A DNA stretch of 64,000 nucleotides from Fidelibacterota bacterium (GTDB lineage Bacteria > Fidelibacterota > Marinisomatia > Marinisomatales > TCS55), in NCBI GenBank assembly GCA_004124385.1, contig SCKN01000001.1, positions 62,001-126,000 of the forward strand, read 5' to 3'. A program made the position numbers and the translations under genes. Below the pieces are notes generated by a model. The model searched no databases. It saw only the letters and a program-made list of their open reading frames with translations, and had not been told where the DNA came from. Shown piece after piece: positions 1 to 64,000 of the stretch (position 1 is its first letter; every line of letters starts with the position of its first letter).

Positions 1-1
1 T

Positions 2-67
2 GTGTATCTATACAAAATACAGGCTGGAGAGTTTGTCCAGACCAGGAAGATGGTGCTGTTGAAATAA
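2..67 (+). CDS. C-terminal end of a T9SS cargo protein (partial)
   Basis: The contig opens inside a coding region; only its last 21 codons are present, ending in TAA. The translated tail (VYLYKIQAGEFVQTRKMVLLK, given here in parts: GEFVQTRKM then VLLK) is almost the same as the end of the secreted protein at 14378-16426 (GEFVQTKKM then VLMK). That is the last strand and basic end of the type A sorting domain recognised by the type IX secretion system. The product is therefore very probably an exported, cell-surface or released protein. Nothing can be said of its catalytic part, which lies off the window. Confidence 0.75.
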   Translation: MYLYKIQAGEFVQTRKMVLLK

Positions 68-90
68 CCCCCACCCAAAGGATTTAAGCA

Positions 91-121
91 AGAGCCCCGC
101 AGTAGCGGGGCTCTTTGTTTT
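91..121 (+). terminator. Rho-independent terminator
   Basis: A perfect 10-bp stem (AGAGCCCCGC with GCGGGGCTCT) closes a 4-base loop and is followed by TTGTTTT. It lies 24 bases after the stop of the preceding T9SS cargo gene and ends that transcript before the M28 peptidase gene. Confidence 0.9.
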
Positions 122-167
122 GTGCTATATTCATACCTGTTATTTACGCATAAATCAACCAGGGATC

Positions 168-1517
168 ATGAAGAAAGTTTTACTTTACATAGCTATAATA
201 TCTACATTTCTGTCAGCCGGAGAGATTGCTGATCAGTACGGCGCTGCTGCTGAAAAGATCATCCAAGCTGCATTAGAAAATGAGGCAGGCTTTGAGCGCC
301 TGGCAGAACTTTGTGATACATTTGGACCGCGATTTACAGGTTCACAAAATCTAGAAGATGCCATTGACTGGATTCTAAAAAAGATGGAGGAAGATGGTTT
401 ATCCAATGTCCATGGAGAAAAAGTGAAGGTGCCCCGCTGGGTACGTGGAAATGAATCACTTGAGTTACTTACTCCCCATAAAAAAGAAATGCATATTTTG
501 GGTTTAGGCGGAAGTGTAGGAACGCCTAAAAAAGGAATCAGGGGAGATGTATTTGTGGTGAGCAGTTTTGATAACCTTGAAGCCAATGCTGACAAAGCAA
601 AAGGGAAGATTGTTCTTTTCAATGTACCCTTTACGTCCTACAGAGAAACTGTTCAATATCGTCGAAGTGGAGCGATCGCCGCTTCTAATGCAGGTGCATT
701 GGCCAGTCTGATACGATCTGTTGGTCCTTATTCCATGAACACACCTCATACCGGGAATATGAGTTATGAAGATGGAGTGCGGAAAATTCCCCATGCTGCA
801 ATTACATTGGAAGATGCATCCATGTTTCAGCGCATCCAGGATAGAGGTGGAAAGATTATTGTAAAGTTGAAAATGGATGCCCATTATATTCCTGATGGCT
901 GGAGCAGAAATGTTGTTGCAGAATTGCGTGGTTCCGAATTTCCCGATGAAGTTATCGTTATGGGTGGACATATCGATTCCTGGGATGTGGGACAGGGTGC
1001 TATGGATGATGGCGGGGGATGTCTGGCTGCTTGGGAAGCATTGCGAATAATCAAAAAATTAGGTTTACAGCCCAAACGGACAATTCGTGTTGTTTTGTGG
1101 ACCAATGAGGAAAATGGAATCAGAGGTGGAAATGCCTATCGTGATGCACACCGGGATGAATTAGCTGATCATATTTTGGCAATAGAGTCCGATGCGGGTG
1201 TTTTTAGTCCACAAGGATTTGGTTTTACAGGCTCGGATGCAGCTCGTACAATTGTGAAGGAAATTGCTAAATTATTAGAGCCCATCGGTTCCAATGTAAT
1301 CGGTGAAAGCGGCGGCGGAGCCGATATTGGCCCCATTATGCGTGAGGGCGTTCCCGGAATGGGATTGAATGTAGATAGATCAAAGTATTTTTGGTATCAT
1401 CATACCAATGCAGATGCCATCGATAAATTAGATCAAGATGAATTTAACCGCTGTGTTGCCACGATGGCTATCATGGCATATGTTGTAGCAGATATGGATG
1501 AAAGATTACCACGATAA
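168..1517 (+). CDS. M28 family zinc peptidase (carboxypeptidase Q-like), exported
   Basis: Predicted exported aminopeptidase/carboxypeptidase of clan MH, about 449 residues. A signal peptide (MKKVLLYIAIISTFLSAG) follows the ATG at 168, which has an AGGGA ribosome site just upstream; an in-frame start further up would put 16 unsuitable residues ahead of it. A protease-associated-type insert precedes the catalytic domain. The two-zinc ligand set is visible: His268 (GGHIDSWD), Asp280 (MDDGGG), Glu314 and Glu315 (NEEN), Asp342 (ESDAG) and His411/412 (YHHTNAD). The family includes plasma glutamate carboxypeptidase. It probably trims peptides in the periplasm or outside the cell. The end of this gene is echoed at 6147-6209, on the other side of the ether-lipid cassette. 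Confidence 0.9.
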   Translation: MKKVLLYIAIISTFLSAGEIADQYGAAAEKIIQAALENEAGFERLAELCDTFGPRFTGSQNLEDAIDWILKKMEEDGLSNVHGEKVKVPRWVRGNESLELLTPHKKEMHILGLGGSVGTPKKGIRGDVFVVSSFDNLEANADKAKGKIVLFNVPFTSYRETVQYRRSGAIAASNAGALASLIRSVGPYSMNTPHTGNMSYEDGVRKIPHAAITLEDASMFQRIQDRGGKIIVKLKMDAHYIPDGWSRNVVAELRGSEFPDEVIVMGGHIDSWDVGQGAMDDGGGCLAAWEALRIIKKLGLQPKRTIRVVLWTNEENGIRGGNAYRDAHRDELADHILAIESDAGVFSPQGFGFTGSDAARTIVKEIAKLLEPIGSNVIGESGGGADIGPIMREGVPGMGLNVDRSKYFWYHHTNADAIDKLDQDEFNRCVATMAIMAYVVADMDERLPR

Positions 1518-1543
1518 TGCAAACACAAAACAAACTATTTTAA
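1517..1543 (+). pseudogene. Remnant of the start of an SDR gene
   Basis: Directly after the M28 stop, in a TAATG overlap, a 9-codon frame reads MQTQNKLF then stop. The intact SDR at 6209 also begins in a TAATG overlap with an M28 tail and reads MEIQNKTVLL. The match in both sequence and arrangement suggests a truncated copy of the SDR start. The stretch is short, so the call rests mainly on the parallel context. Confidence 0.5.
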
Positions 1544-1653
1544 TGACTTAGAGAAGTATCCTAAGTCCTATAAACAAAAAATGACCCCAAAAAACATTCT
1601 GTCCGTTTTTCTTTATTCTTTATTTTGGGTTTAAATCAAGTATATTCAATGCT

Positions 1654-2814
1654 ATGGCTAAACTAAAAAATAACAACAGATCAAAGATTCCCGGTGGTTA
1701 TCATTCCGATGATACAGGAAAGCGGATCACATGGATCGAGAAAAAGACAGGTTTCAATTACAAAGATATGCCGGTTAATAAATCCGAAGAGCTTAAGGGT
1801 ATAATAGAAAACCATATTGGGTATATGAAAATACCAATGGCGATCGCTGGCCCTCTGCAGTTGGATGGTCATTATGCAAAAGGTGAATTTTTTGTCCCCA
1901 TCTGTACTCTGGAAGGTACCCTGGCTATTTCCATGACCCGTGGCATGTATGCCTCTTCTCTTTCCGGTGGAATTCGGGTCCGCCATGTAAAACAGGAATT
2001 ATCCCGGGCGCCCGTATTCATTTTCGATAATTTGGACGATTCCATTGAATTCATAAGCTGGGTAGATGAGCATTATGACGATATTAAAAAAGTAGCTGAA
2101 TCCACGACCCAATATGGAAAACTGTTAAGGATTGATCAATACCCAGTCCAGAATTATGTTATTCTAGATATGGTCCTAAATACTGGAAATGCCGCCGGAC
2201 AGAATATGGTCACCTTGGCAGCCAAAGTCGCCTGCGACTACATTAAGGAACAAACCGGGCATGAATTTATTCTTGAGTCTGGTTTTAACAGTGATAAAAA
2301 AGCATCAGCCCGCAATATGATCATGGGACGGGGACACACCGTTTTAGCGGAGACCACCCTCACCCATTCTGTCATGAAACGGATCTTGGGGATTTATCCC
2401 AAGGATGTGGAAAAATTCCAGCAGTTAGGTCCCACCATCACCGCCATGGCCGGTACTTCAGGATGCCACCTCCATATTGCCAATGCACTTACTGCAATTT
2501 ATCTGGCTACCGGACAGGATACGGCCTGTGTAGCTGAAAATTCCATTGGCCATTTCCAGACTGAACCAGTGGATCACGGTATGAAATGCAGGCTGACCCT
2601 GCCCTCTCTCACGGTGGGAACCGTAGGCGGCGGCACCCGCCTCCTGCCCCAACAGCAAAATCTGGAATTGCTGGGATGTCAAAATGGTGAATATTCCTCC
2701 CGGAAACTGGCGGAGATTATTGGTGCATCCGCACTGGCATTGGAAATTTCCTTAATGTCCGCCATTGCTTCTGACACATTTGCCATGGCGCACATAAAAT
2801 ACGGTAGAAGGTAA
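1654..2814 (+). CDS. Hydroxymethylglutaryl-CoA reductase, class I type
   Basis: Reduces HMG-CoA to mevalonate with NADPH, the committed step of the mevalonate isoprenoid route. Diagnostic segments run in family order: ENHIGYMKIPMAIAGPL substrate region near residue 50, catalytic Glu87 (CTLEGT), NAAGQNM dinucleotide region, catalytic Lys215 (DKKAS), Asp289 (TGQDTACV), the GTVGGGTRLLPQQ loop and a C-terminal His380 (MAHIKYGRR). At 386 residues it is a soluble catalytic domain without a membrane anchor. The class I reading rests on these motifs. The stop abuts the plsC start, so it is the first gene of a four-gene operon with ether-lipid enzymes. The gene is clearly richer in G+C than its surroundings (about two thirds G+C in 2581-2640). 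No other mevalonate genes are in the window. Confidence 0.92.
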   Translation: MAKLKNNNRSKIPGGYHSDDTGKRITWIEKKTGFNYKDMPVNKSEELKGIIENHIGYMKIPMAIAGPLQLDGHYAKGEFFVPICTLEGTLAISMTRGMYASSLSGGIRVRHVKQELSRAPVFIFDNLDDSIEFISWVDEHYDDIKKVAESTTQYGKLLRIDQYPVQNYVILDMVLNTGNAAGQNMVTLAAKVACDYIKEQTGHEFILESGFNSDKKASARNMIMGRGHTVLAETTLTHSVMKRILGIYPKDVEKFQQLGPTITAMAGTSGCHLHIANALTAIYLATGQDTACVAENSIGHFQTEPVDHGMKCRLTLPSLTVGTVGGGTRLLPQQQNLELLGCQNGEYSSRKLAEIIGASALALEISLMSAIASDTFAMAHIKYGRR

Positions 2815-3561
2815 ATGAAGCAGGCAAACGTTCTTGAGAATCCTGAATATTCCTATTTGATCAAGAAACAATCCGTCTTTTTCCGTATCTGGAAAAAACT
2901 TTTCTACCTGTACAGTAAATTTGTTTTTCTCTGGTACACACCCTTAAAGGTCTATGGCCGGGAAAATATTCCCGATAAATCTTTCATTTATTCCTGCAAC
3001 CATAACAGCCATATGGATGTAGCCTTGCTGGCGGCATCCGTTAACAAAAGTTTCAATTATTTCGGTATGCTGGCAGCAAAGGACTACTGGTTTGATAACT
3101 GGATCAAACGATTCCTGGTTAATATAGTCATGAACTTGGTTCCTATTGATCGCAAAGTAGAGGGGGGTCGGGATTTTCCCATAGAAGACACACTCACTCT
3201 CTGTAGTGCTTTCATGACTTTTGACAATAGAAACTTGATCATGTTTCCCGAAGGAACCAGGGGCAATCCTGGTGTTATGGGCAGTTTCAGGCAAGGGACA
3301 GCCATGTTCGCACTGCGACTTAATGTTCCTATTTTACCCGCGTTGATTGTAGGTTCCCATAAAGCTTGGCCCAAGGATAAAATTTTTATGAGGCCTACCC
3401 GTATTCAGGTACACATCCTGAAACCCCTTTATCCAGATCAATTCATTAATAGTGGCAAAATAGAGGATTCCACAGAGGAAAACCTGATCAAAAAGGCCCA
3501 GGATATGACCGCAGAATTGGAGAAACGAATCCGTGAAAAAGGAAAAATATTCTATGGATAA
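2815..3561 (+). CDS. PlsC-type 1-acylglycerol-3-phosphate / DHAP acyltransferase
   Basis: Membrane-associated acyltransferase of the lysophosphatidate/glycerophosphate family, 248 residues. The catalytic NHNSHMD block (His63, Asp68) and the phosphate-binding FPEGTRG block (144-150) are both present. A hydrophobic N-terminal stretch (residues 20-42) probably lies in the membrane surface. The start codon follows the HMG-CoA reductase stop without a gap, and the end overlaps the alkyl-DHAP synthase start. In this context it could acylate dihydroxyacetone phosphate to supply the synthase, or add the sn-2 chain after reduction; the sequence alone does not decide. Confidence 0.88.
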   Translation: MKQANVLENPEYSYLIKKQSVFFRIWKKLFYLYSKFVFLWYTPLKVYGRENIPDKSFIYSCNHNSHMDVALLAASVNKSFNYFGMLAAKDYWFDNWIKRFLVNIVMNLVPIDRKVEGGRDFPIEDTLTLCSAFMTFDNRNLIMFPEGTRGNPGVMGSFRQGTAMFALRLNVPILPALIVGSHKAWPKDKIFMRPTRIQVHILKPLYPDQFINSGKIEDSTEENLIKKAQDMTAELEKRIREKGKIFYG

Positions 3562-5326
3562 ACAGCATAAACCCAAGACTGAAAAATTCTTTGCCGACAC
3601 TCATACAACATGGGGACATAAATGGGGTTACAAGGATACTAAATTCATCCTCAATGAGGATCGCTCAGTCCGAATGGTGGGTGACCGGTATGAGTTGTGC
3701 GGATCGGATATGCCTGATTTCATACCTTATGTTGAGGAAATGCTGGATATCACCATTGACCCCAATGACAGGCTTTCTGAGATTGAAAACAAACCGATTA
3801 GGGAACCCAACATCAATGAAAAATTTGTGGAGCAGGTTAAATCTACATTTCCAGAGGACCGCTACACCTTTAGTGACGATGACCGTTTGATTCACAGCCA
3901 TGGACAAACTACATCGGAAGAGGTGTATAAGATTCTTTATTCTGAGATCAGCCGCAACGTGGATATGGTGTTTTACCTGGAATCGGAGGAAGAAGGTGTT
4001 AAGCTTATTAATCTGGCAAAGCAGTTCGATGTGTGCCTCGTCCCCTTTGGTGGCGGAACCAGCGTAAGCAGTGCCCTGCAAATTCCTGAATCTGAAACTC
4101 GGATGGTTGTGGCCATGGATACCCGCCGCATGGACAAGATCGAATGGATCAATGAAGAGGACCGCCGGGTCTGTGTTCAGGCCGGGATCACCGGCAGCCG
4201 TTTGGAAGAATTACTGGGCGAACAGGGATTTACTGTCGGCCATGAACCAGATAGTATTGAGCTTTCGACCCTAGGCGGCTGGATTGCTACCAATGCCAGC
4301 GGGATGAAAAAGAATCGCTACGGTAATATTGAGGACATTGTTGAAAATGTGACCATGGTTTCACCCAATGGAAAAATCGAGCAGGTGGATCCAATCACCC
4401 GGGCATCCATTGGCATAACGCCTCAAAATATTTTATTCGGGTCCGAGGGCAACTTGGGCCTGATCACAAAAGCTATCTTAAAACTTCATAAAAAACCGGA
4501 CTTGAAAAAATACAATTCAGCTGTATTTCCAGACTGGGAGACGGGAGTCAAATTCCTTTATGAACTTTCGAAGACCAGTTTTATACCAGCCAGTGTCCGC
4601 CTCGTGGATAATGTCCAGTTTCGTTTTGGCCAGGCATTGAAGCCTAAATCCGAAGGAATAAAAAAGTACATTGACAACCTGAAAAAATTCATGGTCATTA
4701 ATATAAAGGGATTTGACCCTTATCAAATGTGTGCGTCTACTTTTGTCTTGGAAGGGTCCCGGGAAGAGGTGGCATACCAGGAAAAGAATATAGCAAAATT
4801 GACCCAGGCACACGGTGGGCTCTTCGGCGGTTCGGAGAATGGAAAGCGGGGCTACATGTTAACCTTTGCTATTGCCTATGTTCGCGATTTCCTCACCGAT
4901 TTCTACATCATTGGAGAAACCATGGAAACCTCGGTTCCCTGGAGCAAGATCCATGCGACCTGTCAGGCGGCCTCTCAAAAACTTATCGAACTCCACAGAA
5001 AACATAAGTTCCCGGGAATTCCCTACATGTCCTATCGAATTCCCCAGATTTACCACACCGGCGTTTGTATCTATTTTATGCTGGGAATGAGTGTGAAGGG
5101 AATTTCACATGCGGAAGATGTATTTGGATCTATTGAACATGAAATACGGAAAGTGATCATGGAAAATGGCGGTTCGATTTCTCACCATCATGGCGTAGGA
5201 AAATTGCGGAAGGATTTCATGGCCGACACCTTATCGCAATCCAGTATTGACCTGATTAAGAATATCAAAAAAGTTCAAGACCCAAAAAATATTTTTGGGA
5301 TTGGAAATAATGTATTCGCTGATTAG
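3554..5326 (+). CDS. Alkyldihydroxyacetonephosphate synthase (AGPS-like FAD enzyme)
   Basis: Exchanges the acyl chain of acyl-DHAP for a long-chain alcohol and so creates the glycerol ether bond. The similarity to animal AGPS is extensive: N-terminal WGHKWGYKDTKF, FAD-binding PFGGGTSVS (164-172), ITGSRLE, GHEPDSIE (229-236), NRYGNIEDIV, LFGSEGNLG and RGYMLTFAIAYVRD. Residues that match the human active site are kept: Arg349 (PASVRLVDN, human Arg419), Tyr500 (human Tyr578) and the His544-546 cluster in SHHHGVGKLRK. The start at 3554 overlaps the plsC end by 8 bases and has AAGGAA upstream; a GTG at 3533 is an alternative. Plain FAD oxidases such as GlcD lack the HHH and Tyr features. Local G+C reaches about 63% (4141-4200). 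Confidence 0.9.
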   Translation: MDKQHKPKTEKFFADTHTTWGHKWGYKDTKFILNEDRSVRMVGDRYELCGSDMPDFIPYVEEMLDITIDPNDRLSEIENKPIREPNINEKFVEQVKSTFPEDRYTFSDDDRLIHSHGQTTSEEVYKILYSEISRNVDMVFYLESEEEGVKLINLAKQFDVCLVPFGGGTSVSSALQIPESETRMVVAMDTRRMDKIEWINEEDRRVCVQAGITGSRLEELLGEQGFTVGHEPDSIELSTLGGWIATNASGMKKNRYGNIEDIVENVTMVSPNGKIEQVDPITRASIGITPQNILFGSEGNLGLITKAILKLHKKPDLKKYNSAVFPDWETGVKFLYELSKTSFIPASVRLVDNVQFRFGQALKPKSEGIKKYIDNLKKFMVINIKGFDPYQMCASTFVLEGSREEVAYQEKNIAKLTQAHGGLFGGSENGKRGYMLTFAIAYVRDFLTDFYIIGETMETSVPWSKIHATCQAASQKLIELHRKHKFPGIPYMSYRIPQIYHTGVCIYFMLGMSVKGISHAEDVFGSIEHEIRKVIMENGGSISHHHGVGKLRKDFMADTLSQSSIDLIKNIKKVQDPKNIFGIGNNVFAD

Positions 5327-5340
5327 ATACACATATAAAA

Positions 5341-6144
5341 TTGAACCTATCTGAAAAAACGTTTATCGTCACGGGCGCTTCGTCCGGAATCGGTGAAATC
5401 CTTTCAAAAAAGCTGGCGCAAAAAGGAGCCCATGTGGTATGTGCTGCCCGCTCTGCGGATAAACTGGACAGGGTTATCACAGGAATCAAATCTAATGGCG
5501 GTACCGCAATGTCCGTACCCACTGATATCACCGATCTGCTCCAATGTCAATCTTTAGTTAAAAAAACCATCGAACGATTTGGGAAACTGGATGTGCTTGT
5601 TTTGAATGCAGGGATCAGCATGTGGACCTCTTTCGAAGAATTGAATGATGTGAGTTTTTTCCGACAGTTAATGGAGACGAACTACATGGGCGCCGTCCAT
5701 TGCTGTCATGCCGCCATACCGCATTTAAGGTCCGGCGGGCTAATTGTCAGCTGTTCTTCAGCACAAGCTCTCATGGGATTTCCATATCATTCCGGATATG
5801 CCGCATCGAAACATGCTCTTCATGGATTCCTGGAGTCTCTGGATATTGAAATGCGGGGTGAGATCAACTTTCTTGAAGTGATAATGGGCTGGATCCGGGA
5901 TACGGAATTGAGGCATAACGCTTTAGGTTCTGACGGGCAAAAAATGGGAGAAAATAAACGGAAACACACCAGCCAATCTGTAACCCTGGACGATTGTACG
6001 GAAGCTATTATTGCCGGAATTAAAACAAATAAAAAAACAATTTATATCCCTGGGAAACTGCGCTGGGTTCCGTTTTTGAATGTTTTTTTTAAAGCATTTT
6101 TAAGACGGAAGGTCTTAAAAACAGTGGATGACAATATGGAATGA
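5341..6144 (+). CDS. SDR oxidoreductase, candidate acyl/alkyl-DHAP reductase
   Basis: Classical short-chain dehydrogenase of 267 residues. It has the TGASSGIG nucleotide-binding loop near residue 11, an NAGIS segment, and the Ser...GYAASK active site (Tyr and Lys spaced as YxxxK). A hydrophobic and basic C-terminus could attach it to the membrane. It starts with TTG 14 bases after the alkyl-DHAP synthase stop, so it is the last gene of the cassette. The missing step after AGPS is reduction of alkyl-DHAP, done in animals by an SDR (DHRS7B/PexRAP). That makes this the natural candidate, but substrate assignment is by context only. Confidence 0.8.
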   Translation: MNLSEKTFIVTGASSGIGEILSKKLAQKGAHVVCAARSADKLDRVITGIKSNGGTAMSVPTDITDLLQCQSLVKKTIERFGKLDVLVLNAGISMWTSFEELNDVSFFRQLMETNYMGAVHCCHAAIPHLRSGGLIVSCSSAQALMGFPYHSGYAASKHALHGFLESLDIEMRGEINFLEVIMGWIRDTELRHNALGSDGQKMGENKRKHTSQSVTLDDCTEAIIAGIKTNKKTIYIPGKLRWVPFLNVFFKAFLRRKVLKTVDDNME

Positions 6145-6146
6145 GT

Positions 6147-6209
6147 GTGGCAACTATGGCTATTATGGCTTATGTTTTAGCCGCTATGGATGAACGCTTA
6201 CTACGCTAA
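6147..6209 (+). pseudogene. C-terminal remnant of an M28 peptidase gene
   Basis: Just after the SDR stop, 20 codons read VATMAIMAYVLAAMDERLLR then TAA. The M28 peptidase at 168-1517 ends with VATMAIMAYVVADMDERLPR. Most base changes are in third codon positions, so the two tails diverged while both were under protein-level selection, and the second copy was truncated afterwards. The remnant stop overlaps the next SDR start in TAATG. Confidence 0.85.
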
Positions 6210-7009
6210 TGGAAATACAAAATAAAACAGTTTTACTGACCGGTGCTTCAAGAGGAATTGGTCCGTATATTGCTAAAACGTTAGCCAATGCAGGAGCTGT
6301 GCTCATTGGTTTGGCTCGTTCTGAAGAGGGACTCAATACAACAAAAGCTGAAATAGAATATGAGGGTGGTACTTTTCATACTATATCATTTGATTTAAAA
6401 AATATTAATGGTTTATCAGACCTTGTTGAACAAGCAACAACAATCAATGGCGAAATTGATATTTTGGTGAACAATGCCGGTATTGAACTATGCAGGAAAT
6501 ATCAAAATTATTCTGCCGATGAAATTCGTGATGTACTGAATGTAAATCTTCATGCACCTCTGGAACTCTCTCGCTTACTACTACCAGCTATGTTAGAAAG
6601 AGGAGGACACATTGTAACGGTGGCATCATTAGCCGGGAAAAAAGGTATGGCGTACAATACACCTTATTCTGCCAGTAAGGCCGGACTGATTATGTGGACG
6701 GACGGCATGCGCCAGGAATTGCGCGGAACAAAAGTAGGTATTTCAGTGATTTGTCCTGGATTCATTTCGGATACGGGAATGTTCTACGAAGACCATGTGG
6801 ATCCACCGGCTATGTTGGGTACATCCAAACCACAAGCAGTGGCTGATGCTGTCATAAAAGCCATTAAGAATAACAGTGCCGAAATCATTGTGAATAAAGG
6901 ACCCATGAAACCACTTTTGGCAATCGGTCAAATATCTCCATCATTTGGCGATAAAATTGTTCGCAAATTTGGAGTTATAGAGTTTAATAAAAAGCGGATC
7001 AAAAAATGA
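6209..7009 (+). CDS. SDR family oxidoreductase
   Basis: Short-chain dehydrogenase of 266 residues: TGASRGIG nucleotide loop at residues 11-18, NNAGIE near residue 90, and active site Ser with YSASK about residue 154-158. Its codon use is AT-rich like the rest of the window and unlike the SDR of the ether-lipid cassette. Its start overlaps the stop of the M28 remnant, implying that it once followed a full M28 gene. It overlaps the next gene by ATGA, so the two form an operon. The substrate is unknown; a lipid or steroid-like alcohol is possible. Confidence 0.85.
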   Translation: MEIQNKTVLLTGASRGIGPYIAKTLANAGAVLIGLARSEEGLNTTKAEIEYEGGTFHTISFDLKNINGLSDLVEQATTINGEIDILVNNAGIELCRKYQNYSADEIRDVLNVNLHAPLELSRLLLPAMLERGGHIVTVASLAGKKGMAYNTPYSASKAGLIMWTDGMRQELRGTKVGISVICPGFISDTGMFYEDHVDPPAMLGTSKPQAVADAVIKAIKNNSAEIIVNKGPMKPLLAIGQISPSFGDKIVRKFGVIEFNKKRIKK

Positions 7010-8070
7010 AGGTATTAAAACTTATAGGCACCCTTTTAGCATTATTAATTCTGTATTTATGTTTCTGGCCTATAGATATTGATCCTGTTGCTTGGGAGCC
7101 GCCTGTTGATTCTGGTTTAATTGGAGTATATGCACCAAATACGTATTTGGCAGATGTTGAAATCTTTGGAATCGGAGATGGAATAGGCCCGGAAGATATT
7201 GATATTGATAGCGAAGGACGAATTTACGCACCATATGAAGGAGGTCGTATTGTGCGTTATGATGCCGACGGTAAAAACCCAGAATTATTTGTAGACACCG
7301 GAGGTCGGCCCTTAGGTCTAGAATTTGATGCAGCAGGGAATTTGATTATTTGTGATGCCATTAAAGGACTCCTATCTGCGAATCCGGATGGGAAAATAAT
7401 AACTCTAGCTACAGAAGCGAATGGTGTCCACTTCGGATTTACGGATGATGTGGATATTGCTAATGATGGAATCATATATTTTTCGGATGCATCGTATCAT
7501 TGGGCTATTAAAGATTACAGATCTGATATAATAGAACACGTTCCATACGGTCGATTAATTGCTTATGATCCTCATACGAAAGAATCGACAGTTTTATTGG
7601 ATGATTTGTATTTTGCAAATGGTGTTGCAGTGAGTACAGATCAATCCTTTGTATTGGTGAATGAAACATCTGAATATAGAATTCAAAAAGTATGGATTAG
7701 TGGCGAAAAAGCTGGGCAGTCAGAAATATTGATGGAAAACTTACCTGGGATTCCTGATGGAATTTCATCAAATGGTAAAGGAATATTTTGGGTAGCATTT
7801 CCATCAAAACGTAAGGAAATTTTAGATAATTTAGCCGGAAAACCATTTGTACGGAAGATGGTTATGCGTTTACCTGAATCAATGCAGCCGGCACCGGACC
7901 ATTATGGTTTTATCATTGGAATTGATGGCGATGGCAATATAATTCATAATTTTCAAGATCCCAGCCCAGAATCATTTTCTCCTATCACAAGTGTAGAAGA
8001 ACATGAAGGATTTTTATTTTTGGGCAGTTTAACCTATGAAGGCTTCGGAAGAATTAAAGCGCCTGACTAA
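7006..8070 (+). CDS. Strictosidine-synthase-like / APMAP-type six-bladed propeller lactonase
   Basis: A 354-residue protein with an N-terminal membrane anchor (residues 4-22) and a six-bladed beta-propeller of the strictosidine synthase-like group (related to SMP-30, APMAP and paraoxonase). Characteristic blades are seen: GPEDIDIDSEGRIY, DDVDIANDGIIYFSDAS, FANGVAVSTDQSFVLVNE followed by YRIQKVWISG, and LPGIPDGIS. Known relatives are calcium-dependent lactonases or esterases rather than true strictosidine synthases. The active domain should face the periplasm. It is translationally coupled (4-base overlap) to the preceding SDR. The actual substrate cannot be read from sequence. Confidence 0.85.
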   Translation: MKVLKLIGTLLALLILYLCFWPIDIDPVAWEPPVDSGLIGVYAPNTYLADVEIFGIGDGIGPEDIDIDSEGRIYAPYEGGRIVRYDADGKNPELFVDTGGRPLGLEFDAAGNLIICDAIKGLLSANPDGKIITLATEANGVHFGFTDDVDIANDGIIYFSDASYHWAIKDYRSDIIEHVPYGRLIAYDPHTKESTVLLDDLYFANGVAVSTDQSFVLVNETSEYRIQKVWISGEKAGQSEILMENLPGIPDGISSNGKGIFWVAFPSKRKEILDNLAGKPFVRKMVMRLPESMQPAPDHYGFIIGIDGDGNIIHNFQDPSPESFSPITSVEEHEGFLFLGSLTYEGFGRIKAPD

Positions 8071-8936
8071 AAAGGCAGTTTATCCAAGATCGGTTTCAAT
8101 TTTTTCGTTATGGGATCTAACTTTTCTTTTATTCTATTTTTTACAATACGACCGGGATTAAACCAATACATGGAATGGGGGAATTGGTCTTCCCTGATCA
8201 AGGGCCGGATATAGTGAGTGCGCTTATCAAAGTAATAATCGTATATCATCCAGCCAATACTTGAAACTGGGAAAAATATTGTTACGGATTGATATTGTTG
8301 TCCGGCTGAAGAAAGACCGGGAATAAAGTTCATAATACTTGTTCCCAATGCTCCACCCATGGTTTTAGCTTTTTGAAATAATGAAGCATCTTCCGAAAGA
8401 TTTTCACTTCGATCTCCATAATAAGAAAATGACTGCAATGTTAATCCAGTTAATACTAAACATATTCCGGTAATGCATCCTCTCCGTACTGAATGCTCCA
8501 TATAAGAGGCATCGATGCGAATTAAATGGACGTCAAAAAGACTTATCTTGTGGGCCAATTCATTGTCTTCTGATGCAAGGTAAACGTACGGCTCATCCAT
8601 TCTTCGATCTATTTCAATCGTTGTGTAATCCAGCGTATCTCCTGAAGTAGTAATCAGAAAACCACTTCGTTCCTCAATTAGATTCAGGCGATCTTCGTAA
8701 TTAGGGCTAATATAATATAATTTGCCAAATGAGTTATAAATATAGTAAACATCATTCAAATTTAAAGACGTCTGTTTGTCGTCATTTTCTGGAGTAATGA
8801 AAACAGATTCAGTATTCATCGAATCAACTAATCCAACGATAGATGTACCATCAAGATTAATAACAATATGTTTTATGATTTCCTGGCAGAATGAAATAGA
8901 AATAAAAATGAAAAAGGATAAGAAATTGTGCATCAT
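8067..8936 (-). CDS. Exported protein of unknown function
   Basis: Not recognised. The start at 8936 gives a signal peptide (MMHNFLSFFIFISISFCQ); a longer frame begins at 8999 but would bury it behind 21 polar residues. After the signal comes a beta-rich region (DGTSIVGLVDS, SGFLITTSGDTLDYT) and a hydrophobic middle segment (TGICLVLTGLTLQSF) that may cross a membrane. The C-terminus is basic. It is one of few genes on the minus strand, convergent with the lactonase gene by a 4-base overlap and divergent from the barrel gene at 8982 with only 45 bases between starts. Confidence 0.6.
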   Translation of the reverse strand: MMHNFLSFFIFISISFCQEIIKHIVINLDGTSIVGLVDSMNTESVFITPENDDKQTSLNLNDVYYIYNSFGKLYYISPNYEDRLNLIEERSGFLITTSGDTLDYTTIEIDRRMDEPYVYLASEDNELAHKISLFDVHLIRIDASYMEHSVRRGCITGICLVLTGLTLQSFSYYGDRSENLSEDASLFQKAKTMGGALGTSIMNFIPGLSSAGQQYQSVTIFFPVSSIGWMIYDYYFDKRTHYIRPLIREDQFPHSMYWFNPGRIVKNRIKEKLDPITKKLKPILDKLPF

Positions 8937-8981
8937 TCTGCTGCAAGTATGCCCAATTATCGAGTTATATTCTATTCTGTT

Positions 8982-9647
8982 ATGCGCTGCAGATATCATT
9001 TATTAGCCTACCTGATATTAACATCTTTTATCATTGCCCAGCCAAAGATAAGTGGACGTTTAGGGATTGGTTATACTTCACCAGATTATAAAAAATTTGC
9101 TGAAAGTCCATTTCCTAAAAAAGGTGTATTTGAAAATATGATGTTAAATTTTTCATTCACCTACCAAGTATATTCTAATGTGCGGATTGGATATAGTCAG
9201 TGGTCTTCATTCACAAGTGATAAATACGAAGGTGAAGATTTTAAGCGCTCATTTAATTATAGAGCAATAGTTGTAGAAACATATTTTTTTCCAAAAAAGA
9301 AATTGGAAGTGAATTTTACAATTGGACCATTGATTAATTCAGGCAGTATTTCATTAACAACAAAGCAAACGATTGAAGCATGGGACAATTTGATGGAAGA
9401 ATTTGATAATTCGGAAATTGACCTTTCTGTATCAGATGAAATGACAACTACGTTTTTAGGAATTACAAGCTCGGTCGGAGCCCGGTATTACATTAAACCA
9501 TATCTGGCTGTTGAAACACAAATTGGTTTTATGGAAAATTATTATTCAAAGGATAAATGGAAATTTCAGGATAAAGATATTAAAGGTCCGGATATTAATA
9601 TTGAAGATTTACCCTTATTTTCATTTGGATTGGTTTACGGATGGTAA
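8982..9647 (+). CDS. Outer-membrane beta-barrel-like protein
   Basis: Small exported protein, about 221 residues from the ATG at 8982, which gives a signal peptide ending at FIIAQ. The mature part alternates polar and hydrophobic residues (SFTYQVYSNVRIGYSQW, IGPLINSGSISLTT, SVGARYYIKPYLAVETQ) and ends in LFSFGLVYGW, the aromatic-terminated last strand typical of barrels. No specific family is recognised. An in-frame ATG at 8928 is possible but would run into the divergent gene. The end overlaps the next gene by 7 bases. Confidence 0.65.
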   Translation: MRCRYHLLAYLILTSFIIAQPKISGRLGIGYTSPDYKKFAESPFPKKGVFENMMLNFSFTYQVYSNVRIGYSQWSSFTSDKYEGEDFKRSFNYRAIVVETYFFPKKKLEVNFTIGPLINSGSISLTTKQTIEAWDNLMEEFDNSEIDLSVSDEMTTTFLGITSSVGARYYIKPYLAVETQIGFMENYYSKDKWKFQDKDIKGPDINIEDLPLFSFGLVYGW

Positions 9648-9979
9648 ATTTTTTTCTGGTTTCTTTAGTATGTTGTACAGTTGTAATGAGTCAGGAATCG
9701 CAACAAACTGGTAATGCATGTCAATCTCCATTGATTATAAAAGCTAAAAAAGAAGGTATGCGTTCAATTAAAGTAACAGAATTACCACAATTTGTGATAG
9801 ATCTTTGGAGTTGTAGAAAAGAAAATAATAGTAAAAAACTATTTAAAAGAATAAATGAAAAAACCTATATAGAAGATTATAAAATGTCTCAACAGTTTGT
9901 TGGGTTTACAGCAACCTGTGCTTATTGCTCTGCAGCTTCAGTTTTGATCTTTTACTTGGTTAAATTATCAGGTAATTAA
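9641..9979 (+). CDS. Small exported or membrane protein of unknown function
   Basis: A 112-residue product with a signal-like N-terminus (NFFLVSLVCCTVVMSQ), a polar middle with one Cys-containing stretch (VIDLWSCRKEN), and a C-terminal hydrophobic segment (CAYCSAASVLIFYLV) that is probably a membrane span. Four cysteines remain after the signal region. It overlaps the barrel gene and lies 23 bases before the M3 peptidase gene, so all three may be co-transcribed. No family recognised. Confidence 0.5.
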   Translation: MVNFFLVSLVCCTVVMSQESQQTGNACQSPLIIKAKKEGMRSIKVTELPQFVIDLWSCRKENNSKKLFKRINEKTYIEDYKMSQQFVGFTATCAYCSAASVLIFYLVKLSGN

Positions 9980-10002
9980 TGAGACAATAAAAAGGAAAAA
10001 TA

Positions 10003-12087
10003 ATGAATAAAAATATATTTACACTTGTTTTTGTAGTTCTGGCAATTGGGTTGGTTGTTCAACGTTTGGAAAATCCTCAAGTACGGAAACCATCGGCTAA
10101 TCCATTGGTAATAGATTTTAATGATGTCCAAGATTTTTCAAACCTACGGCCGGGACACATCAAGCGTGCCACTAAATTTGCCATTGAATCGGCAGATGCA
10201 ATTTTGGATAAAATACTTGCCATTTCGAACACTGACCGAACATTTGACAATACAATGGTGAAAATGGATGATATTTATGTAGCTATTGAAAGTGTTTGGA
10301 GCCCGGGTTATCTCATGGGATCAACACATACAAATAAAGATATTCGTGATGAAGGTCTTGCTTCCAGTAAAACCATTCAGAAATACATGACGGATCTTGC
10401 ACTTGATGAAGATTTATATAACGCTGTTATTGCCTATTCAAAATCAAAAGAAGCCCAGCAACTTGCCGGATATAAGAAAAAATTTATCGATGATACACTT
10501 CTCGATTATAAGCGTAGTGGTTTTAGTCTGCCAAAAGTTAAACGGGATAAAGTAAAAAAAATATTTAATGAATTGGCTGACTTGGGTTTAGCATTTAATA
10601 AAAATATTTCTGAATACCAGGATACTCTTTTTGTTTCGGCGATAGAAATTGAAGGATTACCGGAAAATTATCAAAAAGAGCGACTTCAAACTAATGGGTC
10701 TTATGCTATTGATATGTCCTATCCGTCATACGTACCCTTTATGGATTACGCAATTTCAGGCGATGTACGGAAAAAGTTGAAATTCAAATTCAATAATCGT
10801 GCTGTGGATTCCAACTTGGATGTATTGAATAATATTATTCGCAAACGCCGTGAGTTAGTTGATGTGCTTGGGTATAAATCTTATGCTGAATATCGCACGG
10901 AAGACCGTATGGCAAAAAATCCACAAAATGTATGGGATTTTGAAAACGACTTGAAAGATAAACTACGTGCTAAAGGGGAGATGGACATAGCTGAAATGCT
11001 GAAAATCAAATCCAGTCGAACGGGCACGAATGCAGATGTCATACATGTGTGGGAAGCTGGATTTTATGAAAACCTTGTCCTCAAAGAAAATTTCAATCTT
11101 GATCCGGAAGAAGTACGGCAATATTTTGAATTTAATAATGTAACGGAAGGTCTGTTTACAGTTTACCAGCAGTTATTCAATGTCAAATTTAAGAAAGTGG
11201 AAAATCCATCTGTATGGCATGAAGATGTGTTGATGTATGAAGTATTTGACAGATCAACCAAAGAAATGATTGGGCGCTTTTATTTGGATATGTTTCCTCG
11301 TGCAAATAAATACGGACATGCCGCTGCATTCTCGGTTACCATGGGAAAGATGACTGCAGATGGGTATCAACTACCCGCAACCGCATTAGTTTGCAATTTC
11401 CCAAAACCAACAGAATTTCAGCCATCGTTACTCACCCATGATAATGTGGAAACGTATTTTCATGAATTCGGCCATTTGGTCCATGGTGTTTTGACTCAAG
11501 CACCGCTTATGAGTTATGCCGGTACTTCCGTTGCACGAGATTTTGTGGAAGCGCCATCGCAAATGTTGGAAAATTGGGTTTGGCAGAAAGAATCATTATC
11601 TCTTTTTGCAAAGCATTATAAAACGGGAGATGTCATCTCGGACGCATTGCTGAATAGAATGATCGCCGCTAAAAATGTGAATTCCGGCACAAAAGCACTG
11701 CAACAGGTTTATTACGGTGTATTGGATTTTACACTTCATGATGGTTACGATCCTGATGGAGACGTTTCAACTACGGAAATTGTTGCTCAATTACAGAATG
11801 AGATTACGTTTTATCCCTATCAGGATGGAACGCACATGGAAGCAGCCTTTGGACATTTGAATGGCTATGGTGCTGCTTATTACGGCTATAAATGGTCTGA
11901 AGTGTATGCCCAGGACATGTTCTCCATATTTGAAGAAAAGGGAATTATGAATGCGGAACAGGGTATGCGCTATCGTAAAATTATTTTAGAAAAAGGTGGT
12001 ATGGAAGAACCCTTAATGCTGGTGAAAGAGTTTTTGGGTAGAGATTCAAACTCTGATGCTTTCATGAGAAGTATGGGACTTGAATGA
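10003..12087 (+). CDS. M3 family zinc oligopeptidase (thimet oligopeptidase-like)
   Basis: Cleaves short peptides. The 694-residue length suits the M3 family. The zinc site is complete: HEFGH at 487-491 (His487, Glu488, His491) and the third ligand Glu516 in DFVEAPSQMLENW, a motif like that of animal thimet oligopeptidase and neurolysin. The C-terminal GYGAAYYGYKWSEVYAQDMF substrate loop is also typical. An N-terminal hydrophobic stretch (residues 5-20) is a signal peptide or anchor, so it may act in the periplasm; most bacterial relatives such as PrlC and Dcp vary in this. A ribosome site AAAGGAA precedes the ATG. It overlaps the following small gene by ATGA. Confidence 0.92.
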   Translation: MNKNIFTLVFVVLAIGLVVQRLENPQVRKPSANPLVIDFNDVQDFSNLRPGHIKRATKFAIESADAILDKILAISNTDRTFDNTMVKMDDIYVAIESVWSPGYLMGSTHTNKDIRDEGLASSKTIQKYMTDLALDEDLYNAVIAYSKSKEAQQLAGYKKKFIDDTLLDYKRSGFSLPKVKRDKVKKIFNELADLGLAFNKNISEYQDTLFVSAIEIEGLPENYQKERLQTNGSYAIDMSYPSYVPFMDYAISGDVRKKLKFKFNNRAVDSNLDVLNNIIRKRRELVDVLGYKSYAEYRTEDRMAKNPQNVWDFENDLKDKLRAKGEMDIAEMLKIKSSRTGTNADVIHVWEAGFYENLVLKENFNLDPEEVRQYFEFNNVTEGLFTVYQQLFNVKFKKVENPSVWHEDVLMYEVFDRSTKEMIGRFYLDMFPRANKYGHAAAFSVTMGKMTADGYQLPATALVCNFPKPTEFQPSLLTHDNVETYFHEFGHLVHGVLTQAPLMSYAGTSVARDFVEAPSQMLENWVWQKESLSLFAKHYKTGDVISDALLNRMIAAKNVNSGTKALQQVYYGVLDFTLHDGYDPDGDVSTTEIVAQLQNEITFYPYQDGTHMEAAFGHLNGYGAAYYGYKWSEVYAQDMFSIFEEKGIMNAEQGMRYRKIILEKGGMEEPLMLVKEFLGRDSNSDAFMRSMGLE

Positions 12088-12452
12088 AGAGAATCGTTTT
12101 CATTTGGGGCGCTTTAGTTTTAAGTCTTACAGCCGAGAATAATTTAGTTGATCAAGATATATTGGATCGTTTCAACCTATTATGTACACGAATCGAATGG
12201 GTGATAAAATCTGATCATGAATATTATATGATGGATGTCATCAGGGCATATGGTTTACAGTCTGTCCGAAATGAAAATGATAATTTGTATGAGGTGTTAT
12301 TACAATCTCAAGTATATGAAAAAAATCTATTAAATGCAGGGAAAAGTGTATTGAAGGAGTTACGAAATAGTCAAAAGCAGAAAATATTAATTTTACCTGA
12401 AATAATGGTAAAAAGTAGAGTCACTATTTATTCATTTTCCTCTGTGAATTGA
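12084..12452 (+). CDS. Small exported protein of unknown function
   Basis: A 122-residue product with a short signal peptide (MKRIVFIWGALVLSLTAE) and a helical, charged mature region (DILDRFNLLCTRIEWVIKS, VLLQSQVYEKNLLNAGKSVL). Its start is coupled to the M3 peptidase stop by a 4-base overlap, so it is co-expressed with it. Its 3' end overlaps that of the convergent gene at 12428-12658 by 25 bases. No family recognised. Confidence 0.5.
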   Translation: MKRIVFIWGALVLSLTAENNLVDQDILDRFNLLCTRIEWVIKSDHEYYMMDVIRAYGLQSVRNENDNLYEVLLQSQVYEKNLLNAGKSVLKELRNSQKQKILILPEIMVKSRVTIYSFSSVN

Positions 12453-12658
12453 TCAGGGGTATAATCGAGCTGTTCAAAAATAAATTTAGCAATTTCATCC
12501 GCAATTTCATCGCTGGTCATGCCGTTATTTTCCAATTCTTCCCAATTGGTTTCCAAAATTTCTAAATCATCTTCATCTGCAAAAATTTCATCAAGAATAG
12601 AAGCAGGTATTTCAAAATCCCTTAATCGCTGATACATGTTTAATTTGACCAAATCCAT
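12428..12658 (-). CDS. Small acidic protein of unknown function
   Basis: A 76-residue, very acidic, probably cytoplasmic protein (runs such as FADEDDLEILE and NNGMTSDEIADEIAKF) with no signal or membrane segment. The pattern suggests a small helical bundle. It is transcribed against its neighbours and overlaps the previous gene tail to tail. No family recognised. Confidence 0.55.
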   Translation of the reverse strand: MDLVKLNMYQRLRDFEIPASILDEIFADEDDLEILETNWEELENNGMTSDEIADEIAKFIFEQLDYTPDQFTEENE

Positions 12659-12701
12659 AACGTAAACTACGGCAAAGATTAATCAACTTAATGGAGCATT
12701 C

Positions 12702-12848
12702 ATGGAAAAACATATCAAATATCTTTATATCATCATGATAGCTGGCTTTTTGTCTTTATCTGTACAACTTTGGCAGCAAAACCAGATTATCCAGGCACTG
12801 GAAATTAAAGTAGAAGCAATTCGTGAATTATTATTCAGATTTGTTTAA
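12702..12848 (+). CDS. 48-residue single-span membrane protein
   Basis: A short frame with a good ribosome site (GGAG, 5 bases before the ATG) encodes a basic start, one hydrophobic span (YLYIIMIAGFLSLSVQLW) and an amphipathic tail (ALEIKVEAIRELLFRFV). Such single-span micropeptides often associate with larger membrane complexes. There is no homology I can name; the call rests on the ribosome site and composition. Confidence 0.5.
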   Translation: MEKHIKYLYIIMIAGFLSLSVQLWQQNQIIQALEIKVEAIRELLFRFV

Positions 12849-12858
12849 AAAAACACAT

Positions 12859-12866
12859 TAAATTTG
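12859..12866 (+). promoter_or_regulatory. Candidate promoter box (TAAATTTG) for the tRNA pair
   Basis: TAAATTTG fits the Bacteroidota-type -7 box TAnnTTTG exactly and lies 31 bases before tRNA-Cys. A TTTG occurs 15 bases upstream, slightly closer than the usual -33 element. The flanking context (box followed by GCAGGCT) resembles those at 35446 and 49460. Confidence 0.35.
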
Positions 12867-12897
12867 CAGGCTTTTTTTCATTAATAAATTTAATTAT

Positions 12898-12974
12898 GGC
12901 GTCGTACCCAAGTGGTCCAAGGGAGCAGTTTGCAAAACTGTCATTCATCGGTTCGAATCCGATCGACGCCTCCA
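12898..12974 (+). tRNA. tRNA-Cys (GCA)
   Basis: Cloverleaf by eye: 7-bp acceptor GGCGTCG/CGACGCC, anticodon stem GCAGT/ACTGT with loop TTGCAAA (anticodon GCA), T-arm with GGTTCGAATCC, discriminator T, and an encoded CCA. Confidence 0.95.
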
Positions 12975-12994
12975 AATAAATAAATTGGATTTTA

Positions 12995-13078
12995 GCCCGG
13001 GTGGTGGAATTGGTAGACACTACAGACTTAAAATCTGTTGGCTGAATGGCCGTGCCGGTTCGAGTCCGGCCTCGGGTA
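12995..13078 (+). tRNA. tRNA-Leu (TAA)
   Basis: A class II tRNA with a long variable arm. The acceptor GCCCGGG pairs with CTCGGGT (two G-U pairs), the anticodon stem ACAGA/TCTGT carries loop CTTAAAA (anticodon TAA), and the T-arm contains GGTTCGAGTCC. CCA is not encoded. It lies 20 bases after tRNA-Cys, in one transcript. Confidence 0.95.
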
Positions 13079-13084
13079 CTGATG

Positions 13085-13113
13085 AAAACCCCCATAAAAA
13101 TGGGGGTTTTTTT
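13085..13113 (+). terminator. Rho-independent terminator after tRNA pair
   Basis: AAAACCCCCA pairs with TGGGGGTTTT around a short A-rich loop and runs into more T. It ends the tRNA-Cys/tRNA-Leu transcript. Confidence 0.9.
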
Positions 13114-13224
13114 GTAGCTATTTATGATTGTATCAAATTTGTTAAGTATAAAGTACAGCTATTTGACACGGATAATGTTTTGAATTATAAAAATAGATTT
13201 TATTATTCTTTTTAGGTCCTTTAT

Positions 13225-13566
13225 TTATTTATCATCATCTGGGGAAGCACCTTGGGGTTTCAAATCTTCTTGTATGTCACCCTCTTTGCTATCTTCGTCG
13301 TCGGGTGCTTGGATGCTTGAGGTGTCGCTTTTGGATGAATCAGTCATTGCAGGCTCACCGGGGCTACCGCCATCGCCAGTGAGTTCGTCTCTGTCGCTCT
13401 TTGCTGCAGATTCAGGACCATCAACTACTTTGTCATCTTTTTCGATGGGTGCTTGGATGCTTGAGGTGTCGCTTTTGGATGAGTTGTCGTTTTTAGTTTG
13501 ACCATAAACAAAACCAGTTGTTGAAAGTAGGAAGGTTACTATTAGTAATTTGACTATGAGTTTCAA
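13225..13566 (-). CDS. Small exported, disordered acidic protein with internal repeat
   Basis: A 113-residue product with a signal peptide (MKLIVKLLIVTFLLSTTGFVYGQ). The rest is rich in Asp, Glu, Ser, Lys and Gly and probably unfolded. The motif SKSDTSSIQAP occurs twice, 48 residues apart. A strong AAGGAGG ribosome site lies 6 to 7 bases before a TTG start at 13566, which supports this start and active expression. No family recognised. Confidence 0.65.
   Translation of the reverse strand: MKLIVKLLIVTFLLSTTGFVYGQTKNDNSSKSDTSSIQAPIEKDDKVVDGPESAAKSDRDELTGDGGSPGEPAMTDSSKSDTSSIQAPDDEDSKEGDIQEDLKPQGASPDDDK
13303..13482. repeat. Two identical 36-nt direct repeats inside the disordered-protein gene
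   Basis: The same 36 bases occur at 13303-13338 and 13447-13482, encoding the repeated SKSDTSSIQAP segment. Identity at the nucleotide level, including third positions, points to a recent duplication or to gene conversion. Confidence 0.9.
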
Positions 13567-13862
13567 AATGAAACCTCCTTTATTAAGATTAACTAACCAA
13601 AACCATTATGGTTTTAAGTGAGTCAGATAATAGGCTTGAATGGACATAAAAGCAATACTCTTTTTCATTGCTGTGATTTGTTTCAATTTTCCTCTATATA
13701 ATTACGGTTTATTAATTTTAATTTATATATCTTCGTTTTTAATTGATCTTCGATTATAAAGGAGTCATATATTTTCTTCTTTTTAAATCATATTGATTAG
13801 AAGGTTTTTTTTTATTAGTTTTCTTTTTAGATTTATTAAGATTAACCTGAAGGGGATTTCAA
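13567..13862. other. AT-rich intergenic region with a 15-nt direct repeat
   Basis: No gene is seen in these 296 bases. TTTATTAAGATTAAC occurs at 13579-13593 and again at 13832-13846, close to the start of each flanking gene. The region must hold the promoters of the two divergent genes; no clear box is visible. Confidence 0.5.
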
Positions 13863-14381
13863 ATGTTAAAGAGATTTTTTCCACTTTTAATATTTTCAAT
13901 GTTAATGGCTTCAGATTATTCATTACCAGACGAAGCGACTTACATTTGGTTAGCAGAACAATTGGGAATAGTGTATGAATCAGAAACGAATATTATTTGG
14001 AATGTAACTGTAACAAATGGTCAGGATACAGTTGCGGCATTAAATGGACCCTTACAATTTCATATAGATGCGTATAGAGTCCTTAGGTATAATAATGAAT
14101 ATAATCATCCTAAAATTTTTACTTTATTTCCTAATTATCCCAATCCATTTAATCCATTTACAACTATCCAGTTTGATATACCGGTGGAAATTACAAGCGC
14201 AATAACTCTACAAATTTATGACATGACCGGGCGTATGATTGATGAACTGGTGAATGAAGAATTTTCACGCGGATCATATTCAATTCGCTGGAATGCATTA
14301 AACGTTAGTAGCGGTGTTTATTTTGCTGTTTTAGAATCTGCTTCTAATAGAAATATTCAAAAATTAATATTGTTGAAATGA
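13863..14381 (+). CDS. Short T9SS cargo protein, mostly sorting domain
   Basis: 172 residues: a signal peptide (MLKRFFPLLIFSMLMAS), about 70 residues, and a type A T9SS sorting domain (YPNPFNPFTTI, LQIYDMTGRM, SGVYFAVLES, final LILLK). The segment before the sorting domain (TNIIWNVTVTNG ... LNGPLQFHID) matches the end of the Ig-like module in the next gene (MDILWNVRVSDG ... SNGPFIFNVG). It thus looks like a signal peptide joined directly to the last part of a much larger secreted protein. AGGGGA precedes the ATG. It overlaps the next gene by ATGA. It may be functional or a decaying relic. Confidence 0.75.
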   Translation: MLKRFFPLLIFSMLMASDYSLPDEATYIWLAEQLGIVYESETNIIWNVTVTNGQDTVAALNGPLQFHIDAYRVLRYNNEYNHPKIFTLFPNYPNPFNPFTTIQFDIPVEITSAITLQIYDMTGRMIDELVNEEFSRGSYSIRWNALNVSSGVYFAVLESASNRNIQKLILLK

Positions 14382-16426
14382 TAAAACGCATACTGTATTG
14401 TTTAACATGTTTAATCACTATTTATGGACAAAATAATGAGCAAACAGTTGGCCTTTTCTTAAATACAGAAAATTCTTCACCTGGATATAATCTGTTTGCA
14501 CCTAACAGTTATAACGTCACTTATCTAATGGATAATAATGGGAATTTAATTCATTCCTGGCAGAGTGATTTTCGGCCGGGTCTTTCGGTTTATTTAACAG
14601 AAGAAGGTCAGCTATTAAGAACCCAACGAATACAGAGCGATCTTTTTCAGACGGGCGGTCATGGAGGCGGTGTTGAATTACTCAATTGGGATGGATCTCT
14701 TGATTGGGAATTCGAGTATGCAGATAATGATCATTGGCAGCATCATGATATTGAGTTATTACCCAATGGAAATGTTCTTATTCTTGCTTGGGAGTTAAAG
14801 TCAACCATTGATGCAGTTAATGCCGGTAGAAATCCATCATTTCTGGGTGGAGGCGGTACACCATTGGGTCTATGGCCTGAACACATTGTAGAAGTTGATA
14901 CCGACACAGACAGCATAGTGTGGGAATGGCATACCTGGGATCATTTGATTCAAGATTATGATTCTACTAAATCAAATTTTGGTATCATCGCTGAACACCC
15001 GGAACGAATTAATATAAATTTTCCTCAAGGAGGACCGTTAAGTCATGGAGGCGATTGGCTTCATATTAATTCAATTGATTATAATGCAGATTTAGATCAA
15101 ATATTACTTTCAGTCCATCATTGGGGTGAGATTTGGGTTATTGACCACAGTACTACCACGGCTGAAGCAGCGAGCGATTCGGGTGGAAATAATGGAAGGG
15201 GTGGAAATATTTTATACAGATGGGGTAATGCGACTGCTTATAATATGGGTAATATCGGATTACGGTTTTTATACGGTCAACATGATGCACGCTGGATAAA
15301 TGATGGTTCACAAATAATGATATTTAATAATGGTATAGGAAGACCGGATGGACCTTATTCATCCGTTGATGTTTTATCACCAACTTTGAATTCCATTAAT
15401 GTTTATGAAATGGATTCTTCTGGTTACTTTGGTCCAGATAGTCTGGATTGGCGTTATATTGAGTCACCACCCACTCAATTATTTTCATCAAACATTTCCG
15501 GGGCACATGTGCTTGATAATGGGAATACGTTGATTACAGATGGAGCACATGGTCGATATTTTGAAGTGGATTCCAGTGGCAATACTGTATGGGATTATAT
15601 AAACCCGATTATTCACAACGGGCCATTATATCAAGGTCAACCCGTGCCACCAATGGGTGGGCCCAATTCAAATATGTTTGCAAATCATACATTTCGCATT
15701 CATCGATACAGTCCGTATTATCCCGGATTGGTTGGACAGGATTTGATACCGCAGGGACCTTTAGAATTCTATTTTCCAACGCCAGTAGAAATATTGACTC
15801 CGGAACAAGGAGATACTATTTTAGTCACGGAAGAAAATATAGATTCAGATTTTATTTCATTTACATGGTTAGTTTCTACAGATTTGAATAATGATAGCCT
15901 TACATATGATTTAATACTTTTTAACTCAAATATAGGGAGCCATTATTTTACTACAAGTTCAAATCATATTGAAATATCGTATCAAACCATTGCAGATTTT
16001 ATGGTGAATGAAAATAGTTCAGTAATGGATATTCTATGGAATGTTCGTGTGTCTGATGGGCTTGCTGAAGTTATGTCTTCAAATGGTCCTTTTATATTTA
16101 ATGTGGGAGTAATATTTTTATCTATTGACAGTGATAATTTGCAACCGGATAATTTTTTATTATATCCAAATTTCCCAAATCCATTTAATCCAACCACAAC
16201 ACTACGATATGACTTGCCTCGAAACAGTTTTGTGAATATTACCATTTATGATTTGAATGGCAGAGAAGTAAAAAAACTGGTTAGAAGTGAGCAGGTGAGC
16301 GGAAATCATTCTTTAACCTGGAATGGGACCAATGATCAAGGTAAGCTGGTGAGTGCAGGAGTGTATTTATATCAAATTCAGTCTGGAGAGTTTGTACAAA
16401 CAAAGAAAATGGTATTGATGAAATAG
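14378..16426 (+). CDS. Arylsulfotransferase (ASST)-like propeller protein with T9SS tail
   Basis: 682-residue secreted protein. After a signal peptide comes a beta-propeller of the arylsulfotransferase family: repeated DxxGNLIHSW and DWEFEYADNDHWQHHDIELLP motifs, WLHINSIDYN, and GQHDARWINDG with conserved His. A FnIII-like module follows (residues about 470-575), then a type A T9SS sorting domain starting at LLYPNFPNPFNPTTT. Family members transfer sulfate between phenols; many FCB relatives are uncharacterised and may only bind. The product should be attached at the surface or released. Translation is coupled to the short T9SS gene upstream. Confidence 0.8.
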   Translation: MIKRILYCLTCLITIYGQNNEQTVGLFLNTENSSPGYNLFAPNSYNVTYLMDNNGNLIHSWQSDFRPGLSVYLTEEGQLLRTQRIQSDLFQTGGHGGGVELLNWDGSLDWEFEYADNDHWQHHDIELLPNGNVLILAWELKSTIDAVNAGRNPSFLGGGGTPLGLWPEHIVEVDTDTDSIVWEWHTWDHLIQDYDSTKSNFGIIAEHPERININFPQGGPLSHGGDWLHINSIDYNADLDQILLSVHHWGEIWVIDHSTTTAEAASDSGGNNGRGGNILYRWGNATAYNMGNIGLRFLYGQHDARWINDGSQIMIFNNGIGRPDGPYSSVDVLSPTLNSINVYEMDSSGYFGPDSLDWRYIESPPTQLFSSNISGAHVLDNGNTLITDGAHGRYFEVDSSGNTVWDYINPIIHNGPLYQGQPVPPMGGPNSNMFANHTFRIHRYSPYYPGLVGQDLIPQGPLEFYFPTPVEILTPEQGDTILVTEENIDSDFISFTWLVSTDLNNDSLTYDLILFNSNIGSHYFTTSSNHIEISYQTIADFMVNENSSVMDILWNVRVSDGLAEVMSSNGPFIFNVGVIFLSIDSDNLQPDNFLLYPNFPNPFNPTTTLRYDLPRNSFVNITIYDLNGREVKKLVRSEQVSGNHSLTWNGTNDQGKLVSAGVYLYQIQSGEFVQTKKMVLMK

Positions 16427-16610
16427 TTTTTGATTTAGAATAGGATTAGGAACTTGGATATACATAATTTTTAATCTTTATTCCAATCCTTATCCAATTT
16501 CCATTTTTAAATGGGACTCCGCTAGTTCGCCCTCGACGTTATAATATCATTAACAGTATATTCTATCCTGTGAGAAAGCGCACAATTATATATATGACCA
16601 TAAATAAATA

Positions 16611-18455
16611 ATGAACTCTCCCGCATTTACAATTTCCATAGCATTGGCAATGGGTATGATTGCCCAATCCGTCGCCCGACATATAAAAATTCCGGGCATA
16701 GTCTTATTGCTGGCTGTGGGTGTATTGCTGGGACCTGACGGTGCGAATATCATTCGACCGGCACTTTTGGGAGAAGCATTGCCGCTTCTGGTAGGTTTTG
16801 CTGTGGCAGTCATTCTTTTTGAAGGTGGGATGAACTTGCGAATCACCCGATTGCAAAGAGAAGGGCGAACCATCCGGCAACTCATATCCGTTGGTGCATT
16901 GGTAACGGCCATCGGTGGAACATTAACTGCCAAATTGCTGATGAGTTGGGATTGGAATACAGCCATTTTGTTTGGAATATTAATAATCGTAACCGGCCCA
17001 ACTGTTATCACGCCTTTACTCCGCCGGATCAAACTTCGTCAATCTGTTGCAACCGTACTGGAAGCAGAAGGGATATTACTGGACGCTATTGGTGCTATTG
17101 TCGCTGTTGTCGCTTTGGAAGTAGTTGTAAGCCCTTCCGGATATACATTGCTGGCAAGTCCATTTATGATTTTAGGACGGCTTTTGGTTGGCAGTTTGTT
17201 GGGTATTATCGGCGGTTTTATCATGGCTTGGTTATTGGGAATACGCAAACTTGTTCCGGAAGGTTTGGAAAATGTATTTACTCTTTCTCTCGTTTTTGCA
17301 TTATTTCAGATTTCGAATGCATTAAGTCATGAAAGCGGTATCGTAGCTGTCACCATTGCAGGAATGGTTGTGGGCAATCGCAAAACAATCGTTCGCAGAG
17401 AATTGATGGAATTCAAAGAACAATTGACCGTTATGCTCATCGGTATGTTATTCATTCTCTTGGCTGCAGATGTTCGTTTAAATGCAGTTATGTCATTGGG
17501 CATGGGTGGTTTTTATACGGTGTTAATATTGATGTTTGTCATCCGTCCGCTTAATATTTTCTTTGGAACATTCAATTCTAATTTAAAGGTTAAACAGAAA
17601 GTTTTATTGGCTTGGATTGCTCCACGTGGAATTGTTGCTGCGGCTGTAGCATCTTATTTTGCTATCGAACTGGACAAACACGGAATGGATGGATCCCAGT
17701 TACGGGCAATGGTTTTTCTACTCATCGCTGTCACAGTTTTATCCGCCGGATTAACAGGTGGTTTTGTAGCAAAACTATTAGGACTGAAGCGCCAAAGTGA
17801 ACATGGTTGGGTCATTCTCGGAGCCAATGCAGTCGGCCGGGCTTTAGCAAAATTATTATCAACCGGCGGTGAAGTTGTGGTGTTGATCGATAACAATCCA
17901 AGCCTTTGCCGTTTAGCTGAAAAAGACGGATTAAAAGTAATTTACGGTAATGGACTTGAAGAAAGTGTATTATTACGGGCTGAAATAGATATACGCAAAG
18001 GTGTCATCGGATTGTCCGAAAATGAAGAAGTCAATATGCTCTTTGCCCAACGGTCGAAAGAAGAAGGTAAAGTGCCGGAAACATTTATCGGAATCAAAAG
18101 AGAAAATGAAGGTGTAACAGCAGAGATGGTGGCTGAAGTGGGTGGTAATATACCCTTTGCCAGAGCACGGGATTTGGAAAAATGGTCAGTCTGGATACGA
18201 CATGCACAAGTTGAAACATATAAATTAATATGTCAGTCTGATGATGATGTAACAGCTGGCGATACCTTTGGCAAAGATACCGAAGGCGTTTTAATTCCAT
18301 TAACTTCTAAACGAAAAAGTAAAGTGATTCCATTAGGCCATTTAACAGAATTAAAAAAAGACGATCAAATAACATGCATGGTGCTTACTGAAAAAAAGGA
18401 TCAATTCAATGCATGGCTTGCAAAAAGTGTGTTTTCAAGTAATACTATCTCATGA
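16611..18455 (+). CDS. Cation:proton antiporter with TrkA-N regulatory domain
   Basis: 614 residues: about 12 hydrophobic spans in the first 400 residues, then a cytoplasmic NAD-binding TrkA-N domain (WVILGANAVGRALAKLL, VVLIDNNPS) and a smaller C-terminal RCK-like part. The transport core has the NhaP-type pair TGPTVITPLLRR and EGILLDAIGAIVAVV, where the Asp is the expected proton/cation site. It probably exchanges Na+ or K+ for H+ in the inner membrane and is gated by nucleotide binding. The ion specificity is not decided by sequence. The end overlaps the next gene by ATGA. Confidence 0.88.
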   Translation: MNSPAFTISIALAMGMIAQSVARHIKIPGIVLLLAVGVLLGPDGANIIRPALLGEALPLLVGFAVAVILFEGGMNLRITRLQREGRTIRQLISVGALVTAIGGTLTAKLLMSWDWNTAILFGILIIVTGPTVITPLLRRIKLRQSVATVLEAEGILLDAIGAIVAVVALEVVVSPSGYTLLASPFMILGRLLVGSLLGIIGGFIMAWLLGIRKLVPEGLENVFTLSLVFALFQISNALSHESGIVAVTIAGMVVGNRKTIVRRELMEFKEQLTVMLIGMLFILLAADVRLNAVMSLGMGGFYTVLILMFVIRPLNIFFGTFNSNLKVKQKVLLAWIAPRGIVAAAVASYFAIELDKHGMDGSQLRAMVFLLIAVTVLSAGLTGGFVAKLLGLKRQSEHGWVILGANAVGRALAKLLSTGGEVVVLIDNNPSLCRLAEKDGLKVIYGNGLEESVLLRAEIDIRKGVIGLSENEEVNMLFAQRSKEEGKVPETFIGIKRENEGVTAEMVAEVGGNIPFARARDLEKWSVWIRHAQVETYKLICQSDDDVTAGDTFGKDTEGVLIPLTSKRKSKVIPLGHLTELKKDDQITCMVLTEKKDQFNAWLAKSVFSSNTIS

Positions 18456-18811
18456 TCAGGATCACTTTACCTTTATGTATTATAATCATGACCTGCGCAC
18501 CATATTATATATCTGATGATGATATTCCGAATGAAGTCAAAATTGTATCAGAAGACCATCCTTTATACGATGGTAAACGCGTACGTTTTACCGGTTACAA
18601 CAGCGATTACAGGTCATCGTCCATCAGCGGTAGGCGGCAGTATATGTGGGAAGAATTAGCAGAGAAGAATGGAAGGGTAATAGGCGAATTTGAACTTCCT
18701 AATGGTCGATATTATATTGTTGAAATGGATGATTTAAAATTGATTAAAATTCACAGTTCGATATTTTTGGATGTCATTATTTTTACGGATGAAAGTGAAT
18801 ATAATTTTTAA
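18452..18811 (+). CDS. Putative small lipoprotein
   Basis: 119 residues with a lipoprotein-like signal (LCIIIMTCAP, Cys about residue 15) and a compact beta-rich mature part (GKRVRFTGYNSDYRSSS, RYYIVEMDDLKLI). It is coupled to the antiporter gene by a 4-base overlap, so a membrane-linked role with it is possible. No family recognised. The 100 bases that follow, up to the TonB receptor gene, contain TTTG and TAATATAT spaced 17 bases apart, a possible promoter. Confidence 0.55.
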   Translation: MIRITLPLCIIIMTCAPYYISDDDIPNEVKIVSEDHPLYDGKRVRFTGYNSDYRSSSISGRRQYMWEELAEKNGRVIGEFELPNGRYYIVEMDDLKLIKIHSSIFLDVIIFTDESEYNF

Positions 18812-18913
18812 TCCCAAATCATAACGATTTTATGATATTTATTAATTCATTAAAAGCCGTTTGTACACACTAATCTTCGATAATATATTCCGAGCCATAA
18901 TTTCCTCCATTTA

Positions 18914-21886
18914 ATGACAAATCATTCTACAAAACACATATTATTTAGCATTCTGCTTTTTTGTTTTGCAGCCCAAATCGCAATTGCCGGAACTACCGGT
19001 AAACTGGTTGGCAAAGTTACAAGCAAAGTAAATGGCGAACCCCTTATTGGCGCCAATGTTATTTTGGAAGGTACAGGAATTGGTACAGCTACGGACATTG
19101 AAGGACTATATTTCATCTTACAAATCCCACCTGGATCATACGATGTTCGTTTTACTATGATTGGCTATCAAGATGTTATTATGCGTGACGTTCGCATCCG
19201 TGTTGATTTGACTACGACGATTGATACTGAATTGAATGAAGGTGTCATCGGCATGGAAGCAGTGGTTGTAACTGCTAATCGACCTATGGTTCAAGTAGAT
19301 ATAACCTATTCCCAGGTAAGCATTAGCAGTGATGAAATTGATATGCTGCCTGTTGAAGAATTTGAAGATATTATTGCTCTGCAGGCCGGTGTGGTACAAT
19401 CGGGTGGTGATATGCATGTCCGCGGCGGCCGCGGCGGCGAAATCGCCTATTTGATTGATGGAATCACTGTTACGGATCCATTCAATGCAGGTATGGCCGT
19501 AGAGATTGAAAATAACGCTATTCAAGAGTTACAGTTCATCAGTGGAACCTTTAACGCAGAGTATGGTTCAGCTATGTCCGGTATTATTAACATTATTACC
19601 AAGGATGGTGATTTTAACAAATATAATGGAAGTGTTTCTGTTAATGGAGGCAGTTATTATACCAAAGGACAAATGATGGAGGTAGATCTGCTCAATGCTG
19701 AAGGAAATTTAAGACCAGACTCATCCATGAACCTTTTTCCCCATTTAGATTCATTCGAGTCCAATACAATTTCAGATTTTCAAGGCAATTTCAGCGGACC
19801 GATATTACCGGGCAAGTTATCCGTATTTGCTTCAGGACGATTCAAACGCAATCAGGGATATTTATTTGGTCAGCGACTATTTGTACCGGAATCACACATA
19901 TGGAATCCTTCGACCAATGATTATGATTTGATGACAGCTGCCGATGATACAAATGGCGGATATTGGGATCAAGTAGGAGGGACTCCTGCAGATTCAGCTT
20001 TAGTGCGTATGAATTGGTCAGAACAGACTTCCGGACAAATAAAATTGTCCTGGCGTGTATCACCGCTGATAAAACTGGCATATAATTTCATGGGCAGTAA
20101 AACTGCTTCACAGGGTTATTCAAAAACGTATTTATGGAATCCTGATGGGCGCTCTCATAGTTTTACCAGACAGACTAGTCATACGTTGAGATTGGATTAC
20201 AGCTTAAATGCATCTACATACTTTAATGCAATGATTTCCCAGTCAATTAAAAACTACAAAAGTTACTTGAGTGATGATTCAGATTTTGAACTAAATACAC
20301 GTTTAGTCATAGATACTCTTACGTTCGGTGAATTTACTTTTTATGATACATCAGAAGTTTTAGCTACTGATATTTATAACGTTGATCCTGCAATAGATAA
20401 TTATACACCTGGTAATAATTATGAAGTAGGCGGTGAAAGTATGGGTTATTATAACCGTACGTCTACAATTAATACGTTTAAAATAGAAGGAACAAGTCAA
20501 CTTAATCGATTTCACCATGTAAAAACAGGCCTTGAATACAGGAAAACAAATATTGAATTACAGGACCTCACTATTTTATTAGGAGCATTTACTGGTAATA
20601 ATGCAATCGTTCCTGGTACGAATGGAGTTAATCATGATACCTATGGAAACGATGGACGTAATCCCTTTGAGTATGGGTTTTATTTACAAGACAAAATTGA
20701 GTTTGATGATATGGTTGTAAATATTGGTATTCGCTGGGATTTATTCGATCCCGATTGGAAAACATTAAATGACGGTTCTGATCCAAATATCAATTCCCCT
20801 GTAAAACCGATAAATAATTATTTTGATTTAGATGGGGATGAAGAAATTTCTGAATGGGAAATGACATTTGATAATAGAAAAAATGCAAATGATCGTTTAG
20901 AAAGTAATGCCTTTGGTTATCCATGGTATAAAAAAGTAAAAGCTAAAGAGCAAATAAGTCCTCGTTTTGCTTTGGCATTTCCTATTACGGATACAGGTTT
21001 TCTTCATTTCTCCTATGGACATTTTTTCCAAATGCCCAGTTACAGCTATTTATTTACAAACCCTGAATTTGAAGTTACACCCGGAAGTGGAGCTGGTACT
21101 ACAATGGGTAATGCAGATATGAAACCGGAGCGTACGACCCAATATGAAGTTGGATTTTCACAACAGATTGGAACGGATATCGGAATTGAAGTCACTGGTT
21201 ATTACAAAGATATTCGCAATTTGAATTCAACGAAAATTATTAATTCTTTTATAGGTGGCGATAGATACGGACTATTTATAAATCAAGATCATGCCAACTC
21301 AAAAGGGATAACCTTAGCATTTTCCAAGCGTCCTTCTGGCTCTGTTTCCGGCAATATTGATTATACATTTTCCATATCAGAAGGTGTTGCATCAGATCCG
21401 GAAGCAGTATTTCTAGATGAGCAATCTAATGTAGAGCCTGAAAAATTACTCGTTCCCCTGGATTGGGATCAGCGTCATACACTTAATGTTTCATTAACAT
21501 ACCATCCGGTTAAAAATTCCGGTATCAGTATAATTTACAATTATGGCAGCGGATTGCCTTATACGTCGCAATTTGCAGGAGTTCGCACATCGTTTGAAAA
21601 CAATGCCCGTAAACCCAGTACCATGAATGTAGATATACGCACTTTTTATAATTTTAATATTAGTGGAGTGAGAATTGCACTTCATTTAAACATATATAAT
21701 CTGTTTGATATTCGAAATGAATTATCAGTATTCAGTGATACTGGGCGTTCAACGTATACATTATTACCGACATATACACCTCAGGTAAGCGGTCCCGGTT
21801 ATAATACTCTGGATCAATACCTCATGAGCCCAGCTTTATTTTCAAGTCCCCGACAAATTAAATTTGGTATGAGCGTTAGTTTTTAA
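18914..21886 (+). CDS. TonB-dependent receptor with carboxypeptidase-regulatory-like domain
   Basis: 990-residue outer-membrane receptor. Order of parts: signal peptide; carboxypeptidase D regulatory-like domain (GKVTSKVNGEPLIGANV, GYQDVIMRDV, residues about 30-110); plug domain (VVVTANRPM, GDMHVRGGRGGEIAYLIDG, YGSAMSGIINIITK); and a 22-strand barrel ending in FGMSVSF. It imports or helps display a substrate using the TonB/ExbBD system. It stands first in a three-gene operon with a large secreted protein and a PorV-family barrel, which suggests a specialised uptake or secretion role. The substrate is not readable. Confidence 0.92.
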   Translation: MTNHSTKHILFSILLFCFAAQIAIAGTTGKLVGKVTSKVNGEPLIGANVILEGTGIGTATDIEGLYFILQIPPGSYDVRFTMIGYQDVIMRDVRIRVDLTTTIDTELNEGVIGMEAVVVTANRPMVQVDITYSQVSISSDEIDMLPVEEFEDIIALQAGVVQSGGDMHVRGGRGGEIAYLIDGITVTDPFNAGMAVEIENNAIQELQFISGTFNAEYGSAMSGIINIITKDGDFNKYNGSVSVNGGSYYTKGQMMEVDLLNAEGNLRPDSSMNLFPHLDSFESNTISDFQGNFSGPILPGKLSVFASGRFKRNQGYLFGQRLFVPESHIWNPSTNDYDLMTAADDTNGGYWDQVGGTPADSALVRMNWSEQTSGQIKLSWRVSPLIKLAYNFMGSKTASQGYSKTYLWNPDGRSHSFTRQTSHTLRLDYSLNASTYFNAMISQSIKNYKSYLSDDSDFELNTRLVIDTLTFGEFTFYDTSEVLATDIYNVDPAIDNYTPGNNYEVGGESMGYYNRTSTINTFKIEGTSQLNRFHHVKTGLEYRKTNIELQDLTILLGAFTGNNAIVPGTNGVNHDTYGNDGRNPFEYGFYLQDKIEFDDMVVNIGIRWDLFDPDWKTLNDGSDPNINSPVKPINNYFDLDGDEEISEWEMTFDNRKNANDRLESNAFGYPWYKKVKAKEQISPRFALAFPITDTGFLHFSYGHFFQMPSYSYLFTNPEFEVTPGSGAGTTMGNADMKPERTTQYEVGFSQQIGTDIGIEVTGYYKDIRNLNSTKIINSFIGGDRYGLFINQDHANSKGITLAFSKRPSGSVSGNIDYTFSISEGVASDPEAVFLDEQSNVEPEKLLVPLDWDQRHTLNVSLTYHPVKNSGISIIYNYGSGLPYTSQFAGVRTSFENNARKPSTMNVDIRTFYNFNISGVRIALHLNIYNLFDIRNELSVFSDTGRSTYTLLPTYTPQVSGPGYNTLDQYLMSPALFSSPRQIKFGMSVSF

Positions 21887-21889
21887 ATC

Positions 21890-24800
21890 ATGAGAAATTT
21901 CATTTCAATACTATGTTTTTGTAACATTGTTTTTGGGCAAGCATTACCCAAGTATGGCAATGCAATCATTGAAAGAAGTAATAAACTAAATGATATGATG
22001 GATGTGACGGATAGAAAATATGCTGATCATAACGGTAATCGTGTTTTATGCCGCATTTATAATTTTGGCGGTATAGGCGCTTTAAGCAGTAATGTTTCCG
22101 GTGTATATCCTATAGGTACAAGTCATTCATATTTTTATGAATTTACTCCCATTATTGCAGCCAGTGTAATAGATGAAAATGGCTACAGGGTACATATTGT
22201 ATCTGATGGTGCTGTTGGATTAACAGACAATTCACCTGAAGGATATCAATGGGGTTTTGAACCATTGACTGGATATGCAAATCCAAACCAGGAAATATTT
22301 GCCTTGAGTACCAATGAAGATTCATGGCCAGAATCTTGGCCAAATAGGGATGAAACATGGGATGGCGTTTGGAATGGACAATATGGAAAATATGTCCGCG
22401 CAGATCAAGAAACATTTTTTGTGATGGATGATTATTATAACGATGAATTTGACTATTTTCCGGATTCCACTGATGCCGGACAGCCTGAACGTCGTGCCGG
22501 GTTGGGGATTGAATTGCAGGTTCGTGGCTACCAATGGAATCACCCGGCGGCAGAAGATATTATTATTTTTACATACTGGATTAAAAATGTTGGCACGTCA
22601 ACTCTGGACAGTGTGATATTCGGAATGTATGGAGACGCAGATGTTGGCGGTCCTAGTAGTTTTAGCGATGATGATGCCTGGTTTGATATTGAAAATGATA
22701 TTGTGTATCAGTGGGATCATGATGGCTATAGTAATTCGTACGGTGGTTTTAGCCCCGCTTATTTTGGCTGGAGTTTTTTAGAATCTCCCGGTAACTCCAC
22801 AGATGGCATTGATAATGATGGTGATGGTATGATTGATGAAAGCCAATATGATGGAATAGATAATGATGGCGATTGGCTGGCAGAACGAGATGATATTGGT
22901 GCGGATGGATTAGGTGAATATCATTATGGTTACCCCGGACCGGATGCGGATGGAACAGAAGGAAATGGTGTTCCCGATGTAGGGGAACCCAATTTCGAGA
23001 TTACAGATAATGATGAATCAGACCAGATTGGTTTGACTAGTTTTTATTCTGCTCCATATCCAAGTATCCAACCTTCTAATGACGAAATTATGTGGAGCCA
23101 ATTACAACCAGGCCGTTTTGATGTTCCATCTCAAAATATTGATCAAACATATTTATATGGATCTGCTTTTATAACACTAGAACCGGGTGAGCAGAAAAAA
23201 TTTGCAGTAGCCATGGTTTTTGGTAATGATTTCGATGATATTTTGCGTAACACCGTTACGATGCAAAACATTTATGATAATGATTACAGTTTTGCAAAAC
23301 CACCTCTTAAACCAAACGTAAATATTACTGCAGGTGATAAGAAGGTTATTTTATCCTGGGATAATAAATCAGAAAATTCGTTGGACCCCATTTATGGAAA
23401 AGATTTTGAAGGGTATCGAATTTATCGCAGTACAGACCCCGGTTTTATAGATTCATATATTGTAACGGACACATACGGAAATATCACGTTTAAAAAACCT
23501 ATAGCAGCTTTTGATTTAATTGACAGTTTGCAAGGCCCTCATCCCATTGGATACAACGGTGTTCAATTTGATATGGGCACGGATTCCGGTCTAGAATATT
23601 TATATGTGGATTCGAATCTGATAAATGGCCAAACATACTATTATGCTGTAACTGCATTTGATAAAGGTTACGATCTGGATTTTTATGATCTAGGTTTTAG
23701 TGAATCAGATAATCTATTGCCCATTGCACCATCAGAATGTTCAATTATTGTAGATCTTGACCGAAAAGGGTATGTTATCAATATGAGCGAAAATGCAGGA
23801 ACTGTTGTGCCTAATGCGCCATCTGCAGGATATATTCCACCTAATACAAATGAGGATGGTAGTAGTATTGTAGTCCATGATTCAGGCTCATCTACCGGTT
23901 CCATCGATCTTGAAACAATCATTTTTGATGACATACCTGAAAATCGTACCTATTCTGTAGAATTTGAAAAAATAAGTGTCAATCCAAAAATTCAATACAA
24001 CGTACGCGATGAAACAATCATAAATGAAAAGATCATTTTCTTAAGTGGAATGGCAAATGTAAGCTATGTAAATATTGATTCAGCATCAATTCTCTTAACG
24101 AATATGGAGGGCACAATTGTTTATTCAGACACCAGTGATTTTAGTGTAGATTTTGCCAGTGGCATTTTTGCTATAGATTCTGCAAGTACACTTGTTGAAG
24201 AAGTTGAATATGCAGTTTCATATAAATATTATCCCATATTTAACAGCAGATACGTTGATGGTGAAAAAGATAATAAAGTATTCGATGGAATGCAGATTAG
24301 AGTTAATGATGCTCCTTTAGGAGTTAATTTGGATAATTCCGGCTTTCGTATTGGAAACAGTAATTATGCATGGGAAATTATTGATTCCCGTGTATATCCA
24401 GCGAATTTTGAAATTACCTTTGTAGGTGAAATTGGTGATTCTTTAAACGCAGATAATTATAATATTGCTGTTCCGTTTTTTATCGAAAATGTTACAGATG
24501 GTGATACCATGGGTTTCAGGGTCTTTGATCAAGATCATGATGGTGAATGGGATAGAGAAGAAGCAATATTGATTCTGCCTTATGAAGGTGAAATAACGCC
24601 TTATATGTTTGTTGTATTTGATCCGTATGATTCAGTAACAACACTCATTAATACGGGAGATACAACCGTTTTAGACACTGCATTTGAAGATATAATTGAT
24701 ATTGAAAGTGGCGATGTGTTTAGGATTGACATTAATATTCCTTTTGCAGAAAGTGATAAATACCATTTCACAACAATTTCTTCTAGAATTAGTACCGATT

Positions 24801-25129
24801 TGGCTAAATCAGAACTAGATGATATTGCAGTTGTTCCTAATCCGTATGTTGTTACTGCTTCTTGGGAGCCGCAGCATCAATTTGAATCAGGGCGTGGTCC
24901 CAGAAAAATTGATTTTATTAATCTCCCAACTGAATGCACAATTAAGATTTTTACATTATCCGGTTATCTTGTCAATACATTAAAACATTCAAATCCAAAT
25001 GAAGATGGAACATATTCTTGGAATATGCTCTCCAAAGATGGTTTAGAAATTGCCTACGGGCTTTATATCTATCATATAGATGCAGATGGCATAGGTGAAT
25101 TCACTGGAAAATTCGCATTAATTAAATGA
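21890..25129 (+). CDS. Large secreted protein with FnIII-like domains and C-terminal FlgD/T9SS-like tail
   Basis: 1079 residues after a signal peptide (MRNFISILCFCNIVFGQ). A calcium-binding-like Asp-rich stretch (DGIDNDGDGMIDES, then DGIDNDGDW) lies near residue 305. A fibronectin-type fold (KVILSWDNKSENSLD, FEGYRIYRSTDPGF) sits near 490. The C-terminus has VVPNPYVV, a CTIKIFTLSGYLV strand and a final GKFALIK, the FCB sorting-tail pattern. It begins 4 bases after the TonB receptor stop and overlaps the PorV-family gene by ATGA. It is probably a surface binding or structural protein that works with the receptor, but its ligand is unknown. Confidence 0.8.
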   Translation: MRNFISILCFCNIVFGQALPKYGNAIIERSNKLNDMMDVTDRKYADHNGNRVLCRIYNFGGIGALSSNVSGVYPIGTSHSYFYEFTPIIAASVIDENGYRVHIVSDGAVGLTDNSPEGYQWGFEPLTGYANPNQEIFALSTNEDSWPESWPNRDETWDGVWNGQYGKYVRADQETFFVMDDYYNDEFDYFPDSTDAGQPERRAGLGIELQVRGYQWNHPAAEDIIIFTYWIKNVGTSTLDSVIFGMYGDADVGGPSSFSDDDAWFDIENDIVYQWDHDGYSNSYGGFSPAYFGWSFLESPGNSTDGIDNDGDGMIDESQYDGIDNDGDWLAERDDIGADGLGEYHYGYPGPDADGTEGNGVPDVGEPNFEITDNDESDQIGLTSFYSAPYPSIQPSNDEIMWSQLQPGRFDVPSQNIDQTYLYGSAFITLEPGEQKKFAVAMVFGNDFDDILRNTVTMQNIYDNDYSFAKPPLKPNVNITAGDKKVILSWDNKSENSLDPIYGKDFEGYRIYRSTDPGFIDSYIVTDTYGNITFKKPIAAFDLIDSLQGPHPIGYNGVQFDMGTDSGLEYLYVDSNLINGQTYYYAVTAFDKGYDLDFYDLGFSESDNLLPIAPSECSIIVDLDRKGYVINMSENAGTVVPNAPSAGYIPPNTNEDGSSIVVHDSGSSTGSIDLETIIFDDIPENRTYSVEFEKISVNPKIQYNVRDETIINEKIIFLSGMANVSYVNIDSASILLTNMEGTIVYSDTSDFSVDFASGIFAIDSASTLVEEVEYAVSYKYYPIFNSRYVDGEKDNKVFDGMQIRVNDAPLGVNLDNSGFRIGNSNYAWEIIDSRVYPANFEITFVGEIGDSLNADNYNIAVPFFIENVTDGDTMGFRVFDQDHDGEWDREEAILILPYEGEITPYMFVVFDPYDSVTTLINTGDTTVLDTAFEDIIDIESGDVFRIDINIPFAESDKYHFTTISSRISTDLAKSELDDIAVVPNPYVVTASWEPQHQFESGRGPRKIDFINLPTECTIKIFTLSGYLVNTLKHSNPNEDGTYSWNMLSKDGLEIAYGLYIYHIDADGIGEFTGKFALIK

Positions 25130-26145
25130 AGTTAGGCCGTCAGAGTTATTTAATCTTTTTGATGATGACTACATTTGTAGTTGGCCAAAGTAATGTCGGT
25201 ACAACTTCAGCATCATTTTTAGATATGGGTATCGGTGCCCGATCTTTATCCATGGGTGGAGCTTTTACGGCTGTTGCCGATGATGCCACCGCTCTTTACT
25301 GGAACCCAGCCGGAATAACAGCTGTAACACAACCGACAACGCATTTTTATTATGCACCTTGGTTTGCAGGTATCGATTTCACCCATGTGGCTGCAGTGGT
25401 TCCCCTGGGACGTATGGGTGCCATTGGTATTTCCATTACATCCGTTTCTATGGAAGAAATGAAAGTTCGGACAGTATCGGTTCCTGAAGGAACTGGTGAA
25501 CTTTTTGAAGTAAATAATTTAGCGTTGTCAACAACATATGCAAAAAAACTAACGGACAGATTTTCTTTTGGCGTTAATTTAAAATTTATTCAGGAAAAAA
25601 TTTGGCATATGAATGCCAATACGATCGCAGCGGATATAGGGTGTTTGTTTGTTACCAAGAACCGCGGTATCCGAATTGGAATGAGCATATCCAATTTTGG
25701 CAGCAAAATGAAAATGGAAGGTTTTGATACAGAAAGAGATTTTGATATTGATGAAAATATTTACGGAAATAATGACCGTATTGATGCTCATTTGGATACA
25801 CAAGGCTGGCCGCTGCCCCTTATTTTCCGAGCGGGAATTAGTAAAGATGTTTTGGATAGTAAAACGCATAAATTGACCTTGGCCGGCGATGCAATTCATC
25901 CCAATAATAATTATGAATATTTAAATCTGGGAATGGAATATACTTTTATGGGGATGGGATCTATCAGAGCAGGTTATTCCTATGTCTTTTTAGAAGAAGG
26001 TGATAAATTAAAAAACCAATTCACTATAGGTACAGGATTAAACTATAAAATACCCCGCGGTCCCCGCATTCAACTTGATTATGTTCTTCGAGACTTTGGC
26101 GTTCTTCAAAGTGTTGGTGGATATTCGCTGAATATTTCCTTTTAG
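25126..26145 (+). CDS. PorV/PorQ-family outer-membrane protein
   Basis: 339-residue barrel of the PorV/PorQ (UPF0164-like) family. The hallmark start FLDMGIGARSLSMGGAFTAVADDATALYWNPAGI follows the signal peptide, given here in parts (GARSLSMGGAF; DDATALYWNPAG), and the protein ends in GGYSLNISF, a barrel-closing strand. PorV is the shuttle that receives T9SS cargo after outer-membrane passage. This copy sits at the end of the TonB receptor / T9SS-tail operon, so it may serve that specific cargo. There is no other T9SS core gene in the window. Confidence 0.88.
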   Translation: MKLGRQSYLIFLMMTTFVVGQSNVGTTSASFLDMGIGARSLSMGGAFTAVADDATALYWNPAGITAVTQPTTHFYYAPWFAGIDFTHVAAVVPLGRMGAIGISITSVSMEEMKVRTVSVPEGTGELFEVNNLALSTTYAKKLTDRFSFGVNLKFIQEKIWHMNANTIAADIGCLFVTKNRGIRIGMSISNFGSKMKMEGFDTERDFDIDENIYGNNDRIDAHLDTQGWPLPLIFRAGISKDVLDSKTHKLTLAGDAIHPNNNYEYLNLGMEYTFMGMGSIRAGYSYVFLEEGDKLKNQFTIGTGLNYKIPRGPRIQLDYVLRDFGVLQSVGGYSLNISF

Positions 26146-26157
26146 TCGTTTTATGTA

Positions 26158-26964
26158 ATGCCAGAACTGCCTGAAGTAGAAACAGTTGTCAGGCACCTCA
26201 AACCTGACCTTATCGGTCAAAAAATAATATCATTTCAATCCAATTGGTCTAAAGTTCTCGATAATATAAATATTGATCAGTTTTTAGAGACCATTTCTGA
26301 TCAAAAAATTCTTGATGTAACTCGTAGAGCAAAATTTATAGTACTGAATCTTGAAAAGGGTTTTATTCCTATACATTTGCGTATGACAGGGCGGTTGTTT
26401 CCTAATGACAGAATACCAGATGAAAAACATATTTCCGCAGTATTTCAGTTATCGGACATATTTCTGATATTTAAAGATACGAGAAAATTTGGTCGAATTT
26501 ACTGGTATGATGAATGGTCAGATTTTGATATTAAACATGGTATTGAACCTTTAGGAGAGCTATTTACACAGGAATGGTTACTAATGTCAATACACTCAAA
26601 AAAACGACAAATGAAAGCATTGTTGTTGGATCAACACTTTATAGCCGGTTTAGGAAATATTTATGTGGATGAAGCACTTTGGTCGGCCCGTATCCATCCT
26701 TTATCAATCTCTAATGAAGTATCATCTGTAAAAATAAAAAGATTACATAGATCAATTAGAGCAATACTGGAATCAGCAATAGTCTATAATGGAACCACTT
26801 TTATAAACTTCTCATTCAAAGATGGAATTCCCGGATCTTACCGAAATCAACTCCAGATTTTTGATAGGGAAGGCTTACTGTGTAAAAGATGCAATACGAC
26901 GATTAAAAAGATACGTGCTGCTGGTCGAGGAACATATTATTGTACACGATGTCAGAAAAGATAA
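26158..26964 (+). CDS. mutM: Formamidopyrimidine-DNA glycosylase
   Basis: Base-excision repair enzyme that removes oxidised purines and nicks the strand. The N-terminal PELPEVETVV gives the catalytic Pro2 and Glu3 after Met removal. HLRMTGRL and DTRKFGRI are family motifs, and the C-terminus carries the zinc finger (CKRC ... CTRC) with the RAAGRGTYY segment between. The 268-residue length is normal. It starts 12 bases after the PorV-family gene and is probably read from the same transcript. Confidence 0.95.
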   Translation: MPELPEVETVVRHLKPDLIGQKIISFQSNWSKVLDNINIDQFLETISDQKILDVTRRAKFIVLNLEKGFIPIHLRMTGRLFPNDRIPDEKHISAVFQLSDIFLIFKDTRKFGRIYWYDEWSDFDIKHGIEPLGELFTQEWLLMSIHSKKRQMKALLLDQHFIAGLGNIYVDEALWSARIHPLSISNEVSSVKIKRLHRSIRAILESAIVYNGTTFINFSFKDGIPGSYRNQLQIFDREGLLCKRCNTTIKKIRAAGRGTYYCTRCQKR

Positions 26965-26997
26965 ATTATATTTCGATGTTAAAAACAAAGTAAATAA

Positions 26998-27168
26998 ATG
27001 AAAAAGATCCGTAAAGAAATAAAAGATAATCTGCCACAAGTTGATAAAATATTAATTGATACTGCAGAGACTATTCTGAATTCATTGGATAAATTTTTAA
27101 ATGATGTGGTAAAAGGGGCAGAAAATATTCTTGAAAGCCCTTTTAAAGACATAGAAAAGAAGAAATAA
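26998..27168 (+). CDS. 56-residue helical protein of unknown function
   Basis: A short frame starting MKKIRKEIKDNLPQVDK and ending FKDIEKKK. The centre is amphipathic (ILIDTAETILNSLDKFL), so one or two helices are likely. The preceding bases (AAAACAAAG) give only a weak ribosome site. It could be a real small gene after mutM, or chance; codon use looks like that of its neighbours. Confidence 0.4.
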   Translation: MKKIRKEIKDNLPQVDKILIDTAETILNSLDKFLNDVVKGAENILESPFKDIEKKK

Positions 27169-27206
27169 ACTTAACAGTTCTTTGTTAAATTCATCGCGTT
27201 TAATTA

Positions 27207-29270
27207 TTGATCACAGTGCGAAATCCTATACTATTCATTTCCTTAATTCTCATTTTCACTTCATGTGGTGAACCACCGAGAGATGTTGAAATCCTTTGGG
27301 ATAAATTCGGTATTCCCCATATTTATGCCCAGAATCAGAATGATCTTTTTTATGCGTATGGCTGGGCGCAAACACATGCACACGGGGACCTATTGTTGAG
27401 GTTGTATGGACAAGCAAGAGGCCGAGGTGCAGAATACTGGGGTGAAGACTATTTAAATAGTGATAAATGGATGTGGGTGAATGGAGTTCCAGATAGATCT
27501 ATACGGTGGGCCAAAGAACAAGTGGAACCATATAAGACAATGTTGGAAAGTTATGTTGCCGGGATTAATGAATATGTTGCTCAAAACCTGGACAAAATTG
27601 ATAAAAAATATTCTGTTGTTCTGCCAATAAAGATTGAAGATGTTATGTCGCATATTCAACGTGTTTTACATTTTACATTTGTATTCGATCAAGCTGATTT
27701 GAAAGCGGCTGAAAAAAACTGGAATAATGTGAATGGATCAAACGCATGGGTAATCGCTCCCAGTCGATCTGCATCAAAAAAACCGATGATGTTAGCGAAT
27801 CCACATTTGTTTTGGGGAGATATTTATACATGGTTTGAAATTCATTTAAATTTGCCTGATGCCAATATATATGGTGCAAGTTTGGTTGGAACTCCGGCAT
27901 TGGGAATTATTTTCAATGATCATCTTGGTTTTACCCATACTGTCAATACCCACGATGGTGGTGACTTATTTGAATTAACACTTGTTGAAGGAGGCTACGA
28001 ATTTGATGGAGCTGTAAAACAATTTGATATTCAAACAATTGAATTAAAAATTAAATCTGGTGATTCATTAAAAACAGAATTATTTGAAGTGAAAAGTTCA
28101 ATCCATGGTCCCGTTGTTAAAGAAGAAAATGGGAAAGCATTGGCACTAAAAGTTGTCGCTTTGGATGCCAGTCAAATTTTTAAAGAAAGATGGGAAATGG
28201 CAACTGCAACAAACTTAGATGAGTTTGAATCCAGTTTAAAAAGTCTTCAGACTCCCATGTTTACAGTCATGTATGCTGACAAAAAGGGTAATATCATGCA
28301 CCTCTTTGGCGGTCAAACTCCAAAACGACCAACTGGCGATTATGACTGGTCTGGCATTGTTCCAGGAAATACATCTGCCACTTTATGGAATGATTATCAT
28401 CCGTACGAAGAATTACCACGCATTTTAAATCCGGTAAGTGGTTGGCTACAAAATGCCAACGATCCTCCATGGTCAACTACTTTTCCCCAAGAAATTGATG
28501 CAAATAATTTTCCCAATTATATGGCACCGCGGGAAATGGGGTTTCGCGCCCAACGGTCAGTTAGAATGCTGGAGGAAGATGAAAGCATATCCTATGATGA
28601 ACTTGTGGAGTATAAATTTTCAACTCGTATGGAATTAGCAGATCGATTATTAGATGATTTGTTAGATGCTGCCTCCACAGCTCGGGACAAGGAAATAAAA
28701 GACGCTGTCCGCGTTCTGGAGCGCTGGGACCGTACAGCAGATAATGCCAGCCGGGGGAGTGTATTATTTAAAACATGGGTGGACGATATGAATTTCCCTG
28801 ACGACTTTGCTCTTAAGTGGAATGAACGTAGTCCAACGCAGCTACCGGACGGACTCAAGGATCGTTCTATGGCAGTGCATCGTCTTTTTGGTGCGGCAAA
28901 AGAAGTAAAAGAAAAATATGGACGCTTGGATGTATTCTGGGGCGAAGTTTTCCGATTAAAGCGGGATAGCCTTGATTTTCCGGCGAATGGCGCTCCTGGT
29001 GATCCTTACGGCGTGTTTAGAACGTCTTATTATAGTCCTCCTGATGATAATAATAAACACACTTTGATTGCGGGTGATACATATGTTGCCATTATTGAAT
29101 TTGGAGATACAATTAAAGCGAATGGTGTTTTGGGCTATGGAAATTTCAGTCAACCAGGATCACCGCACCGGACAGACCAGTTAAAACTGTATTCAGATAA
29201 AAAGCTGCGCCCGATTTTATTTTATCGTCATGATGTAGAAAATAATGTAGTATCAACAACATCGTTTTAA
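27207..29270 (+). CDS. Penicillin acylase family lipoprotein (Ntn hydrolase)
   Basis: Amide hydrolase that matures by self-cleavage. The nucleophile is Ser178 in NGSNAWV, giving a small alpha chain and a beta chain of about 510 residues. FGIPHIYAQ near the start, GASLVGTPALGIIFND, HTVNTHDGGD and HGPVVKEENG are family segments. The signal ends in IFTSCGE, a lipobox, so the enzyme is probably anchored on the periplasmic face. The start may be TTG at 27207 or GTG at 27216; both keep the signal. Family substrates include penicillins, aculeacin and acyl-homoserine lactones. The neighbouring 5-oxoprolinase operon hints at a role in amide or peptide use. Confidence 0.88.
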   Translation: MITVRNPILFISLILIFTSCGEPPRDVEILWDKFGIPHIYAQNQNDLFYAYGWAQTHAHGDLLLRLYGQARGRGAEYWGEDYLNSDKWMWVNGVPDRSIRWAKEQVEPYKTMLESYVAGINEYVAQNLDKIDKKYSVVLPIKIEDVMSHIQRVLHFTFVFDQADLKAAEKNWNNVNGSNAWVIAPSRSASKKPMMLANPHLFWGDIYTWFEIHLNLPDANIYGASLVGTPALGIIFNDHLGFTHTVNTHDGGDLFELTLVEGGYEFDGAVKQFDIQTIELKIKSGDSLKTELFEVKSSIHGPVVKEENGKALALKVVALDASQIFKERWEMATATNLDEFESSLKSLQTPMFTVMYADKKGNIMHLFGGQTPKRPTGDYDWSGIVPGNTSATLWNDYHPYEELPRILNPVSGWLQNANDPPWSTTFPQEIDANNFPNYMAPREMGFRAQRSVRMLEEDESISYDELVEYKFSTRMELADRLLDDLLDAASTARDKEIKDAVRVLERWDRTADNASRGSVLFKTWVDDMNFPDDFALKWNERSPTQLPDGLKDRSMAVHRLFGAAKEVKEKYGRLDVFWGEVFRLKRDSLDFPANGAPGDPYGVFRTSYYSPPDDNNKHTLIAGDTYVAIIEFGDTIKANGVLGYGNFSQPGSPHRTDQLKLYSDKKLRPILFYRHDVENNVVSTTSF

Positions 29271-29274
29271 TGGT

Positions 29275-29967
29275 GTGACGAATCCTGCAGAATTAATTAT
29301 TACCCCTGCATCTGACTGTTCGTTAATAATTCTTTTTGGTGAAGAGGATTCACTCCAAACTCAAAAAAAAGTCTTTCATTATACACATTATTTAATTGAT
29401 CACCCTTTAAATGATATATTAAATATCCATCCTGGATACTCATCAATTCTCATTTCAGTAAACATTGCCAAGAGGTCTATAGATTCAGTTCAAAAGGAAT
29501 TACGAAATATCTGTATTAATGCTGAAAAAATTGATTTACCAGAATCAAAACTAATCAAAATTCCAGTTTTATATGGTGGAGAAAAAGGTGCTGATATAGC
29601 ACTTGTAGCTGATTTTAATGATATTTCTATAATTGATGTTATTGATTTACATAGCAGTGGAGATTACTATGTAAGCTTTATTGGTTTTACTCCGGGTTTT
29701 CCTTATATAAGTGGGTTGAATCCAAAACTGGAAACTCCGCGATTAAAAACTCCTCGTAAACATGTACCGCTAGGTTCTGTTGCTATAGGCGGCAAACAGA
29801 CAGGCATATATCCATCACCATCACCAGGTGGTTGGAATTTGATTGGGCAATCTCCCCTCAAAATATTTGATGTCAACTATCCTGAAAATGCATTAATAAA
29901 AATAGGTGATCGCATCGAGTTCTACTCAATAATTGAATCTGAATTTGAGCGATTACAGTTATCATGA
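29275..29967 (+). CDS. pxpB: 5-oxoprolinase subunit B
   Basis: Component of the prokaryotic ATP-dependent 5-oxoprolinase, which opens pyroglutamate to glutamate. The KipI-type signature GFTPGFPYISGL (near residue 137), TPRLKTPRKHVPLGSVAIGG and PGGWNLIGQSPL are present. GTG start 4 bases after the acylase stop; ATGA overlap with pxpC. The order pxpB-pxpC-pxpA, all overlapping, ensures balanced subunits. Confidence 0.93.
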   Translation: MTNPAELIITPASDCSLIILFGEEDSLQTQKKVFHYTHYLIDHPLNDILNIHPGYSSILISVNIAKRSIDSVQKELRNICINAEKIDLPESKLIKIPVLYGGEKGADIALVADFNDISIIDVIDLHSSGDYYVSFIGFTPGFPYISGLNPKLETPRLKTPRKHVPLGSVAIGGKQTGIYPSPSPGGWNLIGQSPLKIFDVNYPENALIKIGDRIEFYSIIESEFERLQLS

Positions 29968-30899
29968 GTATTCATGTATTAAAGCAAGGATTCCAAACAA
30001 CTGTCCAAGATTTGGGAAGGCCTGGTTTTGCTCATTTAGGAATTTCTGCTTCCGGTGCGGCGGATGCGTTTTCAATACAAATTGGAAATTTACTTGTGGG
30101 GAATGAGCCTAATACTGCTGCTTTGGAAATTACTATAACCGGAGGTAAATACAAGTTTACTACTGATTCATATATTGCATTATCAGGTAGTGACTTTGAT
30201 GCACAAATAGATGGTAAAACTGTTGCTAACTGGACAGGTGTGAGCATTAAAAAAGGACAATGTTTACAAGTAAATAAGAGTTTGGGTGGTGCCAGATGTT
30301 ATTTGAGTGTTCAGGGCGGTATTGATGTACCAATTTTATTAAATAGTCGCTCCACACATTTAATGACCGGTTTGGGTGGATTTGACGGCTGTGTGTTGAA
30401 AAAGGATTATGTTTTGAAAATAGGTCATGTTGTTAATAAGCTAACAAAGATTACTTTAATTAATAAACAGGAAATGGAGCAGAAGTTAGAGCGCAAAACC
30501 ATTCGTGTAACTAAAGGACTTGAAGGAGATTGGTTTAATGATGATACCTGGGAATTATTTTTGAATAAAAACTTTAGAGTTTCCCAATTATTTAGCCGCA
30601 TGGGTATCAGATTGGAAGGTAATACGATTCAATCAACAGAAGGGAATGAAATTATGACTCAAGGCATTTCTCTGGGAGTAGTCCAGATTCCCGGAAATGG
30701 TGAGCCGATCATTTCTTTTGTTGAGCATCAAACTACTGGTGGTTATCCACGTATTGCCAATATAATCAGCGCTGATTTTTGCAAGGTAGGACAATTAAAA
30801 CCCGGCGATAAGTTTAAATTTGCACTTGTAACTATTGATCAAGCTGAACAACTGTATAAAATGCAATTAAAAATTATTCATAATATTGCTGTATCATGA
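29964..30899 (+). CDS. pxpC: 5-oxoprolinase subunit C
   Basis: Second large subunit of the prokaryotic 5-oxoprolinase, related to KipA and to biotin-dependent carboxylase-like domains. Signature segments: TTVQDLGRPGFAHLGIS and SGAADAFS at the N-terminus, ALSGSDFDA, and GGYPRIANIISADF near the C-terminus. At 311 residues it is of normal length. It overlaps pxpB and pxpA by 4 bases each. Confidence 0.93.
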   Translation: MSIHVLKQGFQTTVQDLGRPGFAHLGISASGAADAFSIQIGNLLVGNEPNTAALEITITGGKYKFTTDSYIALSGSDFDAQIDGKTVANWTGVSIKKGQCLQVNKSLGGARCYLSVQGGIDVPILLNSRSTHLMTGLGGFDGCVLKKDYVLKIGHVVNKLTKITLINKQEMEQKLERKTIRVTKGLEGDWFNDDTWELFLNKNFRVSQLFSRMGIRLEGNTIQSTEGNEIMTQGISLGVVQIPGNGEPIISFVEHQTTGGYPRIANIISADFCKVGQLKPGDKFKFALVTIDQAEQLYKMQLKIIHNIAVS

Positions 30900-31630
30900 A
30901 TAAACAAATTGATATCAACAGCGATATGGGAGAAATTCAGCAGTTGCTGGATAATGGTACATATGCAGATATCATGCCCTATATTTCATCTATCAATGTT
31001 GCATGCGGAGGTCATGCCGGGGATGATGATATGATGATAGCGATGGTTGTTATGGCAAAAGAACGGGGTGTTAATATTGGAGCACACCCAAGTTTCCCTG
31101 ATAGAGAGAATTTTGGTCGGGTTATAATGGAAATGCCATCATCAGCTATTATTGAAACAGTTGCTGATCAAGTTTCGCATTTGCAGAAAATTGCATTAAA
31201 TAATGGTAGTTTTTTAACGCATGTAAAACCTCACGGAGCGTTATACAATCTAGCCGTCACTAATAATGATATTGCTGCAGCAATAGGCACAGGTGTAAAA
31301 AATGTGAATGAAAGATTGAAATTGGTTGGTTTAGCCGGATCTACGATGCTGTCTGTCTGGCGAAAGATGGGATTTGACACATACGGAGAAGGTTTTGCTG
31401 ACCGAACTTATGAAAGTGATGGCAGTTTACGGAACCGAAAATATGACGATGCATTGATTATAATTCCTACTATTGCAGCCAATCAAGCCGGAAAAATGGC
31501 ATGTAATGAAAAATTTAATGCAATTGATGGATCACAAATAAAAATGGATATTCAATCGGTATGTATTCATAGTGATACTCCCAATTCTGTAGAAATTGCT
31601 AAAGCAGTATATTCAGTTTTACGGCTATAA
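30896..31630 (+). CDS. pxpA: 5-oxoprolinase subunit A (LamB/YcsF family)
   Basis: Smallest subunit of 5-oxoprolinase, with a TIM-barrel-like fold. IDINSDMGEIQQ at the start, NVACGGHAGDDDMM, GAHPSFPDRENFGR, HVKPHGALYN and EGFADRTYESDGSL are all conserved family blocks. Last gene of the pxpBCA operon. Together the three products return 5-oxoproline, a spontaneous damage product of glutamine and of N-terminal Gln/Glu in peptides, to glutamate. Confidence 0.94.
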   Translation: MNKQIDINSDMGEIQQLLDNGTYADIMPYISSINVACGGHAGDDDMMIAMVVMAKERGVNIGAHPSFPDRENFGRVIMEMPSSAIIETVADQVSHLQKIALNNGSFLTHVKPHGALYNLAVTNNDIAAAIGTGVKNVNERLKLVGLAGSTMLSVWRKMGFDTYGEGFADRTYESDGSLRNRKYDDALIIIPTIAANQAGKMACNEKFNAIDGSQIKMDIQSVCIHSDTPNSVEIAKAVYSVLRL

Positions 31631-31688
31631 GAAATATAGCATAAAATTATTAATAATGATAAATTTGTAAACTCATAAAAGGAAAAAA

Positions 31689-31955
31689 ATGGAAAAATTA
31701 TTTCATAAACCATCAATCGAACACGGTGGTATATCAGCCGGGACAAAAGTTAGATTGATTAAAGACCATCATGAAATCGGTGGGGAACTATCCGCCGGTA
31801 GTGAATATATTGTGGATGCGATCATTCATTTTCCCACGCGTTGTCGTCTAAAAGAGAATGATAAAATTTGGACTGTTCCAATGCATTCCATTGAAATAGT
31901 AGCTGATGAATCAAAGGAAGCTGTTGATGAAAAATATGGGGAGGTAGACGATTAG
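31689..31955 (+). CDS. Small protein of unknown function
   Basis: An 88-residue soluble protein with AGGAAA before its ATG. A beta-rich core (AGTKVRLIKDHHEIGG, GSEYIVDAIIHF, KIWTVPMHSIEIV) suggests a small SH3-like barrel, and the tail is acidic. It is not overlapped with pxpA (58-base gap) and could be transcribed separately. No family recognised. Confidence 0.6.
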   Translation: MEKLFHKPSIEHGGISAGTKVRLIKDHHEIGGELSAGSEYIVDAIIHFPTRCRLKENDKIWTVPMHSIEIVADESKEAVDEKYGEVDD

Positions 31956-32050
31956 GATCGTGGATTCGACAACCAAGGAGATAATGTCCACCTCCCACAT
32001 GAATAAAATAACCTATATGTATTATAACGAACTGTGATGAACGTCATATT

Positions 32051-32866
32051 ATGATTTCACAATTTTTTAAATTTCTTGTAACACTTTCACCAAACCTGAA
32101 ACGTTTTTTATGGCGTAAGTGGTATCAGATTATGGCGAAAAGATATCAGCTTCCTGATTGGAATTTCATGAATTACGGTTATGCTGAATTGGATGGCTAT
32201 CAACTTGATTTACAATCCTATTCTGAAAAAGATCGATATTTTATTCAATTATACCATTTTGTTGCTGCTGCTGTAAATATTAATGGGAAAAAGGTTTTAG
32301 AAGTTGGTTCAGGGAGGGGCGGAGGAGCCAGTTATATTGCAAATGCTTTAGAACCAATCGAAATGATAGGTTTGGATTATTCTGCAAATGCAGTGAAATT
32401 TTCCAATAAACATAATGCAAACTCAACTTTATCATTTATTGAAGGTGATGCCGAAGCGCTTCCTTTTGAAAATGAATCTTATGATGTTGTACTGAATGTT
32501 GAATCGTCTCACTGTTATGGAGATATGCAGCAATTTGTAAATGAAGTATTTCGTATTCTAAAACCAGGTGGATATTTTTTGTGGGCGGATTTACGAAGTG
32601 CGGAAGAAGGAAAAAAACTGTCTTCTATTTTCAAAACTGCTGGTTGTGAAATAAAGCAGGAAGGAATAATTACTCCTCAAGTATTAAATGCGCTCGATTT
32701 AATTCATGACCAAAAAATGAAAATGATTGAAGATAATGTACCAACTATGATTCAATCGGCATTTAAAGATTTTGCTGGTGTGAAGGATAGTAAGATATAT
32801 AATGCTTTTAAGGATGGATCTGCAGTTTATCTGCGTTTCGTCCTTCAAAAACCTTCTAATCTATAA
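32051..32866 (+). CDS. SAM-dependent methyltransferase, phthiotriol-methyltransferase-like
   Basis: 271-residue class I methyltransferase. The SAM-binding loop is VLEVGSGRGGGASYI near residue 82; IGLDYSANAV, EGDAEALPFENESYDVVLNVESSHCY and ILKPGGYFLWADLR follow. The phrases NVESSHCY and RGGGASYI, with the N-terminal FMNYGY, recall the mycobacterial phthiotriol/phenolphthiotriol dimycocerosate O-methyltransferase family. A long-chain diol or lipid hydroxyl is therefore a possible acceptor, but the substrate here is unknown. It stands alone between small genes. Confidence 0.82.
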   Translation: MISQFFKFLVTLSPNLKRFLWRKWYQIMAKRYQLPDWNFMNYGYAELDGYQLDLQSYSEKDRYFIQLYHFVAAAVNINGKKVLEVGSGRGGGASYIANALEPIEMIGLDYSANAVKFSNKHNANSTLSFIEGDAEALPFENESYDVVLNVESSHCYGDMQQFVNEVFRILKPGGYFLWADLRSAEEGKKLSSIFKTAGCEIKQEGIITPQVLNALDLIHDQKMKMIEDNVPTMIQSAFKDFAGVKDSKIYNAFKDGSAVYLRFVLQKPSNL

Positions 32867-32945
32867 TTTGTTTTATATTGACTCTCCTGTGTAGTTTTAC
32901 TAAAGGTAAGGTGAGAACCTTGGCTTCCATTAATAATATTTATAT

Positions 32946-33665
32946 ATGACTTTCCCCCATGAAATATTAGAACCGTTAAGTGCCATTTGGTGGCAGACCA
33001 TTGTCTGGCTAACGGTCATCATTGGTGGAATATTATTATTAGCAAAAAAATTAAATAAAGATCAGCTTGAATTATTAGCCAAAGTGATTGGAGTTATCCT
33101 TATTGCACGATCCATCCTTGTTCATCCCTATGTGGCTAATTTAAAAGGGTGGGATATATATAATAATCTGCCTCTACATTTATGTGGATTATCTGCTATC
33201 ATTTCCGGAATTATTATGTTCTACCGTAAGCAGTGGATGTACGAATGTCTCTATTACTGGGGGATTCCCGGTGCTTTTCATGCTTTTCTTACTCCAGAGT
33301 TTACCCAGGGAACAGAAGGGTTGTTATTTTTAGAATATTATATTGCCCATGGCGGTATCATTTTGTCCGCACTATTCTGTACGCTATATCTCGGTTTCTC
33401 TCCACGAAAAGGATCTTGGTGGCGAATATTTCTCTGGTCACAGTTACTTTTACCAATAGTGGGTGGTTTTAATTGGTTAATTGACGCCAATTATATGTTT
33501 ATCTGTGCTCCTCCTATTGTTGATAATCCATTTGTTATCGGCGATTTTCCGGAACATTTGATTGGTTTAGAGATTGCCGGACTGTTACATTTTGCAATTG
33601 TTTATTTACCCTTTGGACTAAAATATCGACGCACATCAAAAACTTCAGGGACTCCAGCTATTTGA
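32946..33665 (+). CDS. TIGR02206 (YwaF-like) integral membrane protein
   Basis: 239 residues with about six or seven hydrophobic spans. The family signature NNLPLHLCGLSAIISG and the later GGFNWLIDANYMFICAPP are clear. The function of the family is unknown. It is followed directly by a diverged second copy of the same family, now interrupted. Confidence 0.85.
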   Translation: MTFPHEILEPLSAIWWQTIVWLTVIIGGILLLAKKLNKDQLELLAKVIGVILIARSILVHPYVANLKGWDIYNNLPLHLCGLSAIISGIIMFYRKQWMYECLYYWGIPGAFHAFLTPEFTQGTEGLLFLEYYIAHGGIILSALFCTLYLGFSPRKGSWWRIFLWSQLLLPIVGGFNWLIDANYMFICAPPIVDNPFVIGDFPEHLIGLEIAGLLHFAIVYLPFGLKYRRTSKTSGTPAI

Positions 33666-34350
33666 CTGCCTCCATGTAAGCTATTTATTTACGTGGCTGG
33701 TTATTTGGATTGTTGTTCCCTTTATTGGAAAAAAATACCTAAATAAAGATCAGTGCAAAATGGTTATCTGGTCTATGATTATTTTTATGATTGGACAAGA
33801 GGCCCTTGATTACTGAAATCGTGCACAGTTTCGTGATTTGAATTTGGTTTTAGACTTGCCATTGCACTTTTGTCATATTTCATTAATATTTGCAATTTAC
33901 TTGTTAATAAAGCCCAATGCATATTTATATGAGATAACTTATTTTTGGGGATTAGTCGGCGCCTTTCAGGCCATGTTAGCTCCCGACATGACAGATTTTG
34001 ACAATTATCTCACTGTATTTTTATTTAATGCACATCACGCCATGATTATTCTGGTGTGTATTTGGCTGGCTGTCATTGATGGTTATCGCTGTAGAAAAGG
34101 TGCCATTAAACGTATGATGATTCTGACTAATATTGTCATCTGGCCTGTTTGGTTGATCGATTGGTTGGTGGGTGCAAATTATATGTATCTCATGGAACGG
34201 CCGCCAACAGAAAGCCCATTGGTTTTCGGTGAATGGCCTTGGTATATAATCAATATTGAATTAGTTGGTCTGCTTTTGAGTGTCTTCATGTATCTGCCAA
34301 TGATATATTTACGTCGAATGGCATTGCAGTCTGAATCAAGAACAGCATAA
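33661..34350 (+). pseudogene. Second TIGR02206 membrane protein, interrupted by in-frame TGA
   Basis: A paralogue of the preceding gene: NLVLDLPLHFCHISLIF corresponds to NNLPLHLCGLSAIISG, and WLIDWLVGANYMYLMERPP to NWLIDANYMFICAPP. In the same frame upstream, coding continues (HVSYLFTWLVIWIVVPFIG, then IFMIGQEALDY) but is cut by TGA at 33814-33816, where a Trp codon would fit (DY-stop-NRAQFRDL). No good start codon or ribosome site lies at the 5' end, which overlaps the previous gene. A shorter protein could begin at TTG 33838, but it would lack the first spans. Most likely a recent pseudogene. Confidence 0.7.
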
Positions 34351-34361
34351 ATTCACAGTAC

Positions 34362-35399
34362 ATGGCAACGTTATTTTTGTACTTTTTCTTGGCTTTGGGT
34401 ATTTCATTTCTCTGTTCTCTACTTGAATCCGTATTGCTCTCAATGAGCCGTTCATTTATTAGCATCCTAAGTAAAAAGAATCCTGCTTCCGGTAAATCAT
34501 TGGAAAAATTAAAGGATAATATTAGCCGTCCATTGGCCGCAATTCTTTCATTAAACACTATAGCAAACACTGTAGGCGCTGCTGGTGTTGGTGCTGTTAC
34601 GTACAATTTATTAGGTAGTAAGTGGGTGGCTATTATGTCAGGGATTCTTACCCTATCCATTCTTATATTTTCAGAAATTATCCCCAAAACAATTGGAGCA
34701 CATTATTGGAAAAAACTAGCTGTACCATCAGGCTATATGATTAGAGGGTTAATTGTCATCATGTATCCGTTTGTGGTCATGCTTGAGGTCCTTTCAAATT
34801 GGCTTAAACCCGAAGAGAAACAGGATATTGTAACAAAAGAAGATGTTATTGCTATGGCTGAAATCGGGGAGGATGAAGGTACGATTGAGGAAGATGAAAG
34901 TACCATTATTGAAAACCTCCTTCGCTTGGATAATATTACGGCTGAAGAAGTGTTGACTCCGCGTTCTGTTGTTTATGCGCTTCAAAAAGATTTGACTGTA
35001 CGTCAGGCATTGGATGAGTATGATAATATTATCTTTTCACGGATACCCGTTTATGATAAAGATTTAGATGAAATAACAGGATTAGTTAGACGAGATAATT
35101 TGCTGAATAGTAAAGCAGAAGATCAATTTGATGTAACCATGGAAGAACTATCTGAACCGGTTCACATCGTAAACGAAAAAGAATCTGTTGGAAGTATATT
35201 GGATGAATTTGTCCGCCGCCGTGAACATCTATTTATTGTCAAAGATGAGTTTGGCCAATTTGTTGGTATAATTACCCTAGAAGATGCGATAGAAACATTA
35301 TTGGGTGTAGAAATCGTAGATGAAACCGATTCGGTTGTTGATATGCGTAAACTGGCTGAAGCAAAAGGTCGCTCGCAGAAATCTTACTTGAAAAAATAG
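34362..35399 (+). CDS. CNNM (DUF21) transmembrane / CBS-pair protein, CorC/TlyC type
   Basis: 345 residues: a DUF21/CNNM membrane domain with three or four spans (residues about 1-145; NTIANTVGAAGVGAV, IFSEIIPKTIGAHYW), then a cytoplasmic CBS pair (EEVLTPRSVVYALQKDLTV; IVKDEFGQFVGIITLEDAIETLLG). Relatives take part in magnesium or other divalent-cation export; the old name hemolysin is misleading. There is no C-terminal CorC_HlyC domain, so the protein is shorter than many relatives. An ATG lies 11 bases after the pseudogene. Confidence 0.87.
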   Translation: MATLFLYFFLALGISFLCSLLESVLLSMSRSFISILSKKNPASGKSLEKLKDNISRPLAAILSLNTIANTVGAAGVGAVTYNLLGSKWVAIMSGILTLSILIFSEIIPKTIGAHYWKKLAVPSGYMIRGLIVIMYPFVVMLEVLSNWLKPEEKQDIVTKEDVIAMAEIGEDEGTIEEDESTIIENLLRLDNITAEEVLTPRSVVYALQKDLTVRQALDEYDNIIFSRIPVYDKDLDEITGLVRRDNLLNSKAEDQFDVTMEELSEPVHIVNEKESVGSILDEFVRRREHLFIVKDEFGQFVGIITLEDAIETLLGVEIVDETDSVVDMRKLAEAKGRSQKSYLKK

Positions 35400-35445
35400 T
35401 TATTTATTTTGCACTTTACTTATGAAATACAGTATAAAAGTTTTG

Positions 35446-35453
35446 TAATTTTG
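35446..35453 (+). promoter_or_regulatory. Candidate promoter box (TAATTTTG) for the cyanophycin locus
   Basis: TAATTTTG matches TAnnTTTG and is followed by CCGGCTATATTTT. It lies 82 bases before cphB. No clean -33 TTTG at normal spacing. A short hairpin (AACCGAA/TTCGGTT, 35467-35484) in the leader follows it. Confidence 0.35.
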
Positions 35454-35534
35454 CCGGCTATATTTTAACCGAAAATCTTCGGTTTAGTAGAGAAATTAAT
35501 TATCAATAAATAGAAGAGAGTATAGAAGATTTAA

Positions 35535-36389
35535 ATGACACCTTCACGTGGTCAGACAGATGCAGAACGTGGTTTTATAATTCCCATTGGCGGAGCTGTA
35601 AGAAAGCGCAGGAATCCAGTAATTTTAGAACAATTTCTGGAAATTTGTGGTGGAAAGAATGCAGTAATTGCTGTAATCCCGACTGCAACTAAAGTGGAAG
35701 AGAACGGAAAAGTGTATTCAGAATTGTTTTCAGCAATGGGAGCATCCAAAGTAATATGTTTGAATATCAATAAACGTACAGATTGCAATAGGGATGACTA
35801 TTTATCGCAAATAGAAGAATCAACAGGCATTTTCATTTCGGGTGGAAATCAATTAAGACTTTCCACGATTCTTGGTGGTACGCCAATCGCAAAATTGATT
35901 CGTAGGTTGAATGCAGACGGCGTTCATATAGCTGGGACATCAGCAGGAGCTGCTATTCTACCCGAACATATGATATCCGGCGGTCGTAGCGGTAGTACAC
36001 CTACTCCAAGAAGTGTTTCATTGACTCCTGGATTAGGATTGACAAACAGTATTGTTATAGACCAGCATTTCCGTCAGCGAGATCGCTTGGGTCGTATTCT
36101 GGCAGCTATCGCTTACAGCCCATTTCTTACTGGAATTGGAATTGATGAAAATACTGCAGCATTTATTGCACCCAATAATATATTTACAGTGTTTGGCAGT
36201 GGTGCTGTAACTGTAGTGGATCCAAGTGAAATGAAAGCGACTTCAGCGAGCATAGCAGACCCCGGTGATGCTATCAGCATTGCAAATGTTAAACTACACG
36301 TTCTGGCTGCCGGTTCAACATATAATCTTAATACACATACCGCAAAAATACTCGATTCTGATTTTGTAACTCTGTCAGTTAATAAATAA
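35535..36389 (+). CDS. cphB: Cyanophycinase
   Basis: Serine exopeptidase of family S51 that cuts the Asp-Arg polymer cyanophycin into beta-Asp-Arg dipeptides. GFIIPIGGAV at the start, FISGGNQLRL, the nucleophile Ser136 in AGTSAGAAIL and the DQHFRQRDRLGRI segment are diagnostic. At 284 residues it is full length. It lies 21 bases upstream of cphA in the order common to heterotrophic cyanophycin loci. A perfect inverted repeat covers its stop codon. Confidence 0.94.
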   Translation: MTPSRGQTDAERGFIIPIGGAVRKRRNPVILEQFLEICGGKNAVIAVIPTATKVEENGKVYSELFSAMGASKVICLNINKRTDCNRDDYLSQIEESTGIFISGGNQLRLSTILGGTPIAKLIRRLNADGVHIAGTSAGAAILPEHMISGGRSGSTPTPRSVSLTPGLGLTNSIVIDQHFRQRDRLGRILAAIAYSPFLTGIGIDENTAAFIAPNNIFTVFGSGAVTVVDPSEMKATSASIADPGDAISIANVKLHVLAAGSTYNLNTHTAKILDSDFVTLSVNK

Positions 36390-36397
36390 CTGACAGA
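36371..36397 (+). promoter_or_regulatory. 11-bp inverted repeat over the cphB stop codon
   Basis: TCTGTCAGTTA and TAACTGACAGA pair perfectly around a 5-base loop. The cphB stop lies in the second arm, and the cphA ATG follows 13 bases later. There is no T-run, so this is not a standard terminator. It may set the ratio of degradation to synthesis enzyme by protecting or processing the message. Confidence 0.55.
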
Positions 36398-36410
36398 ATC
36401 GGAGAATATA

Positions 36411-39206
36411 ATGAATATTATTTCTACCAACGTTTATGTAGGGCCAAATGTGTACGCTCGATTTCCAGTCATTCGACATGTTTTGGATCTTGGAATTTTG
36501 GAGGATTGGCCAACAGCAAAATTAGGGAAGCAATATATAGAAAGTCTAATTGAACGATTGCCTGGGTTGTCCGAACACGGCTGTTCTTATGAAACTTCAG
36601 GCGGTTTTATTCGCCGCCTCAAAGAAGATGAAGGGACTTGGTTGGGTCATGTTATGGAACATGTTGCTATCGAGTTACAGAATATTACCGGATCAAAAGT
36701 GACCTTTGGAAAAACACGTTCAACGGATATCAAAGGTCAATATAATATGGTATTTCAGTATGTTCAGCGCGATGTGGGAATTGCGGCAAGTAGATTAGCT
36801 CAACAAATATTACTAGATCTTTTACCTGAAGATTTAAAAAGTAAAATCAGCAATGTCAGTTCTGATTTCAATTTTGAGAATGAACGAGATGATTTTATCC
36901 GTTTGGCTCATCGATTTGAGTATGGACCCAGTACTGCATCTTTACTTGATGCAGCTAAAGAACGTGATATTCCTGCTATGCGCTTGAACCAATATAGTTT
37001 GGTACAATTTGGTCAGGGAAAATATCAGAAACGGATTCAAGCCACTATTACAAGTGAAACAAAACATATAGCTGTTGAGATCGCCAGTGATAAAGATGAT
37101 ACAAATACACTCTTAAATGATTTGGGCATACCGGTGCCTATTCAGAAGTTAGTTTATAACGATAATGCAGCAGTTCGAATGGCAAACCATATTGGCTATC
37201 CTGTTGTTTTGAAACCGCTAAATGCAAATCACGGGCGTGGCGTTACCATCAACTTGACAGAAGATGATCAAGTTCGCAAAGCATTTAAAATTGCTCGTGA
37301 ACGCGGGTCATCCAGAGGTGTGTTAGTGGAAAGTTTTATAACAGGTTTGGATCATCGTATGTTGGTCGTAGATGGAAAACTCATTGCAGTTGCTAAGCGC
37401 GTTCCGGGTCATGTAGTTGGAGATGGAAAACATTCAATCCAAGAATTGATCAATATTGTCAATTCAGATCCCAATCGCGGAATTGGTCATGAAAAGGTAT
37501 TGACTAAAATCCAAGTTGATCACCAAGCAGAACGATTAATGAAAGCCAAGGGTTATGAATTATCGACTGTGCTAAAAAAAGATGAAAAATTATTTTTACG
37601 TTCCACAGCTAATTTATCTACGGGTGGAACATCTATCGATATGACGGATGTGGTTCATCCAGATAACCGTTCCATGGCAGAAAGAGCCGTAAAAGCAATT
37701 GGATTAGATGTGGGTGGGGTTGATTTTTTGACCGATGATATAACTCGATCATATCGAGAAATTGGTGGTGCTATTGTGGAAGTGAATGCCGCACCCGGTT
37801 TTAGAATGCACGTTGCACCAAGTGAGGGTGAACCCCGAGATGTAGCTGGACCAGTCATGGATATGTTATTTCCAAATGCATCACCAAGCAGAATTCTAAT
37901 TGCAGCCATAACCGGGACAAATGGTAAAACCACGACAACTCGAATGTTAGCTCATATTATGAAAACAGCTGGGCATACAGTAGGATTTACAACAACTGAT
38001 GGAGTTTATATTGATGGTCATCTTACTATGAAAGGTGATATGACCGGACCCAAGAGTGCGCAAATGGTATTACGTGATCCGGATGTGGATGTGGCTGTTC
38101 TCGAGACTGCCCGAGGCGGAATTGTTCGCAGTGGTCTCGGATATGAACGTAGTAATGTAGCCGCATGTTTAAATGTTTCATCTGACCATCTGGGTTTGAG
38201 GGGCATTGATACTTTAGAACAATTAGCTGAAGTAAAACGAGTGGTAGTTGAAACTGCGACAGATACAGCCGTTTTGAATGCGGATGATGAATATTGCTTA
38301 CGTATGGCTGATTATACGAAAGCAGAGCATCTTTGTTACATTACGATGAATCCGGGACATGAGTTAGTAAAACAGCATATCCAAGCGGGTGGCAAAGCAG
38401 TCGTTCTTGAAAAAGGTATTAATGGTGATATGATCACATTCTATGCTAATGGTGCACATATACCCTTGATATGGACGCATCTTATTCCGGCAACCTTGGA
38501 AGGAAAAGCTGTGCATAATGTACAAAATGCCATGTTTGCAGCTGCTCTAGCATATAATATGAATAAGGAATTGGATGATATTCGCCATGGTTTGCAGACC
38601 TTTACCCAAACATTTTTTCAAGCACCGGGTAAAATGAATATTTTTGAAGAGCATCCTTTTAAAGTTATGTTGGATTATGCTCATAATCCTGCTGCCGTTC
38701 GAGCCATATCTGAATTATGCAGTAAGCTGGAAGTGAGCGGAAAGCGTATTGCTGTTATTTCCGCCCCTGGAGATCGCAGGGATGAAGATATAAAAGAAAT
38801 CGCTGCAATAGCTGCACCTTACTTTGATCATTTTATTTGTAAAGCAGACGATAATCGTAGAGGAAGAGGGGAAGATGAAATACCTCAACTTCAGAAAAAT
38901 TCCTTAATCGATAATGGTATTGATAAATCAAAGATTAATATTATTGCTGATGAATCCTATGCAGTAGATGCAGGGCTAAAAATGGCTGAAGAAGGTGATT
39001 TGCTTTTAATACTCGGTGATGATATAACAAGATGTTGGAAACAAATAGTCCATTTTAATGCAGAGAATACGGTACCCGCAACAACGCCAACTAAAGGACA
39101 TACAAGTAATTCAGCAATTGAGGATTATCAATTTGAAATTGAAGAAGGTCAAAAAATTATCCAAGATGAACGCGGTGTACGTCTTGCCAAAGAAGAATCT
39201 GACTAA
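36411..39206 (+). CDS. cphA: Cyanophycin synthetase
   Basis: Builds multi-L-arginyl-poly-L-aspartate, a nitrogen and carbon store, using two ATP per Asp-Arg unit. 931 residues: N-terminal domain with the HVMEHVAIELQ motif; ATP-grasp domain from about 210 to 480 (VVLKPLNANHGRGVTINL, EVNAAPGFRMH) that adds Asp; Mur ligase domain with P-loop GTNGKTTTT (502-510), LETARGGIVRSGLGYE and DYAHNPAAV that adds Arg. The C-terminus is some 40-60 residues longer than usual cyanobacterial forms and ends in a charged tail. Its stop overlaps the next Mur ligase start. Confidence 0.95.
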   Translation: MNIISTNVYVGPNVYARFPVIRHVLDLGILEDWPTAKLGKQYIESLIERLPGLSEHGCSYETSGGFIRRLKEDEGTWLGHVMEHVAIELQNITGSKVTFGKTRSTDIKGQYNMVFQYVQRDVGIAASRLAQQILLDLLPEDLKSKISNVSSDFNFENERDDFIRLAHRFEYGPSTASLLDAAKERDIPAMRLNQYSLVQFGQGKYQKRIQATITSETKHIAVEIASDKDDTNTLLNDLGIPVPIQKLVYNDNAAVRMANHIGYPVVLKPLNANHGRGVTINLTEDDQVRKAFKIARERGSSRGVLVESFITGLDHRMLVVDGKLIAVAKRVPGHVVGDGKHSIQELINIVNSDPNRGIGHEKVLTKIQVDHQAERLMKAKGYELSTVLKKDEKLFLRSTANLSTGGTSIDMTDVVHPDNRSMAERAVKAIGLDVGGVDFLTDDITRSYREIGGAIVEVNAAPGFRMHVAPSEGEPRDVAGPVMDMLFPNASPSRILIAAITGTNGKTTTTRMLAHIMKTAGHTVGFTTTDGVYIDGHLTMKGDMTGPKSAQMVLRDPDVDVAVLETARGGIVRSGLGYERSNVAACLNVSSDHLGLRGIDTLEQLAEVKRVVVETATDTAVLNADDEYCLRMADYTKAEHLCYITMNPGHELVKQHIQAGGKAVVLEKGINGDMITFYANGAHIPLIWTHLIPATLEGKAVHNVQNAMFAAALAYNMNKELDDIRHGLQTFTQTFFQAPGKMNIFEEHPFKVMLDYAHNPAAVRAISELCSKLEVSGKRIAVISAPGDRRDEDIKEIAAIAAPYFDHFICKADDNRRGRGEDEIPQLQKNSLIDNGIDKSKINIIADESYAVDAGLKMAEEGDLLLILGDDITRCWKQIVHFNAENTVPATTPTKGHTSNSAIEDYQFEIEEGQKIIQDERGVRLAKEESD

Positions 39207-40891
39207 TGAAAATTGTTGATACTCGTCGCATTACAGGGCCGAGTTTATTTACAGATGTTTCCGGCGCAATGCTGGATATTGATATTCCCAATTTCCGCCA
39301 TGATGATTTTCTTCAGGTGTGGGGACAGACCGTTCAATACGTTTTAAATGGCGTTGGTTGGAGTAAAGAGTTAACAAAAACAAGATGCTATAATGACGGC
39401 ATAAGCTTATTTATTTCCGCTCCTATTGATGCTCTATATGCAGCATGTGCTGTCAATGAAATTGTTTTTGATTTAACACTTTTAGTATTAAATGGGGGAG
39501 AGCTTTTTCTAAATCCAGACAAGTATGCAGAATTAAAAAAAGAAATCGCTGATGAGTTGAATCCTGATTTAATCGAATTAAATAATGCGGCTGAATCACG
39601 AAATGTTCGTTTTTTGCAATCGGATGATATTGTTTCTGTCGGAACAGGTACAGGATCTCACCAATTTTCAGTAGACACTATTCCCACTTCTGATTCAATA
39701 GATTGGGAAAATGTCCATGATGTGAGAGTCGTTCTTATTACAGGAACGAATGGTAAATCAACCACAGTTAGATTACTGGAATCGATGATGACTCAAGCAG
39801 GAATAAAGACCGGCGCATCGTCAACGGATGGAATACGCGTCAATATGGTAACGGTTGAAGCGGGAGATTATTCTGGTCCGGAAGGAGCACGGGCAACATT
39901 ACGGAATAACGAAGTTGAAACTGCTATACTCGAAGTTGCGCGAGGAGGAATGCTTCGTAGAGGGTTGCCAGTAATGAATGCGCAAGCTGCTATTATTACA
40001 AATGTAGCTGAAGATCATTTTGGTGATTATGGTGTGAATTCATTGGACGATATGGTTGCAACTAAATTTGTAATAGACCAAGGATTAGCAGAAGATGGTA
40101 TTTTGGTCTTGAATGCTGATGATATTAAAATAGTAAAGTATGCCCAATATATTACTCATGAAATATGTTGGTTTAGTCTAGATTCATCGAATCAAACTGT
40201 TGTAGAGCATATTAAAAAGGGTAATAGAGCATGTATTCTAGAGGATGATAAAATTGTTTATTACAGAAATGGAAAAAAAATCATTTTGATTGATTATCAT
40301 CAAATCCCATTAACGATGAATGGAGCAGCCGTTTATAATATTTCAAATTCATTGGGTGCAGTCGCATTGGCAAAATCTTTGGATATTGAGGATGAACATA
40401 TTATAAATAGTTTAAGTGAATTTGGTAATTCAAATGATGATAATCCGGGACGAGCGAATATTTACTATAAAAATGGAATGACAATATTATTGGATTTTGC
40501 TCACAATCCCCACGGCATGGATGCTTTAGCAAAACTCGTAAATAATATATCTGCAAACCGAAAAATATTGATGATTGGCCAAGTGGGTGATCGTAGTAAT
40601 GAAGATATAGATAATCTTGTTAATTCTGCTGCAAAAATTAATCCTGACAAAGTTATCATTTCAGAAATTGTTAATCGTTTAAGAGGTCGAGAAGTGGGTG
40701 AAATCCCCGCTTTAATAACTCAAAGTTTTAAAAATAATGATATATCTGAAGATGCAATGATATATAGTGATGATATGTTGGCAGGAGTAAAGAAATCTCT
40801 GGAGATTGCTGAAGAAGGTGACTTATTGGTTTTATTATGCTTGGATCAAAAGAAAGAAATTCTTCAATTTATAAAAAATGAAATAGATTAA
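39206..40891 (+). CDS. CphA-like Mur ligase without ATP-grasp domain
   Basis: 561 residues. The N-terminal 150 or so form a domain I cannot name (ITGPSLFTDVSGAMLD, IDALYAACAVNEIVFDL). From about 170 it is a Mur ligase close to the second half of cyanophycin synthetase: P-loop TGTNGKSTTVR (Lys184), LEVARGGMLRRGLP, DFAHNPHGMDALAK and VGDRSNEDI. Its start overlaps the cphA stop by one base (TAATGA), so the two are co-translated. It cannot make the polymer alone, as no Asp-adding ATP-grasp domain is present. It may modify the polymer, add a different residue, or assist CphA. Active-site motifs look intact. Confidence 0.85.
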   Translation: MKIVDTRRITGPSLFTDVSGAMLDIDIPNFRHDDFLQVWGQTVQYVLNGVGWSKELTKTRCYNDGISLFISAPIDALYAACAVNEIVFDLTLLVLNGGELFLNPDKYAELKKEIADELNPDLIELNNAAESRNVRFLQSDDIVSVGTGTGSHQFSVDTIPTSDSIDWENVHDVRVVLITGTNGKSTTVRLLESMMTQAGIKTGASSTDGIRVNMVTVEAGDYSGPEGARATLRNNEVETAILEVARGGMLRRGLPVMNAQAAIITNVAEDHFGDYGVNSLDDMVATKFVIDQGLAEDGILVLNADDIKIVKYAQYITHEICWFSLDSSNQTVVEHIKKGNRACILEDDKIVYYRNGKKIILIDYHQIPLTMNGAAVYNISNSLGAVALAKSLDIEDEHIINSLSEFGNSNDDNPGRANIYYKNGMTILLDFAHNPHGMDALAKLVNNISANRKILMIGQVGDRSNEDIDNLVNSAAKINPDKVIISEIVNRLRGREVGEIPALITQSFKNNDISEDAMIYSDDMLAGVKKSLEIAEEGDLLVLLCLDQKKEILQFIKNEID

Positions 40892-40935
40892 ACTCTCCGT
40901 TTCCTCTGGAAGACAATTAAACTAAATTTAGGGCT

Positions 40936-43900
40936 ATGAAGCGTGCCCTCTCTGTCTTCTCCGTACTGCTTATTGTCCTCATTGCGTCCGCTTCTACTGT
41001 ATCAACACGTTACTATTTAACCGATTTAGACTTTATCAGTGATCAACCGGTCCCCGAATCAGCTACTCGATTTAAACCCCATATCAGCGCTGATTATGAT
41101 GAATATAATCATATTATTAAAAAGCTGAATATTGATCGTAAGGGTGAGATAAATCAAACAGAAATCTATTCTTACGACTCTCTAGGCGATTTACGAAGTA
41201 AAGATATTTATTTATCAGTAAATGAACTTGATCAGCAAGTGTTGTTTGGTATGGAGTCTAAAGCAGTTGATTATATTGAATATGTTTATGGTGTCGATAC
41301 TGTCAAAGATTGGACGGATCGATTTTCTATTCTGGACTATAATGATCTGATTCAATTAACCAACCACGCTTTTTTTGATGTAAATGCATTTCAATATGGT
41401 AATGCACATTATGAATATGATTCTCTGGGTTATTTGTCAAAAGAAGAGTGGATTCGCCAACCATCTGGTAAAACGATGCGTTGGTGGAATCATTATTTTG
41501 ACCCAGCAACAAACCTTACTCGCATTATGGAATATGACTCCAATGGTGTGTTGGTGCAGGATTTTCGCTTAAGTCCTGATAGCACCGAGTCAATCTTCTG
41601 GTTTACCGACTTGAATGATTCTACATATGTAAATCAAACCAACATGTCTTTCAAGAATGGGAGTTATTTGAAATGGGGGAAAGTAATTTGGTATAGACTG
41701 GATGTTTCTGGTGCATATGTTGATTCTGTCCAATTCAATTTGTCAAAGAGATTTTTGCAAAAAGGCAGTTTCGAAACCAATATGGGTCTCGATTCTGCAT
41801 TGGTAGACAGTGCGATGTACGACATTGTTTTTAAAGGTAAGGGTAAGAGTGGTTATGATGCTACACAACGAAAAATATTGGGTGTTACATTTGATATTTC
41901 ACCGCCCATTATGGACTTATTTGCCAAGCCGTTTATTAATGAGCCTAAAATTTCTTATGATCAATCTGAAGATCTAGCTGCAGCAAGAATTGAGTGGCAC
42001 GCAATTCATGATTCTTCATCAATAATTTCAGTAGAATTTGATTCAAGTGATTTGTCGATGTTTGGAGGAGGATTGTTTAAACCGCTAAATCAAGTGGATT
42101 TACAGGATAGTATTTTTTACAGAGTTGAAATTTATGGAATAGATTTTGCTGGTAATATTTCATTTCCGGCAATTATTGATTCAATAATGTTTGATATTAC
42201 TCTTCCTGGGGTTGAGGTCATTTCACCGCTTCATTCTGAATATAGAAATTTTACTACAATTGATTGGACAATTGATGAGCCCATCCAATCTTGGAAAATG
42301 GATGTCAAATCCATTGCCGGTAAACCAGATTATTATGCTCCTCATTCATTTCAAAGCGATTCTTCATTGTTTATGGATGTTTCAATGTTCAAAGAATTAT
42401 CTGATGAATTTCAACTGAATGATGGCACTGTGTACCGTTTTGAATTGTCTGTCATAGATCGTGCCGGAAACACTTCGACGGTCTTTGAAGTAGATTCAGT
42501 TACTTACGACATAACTCCGCCGCTATTGACAACAATATACCCGGCAACTGGAGATTCAATTAATATAACCACAGTATCTTACTCTATAAATGAACCGTTG
42601 CGAGCTGGTGAATTCCGCTGGGAGCAGACAGAGGGCACCATGGATTCATCAGCTCCACATATTATTCCTTTGATTGGGGAGGAATTACATAGCGGAGATC
42701 ATATTCAAATACAATTGAATAACCAATCAGACTTGAAAGATGGTTCAGTATATACATTATTGTTTGCAGGTATGGATCGTGCGGGCAATGTCGGGGAATT
42801 TTTACCAAACACTGATATACTTTTTGATGCTATGCCGCCAGAGTTTACAGACATTATGCCTTATACTAATTCCGCATTGAACCATCAGCATATTTCTTAT
42901 ACTCTATCAGAAAAAGTAAATACTGGTTCCATAACATGGTCATGGATAGGTGGGGTAATAGATAATGCGGCACCCCACAGGTCTCAATTCTTAAATGCAG
43001 AATATGAGGGAGGTGTGCATGATTCACTTTTATTATCCATGAATCCACCGCTTGTAGATGGTGGTATTTATAATTTGGAATTCAATGCTTCCGATCGGGC
43101 AGGTAATATTGCAGAAACATATTACATCGAAAATGTTTTATATGATTTTACTAGCCCAGTCATGTTTTTATCTTATCCATCAGCAATGTCTTTTTTGCCC
43201 AATAAAATTTTTCAATACACTTTGTCTGAAAATATTGAAGAAGGGGAATTTTTATTAGAAAGAAAAGGTGGAAAAGAGGACCCTAAATCACCCTACATTA
43301 TTCGACTAACGACAAAAGAAAAGTCTGGTGGGATACATGATAATGTGCAATTACTTTTCATGCCTGATGTTGTAGAAGGATCTATATATAAATTATCATT
43401 CAAAGGGTTTGACAGAGCAGGGAATTACACTTTCCCGATAACTTTACCTGGGATACAATATGATTTCAGAATGCCTGAATTAACTCTATTAAGCCTTCCT
43501 GACAGTACGGACATTAACTATTTATTTATCAGTTATGATTTAAGTGAAATCTTAAAAGAAGCCGATATTACTTGGGAGCGTACAGGGGGCGCAGTTGATT
43601 CAAAACACATACATAAACAATCATTATTAGACAACGAGATGCTTGCCGGTGTTCATATTAAAACACACATTTTCAATACGCCCAATTTAACAGATGGTTC
43701 TGTCTATTCTATTTCTATTTCAGGAAAAGATAGAGCTGGTAATGAATCCAATATCTCCATAGCACGAAAGATTCGATACGACATTACTGCACCTGAAATT
43801 GAGATGAGCTTTCCCTTTGATAGAACGTATATCTCTACACCGGCAATATCCTACAGCTTAAATGAAAAACTCTCCCAAGGAAAAATAATATATAATCATA

Positions 43901-46900
43901 TGGGTGGAGCATCCGACCCGAATGCTCCATACGAATATGCTATGGATTTTGGGCTACGCCAGAAAAGAGAGCATAGAAATATATTTATGGATGACGGTCC
44001 GGATCTAATGGAAGGGGGTGTATATTCTATTTCAATCACAGGCAGAGACCGAGCAGGAAACGAGGCAGAAGTGGCGAGTGTTTCTGGTGTTATCTATGAT
44101 GCAACGTCACCGAAATTAACGATTCAAACACCAGATTCTACTTTGGCAGTTAATCATAATCGTATCCGGTTTTCAAAAAATGAAGACTTGGCCAGTGGTA
44201 CTATAACATGGAGTGGTACAGGGGGAAAGTCGGACCCGTCTGCTCCATATAGAATTAATTTAACTGATATTGAATTGATAAAAGGTGTGAGTGAAAATTA
44301 TACTCTTTCAAACACTCCTCAACTGATGGATGGAGCGATTTATGACATTTCATTTAGTGGAATTGATTATGCCGGGAACGAAAGTGAAAATATGGTTATG
44401 TCAGGAGTTTTATATGATATTTCTCCACCATTATTGAAAATCGTATTCCCCGGAAATAATCATTTTACAAATGGATCGGAACTGACATTTTTTCAATCAG
44501 AAGATTTAGATTTTGGCCAAATTATATGGGATGGTATTGGCGAAGATGATGAATTGTTATCAACTCATTGGGAATTAAATAAAGAGGCAAAAAAGACCGG
44601 TGAACATGAATTGAATAATTACTATGAACCATTACTAGTTGATGGGGGAGATTACAGTATTCAATTTGAAGGTAGAGATCCTGCTGGTAATGAAGCGCAA
44701 CCTGTAAAAATTATCCATTATAATGTAGATCGAACATCGCCTATTTTTTCTAATCTACAACCAGCGAATGAATCATATGTAAATCTGGATTATTTAGGAT
44801 ATATGATAAGTGAAAATATTGAAAGTGGAATAGTCGTATTTTCTAGTAAAAATGATAAAAAGAGGGTTCCTTTATTTCAAAATGAATTATTAGAGGGGAT
44901 GCATCCATTAGGTAGATTGAATTTGCAAGAACAGTTAATAGACGGAGAAGTCTACAAGGTTGAATTTTACGGAATTGATTTTGCGGAAAATGAATCAGAT
45001 ACGGTTTTAATACATGAATTAACATACGATATTTCACCACCTATTCTAATAGTTCAATCTCCTGAATCAAATTCACATATAAATAAAACTGTCATTAATC
45101 TATCAATCGATGAACAATTGTTGTATGGACGTATGATATGGGAGCCTGACGTTGGCACTTTAGTAATGGATAGTTTAATAACAAGCCATATTCAGCCAGG
45201 AGAACATAGAGTAGAATATGAGATGAATTTGGATGAGCAAATCCCGTATAGCATTTATATCGAAGGAACTGACTTGGCGGGTAATTCAAGCAAATCTGAA
45301 TCCATATTAAATGTATTGTACGATATCACGCCTCCACAAATTGCAATTCAATCACCAATGACTGATGATGTTGTAAACCATAAAAGAGTAAGTTACAGCA
45401 TGAACGAAAATTTATTATCTGCTAAAATGGTTTGGCAGGATATTAGCCAAATAGATCCAAAACCGGTTCATGAGTCGGAATTAAAGGATGATGAACGACT
45501 AATGGGAATATATAATAATGTAGAACTAACAAGAATTCCAGGGTTATTTGATGGCGCTCAATATATGTTGAGACTTGAGGGGGTAGATTTGGCTGGAAAC
45601 ACTGCCAATACTGAAGATTTTCCCACTTTCAAATATGATATAACACCTCCTAAATTCACACAATTAGCACCTTCATCAGGCTCTTTAATAAATGAAGTCA
45701 ATATTGATTTCACTAATAGCGAGGATATGTTAAACGGAAAAATAAGTTTTACTCAAGTTGCAGGAGTTGATGATCCCGAAAGTCCTCATATTGTAAACCT
45801 TGTTGGCAGTCGATTGAATAAAGGCACGCGAGGCGGGAGATTACCAGAATCAATTATTACTTTAATGAATGGATCTGTATATAATGTGGAATTTTTTGGA
45901 GTAGATTTCGCAGGAAATGTTTCAAAAGAAACTCGTTTGGATAGTATACGTTTCGATAATGAGCCTCCCGTAGTATTTTTGAAATCCCCTTCATCAAATA
46001 GTTACACAAATTCGTTGGCTATAGATTATTTAATCAGTGAAGATCTATCTGAAGGAATATTAAAAATAAAAATAAAAGGTGAAAAAGAGATAAGTATTGA
46101 ATTAAATGAATCATATCGAAAAGCAGGTGATTATTCTCAATTTTTGCCAAAGGAATTGCTAGATCTAGAAGATGGAATCGAAATGAATATTACTTTAACA
46201 GGTAAAGATGCCGCAGGGAATATCTCTTTACCCCATAGAATAGAAAATGTTAAATATGATACAACTCACCCAATCATTTCAATTATTGAACCTATTACGG
46301 ATGCAGCTGTAAAACAGTCTATTATATCGCTAAATATCAGTGAAGACTTATCTGAAGGATTTTTGATCGCTACACAAACGGGTGGAGTTTTTGACAGTCG
46401 GTCTCCACATAGAGTTCCATTGCTACTTCAAGAAATAAAATTAGGTGAATATGAAGATGTTTTATTTACGAATAGCCCCAGATTGCAAAATGGATCTATT
46501 TATACGTTTGAATTTTCCGGGAAAGATTTTGCGGGTAATGAAGCAAAATCTTCAAAAGTTACAAACGTTTTATTTGACAACGAGCCACCAGTTGTATCTT
46601 TAAGTAAACCGATAGATTCAGAGCAAATTAAAACAACAGAAATCAGCTTTGTGTTTTCTGATAATTTGTCCAGTGGTTTAGTTACGTTTGAACAAACCGG
46701 TGGTACTACTGATTTGTCTTCACCACATGTTGTTGAACTCACTGGTTCACAATTGAAACAAGGTCCCCAATTAAATATTGATATGAAATTGATAGATATT
46801 TTAGCCGATGGTGCTCGCTATAAAATTTCTATTCAAGGAGTAGATAGAGCCGGTAATGAATCTCAAATCACTTCTGTAAAGGATGTTTTATTTGACGTAC

Positions 46901-49428
46901 TTCCACCATTTTTAGCTATCCATGAACCTGTGGATGGATCAGCTATAAATGAACCAATTGTCAGTTTTGAAATGAATGAGAAATTAGCGGAAGGGACTTT
47001 TACATTCGTTCGATCCGGTGGAAATACTGATGCCAATAGCCCGCATACAGTTTTGATTTTACCACCATTTAATGATCAAGGACGTTTTGATGGTATAAGT
47101 CTTACAAATGATGTGACTCTCCAGAATGGAAGTGAATATACTATTACATTTAACGCCCGGGATCCAGCAGGAAATGTTTCAATTCCTGTTTCTGTAAGTA
47201 ATATATTTTATGATATAACTGCCCCTGTTATTGAAACGACAGCTCCTTTGGCAAATTCTTACCTTCGAAATATGAATGTGAATTACAGAACAGATGAACA
47301 ATTAGTTATGGGCCAGATAAACATTATGCAAACACTGGGAACAAGTGATCTAAACAGTCCACATTTATTACAACTAAAGGGTGATCAACTAATCCCCGGA
47401 GAACATCAAATTAATGTCCTTGAACAAATTGAACTTGTTAGTGGTGCAGAATATGCAGTGCAGATTTTCGGTCAGGATAGAGCCGGAAATTATGCTGCAG
47501 CACCAGAGATCAAGCAGTTGATTTATGATATTGAACCTCCTGATCTGGAAATATTGTCACCGCTATTTGAAGCCAAGGTCAATACTACAATTGTAGGCTT
47601 TAGTATTGGAGAAAAATTACAGGACCTTTCTATTAAATGGTTGGACAAACATGGCGCAGAACAATTGATAATTCTTCCTGAAAAATATTATCTACCAGAC
47701 AAGTATGATCAAGTCATTTTAAGAGAACCACCGATTTTAATAAGCGGCAGCACATATTCTATCGTTTTAACCGGAACAGATTTAGCAGAGAATAGTTCTG
47801 AAGTAAAAATTGAAGGAATCATTTATGATATTACACCACCGAATTTTACAGGATTAAGTCCTTCTTCCGGTTCATTTATCAACCATACTGAAATTCAATT
47901 TACTATAGATGAACCTCTCCAATCTGGAAGAGTCCTCTGGAAAGACAGCGGTGGAAAACCCGATCTGAAAAGTCCACGATCTGTTGAATTGGTTGGACAA
48001 GAATTAATGTATGGAATGGTATCAGTTGCAAATTTGACTAATCAAATAAAGCTTAATGATGGAACAATTTATGAGTTATCGGTTGAAGGAACTGATATAG
48101 CAGGTAATACTAGTTTAGCAGTATTAGCAGTAAATATCACATATGATATTTCTCCGCCTTTAGCACAATTATTATCTCCAAAAATCGATTCATTTCTGAA
48201 TCATGATAATTTGGAATACAATTTAAATGAAAATATGAAATCCGCTACATTAACATGGAAACAAATATTTGGTGCTATTGATAATCAAATTCATATGATT
48301 GATTTATCAGGAGAATTTTTAAAATTCGGAAACCATTCAACTTCAATATTACCTGACTTACCATTGATTCATGGCGCTCAGTATCAAATTGAATTAGCGG
48401 GCGTTGATTTAGCTGGAAATTCAACCTTGAGTGCAAGTATAAGAGCGTTCTTTTTTGATACAGAGCCTCCAGAGTTGACAATTGATTCTCCTACAGGATC
48501 TTCTTCTATTAATCACCTCAATTTTAATTTCACAGTGTCGGAACCAATTCAAAGTGGTGAAATGATTTATACAGATGAAAATGATATTATAAATAGACAT
48601 TATTTATCAGAAAATGAATTGAAAATTTTAGTTATGACAGAAGATCCATTAACAATTCCCATGAATTTAAAGGATGGTTCGACTTATTCATTCAAACTAT
48701 CAGGTATAGATTATGCCGGAAATAGTTCTGAATCTCCTGAAATTAAAGGTATACACTACGATATATCTAAACCATTATTCATAATTACAAGACCCAAAAA
48801 AAATTATGTAAACGTGGAGAGTATTACCAGTTATACATTAAATGAAGATATTGTTTCAGGTACAGCAACCTGGGTTCGCACAGGCGGAAAAATACGGGGG
48901 TTTGTTGCAACAGCCAATAGACCACAAATTATGGAGTTGATTGGAAATGAAATGTTGGAAGGTGATCACAAAAATATTTTATTCACAAATTCACCCCAAT
49001 TAAATGCAACTACAATTTATAAACTAACATTGCAAGGTATTGATGCCGCTGGAAATGAAAGTCTTCCTGCATCTGTAGATGGTATTGAATTTATAACTGC
49101 AATAAGTGGCAACTGGTTTTTTCAAGGATCTATCATGACAGTAGTTTGGACTTTTGAACCTGACGAAGGAGTGGAAGATCAATCTACAGGTACTTTTTCA
49201 CAGGGGATTCAAATGGGTACAAAAATCAGTAATCAGGAATCTGGTCGATATACTATTGATTATACTAAAAATCCTTGGGAGATGATATGGGTAATGGATA
49301 AATCTGGAAAGCAGCGTTATAGCATTTTTGAATTCCGGGATAATCTACATATGAAAGTATTAACCAAAGATCGCAGTAAACCAAAAAATTGGACCGACGG
49401 AGAAGTAATGATGTATGAACATCGGTAA
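40936..49428 (+). CDS. Giant repeat protein (2830 aa) with about 23 Ig-like repeats
   Basis: Signal peptide (MKRALSVFSVLLIVLIASAS), then about 300 residues with Tyr/Asp-rich MORN-like or YD-like text (IYSYDSLGDLRSK, MEYDSNGVLVQDF). From about residue 316 come 23 repeats of roughly 100 residues. Each opens with YDITPP or a variant, has INxxxISYSxNE, a TGGxxDxxSPH segment and ends DGxxYxxxFxGxDxAGN. The last 110 residues form a different beta-rich domain (GNWFFQGSIMTVVWTFEP, DNLHMKVLTKDRSKP), lipocalin-like. No T9SS tail is seen, so its route over the outer membrane is unclear. It is likely a long surface fibre or adhesin. The frame is open over 8.5 kb. Confidence 0.85.
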   Translation: MKRALSVFSVLLIVLIASASTVSTRYYLTDLDFISDQPVPESATRFKPHISADYDEYNHIIKKLNIDRKGEINQTEIYSYDSLGDLRSKDIYLSVNELDQQVLFGMESKAVDYIEYVYGVDTVKDWTDRFSILDYNDLIQLTNHAFFDVNAFQYGNAHYEYDSLGYLSKEEWIRQPSGKTMRWWNHYFDPATNLTRIMEYDSNGVLVQDFRLSPDSTESIFWFTDLNDSTYVNQTNMSFKNGSYLKWGKVIWYRLDVSGAYVDSVQFNLSKRFLQKGSFETNMGLDSALVDSAMYDIVFKGKGKSGYDATQRKILGVTFDISPPIMDLFAKPFINEPKISYDQSEDLAAARIEWHAIHDSSSIISVEFDSSDLSMFGGGLFKPLNQVDLQDSIFYRVEIYGIDFAGNISFPAIIDSIMFDITLPGVEVISPLHSEYRNFTTIDWTIDEPIQSWKMDVKSIAGKPDYYAPHSFQSDSSLFMDVSMFKELSDEFQLNDGTVYRFELSVIDRAGNTSTVFEVDSVTYDITPPLLTTIYPATGDSINITTVSYSINEPLRAGEFRWEQTEGTMDSSAPHIIPLIGEELHSGDHIQIQLNNQSDLKDGSVYTLLFAGMDRAGNVGEFLPNTDILFDAMPPEFTDIMPYTNSALNHQHISYTLSEKVNTGSITWSWIGGVIDNAAPHRSQFLNAEYEGGVHDSLLLSMNPPLVDGGIYNLEFNASDRAGNIAETYYIENVLYDFTSPVMFLSYPSAMSFLPNKIFQYTLSENIEEGEFLLERKGGKEDPKSPYIIRLTTKEKSGGIHDNVQLLFMPDVVEGSIYKLSFKGFDRAGNYTFPITLPGIQYDFRMPELTLLSLPDSTDINYLFISYDLSEILKEADITWERTGGAVDSKHIHKQSLLDNEMLAGVHIKTHIFNTPNLTDGSVYSISISGKDRAGNESNISIARKIRYDITAPEIEMSFPFDRTYISTPAISYSLNEKLSQGKIIYNHMGGASDPNAPYEYAMDFGLRQKREHRNIFMDDGPDLMEGGVYSISITGRDRAGNEAEVASVSGVIYDATSPKLTIQTPDSTLAVNHNRIRFSKNEDLASGTITWSGTGGKSDPSAPYRINLTDIELIKGVSENYTLSNTPQLMDGAIYDISFSGIDYAGNESENMVMSGVLYDISPPLLKIVFPGNNHFTNGSELTFFQSEDLDFGQIIWDGIGEDDELLSTHWELNKEAKKTGEHELNNYYEPLLVDGGDYSIQFEGRDPAGNEAQPVKIIHYNVDRTSPIFSNLQPANESYVNLDYLGYMISENIESGIVVFSSKNDKKRVPLFQNELLEGMHPLGRLNLQEQLIDGEVYKVEFYGIDFAENESDTVLIHELTYDISPPILIVQSPESNSHINKTVINLSIDEQLLYGRMIWEPDVGTLVMDSLITSHIQPGEHRVEYEMNLDEQIPYSIYIEGTDLAGNSSKSESILNVLYDITPPQIAIQSPMTDDVVNHKRVSYSMNENLLSAKMVWQDISQIDPKPVHESELKDDERLMGIYNNVELTRIPGLFDGAQYMLRLEGVDLAGNTANTEDFPTFKYDITPPKFTQLAPSSGSLINEVNIDFTNSEDMLNGKISFTQVAGVDDPESPHIVNLVGSRLNKGTRGGRLPESIITLMNGSVYNVEFFGVDFAGNVSKETRLDSIRFDNEPPVVFLKSPSSNSYTNSLAIDYLISEDLSEGILKIKIKGEKEISIELNESYRKAGDYSQFLPKELLDLEDGIEMNITLTGKDAAGNISLPHRIENVKYDTTHPIISIIEPITDAAVKQSIISLNISEDLSEGFLIATQTGGVFDSRSPHRVPLLLQEIKLGEYEDVLFTNSPRLQNGSIYTFEFSGKDFAGNEAKSSKVTNVLFDNEPPVVSLSKPIDSEQIKTTEISFVFSDNLSSGLVTFEQTGGTTDLSSPHVVELTGSQLKQGPQLNIDMKLIDILADGARYKISIQGVDRAGNESQITSVKDVLFDVLPPFLAIHEPVDGSAINEPIVSFEMNEKLAEGTFTFVRSGGNTDANSPHTVLILPPFNDQGRFDGISLTNDVTLQNGSEYTITFNARDPAGNVSIPVSVSNIFYDITAPVIETTAPLANSYLRNMNVNYRTDEQLVMGQINIMQTLGTSDLNSPHLLQLKGDQLIPGEHQINVLEQIELVSGAEYAVQIFGQDRAGNYAAAPEIKQLIYDIEPPDLEILSPLFEAKVNTTIVGFSIGEKLQDLSIKWLDKHGAEQLIILPEKYYLPDKYDQVILREPPILISGSTYSIVLTGTDLAENSSEVKIEGIIYDITPPNFTGLSPSSGSFINHTEIQFTIDEPLQSGRVLWKDSGGKPDLKSPRSVELVGQELMYGMVSVANLTNQIKLNDGTIYELSVEGTDIAGNTSLAVLAVNITYDISPPLAQLLSPKIDSFLNHDNLEYNLNENMKSATLTWKQIFGAIDNQIHMIDLSGEFLKFGNHSTSILPDLPLIHGAQYQIELAGVDLAGNSTLSASIRAFFFDTEPPELTIDSPTGSSSINHLNFNFTVSEPIQSGEMIYTDENDIINRHYLSENELKILVMTEDPLTIPMNLKDGSTYSFKLSGIDYAGNSSESPEIKGIHYDISKPLFIITRPKKNYVNVESITSYTLNEDIVSGTATWVRTGGKIRGFVATANRPQIMELIGNEMLEGDHKNILFTNSPQLNATTIYKLTLQGIDAAGNESLPASVDGIEFITAISGNWFFQGSIMTVVWTFEPDEGVEDQSTGTFSQGIQMGTKISNQESGRYTIDYTKNPWEMIWVMDKSGKQRYSIFEFRDNLHMKVLTKDRSKPKNWTDGEVMMYEHR
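41881..49101 (+). repeat. Array of about 23 Ig-like repeat units inside the giant gene
   Basis: Units of about 300 bases can be followed by their DITPP-type openings from GVTFDISPP near 41881 to GIHYDISKP near 48750. The protein pattern is well kept, but no two units look identical in DNA, so the array is old and not made by recent expansion. The DxAGN ending recurs in almost every unit. Confidence 0.85.
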
Positions 49429-49459
49429 TCTATACATTGATCGAGTGTTACTTCTGCGG

Positions 49460-49467
49460 TAAATTCG
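49460..49467 (+). promoter_or_regulatory. Candidate promoter box (TAAATTCG)
   Basis: TAAATTCG differs by one base from TAnnTTTG; an ATTG lies 20 bases upstream, a fit to the -33 element with one change. The downstream bases CCGGCTTATTT match those after the box at 35446. It would start transcription about 40 bases before the acidic-protein gene at 49508. Confidence 0.35.
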
Positions 49468-49507
49468 CCGGCTTATTTAGAACAAGATTTAAAAAGGAAA
49501 TATAAAA

Positions 49508-50005
49508 ATGGCAAAAGGAACATCATTTGCAGACAAAGCCAAAGGGAAGAAGGATAAAAGTCAAACCTTTGTGAAATATGTCAAAAGCACAAAATCAGAT
49601 AAAACAGGACACTGGCGTTTTAATGAACAGATGATTGGTTTAAATAGTGACGAAAACTTGGATGCTGCTCTTAAGAGGATTCAAAATGAGTCATTAGCGC
49701 TGGATATTGAAATGCCAAAAGTGGAAGAATTAAAAGAAGAAGCAGTTATTCAAGAAGAAGTGGCTGCATCAGAATCTGCAGAAGCAGAGACTGATAAAAA
49801 TCCTGATGAAGTCGAAATTGATGAAGAAAATAAAGTAGTGGCTAAAGAGGAATCTTCAGAAGATAAAGCAATGGATGATAATTCAGGCGAAAAATCGAGC
49901 GATGACGAAGAATCAGGTATTGAAGAAAAGGACTCTGAATCAATTGAAACAGTTGCAGAAGAAAAAACTGAAGAGAATAAACCTGACGTAAAAGTTGAGG
50001 ATTAA
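49508..50005 (+). CDS. Small basic/acidic two-part cytoplasmic protein
   Basis: 165 residues with a clear AAAGGAA ribosome site. The first 65 residues are basic and look folded (AKGTSFADKAKGKKDK, FVKYVKSTKSDKTGHWRF); the rest is an acidic, probably unfolded tail (EEAVIQEEVAASESAEAE, EESSEDKAMDDNSGEKS). There is no signal peptide. The basic head could bind RNA or ribosomes, but this is a guess from charge. It is followed within 6 bases by tRNA-Ser. No family recognised. Confidence 0.6.
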   Translation: MAKGTSFADKAKGKKDKSQTFVKYVKSTKSDKTGHWRFNEQMIGLNSDENLDAALKRIQNESLALDIEMPKVEELKEEAVIQEEVAASESAEAETDKNPDEVEIDEENKVVAKEESSEDKAMDDNSGEKSSDDEESGIEEKDSESIETVAEEKTEENKPDVKVED

Positions 50006-50010
50006 TTTTT

Positions 50011-50100
50011 GGAGAGGTGTCCGAGTGGCTTAAGGAGCACGCTTGGAAAGCGTGTGTGCGTTTACGCGTACCGAGAGTTCGAATCTCTCCCTCTCCGCCA
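50011..50100 (+). tRNA. tRNA-Ser (GGA)
   Basis: Class II tRNA: acceptor GGAGAGG/CCTCTCC, anticodon stem CACGC/GCGTG with loop TTGGAAA (anticodon GGA), long variable arm (GTGCGTTTACGCGTAC), T-arm GAGTTCGAATCTC, encoded CCA. Confidence 0.95.
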
Positions 50101-50118
50101 CAAAATAAACAAAGATCA

Positions 50119-50205
50119 GGAGGCGTGGCAGAGCGGTTGAATGCACTGGTCTTGAAAACCAGCAAGGGTTTATGCCCTTCAGAGGTTCGAATCCTCTCGC
50201 CTCCG
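50119..50205 (+). tRNA. tRNA-Ser (TGA)
   Basis: Class II tRNA: acceptor GGAGGCG/CGCCTCC, anticodon stem CTGGT/ACCAG with loop CTTGAAA (anticodon TGA, reads UCA/UCG codons), long variable arm, T-arm GAGGTTCGAATCCTC. CCA not encoded. Not a tRNA-Sec: the anticodon is TGA, not TCA. Confidence 0.95.
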
Positions 50206-50318
50206 CAAACCATTTACTCTGTTGGGCGATTTCATATGGTAAATGATTAACTATTTGTTTTTGAAATCTAAAGCTAATCTGTTCTTTTCAATGTTAGAAT
50301 TGATTAGCTTTTCTATAT

Positions 50319-51734
50319 ATGTCTGATGTAAAAAACACAAAAGTCCGTTTCGCCCCAAGCCCAACCGGGCAATTGCATCTAGGAAGTGCACGCACTGCGC
50401 TTTTTAATTATCTATTTGCAAAACACACCAATGGACAATTTTATATGCGTATTGAAGATACGGACATAGAAAGATCCAAGCAGAAATATGTTGATCAAAT
50501 ATGTGCATCCATGCGATGGCTAGGATTAGATTGGGACGGTGAACCTTTGTTTCAATCCACACGTCTTGATGTATATCATTCTGTTATAAAAACGCTCCTC
50601 GAAACAGATTCTGCCTATAGATGTTTTTGTTCAAAAGACATTTTAGAAGAAGCACGGAATGAAGGATTGTTTCAGTATTCTGGTACGTGTCGAAATTTGT
50701 CTGAAGATGATATCAAGAAACATTTGAATTCCGGAGAGGGGTTTGTAGTTAGACTGCAGGTACCGAAGGGAAATACAAAATTTGATGATATGATTTATGG
50801 ATCTGTTCATGTTGATCATCAGGAAATTGATGATTTTATTATTGCTCGATCAGATGGTAACCCTACGTATAATTTGGTTGTCGTTGTGGATGACCATGAA
50901 ATGGAAATTACACATGTGATTCGAGGTGAAGATCATATAAGTAATACTCCAAAGCAGATTCTCATTTACAATGTTTTGGGTTTTTCTATTCCGCAATTTG
51001 CACATCTACCCATGATTTTAGGACCGGATAAGAAACGTTTGAGCAAACGTCATGGCGCTCCGGGAATACAACAATTTAAAGATGATGGCTATTTGCCGGA
51101 TGCCTTATTGAATTATCTGGCATTGCTTGGATGGAATCCAGGGTCGGAAAACGAAATATTTACACTTGATGAATTAATTAAATCATTCGAATTAGATCAA
51201 GTCCATAAAAAAGGTGCAGTGTATGATGAAGTGAAACTTTCATGGATAAGTGGTCAGCATATGATGCGTATGGGAACAGCCAATATTCTGGAAGGTATTC
51301 ATGAAATTAATTCAGAATGGGGTAAAGGATATGAAAGCCGCTATTTATATTCTGTTCTTGATCAATTGAAACAACGCTCTAAATCATTACGGGAATTCAT
51401 AGATCAATCGTCATATTATTTCAGCGATCCAGAATCGTTTGATGAAAAATCATCCAGAAAAAATTGGAAAGATGATAATACGAATACGTCTGTAAATACT
51501 TTTAAGAACTATTTAGAAAATATCGAAAATTGGAATTCGGAAGAGATTGAATCAGCTTTGAGACATATTGCAGAAGAAAATGAAATATCAGCCGGAAAAT
51601 TAATTCATCCTACTCGTTTAGCATTGAGCGGTGTGCCAAGTGGACCTTCTTTATTTGCAATGATGGAATTATTAGGTAAAGACGTGTGTATTCGCAGGTT
51701 AAATAAAGCATTGGAAACTTTCCCGCAATCATGA
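50319..51734 (+). CDS. gltX: Glutamyl-tRNA synthetase
   Basis: Charges tRNA-Glu. Class I signatures: [17 protein letters not shown] (HIGH-type) near residue 10 and [12 protein letters not shown] (KMSKS-type) near 240. [28 protein letters not shown] and a C-terminal helical anticodon-binding half are normal. 471 residues. Its stop overlaps the glnS start by ATGA. A tRNA-Glu (CTC) lies in the same window at 59187. Confidence 0.96.
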
Positions 51735-53410
51735 GTGAAACGAAGCATCGCCATTTTATTCAACGCATTATTGATGAAGATAATGTAACGGGTAAATTTG
51801 ATAATCGAGTTCATACCCGTTTCCCGCCAGAGCCAAACGGTCATTTGCATATCGGTCATGCGAAAGCCATTTGTTTAGTTTTTGGAATTGCTGAAGAATA
51901 CGGTGGGGGATGCAATTTGCGGTTTGATGATACAAACCCAATTGCAGAAGAAGAAAAATATGTCGATGCGATTCAGAATGATGTACGCTGGTTGGGATTT
52001 GAATGGGATAATTTGTGTTTCGCATCAAATTATTTTCAGCAAATGTACGATTATGCAGTGCAATTAATAAAACAAGGGAATGCATATGTGTGCGACTTGA
52101 CGGGTGAAGAAATTAAAAAATCGCGGGGGACCCTTAGAGAACCAGGTAAAGATAGTCCATTTCGCAATCGTTCAATCGATGAAAATATGGATTTATTTAA
52201 TCGTATGAAAAATGGTGACTTTCCTAATGGCAGCAAAACATTACGTGCGAAAATTGACATGGAACATCCAAATTTGAATATGCGCGATCCAGTAATTTAT
52301 CGAATTCTCCATGCCAATCATCATAATACTGGTAATGATTGGTGTATCTATCCCATGTATGATTGGGCTCACGGTCTTGAGGACTCGATTGAAGGCGTAA
52401 CTCATTCCTTATGTTCCATTGAATTTGAAGACCATCGTCCTATATATGATTGGTATTTAGATATGTTGGACGTTTATCATCCACAGCAAATTGAGTTTGC
52501 CAGATTGAATTTGAGTTATACTGTCATGTCCAAACGCATGCTTAAACGATTAGTAGAGGGTGGATTTGTTAATGGATGGGATGATCCGCGTATGCCCACA
52601 CTATCTGGAATGCGTAGGCGAGGTTATACACCTGAATCAATTCGCAATTTCATGGATGAGGTGGGCATTGCTAAACGGGAAAACGTTATGGAAATTGCAA
52701 AACTAGAGGCAAAATTGCGCGATGATTTAAACAAACGTGCGCAACGTAGAATGGCAGTTTTAAATCCATTAAAAGTTATTATAACAAATTATCCTGAAGG
52801 AAAAGTTGAAGAATTAGATGCAATAAATAATCCGGAAGATGAGTCAGCCGGAAGCAGAAAAGTACCGTTTGAACGTGAATTATTTATTGAGCAAGATGAT
52901 TTTATTGAAGATCCTCCCAAAAATTTTTTTCGACTAGGACCAGGAAGAGAAGTTCGATTACGTTATGCATATTTTATAACGTGCAATAATGTTATAAAAG
53001 ATGAGCAAGGTAATATTGTTGAATTGCATTGTACTTATGATCCTGAAACAAAAGGGGGGAATGCGCCGGATGGACGAAAAGTAAGAGGGACTATTCATTG
53101 GGTTTCAGCAAATGAATCCATTGATGCAGATGTTCGATTATATGACAGGTTATTTACTATTTCTGACCCATCATCTTCTGACAATTTCGAAGATGTATTA
53201 AATCCTGATTCATTGATTGCTTTGAATGAATGTAAACTTGAACGATCTTTATCTGATGTAGGTTTAGAAGAACATATTCAATTTGAACGATTGGGATATT
53301 TTTATAAAGATCCGGATTCTACTAATGGAATGCCCGTATTTAACCGGACAGTTCCATTAAGGAATACGTGGGCGAAATTGGAAAAGCAGCAACAAAATCA
53401 AAAGAATTAG
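51731..53410 (+). CDS. glnS: Glutaminyl-tRNA synthetase
   Basis: Charges tRNA-Gln directly. [17 protein letters not shown] (HIGH) near residue 33 and VMSKRML (KMSKS) near 266 are clear, with the eukaryote-like GlnRS blocks [26 protein letters not shown] and the two-barrel anticodon-binding domain at the C-terminus. 559 residues. Its presence means the cell need not rely on the Glu-tRNA-Gln amidotransferase. Co-translated with gltX, so the two related enzymes form one operon. Confidence 0.96.
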
Positions 53411-53444
53411 CATTGGTAAAAAGGGAAAAATCCACCTAATTTAA

Positions 53445-54746
53445 ATGCTTATGTGGAAGCTAATTCATTCAATCATTTCGAGTTTAGTCCTCTTTTCTGT
53501 CCTTCAGGCGGGTCCGGCTGTTTATTTATATATCATTCAATTTGATAATGTAACGCAAGAATCTTCTATAGACTGGCTTGGTCAAGGATTTATTGATATG
53601 CTCAACGCCAAATTAACAGATGTTTCAAAACTTCGTTTGCGAGGACAAGAAGACCTCGAATCCATCATGAATAATCGTTCGCTTTTACTCCATCAACCAA
53701 GAGGTTCTAGAAATTTCCTGTTGCTTGGAAAATTTGAACGAAAATTGGACAATGTTGAGATAAACCTCCAATTAGTCGACATTGCTACTTGGGATGAAGC
53801 AGATAGACGAAAATTAACGGGTAATTATAATAAAATATCTGAATTGAATTTGAAATTGAATTCTACTGTGGAAGCAATGTTGACTCCATTTATACCTTTA
53901 GAAAAAAAGAAAAAATCGATTTATCCTGAATTCAGTTTAAAAAAACCTCCAGCTATAAATTCCTCAATATATACTGATACAAAAAATGTGAGTAGAAATA
54001 TAGATAAAGCTATTGATGAATTGGAAAAAAGTATGGATTTAGTTATTGGCGCAAGAGGTGTTGACTCCAAGGATGAAACTTTAAAGAAAGGTGAAGAATG
54101 GGTTTTGGAATTGGGCAGCAGCTCTCAACCAAGCTATAATCCAGAAAATGATGCTAATTCACTAATGCTAATGAAAGTTCTGGATGATTTAATGTCTAGT
54201 CCGTACAATATAATAATCAAAAAACCGTTATTTGAATTCGATGTAGAAAACGCAAAAAATATGAATGTGAGTATCCAAATCGAATATTCTCTTAAAGAAC
54301 ATATTATTATTGATATGCTAAAATCATTACCCTATACAGGATTGAAGCAAGATGGGACTTTGATGGTTTTTGATTTTAATAAAGAGAAATTTAACTTTTC
54401 AGATGCAATTCGTGAAAAGATTCGTTTTGGAAAGTATAGAGCTATTCCTGTCATTTCTTTTCTAAATGAATTTAATAAACCGGCAGTCTTGATTGTGGAT
54501 TCGCCCGAAGCTGCAATACATAGACTTGAATCGAGAAATGTTCATTATGTAACTGATCATAAGTTTTCACCATTAATCGACTTTACCATCGGCGGATGGT
54601 CAATGCAAGTTGCCCTGGAATCGGTGAAAATACCTGTGAGGTATTCATTCATCCTACCGATTGAAACAGCAGATAGTATTCGGCGAATCAGTTTGAAGTT
54701 TGTACCAGAAGCAGAACTGTCTACATACTTACAGTCGATCCTGTAA
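53445..54746 (+). CDS. Exported protein with N-terminal FlgO/TolB-like domain
   Basis: 433 residues. A signal peptide (LVLFSVLQAG) is followed by a domain like those that open FlgO, CsgG and TolB-type proteins: VYLYIIQFDNVTQESSIDWLGQGFIDML, given here in parts (IDWLGQGFIDML; LRLRGQEDLESIM), then a GKFERKLDNVEINLQLVD strand pair. The C-terminal 200 residues (EYSLKEHIIIDMLKSLPY, FTIGGWSMQVALESV) are not recognised. It begins 34 bases after glnS and may be co-transcribed. It may sense or bind something in the periplasm. Confidence 0.6.
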   Translation: MLMWKLIHSIISSLVLFSVLQAGPAVYLYIIQFDNVTQESSIDWLGQGFIDMLNAKLTDVSKLRLRGQEDLESIMNNRSLLLHQPRGSRNFLLLGKFERKLDNVEINLQLVDIATWDEADRRKLTGNYNKISELNLKLNSTVEAMLTPFIPLEKKKKSIYPEFSLKKPPAINSSIYTDTKNVSRNIDKAIDELEKSMDLVIGARGVDSKDETLKKGEEWVLELGSSSQPSYNPENDANSLMLMKVLDDLMSSPYNIIIKKPLFEFDVENAKNMNVSIQIEYSLKEHIIIDMLKSLPYTGLKQDGTLMVFDFNKEKFNFSDAIREKIRFGKYRAIPVISFLNEFNKPAVLIVDSPEAAIHRLESRNVHYVTDHKFSPLIDFTIGGWSMQVALESVKIPVRYSFILPIETADSIRRISLKFVPEAELSTYLQSIL

Positions 54747-54821
54747 GTAACTGTTCATTATTAGTCGTTCAATTAGTATAACTCATAACATTTTAAATAA
54801 TAAATTCAGTAAGAGAGTAAA

Positions 54822-55340
54822 ATGATGAAAAATCTATATTTGATTAGTTTTCTTTTTGGATTGATGCTAAATGCTGAACCCAATAAAGAATCCACATTGC
54901 CTAATCTTTCATTCAAATTGTTGGATGGTAGTAAAATATCTTTAGATGAATTATTGCAAGATGGCCCTGCATTAATCGATTTTTGGGCAACATGGTGTGC
55001 ACCATGCAAAAAAGAAATGATCCATCTTGAACGCTTTCAACAAAAATACAGCAAAGATGGTTTTAAAATATTAGCTATAAGTACAGACACCCCCAGAAGC
55101 ATGTCCAAAGTAAAAAGTTATATTCGATCAAAAAAATATTCCTTTAAGGTTGCATTGGACCCAAATCAGCAGATTGCTCAAAAATTTAATGCTACATTAT
55201 TACCTACAGCCATACTCATTAATAAAAATCGGGAAATTGTCTGGTTCCATCAAGGGTATATACCCGGAGATGAAGTTGAAATAGAAAAACAAATTTTGGC
55301 AGTTTTGAATAATGAAACGACCGAAGATACATCTGAGTGA
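54822..55340 (+). CDS. TlpA-type thioredoxin-like protein, exported
   Basis: 172 residues with a signal peptide and a thioredoxin fold of the TlpA/ResA type: FWATWCAPCKKEM with Cys59 and Cys62, ILAISTDTPRSMSKVKSYI insert, and cis-Pro segment FNATLLPTAILINKN. It should reduce or shuffle disulfides, or donate electrons, in the periplasm. A GAGAG ribosome site lies before the ATG. The stop overlaps the next gene GTG start (GTGA). First gene of a three-gene redox-linked operon ending in the candidate selenoprotein. Confidence 0.9.
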   Translation: MMKNLYLISFLFGLMLNAEPNKESTLPNLSFKLLDGSKISLDELLQDGPALIDFWATWCAPCKKEMIHLERFQQKYSKDGFKILAISTDTPRSMSKVKSYIRSKKYSFKVALDPNQQIAQKFNATLLPTAILINKNREIVWFHQGYIPGDEVEIEKQILAVLNNETTEDTSE

Positions 55341-57100
55341 AATTTCTACTTGTATCCATTTCGTTATTTTCCTTCATTTTTGGGCAAGTTTCTTTTACCG
55401 GCAATGTTGTATCAAGTATAGGTGAAAGCAGAAATGGATATTATTTTAATGAATCTCTAATTAATACCCAGATTCAATTTGGGCGATTTAATAATTGGCT
55501 TCAATTTGAATTTAGTGATCCACCTGAATTGGGTAGGGAATACAATGGATTGCGAAAACTTCGACTCGAATATTTAAACGGTCCTTTGCAAATAAAACTG
55601 GGTGATATGTATGAAATTTGGGGTAGAGGATTAATTCTTAATTCTTTAGATGATCAAACTATCGATAGGGATTCTGGAATTCGTGGTATTGGAATTGTAT
55701 ATGAAACGGATGCATTTAATATTCATTTCTTATCAGGCCAGAGTGATTATTCGATGAGTACAATTTATTCTCCGGGATATAATAGTCGAACGCCGAATTA
55801 TACTACAACTCACAATTTGTATGGTGTCCATACAGAATGGCAGCTGGATAGCCACTTAGGGGGTTTAACATTTTTACAATCTAAAGAAGCTCATCCTGTC
55901 AATACGTTTCCAGAAGATACGCTGGACATTAAAAACCGTTTATTAGGAGCTCATTATATTTATAATAATTCCCTAATAGATGTTTATGTAGAATATGTGA
56001 AGAACTGGTCAACATTGCTGAATGAAGAAAATGATGGTTTTACAAATTATCTGGATGGCAGGGCTTTATACGGTAATGTGAATTTATACTTTTCATTATT
56101 TTCACTTAATTTAGAATATATAAACTATCGTTTTGGGACATTAGATCCTTTAAACCGCTGGAATAATGTAGATAATTATGGAATTATTCAACATTTTCAA
56201 AATCCTCCAATTTCAGGTGTAATTGGTTCAACGACACTCATTAACAGGACATCTCACCAAACAGATTTTAATAATGAGGTAGGGTACAAACTGGAAATAT
56301 TGGGCTCAATTAGAGATGATTTTGAGTATTACGGATTTATCTCACGTTCGAGTCGTTCGAATACTTGGTTTATAAATAATGAATTTGAGTGGGAAAAAGA
56401 AGGACAACCAGCGATATTACCCCAAACGGATCCGGCAGCTAGTCCATATAAAGCATATTACGGCGAAATATCCGGTTATTTATTTGATTATACTTTGCAT
56501 ACACAAATCGGTTATTCGTATTCAGAAGATATGATTGACCTTGCTTATTATTCTAAAACAGATTCAAGTAAAAGCATGTATTATACATATCAATCAGCAA
56601 AAACAATTCCTTTACATACAAGTTTCACATTTTCGAATGGGTGGAGTATAGAAGCAAAAATTGAGACTCAATGGCTCAAAAAAGGAATATGGCGATTTGA
56701 AGAATTAAATGGAAATATAATCGCAGATAGTTTAATAAGTGAATTTTTCGACGTTAATGAAAACCCCATTGGATTTCAACAAAATACATTTATGAGCATT
56801 AGTGTCGGCAAATCTCCCAATTGGACAATGGCATTTACTTTGGATAAAATTTCCACTACTGAACCATCATTTGGATTAGACCAAAAGGATGATTCATCAA
56901 ATTCATTAGAAAGTTTACTGGGTTTAGACATGGATCAAAACTGGGCCAATATTGAATTTGTATATAATGTTACATCATCATTTAGGCTTTCACTAATGTA
57001 TGGATCACTAAAAGGCGGTTTGCTCTGTGCAAATGGAGTATGCCGTATAATCGAACCTTTTGAAAATGGGTTTAAAATGGGTATAACTGCTGCATTTTAA
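55337..57100 (+). CDS. DUF6029-like outer-membrane beta-barrel protein
   Basis: 587 residues with a GTG start and a signal peptide (KFLLVSISLFSFIFGQ). The body is a chain of amphipathic strands (FNNWLQFEFSDPPELG, LQIKLGDMYEIWGRGLILN, FRLSLMYGSLKGG) and ends in GFKMGITAAF, so an outer-membrane barrel is near certain. The GDMYEIWGRGL signature matches DUF6029-type proteins of FCB bacteria, which often sit next to TlpA and Omp28-like proteins, as here. Function unknown; it could be the transport or anchoring partner of the thioredoxin-like cargo that follows. Confidence 0.78.
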   Translation: MKFLLVSISLFSFIFGQVSFTGNVVSSIGESRNGYYFNESLINTQIQFGRFNNWLQFEFSDPPELGREYNGLRKLRLEYLNGPLQIKLGDMYEIWGRGLILNSLDDQTIDRDSGIRGIGIVYETDAFNIHFLSGQSDYSMSTIYSPGYNSRTPNYTTTHNLYGVHTEWQLDSHLGGLTFLQSKEAHPVNTFPEDTLDIKNRLLGAHYIYNNSLIDVYVEYVKNWSTLLNEENDGFTNYLDGRALYGNVNLYFSLFSLNLEYINYRFGTLDPLNRWNNVDNYGIIQHFQNPPISGVIGSTTLINRTSHQTDFNNEVGYKLEILGSIRDDFEYYGFISRSSRSNTWFINNEFEWEKEGQPAILPQTDPAASPYKAYYGEISGYLFDYTLHTQIGYSYSEDMIDLAYYSKTDSSKSMYYTYQSAKTIPLHTSFTFSNGWSIEAKIETQWLKKGIWRFEELNGNIIADSLISEFFDVNENPIGFQQNTFMSISVGKSPNWTMAFTLDKISTTEPSFGLDQKDDSSNSLESLLGLDMDQNWANIEFVYNVTSSFRLSLMYGSLKGGLLCANGVCRIIEPFENGFKMGITAAF

Positions 57101-57179
57101 ACAAAATAATATCGAATATGAAAAAAGATTGCAATATGGTAAATTTTTAAACAACTTTAAAAGGATAAAAGGTAAACTA

Positions 57180-58916
57180 ATGTTCAAAAAATCAGTATTT
57201 TTCTTTTTAGTAATATCGTCTCTTCTTGTTGGGGCAAGTAAAAAAGCGTTAAGTGAATTAATCACATCAACTACTTGAGGACCTTGTGCTGCTGCGGAGC
57301 AACAGCTAGACAACTTTACTGACCCTAATCATAGCACATATGTAGGAGATGATATTGCTGCCAACTGGTGCCAAATAAGGTACCATGTTTGGTGGCCGGG
57401 TGCTGGAAACGACCCGTTTTACTTATATAATCAATCTTTAAATGAAGCCCGTAATAATTATTACGGCAATAATTTTACACCGCATATGTTTACCGGTGGT
57501 GATGATTCCGGTTCCGGCCCTTCTACATGGCGATCCCATGCCCTGAATATGATTGGTGATAATACTCCAGTCACGATTGAAATAAACGGTGGTATAGATG
57601 GCTATGATGTGGATATCAGTGTGCTGATTTCAAGTGATTCAGATTTATCATCTCAACAAACGAGGCTTTTTATAGCGTCAACTATGGACTCAGCTTATTA
57701 TGCAGGTCCCAACGGCTTGCTGCATCACCATGGAGTGATCATTGAATATTTAACAGCAACAAATACGGGTGATGCAATTGTTTTGGATGGCACCAATGAT
57801 GTGCAAATGAATTATGAATGGACGATGGACTCAAACTGGCCAAATAACAGTACTGTAACCTGGGATATCAGTAATCTGAATATTGTAGCCTTTGTACAGA
57901 ATTATTCTTCAAAAGATGTTTATCAAGCAGAAGAAGGCCGTGTCAATGAAATGAACAATGATACGGATGAAGATGGTGTTGTCAATTCAGAAGATAATTG
58001 TCCGGACACGTATAATCCGGATCAAGCAGATATTGATAGTGATGGTGCAGGTGATGCCTGTGATGCCTGTGATAATGCCAATGTGTATGTGTTGGGTAAT
58101 GTAACAGGTGATGTTGAAGACAATGAACCTGTCATTGATTTGTTTGATGTTTTATATTTATTGGATTTAGTGCTGGTAGATAATTATCCAGGCTGTTCAG
58201 GTGAAGCAGCTGATTATACAGGTGATGGAGTTGTTAATTATTTAGATGCGATTTATCTTATTCAGTATATTTTAAATCCCGGCGGTTTAAACTCAAATGG
58301 ATTTGATGGTGGGGAAGGCAGAATTGAATTGGAACGCATTGAAGAAAATACTGTCATTACATTATCGAATAATCAACAGATTAGTGGTTTTCAACTTGAA
58401 TTAGAATTAGATGATATTGCAGATTTGGATCAATTAACTATCCCTGATGGTTGGGTGATTAAAACACGTCAAATTGGAAATCGTTTACGTGTAGTAGGAA
58501 TTGACCTAACTGGTCAAAATTCACAGAATGAAATAAAAATATCAATTCCATGCAATGTGAATTCAATTGATGCAATTAGCGCCTGTTGTCCAACGGGACA
58601 GCAGATTAAATTCAATGAAGCATTATCGCCGGATCGTATTGAGATTCCACAAAAAGTGAGTTTGGGTCAATTATATCCCAATCCATTTAATCCGGAAATT
58701 TCCATTCCAATAACATTACCCAATGAAATGTCTACACAAATTATGGTGTATGATGTTCAGGGTAGACTTGTAGAAATATTATTAAATAATGATCATATGA
58801 CAGCAGGAAGTCATATTATTCATTGGAATGCTGAATCATTTGCATCTGGAATTTATTTTGTGAGAATACAAACTCCACTCGGTACAGATGTGCGTAAAGC
58901 TTATTTAATTAAATAA
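57180..58916 (+). CDS. Candidate selenoprotein: thioredoxin-like T9SS cargo with in-frame UGA (Sec33)
   Basis: 578 residues if TGA at 57276-57278 is read as selenocysteine. Signal peptide (FKKSVFFFLVISSLLVGAS), then ELITSTT-U-GPCAAAEQQ, a thioredoxin-like redox motif where U33 replaces the first Cys and Cys36 is the second. The Omp28/thioredoxin-like domain continues (RYHVWWPGAGNDPFYLYN, NNFTPHMFTGG). Later parts: a thrombospondin-3-like calcium region (DTDEDGVVNSEDNCPD, DIDSDGAGDACDACD), a dockerin-like segment (DYTGDGVVNYLDAIYLI) and a T9SS sorting tail (LYPNPFNPEIS, final KAYLIK). A start after the TGA (57486) would remove the signal, so readthrough is preferred. AGGATAAAAGG precedes the ATG. 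Confidence 0.75.
57284..57313 (+). promoter_or_regulatory. bSECIS-like hairpin downstream of UGA
   Basis: Starting 5 bases after the UGA, TTGT-CT-GCTG pairs with CAGC-AG-ACAA in ten base pairs with two single bulges (G57288 and T57307). The apical loop is CGGAGCAA (57295-57302), beginning 16 bases after the UGA, with G in the second loop position. This matches the usual description of bacterial SECIS elements (loop 16-37 bases from UGA, G in the first two loop positions). Paired by hand; not folded computationally. Confidence 0.6.
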
Positions 58917-58946
58917 AAGTCTAAAAACGTTTTCAGACTTCATAGT

Positions 58947-58977
58947 AGGGGGCATAAATTTGCCCCCTCTTTTTTTA
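58947..58977 (+). terminator. Rho-independent terminator
   Basis: AGGGGGCA pairs with TGCCCCCT around a 6-base loop, followed by CTTTTTTT. It ends the tlpA-barrel-selenoprotein operon ahead of the tRNA cluster. Confidence 0.92.
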
Positions 58978-58990
58978 GTAATGACGACAT

Positions 58991-59061
58991 TGGGGCGTCG
59001 TCTAATGGCAGGACAGCGGATTCTGGTTCCGCCGGTTGGGGTTCGAATCCCTGCGCCCCAG
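58991..59061 (+). tRNA. tRNA-Gln (CTG)
   Basis: Acceptor TGGGGCG/CGCCCCA, anticodon stem GCGGA/TCCGC with loop TTCTGGT (anticodon CTG), T-arm GGGGTTCGAATCCC. CCA not encoded. Confidence 0.93.
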
Positions 59062-59098
59062 CGATTGTAGGTAACTGGTGGAATAATAACAAAACTAT

Positions 59099-59172
59099 GC
59101 GCCCGTGGCTTAATTGGATAGAGCACCTGGCTACGGACCAGGGGATTGGGGGTTCGAATCCTCCCGGGCGTA
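59099..59172 (+). tRNA. tRNA-Arg (ACG)
   Basis: Acceptor GCGCCCG/CGGGCGT, anticodon stem CCTGG/CCAGG with loop CTACGGA (anticodon ACG, probably edited to ICG), T-arm GGGGGTTCGAATCCTCC. CCA not encoded. Confidence 0.95.
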
Positions 59173-59186
59173 CTTTTTAAATATTT

Positions 59187-59258
59187 GGCCCGTTCGTCTA
59201 GTGGTTAGGACTCAGGATTCTCATTCCTGCAACAGGGGTTCGATTCCCCTACGGGCTA
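59187..59258 (+). tRNA. tRNA-Glu (CTC)
   Basis: Acceptor GGCCCGT/ACGGGCT, anticodon stem CAGGA/TCCTG with loop TTCTCAT (anticodon CTC), T-arm GGGGTTCGATTCCCC. CCA not encoded. Confidence 0.93.
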
Positions 59259-59434
59259 CAAAATTCTATTGTTCAATGTAATTAATCATGTGTTTGATCG
59301 AATTGTGATTTTGTAATTAATGAGATTGATTCACATCCACTGTAAATTATATATTATACCATCGAAAATTATCCCCAGAGGTAAGGGGTTTTACCAAATA
59401 AGTACATTATGTTGAAAATCGTATTGAGGTAACT

Positions 59435-60220
59435 ATGGAAACACGTTCTTTACACGCGTCAAAATTTTCTTCTAATCTGTCATGGTTAATCATCATTTTA
59501 ATTGTAGTGATGATACCTATATCCACTTTAAATGCCCAAGATGAGGATTATGATGATCCTACTGAAGTATTTTGGGGTGATGATGATGAGGATTCTTTTG
59601 AAGACGAATACTATGATGAAGACGAATTTTATGATGATGACACTTCTGAATATTACGAGGATGATGAATTTTATGAAGAGGACGAATTTTATGATGAGGA
59701 TTCATCTGATTTCTATGAAGATGATGAATTTTCAGATACTGAATTAGCAGATAAGGCTGCGCATATGGGGTATTCACTTAATATTTCAGGAGCATCTCCA
59801 GGTTTTGTTAATCACCCTCTCAATACATATAATAATAATCCTCAAGCTAATTTTCGTTTAAGTGTTGAATTTCCCCTGCTGATGCAAATGATGGGTGTAC
59901 GTTTTCGCTTTGGGGTTGAAATCGGCAATTTTGGTTTTGAAAACTATTTACCTATTGGCGGAAAAATTTCAGGTTTAACTGCAATGGGTTTATTGGCGTT
60001 TCCTGCCGGGCCGGGGAAATTAAAAATCGGTGCAGGTTTAGTGGGAAATACATTCGGTGTCACTGGTGAATCCACGTACGGCTTTGCTATAGGTAATACG
60101 CTGGAAATTCGAGGAGGTGTTCGCTATACAAGCGCTTTCGGTGTAAAAGATAATAAAAAAAATGATATAGGCTTGGCTAGTTGGCTGGATGGTTTGATCA
60201 TGCTTGGATTTAATTTATAA
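59435..60220 (+). CDS. Exported barrel-like protein with Asp/Glu/Tyr-rich N-terminal region
   Basis: 261 residues. A long signal or anchor (LSWLIIILIVVMIPISTLNAQ) leads into about 70 residues made almost only of Asp, Glu, Tyr, Phe and Ser (blocks such as EYYDEDEFYDDD and DDEFYEEDEFYDED). The remaining 150 residues look like a small outer-membrane barrel (GVRFRFGVEIGNFGFENY, final GLIMLGFNL). The acidic arm faces the periplasm or outside and could bind calcium or other cations. The codon repeat GATGATGAATTTTATGA shows expansion of a short unit. No family recognised. Confidence 0.65.
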   Translation: METRSLHASKFSSNLSWLIIILIVVMIPISTLNAQDEDYDDPTEVFWGDDDEDSFEDEYYDEDEFYDDDTSEYYEDDEFYEEDEFYDEDSSDFYEDDEFSDTELADKAAHMGYSLNISGASPGFVNHPLNTYNNNPQANFRLSVEFPLLMQMMGVRFRFGVEIGNFGFENYLPIGGKISGLTAMGLLAFPAGPGKLKIGAGLVGNTFGVTGESTYGFAIGNTLEIRGGVRYTSAFGVKDNKKNDIGLASWLDGLIMLGFNL

Positions 60221-60239
60221 TTTTATACTTGCCTTGGTG

Positions 60240-61187
60240 ATGAAAGTAAATTCAAAAATTATTTATTTATCAATCAGTATATTTTTACTGACATCAATTC
60301 TGTTTGGTGCAAATGGAGATAATATTGCAACCGCCATTACGAATAATGGCTCATATCAAAAAAACGGCTATATGAACTCCCATACAACGGGGTTTACTTT
60401 TACAATAACTATTTCTGGGGCAGATCAAACAACATATTCAAATGGGTTTTATTTACCTTATGTTATCTTCAATAGTGGTGCTGCAACACTTATTAACAGT
60501 AATGTATCATTAATAGCATTAGGAGCAAGCCCATCGTCCGTTTCTGTTACAATCACAGATGATAATCTTGAAAACAGTACCGGTTGGCCTGGGAATGGCG
60601 GCACTGTTGATTTTCAAGTAAGATTTCTTGATGCTAGTTTCGCTAATGAAATTTTTCATGATGTCACGTTGTCTGGGAGCGCTACAGAATTAAATGTAGA
60701 TCAGTTATTTAGTAATTGGGGTATCCAGGACCCATACTACACGAGTATACAAAAAATTCAAATTATAGAATTTATGTGAATGAATCTATTGATTCAGCCC
60801 ATGTAAATTGGGCAGGAGATGATGGTTCTTCTCAAAGTGAAGTTATAAGTCAATCGATTAACGCAAGTGGATTTACTATTATCACGGGCGGTATTACGCT
60901 GACTGAAGGTGTTACATATTCTATAACTAGTCAATTATTTGACGTTGCCCATAATAGAACAGCAATGTTATTGGAATATTGGTGTGGATCTAACAAACCC
61001 ATCCATTTCAAGTGTATCTAGTTCTGAAACAGCTGGAACGTATAAGATTGGTGATAATATTGCTTTTAAGATATCATTTAATGACTATGTAGTTCCCATA
61101 AGTGGAAGTCTAACAACAACGTTTAATACGACGAATACTGCAATAGCTACAACTTCATCGGATAATTGGTCTGTAAGTTCATTATGC
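60240..61187 (+). pseudogene. 5' part of a large repeat surface protein, broken by three frameshifts
   Basis: Starts with ATG at 60240 and a signal peptide (IIYLSISIFLLTSILFGAN). Coding passes from one frame to another at about 60757 (in an A6 run; NYRIYVNESIDSAHV continues in the new frame), at about 60975 (NIGVDLTNPSISSV resumes) and at about 61175 (YATEWSGSYTV resumes). Each new frame continues sensible SWM-repeat protein sequence. So either the gene is a young pseudogene or the sequence has single-base errors here. The downstream part stays open to the window end. Confidence 0.7.
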
Positions 61188-64000
61188 GACTGAATGGTCC
61201 GGTTCATATACGGTTCAAGAGGGCGATGATGTAGCTAATTTATCCGTTTCGCAAGTAACAATGAGCAGTGGGACACTTTATGATAAAACGTACTCTACCT
61301 ATACATTAAACACAGCAAATTCATTAACAATGCCTGTTACTTCCTTTTCTACTAATATTGAAGATGGAGTTTCTTTGGAAATTGATGGTGTGCGGCCGAC
61401 AATTTCCAGCGTAACATCTTCGTCGGCAGATGGTAGTTATAGCGAGGGTGAAACTATAAATATTACAGTTAATTTTTCTGAATCTGTTACTTTAAGCACT
61501 GGGGATCTGCAAATCACCCTTGAAACTGGGGATACAGATAACACACTAGCAATTGCAGCATCTGATATAATTTCAACAACTTCTGCTGTTGGAACGTATA
61601 CTGTTAATGCAGGAGATGTTTCAAGCGATCTTTCTGTGTCTGGAATCGCATTAACAGGTGGCGGATCACTGACGGATGCGGCAGGGAATGCTATGTCTTC
61701 ATTCGCTGTTGCAACAGATTTGTCCAACGGACATGCAATAATACTCGAGACAACTGCACCTGTTATTGGTACTATTATAAACAATAATACGAATGATGGA
61801 ACCTATGGTATAGGTTCTGAAATAGGAATTAAAATTAACATTATCAATGGTACGGGAGGAGCAGCGGAAAATGTTACATTGAGTGCTGGAAGTTTAGACA
61901 TTACACTTGAAACAGGAGATAGTGATGGCACAGCTTCTAATGCATCCATCTCAAGTACGAGTACAATTTTGTTTACGTACACAGTTGAAGAAGGTCATGC
62001 AAGTTCTGATTTATCTGTTTCTTCTGTGGCGGTTACTGGAGGCAGTATAACGGATGCAGCCGGTAATGCATTGGATGCAGCGCCTTCTATTCCAGCAAGT
62101 GGAAATTTGGATGATGCATCGAATATTGTCATTGAAGCAACTCGTCCAACGATTACAGCTGTAACTTCAATTTCTTCTGATGGAACATATAAAGTGGGTG
62201 ATGACATCAATATTACCATGCAGTTTGATGAAGCTGTCACTCTTTCAGGAGGAACACTCGATTTAACATTTGATTTTGAAGGAACAGACCAAACGTTAAA
62301 TGTGTCTACTTTTACTAATTCAAATTCAACAACGGCAACATATACAGTTCAGGCAGGAGATACAACTTCAGATCTTACTATTGGGAGTATCGCTCTAGGA
62401 TCAGGAGCTACATTAAAAGATGTTGTAGGGAATAATCCAAATGCAATGACGAATTTTACTCCTACTACAACACTTGCTTCTGCTCATGCTATACAAATTG
62501 ATGGTATTTTACCGACAATAACACAGGTGACATCATCAGATAATAATGGTTCTTTTAGTATTGGCGAAACAGTGAACGTAACTGTTAGTTTTTATGAACC
62601 AGTCACATTATCAGGTGGAAATTTTGTCATTACACTTGAAACGGGAGGTACTGATCGTACTGTAACTATTTCTACTATTACCAACGCTATGACTGCATCA
62701 GGAGATTATACAGTACAGAGTGGAGATGAAAGTTCTGATCTCGAAGTAAAATCAATTTCTTTATCAGCAGGAAGTCTGTCTGACGCGGCTGGAAATGCTA
62801 TGACGGATTTTTCTGTTCTTGTCGGAAAAAATATATCTGATTTTAAAGATATTGTCATTGATGGGGCGCCACCGGCTGATTTCCAAACCGGAGCAGTTAC
62901 GACAATTGCATCAGCGAGTACCTTCGTTGTTTCTGGTTATTGGAACGAAATGAATACAAATGTGGATATTACAGTCCCATTAGCGAATGATAATAGTTTG
63001 GTCGGAGGTACGGTGCAGATCCGTGCGAAGATTGATGCTAATTCATATATTAATGTAGAAGCTGCTGAAACAATTCAATCTTCCCACATTACAGCTGGGA
63101 CAATAGATGTCCGTATAGATAAATCCGACGTTGGAAATAATGGTCTTGAAGAATTAACGGACTTTGCCAATGGTGGTGTAATTACCTTTAACGCCATTCT
63201 TACAGATCTTGCTGGAAATAGTACAACAGGAACAGCCAGTACAACAACATTGACTATTGATACAACTGCGGCATTGGTGTCTAGTGTTTCGTCGACTACT
63301 ACCGATGGAATTTATAAAACGGGTGAGAATATTGAAGTTGACATTACATTTAATGATAATGTTACTCTTACAGGAGGAACATTAGATATTACCATGGAAT
63401 CCGGTTCAGTGGATAACTCGATTTCTATTACTACAATTACAAGTTCCAATACGGCAAGTAAAACATATACTGTTCAAAGCGGTGATAGTAATGCCGATTT
63501 ATTTGTAAAAACTCTTGCAGTCTCCGGGGGATATTTAATTGATATTGCTGGAAATCCAATGTCGACAGCTGATTTGACTATTGCGGCTAGTAGTAATATG
63601 AATGATAGCAAAGATATAGAAATAGATGGTATAGATCCTTCGGATTTTTCTGTTGGCAGTGTTACGACAGCCGGGGGGAATGTATATACTGGATATTGGA
63701 ATTCAACTAATACCGGATTTGATATAATTATCCCCATTGATGATGATGCGAGTTTAACAAATGGAACGGTTCAAATCCGAGGAAAAATAAATTCAGGATC
63801 CTATGAAAATGTCGGCACTGCTGAAACAATAATTGTGGGTGATTTAGACAGCGATAAAACAATATCTCTTACAGCAGCTGAATTGGAAGCTTTAACAAAT
63901 TTTTCTGATGATGGAATCGTGACGATAACTGCAATAATTACAGATGAAGCTGGCAATACAGCAACGGGAACAGAAAGTGCTACAACATTAACTATAGATC
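61186..64000 (+). CDS. SWM-repeat / bacterial Ig-like surface protein (3' end off window)
   Basis: An open frame of about 938 codons with no stop up to the end of the window. It continues the protein begun at 60240. It consists of repeats of 110-130 residues: RPTISSVTSSSADGSYSEG, ITLETGDTDNT, YTVNAGDVSSDLSVSG and LTDAAGNAM are the recurring steps, seen again near 62137, 62509 and 63262. Two inserts of another type (SGYWNEMNTNVDITVP near 62935; TGYWNSTNTGFDIIIP near 63690) alternate with them. Repeats of this SWM/Calx-like kind occur in large adhesins and gliding-related surface proteins. If translated on its own, ATG 61261 would be a possible start, without a signal. Confidence 0.7.

Follow-up and report, generated by a model that had tools for sequence, protein, structure and literature searches.

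The window analysed here is a stretch of 64,000 nucleotides from a genome assembly of 2.09 Mb (96.8% complete), whose named relatives are Candidatus Neomarinimicrobiota (Marinimicrobia), mainly marine assemblies. Four plus-strand open reading frames at positions 1654-6144, abutting or overlapping, form a single operon. The first (1654-2814; 386 residues; PF00368, 334 bits) encodes a homologue of class-I HMG-CoA reductase (HMGR), which we consider a putative FcrA-like fatty acyl-CoA reductase. The second (2815-3561; 248 residues; PF01553, 67.7 bits) encodes a PlsC-type acyltransferase, proposed to act on DHAP (or on alkyl-G3P), the third (3533-5326; 597 residues; FAD_binding_4 and FAD-oxidase_C) an alkyl-DHAP (alkylglycerone phosphate) synthase, AGPS, and the fourth (5341-6144; 267 residues; adh_short PF00106, 161 bits; TTG start) an SDR proposed to be an NADPH-dependent alkyl-DHAP reductase. 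The PlsC frame starts at the base right after the stop codon of the HMGR-like gene; the AGPS and PlsC frames overlap, the AGPS start being either GTG 3533 or ATG 3554, inside ATGGATAA; and 14 bases lie between AGPS and the SDR start. An earlier note on this DNA had placed the acyltransferase, AGPS and SDR in one operon behind an HMG-CoA reductase gene, and the four contiguous frames bear this out, with exact coordinates. Scans for promoters and terminators gave matches no more numerous than in shuffled sequence.

The arrangement HMGR-PlsC-AGPS-SDR, identical in order and strand, recurs in some 45 further genomes from the phylum, far beyond chance, and is kept wherever the contig permits, with a sole exception in content (locus L062). 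Among the 245 genomes of our phylum survey, 54 carry a close AGPS and 52 a class-I HMGR-like gene, all 52 lying within those 54 (52/54 versus 0/191 of the others; Fisher test, 2e-51). Counted by genus, the HMGR-like gene accompanies AGPS in 18 of 19, as against none of the other 65 (Fisher test, 2e-17). The two AGPS genomes without it are G140, a fragment, and G193, whose locus L062 has a FAR instead. The HMGR-like gene is a member of the cassette.

Insertion of the four genes

A genome of the same genus, G107, has the corresponding site without the cassette. On its contig L271 the gene for an M28 peptidase is followed at once by a second SDR gene (SDR2) and a strictosidine-synthase-like gene, and neither AGPS nor PF00368 was found in this genome. 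Window positions 95-1519 align to L271 1095-2520 and window positions 6145-7670 to L271 2454-3979; the two alignments overlap on L271, which means that the insert is flanked by a duplication of about 67 bases. The original copy is the 3'-terminal part of the gene for the M28 peptidase (1452-1519, plus strand). The second, directly 3' of the cassette SDR and adjoining the older neighbour SDR2, repeats the final 20 codons of that gene in decayed form (6145-6211, plus strand; VATMAIMAYVLAAMDERLLR versus VATMAIMAYVVADMDERLPR).

The inserted segment (1520-6144, the left boundary being approximate) holds exactly the four cassette genes, whose GC3 is 0.44-0.50, against 0.25-0.33 in the flanking genes. 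This base composition favours gain over loss, that is, a discrete insertion acquired horizontally; a precise loss of the cassette from G107, the two repeats having recombined, is the less favoured explanation. Whichever the direction, the unit is exactly the four cassette genes. We also considered the M28 peptidase gene (120-1517), SDR2 (6209-7009) and the strictosidine-synthase-like gene (7006-8070) as cassette members and rejected them, since in G107 these genes adjoin one another with no cassette between them; they are linked to it within the genus only.

The synthase, the acyltransferase and the dehydrogenase

The AGPS of the window matches guinea-pig AGPS (4bby) with 498 bits (E 2.8e-148) and 41% identity over 561 positions, and Dictyostelium AGPS with 280 bits, whereas D-lactate dehydrogenases, glycolate oxidase and similar enzymes score at most 86 bits. 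Its residues H237, R356, Y514 and H551-H553 correspond to guinea-pig H300, R419, Y578 and H615-617, which are kept in every cassette AGPS that we compared and in close relatives from other phyla. In a tree of 43 sequences it groups with other Neomarinimicrobiota (support 100/100); the bacterial sequences together form a clade to which guinea-pig AGPS is the sister (97/96), Dictyostelium AGPS branching outside both, a placement to be read with caution as the branches are long. The tree covers AGPS and AGPS-like sequences; the lactate and glycolate oxidases were compared by score. The earlier note's description of a close homologue of animal AGPS with the active-site Arg, Tyr and His residues agrees with these results. 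Judged by its sequence, the protein is a genuine AGPS, and its candidacy as a lactate or glycolate oxidase is rejected on scores, residues and tree. The protein has no N-terminal peroxisomal targeting part, its residue 29 aligning to guinea-pig residue 94.

The assignments of the two neighbouring enzymes come from their position. The cassette SDR has the motifs TGASSGIG, NAG and YAASK, scores above the cut-off of NF004825 and is conserved beside AGPS; family membership does not give its substrate, and its place in the operon suggests a role as alkyl-DHAP reductase. Likewise, the position of the PlsC-type protein suggests that it may acylate DHAP. It shares the superfamily PF01553 with GNPAT but has PlsC motifs (NHNSHMD, FPEGTR) and resembles LPAAT, not GNPAT; its closest solved structure is PlsC 5kym (E 5e-16). 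These features would also suit a cassette that makes ether lipids but whose PlsC acts at sn-2 of alkyl-G3P, in the role of LPAAT, with acyl-DHAP coming from, for example, a promiscuous PlsY, and the host genome does have PlsY and four further PF01553 genes. Yet those other PF01553 acyltransferases could themselves serve sn-2, and the cassette, which moves as a unit, would then miss its own first committed step. We regard the LPAAT role as a serious but lesser possibility and retain DHAP acylation as the preferred assignment.

The HMGR-like gene and its replacements

FcrA, described by Grossi et al. (2025, PMC11948995), is a class-I HMGR homologue that retains the HMGR catalytic residues Glu559, Lys691, Asp767 and His866, reduces acyl-CoA of at least C14 with NADPH, but not HMG-CoA, and is insensitive to simvastatin. 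It is marked by three substitutions in human numbering: Ser684 to Glu, Lys735 to another, mostly small, residue and Leu862 to Trp or a bulky aromatic residue (PMC11948995). The Lys is printed as 795 in that paper, but 735 is the position consistent with its Natronomonas numbering, in which Gly411 lies between Lys367 and Asp441. The HMGR-like protein of the window keeps the catalytic residues (E87, K215, D289, H380) and has E208, Gly and F376 at the three marked positions. We aligned it and 47 cassette HMGRs (48 rows) against human and archaeal HMGR. All 47 keep K691, D767 and H866, and also E559 bar one X in the sequence; R590 and D690 are likewise kept in all aligned cassette HMGRs. Position 684 is Glu in 43 and Asp in 5 of the 48 rows, and position 862 is Phe in 27 and Trp in 21; position 735 is never Lys but G, F, Y, L, A or S, with F or Y, bulkier than PMC11948995 describes, in about half of the rows. 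The corresponding residues are E/A/W in Chloroflexota FcrA, including that of Promineifilum, the genus of the assayed enzyme, and S/K/L in human, Arabidopsis and Methanothermococcus HMGR. The cassette form does not have the N-terminal alkyl-carrier domain, Lad, of the assayed Promineifilum enzyme (386 residues in the window, versus 514 with PF25653 in locus L127), a domain found in certain FcrA only and so not strictly defining. Cassette FcrA and Promineifilum FcrA share only about 38% identity, and our HMGR tree (FcrA clade support 65/61; alternative p-AU 0.196) neither demonstrates nor rejects FcrA monophyly.

The same operon slot is occupied by other reductases elsewhere. Locus L062 (genome G193) reads FAR-PlsC-AGPS-SDR, with a classical FAR (PF07993, 219 bits, and PF03015) directly upstream of PlsC. 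In L163, from another lineage, a FAR is followed by a gene of 652 residues, AGPS and SDR; the 652-residue protein has acyltransferase-like motifs, read by eye, and no Pfam match. The AGPS tree places L062 as sister to the FcrA-bearing L060 and L163 as sister to the FcrA-bearing L075 (both 100/100), so the reductase has been exchanged at least twice beside a conserved AGPS. A cyanobacterial locus (L107, Planktothrix) has a FadD-acyl-CoA dehydrogenase-ACP-reductase fusion and then PlsC-AGPS-SDR. This sharing of one slot by unrelated acyl reductases is the strongest sequence evidence for the function that the slot would have. No FAR was found elsewhere in the host genome, where PF07993 matches reach at most 49 bits, versus 219-222 for real FARs; these weak matches lie in frames of about 300-356 residues, which we read as nucleotide-sugar epimerases.

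The host genome also offers little for an HMGR to act upon. HMG-CoA synthase (PF01154) had no match there, while the control matched in 7 genomes; dxr, of the MEP pathway, is present; and the cassette gene is the one PF00368 gene. An HMG-CoA reductase would thus be left without an evident substrate. Each gene absence reported here for the host genome rests on one family search, and that of the mevalonate pathway on PF01154 and one further gene family. Matches to HMG-CoA synthase in relatives (at most 37 bits, mostly in frames of about 330-400 residues) were read as KAS III-like and rejected as evidence of a mevalonate pathway. A real mevalonate locus, in the single other PF00368 genome of the survey (G023), is quite unlike the cassette: it carries a fusion of class-II HMGR with mevalonate kinase next to a gene recognised by eye as phosphomevalonate-kinase-like, and the genome has no AGPS. 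The FcrA-type residues, the lack of an HMG-CoA synthase match and the filling of the slot by FAR in related operons together point to the HMGR-like gene as the fatty-alcohol supply. It is probably an FcrA-type fatty acyl-CoA reductase, and the earlier note, in which only this supply was missing from the window, appears to have overlooked it.

FcrA has been characterised in wax-ester producers, Natronomonas pharaonis and Ca. Promineifilum breve (PMC11948995), and the cassette enzyme might accordingly be thought to supply fatty alcohol chiefly for wax esters, with a secondary link to AGPS. This we consider very unlikely, given that FcrA occurs in the phylum only together with AGPS and directly in its operon. 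The cassette FcrA has in common with those two enzymes the catalytic residues, the three substituted positions and a genome in which no mevalonate pathway was found; the characterised form differs in having an N-terminal Lad domain and, in P. breve, an AGPS nine genes away (PMC11948995), where the cassette enzyme is short and lies in the AGPS operon. Slightly less credible still is the reading of the earlier note, an ordinary isoprenoid HMG-CoA reductase that stands by chance before an ether-lipid operon: Pfam and NCBIfam do give that name and the catalytic residues are intact, but the protein scores below the NCBIfam HMGR cut-off (284 versus 442 bits), the substrate residues K735, S684 and L862 are missing, the gene is tied to AGPS across the phylum and exchanged for FAR in related loci, and the genome has dxr and no HMG-CoA synthase match, so that we reject a genuine mevalonate HMGR.

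Proposed pathway and related systems

We propose that FcrA, with its HMGR fold, would reduce long-chain acyl-CoA to fatty alcohol with 2 NADPH, and that the PlsC-type enzyme would acylate DHAP to 1-acyl-DHAP. AGPS, with FAD, would then exchange the acyl chain of 1-acyl-DHAP for the fatty alcohol to give 1-alkyl-DHAP, and the SDR would reduce the ketone with NADPH to 1-alkyl-G3P. This product could enter the ordinary phospholipid pathway, in which another of the cell's PlsC enzymes would acylate sn-2. What the sequences show directly is which genes are present and in what order, how they are conserved, the residues of the active sites, the swaps of the reductase and the insertion; every catalytic activity in the host organism we infer, the AGPS and FcrA steps being the most secure and the exact substrates of PlsC and SDR the least. 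We put at roughly 0.8 the probability that the cassette is a self-contained, horizontally acquired operon encoding the committed steps in the synthesis of alkyl ether phospholipids. The fuller statement, that this transferable four-gene module may carry the whole committed animal-type route with an HMGR-derived reductase replacing FAR, we hold to be likely, with somewhat less assurance. We give very little credence to the idea that the synthase is a different FAD enzyme, an oxidase with no ether product: lactate and glycolate oxidases do share its superfamily, but it keeps all catalytic AGPS residues, including the Arg and Tyr altered in the solved variants 4bc7 (R419H) and 4bca (Y578F), and the tree places it with animal AGPS, apart from the more distant AGPS-like proteins found in the phylum (L080-L083, about 30% identity), which fall outside and have no cassette.

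The proposed reaction sequence is that of the animal peroxisomal pathway (FAR1, GNPAT, AGPS, DHRS7B/PexRAP), whose order is reviewed in PMC9131029; DHRS7B and DHRS7 are reported as alkyl-DHAP reductases (PMC13200781). AGPS is homologous between the two, at about 41% identity, but the cassette has an unrelated FcrA for FAR1, a PlsC-type acyltransferase, an AGPS without the N-terminal targeting part, and no organelle. The term 'peroxisome-type' used in the earlier note therefore holds by analogy only, as the cassette reductase is unrelated to FAR1 and the acyltransferase closer to PlsC than to GNPAT; the accompanying proposal of ether phospholipid synthesis from DHAP is consistent with the operon content, although it had left the HMGR-like gene out of the cassette. 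In Myxococcus xanthus, MXAN_1676-1675-1674 encode AGPS, a fusion of FAR1-like and GNPAT-like domains, and an epimerase/dehydratase (PMC9131029). In both operons an AGPS of similar identity to the animal enzyme is accompanied by a fatty acyl reductase and an acyltransferase, fused in Myxococcus but encoded separately here as an HMGR-fold FcrA and a PlsC, beside another type of SDR. Loss of MXAN_1676 lowers ether lipids only slightly (PMC9131029). The anaerobic PlsA/PlsR and Ger systems also make bacterial ether lipids but belong to another enzyme family, and no HGD-D protein was found in the host genome. The plasmalogen desaturase PEDS1/CarF (PF10520) had no match, an uninformative result since the control likewise matched in no genome.

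AGPS in the phylum (homologues in 49 of 134 Black Sea MAGs of Marinisomatota; PMC11868695), FAR-acyltransferase-AGPS operons in Myxococcus, and FcrA, including the suggestion that some FcrA feed ether-lipid synthesis (Grossi et al. 2025, PMC11948995), were already known. In the open-licence literature we met no description of an FcrA-PlsC-AGPS-SDR operon, of how widely it occurs or of its insertion. Across 18 genera of this widespread marine phylum FcrA and AGPS lie in a single operon, compared with nine genes apart in the example of Grossi et al. The shared operon, the FAR in the same slot and the empty site allow their suggestion to be tested directly with four short genes. If our reading is correct, FcrA would serve ether-lipid rather than wax-ester synthesis in this phylum, annotations of 'class-I HMG-CoA reductase' in Neomarinimicrobiota would be wrong, and alkyl ether lipids in ocean water would have a plausible bacterial origin in this phylum. 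The placement of animal AGPS as sister to the bacterial enzymes in our tree also bears on the origin of the animal enzyme.

Boundaries of the cassette

We observed that approximately 67 bp of the 3' end of the M28 peptidase gene, the upstream neighbour of the cassette, is present twice, flanking the cassette (downstream copy at window 6145-6211), and that a cassette-free site is found in the genus mate G107 (contig L271, 2440-2540). The second SDR and the strictosidine-synthase-like/SMP-30 gene (window 6209-8070) are kept across the genus in the absence of the cassette, and are the older neighbours of the M28 gene. The insertion locus is adjoined by a dispersed repeat, window 1-120, copies of which (about 80-92% identical) lie on a single short G107 contig (L222, G107:C4) at 1263, 2282, 3675 and 4576.

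Related operons and a mevalonate-type reductase

A short contig of the Anaerolineae MAG MT_MAG13 (L115) bears the cassette, and its FcrA is 95% identical to that of a Neomarinimicrobiota MAG; the contig is either a recent transfer or mis-binned. In Planktothrix paucivesiculata (L107, 2228-11472), the gene for a 1670-residue FadD-acyl-CoA dehydrogenase-ACP-reductase fusion stands ahead of those for PlsC, AGPS, SDR and a CTP transferase, in that order; the group is likely a cyanobacterial ether-lipid cluster. At L163, a 652-residue protein (5823-7781) lies between FAR and AGPS; Pfam gave no match for it, and acyltransferase-like motifs are found close to its C-terminus. In G023, a genome of the same phylum in which AGPS is absent, a single 758-residue frame at L170 fuses a class-II HMG-CoA reductase to mevalonate kinase, adjoined by a phosphomevalonate-kinase-like gene.

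Other genes in the window

Judging from translations only, window 35535-40891 holds a cyanophycinase-like frame (284 residues) that directly precedes two cyanophycin-synthetase-like frames (931 and 561 residues). A secreted-looking protein of 2830 residues (window 40936-49428) is made up, by eye, of many similar repeats of about 70-90 residues each.
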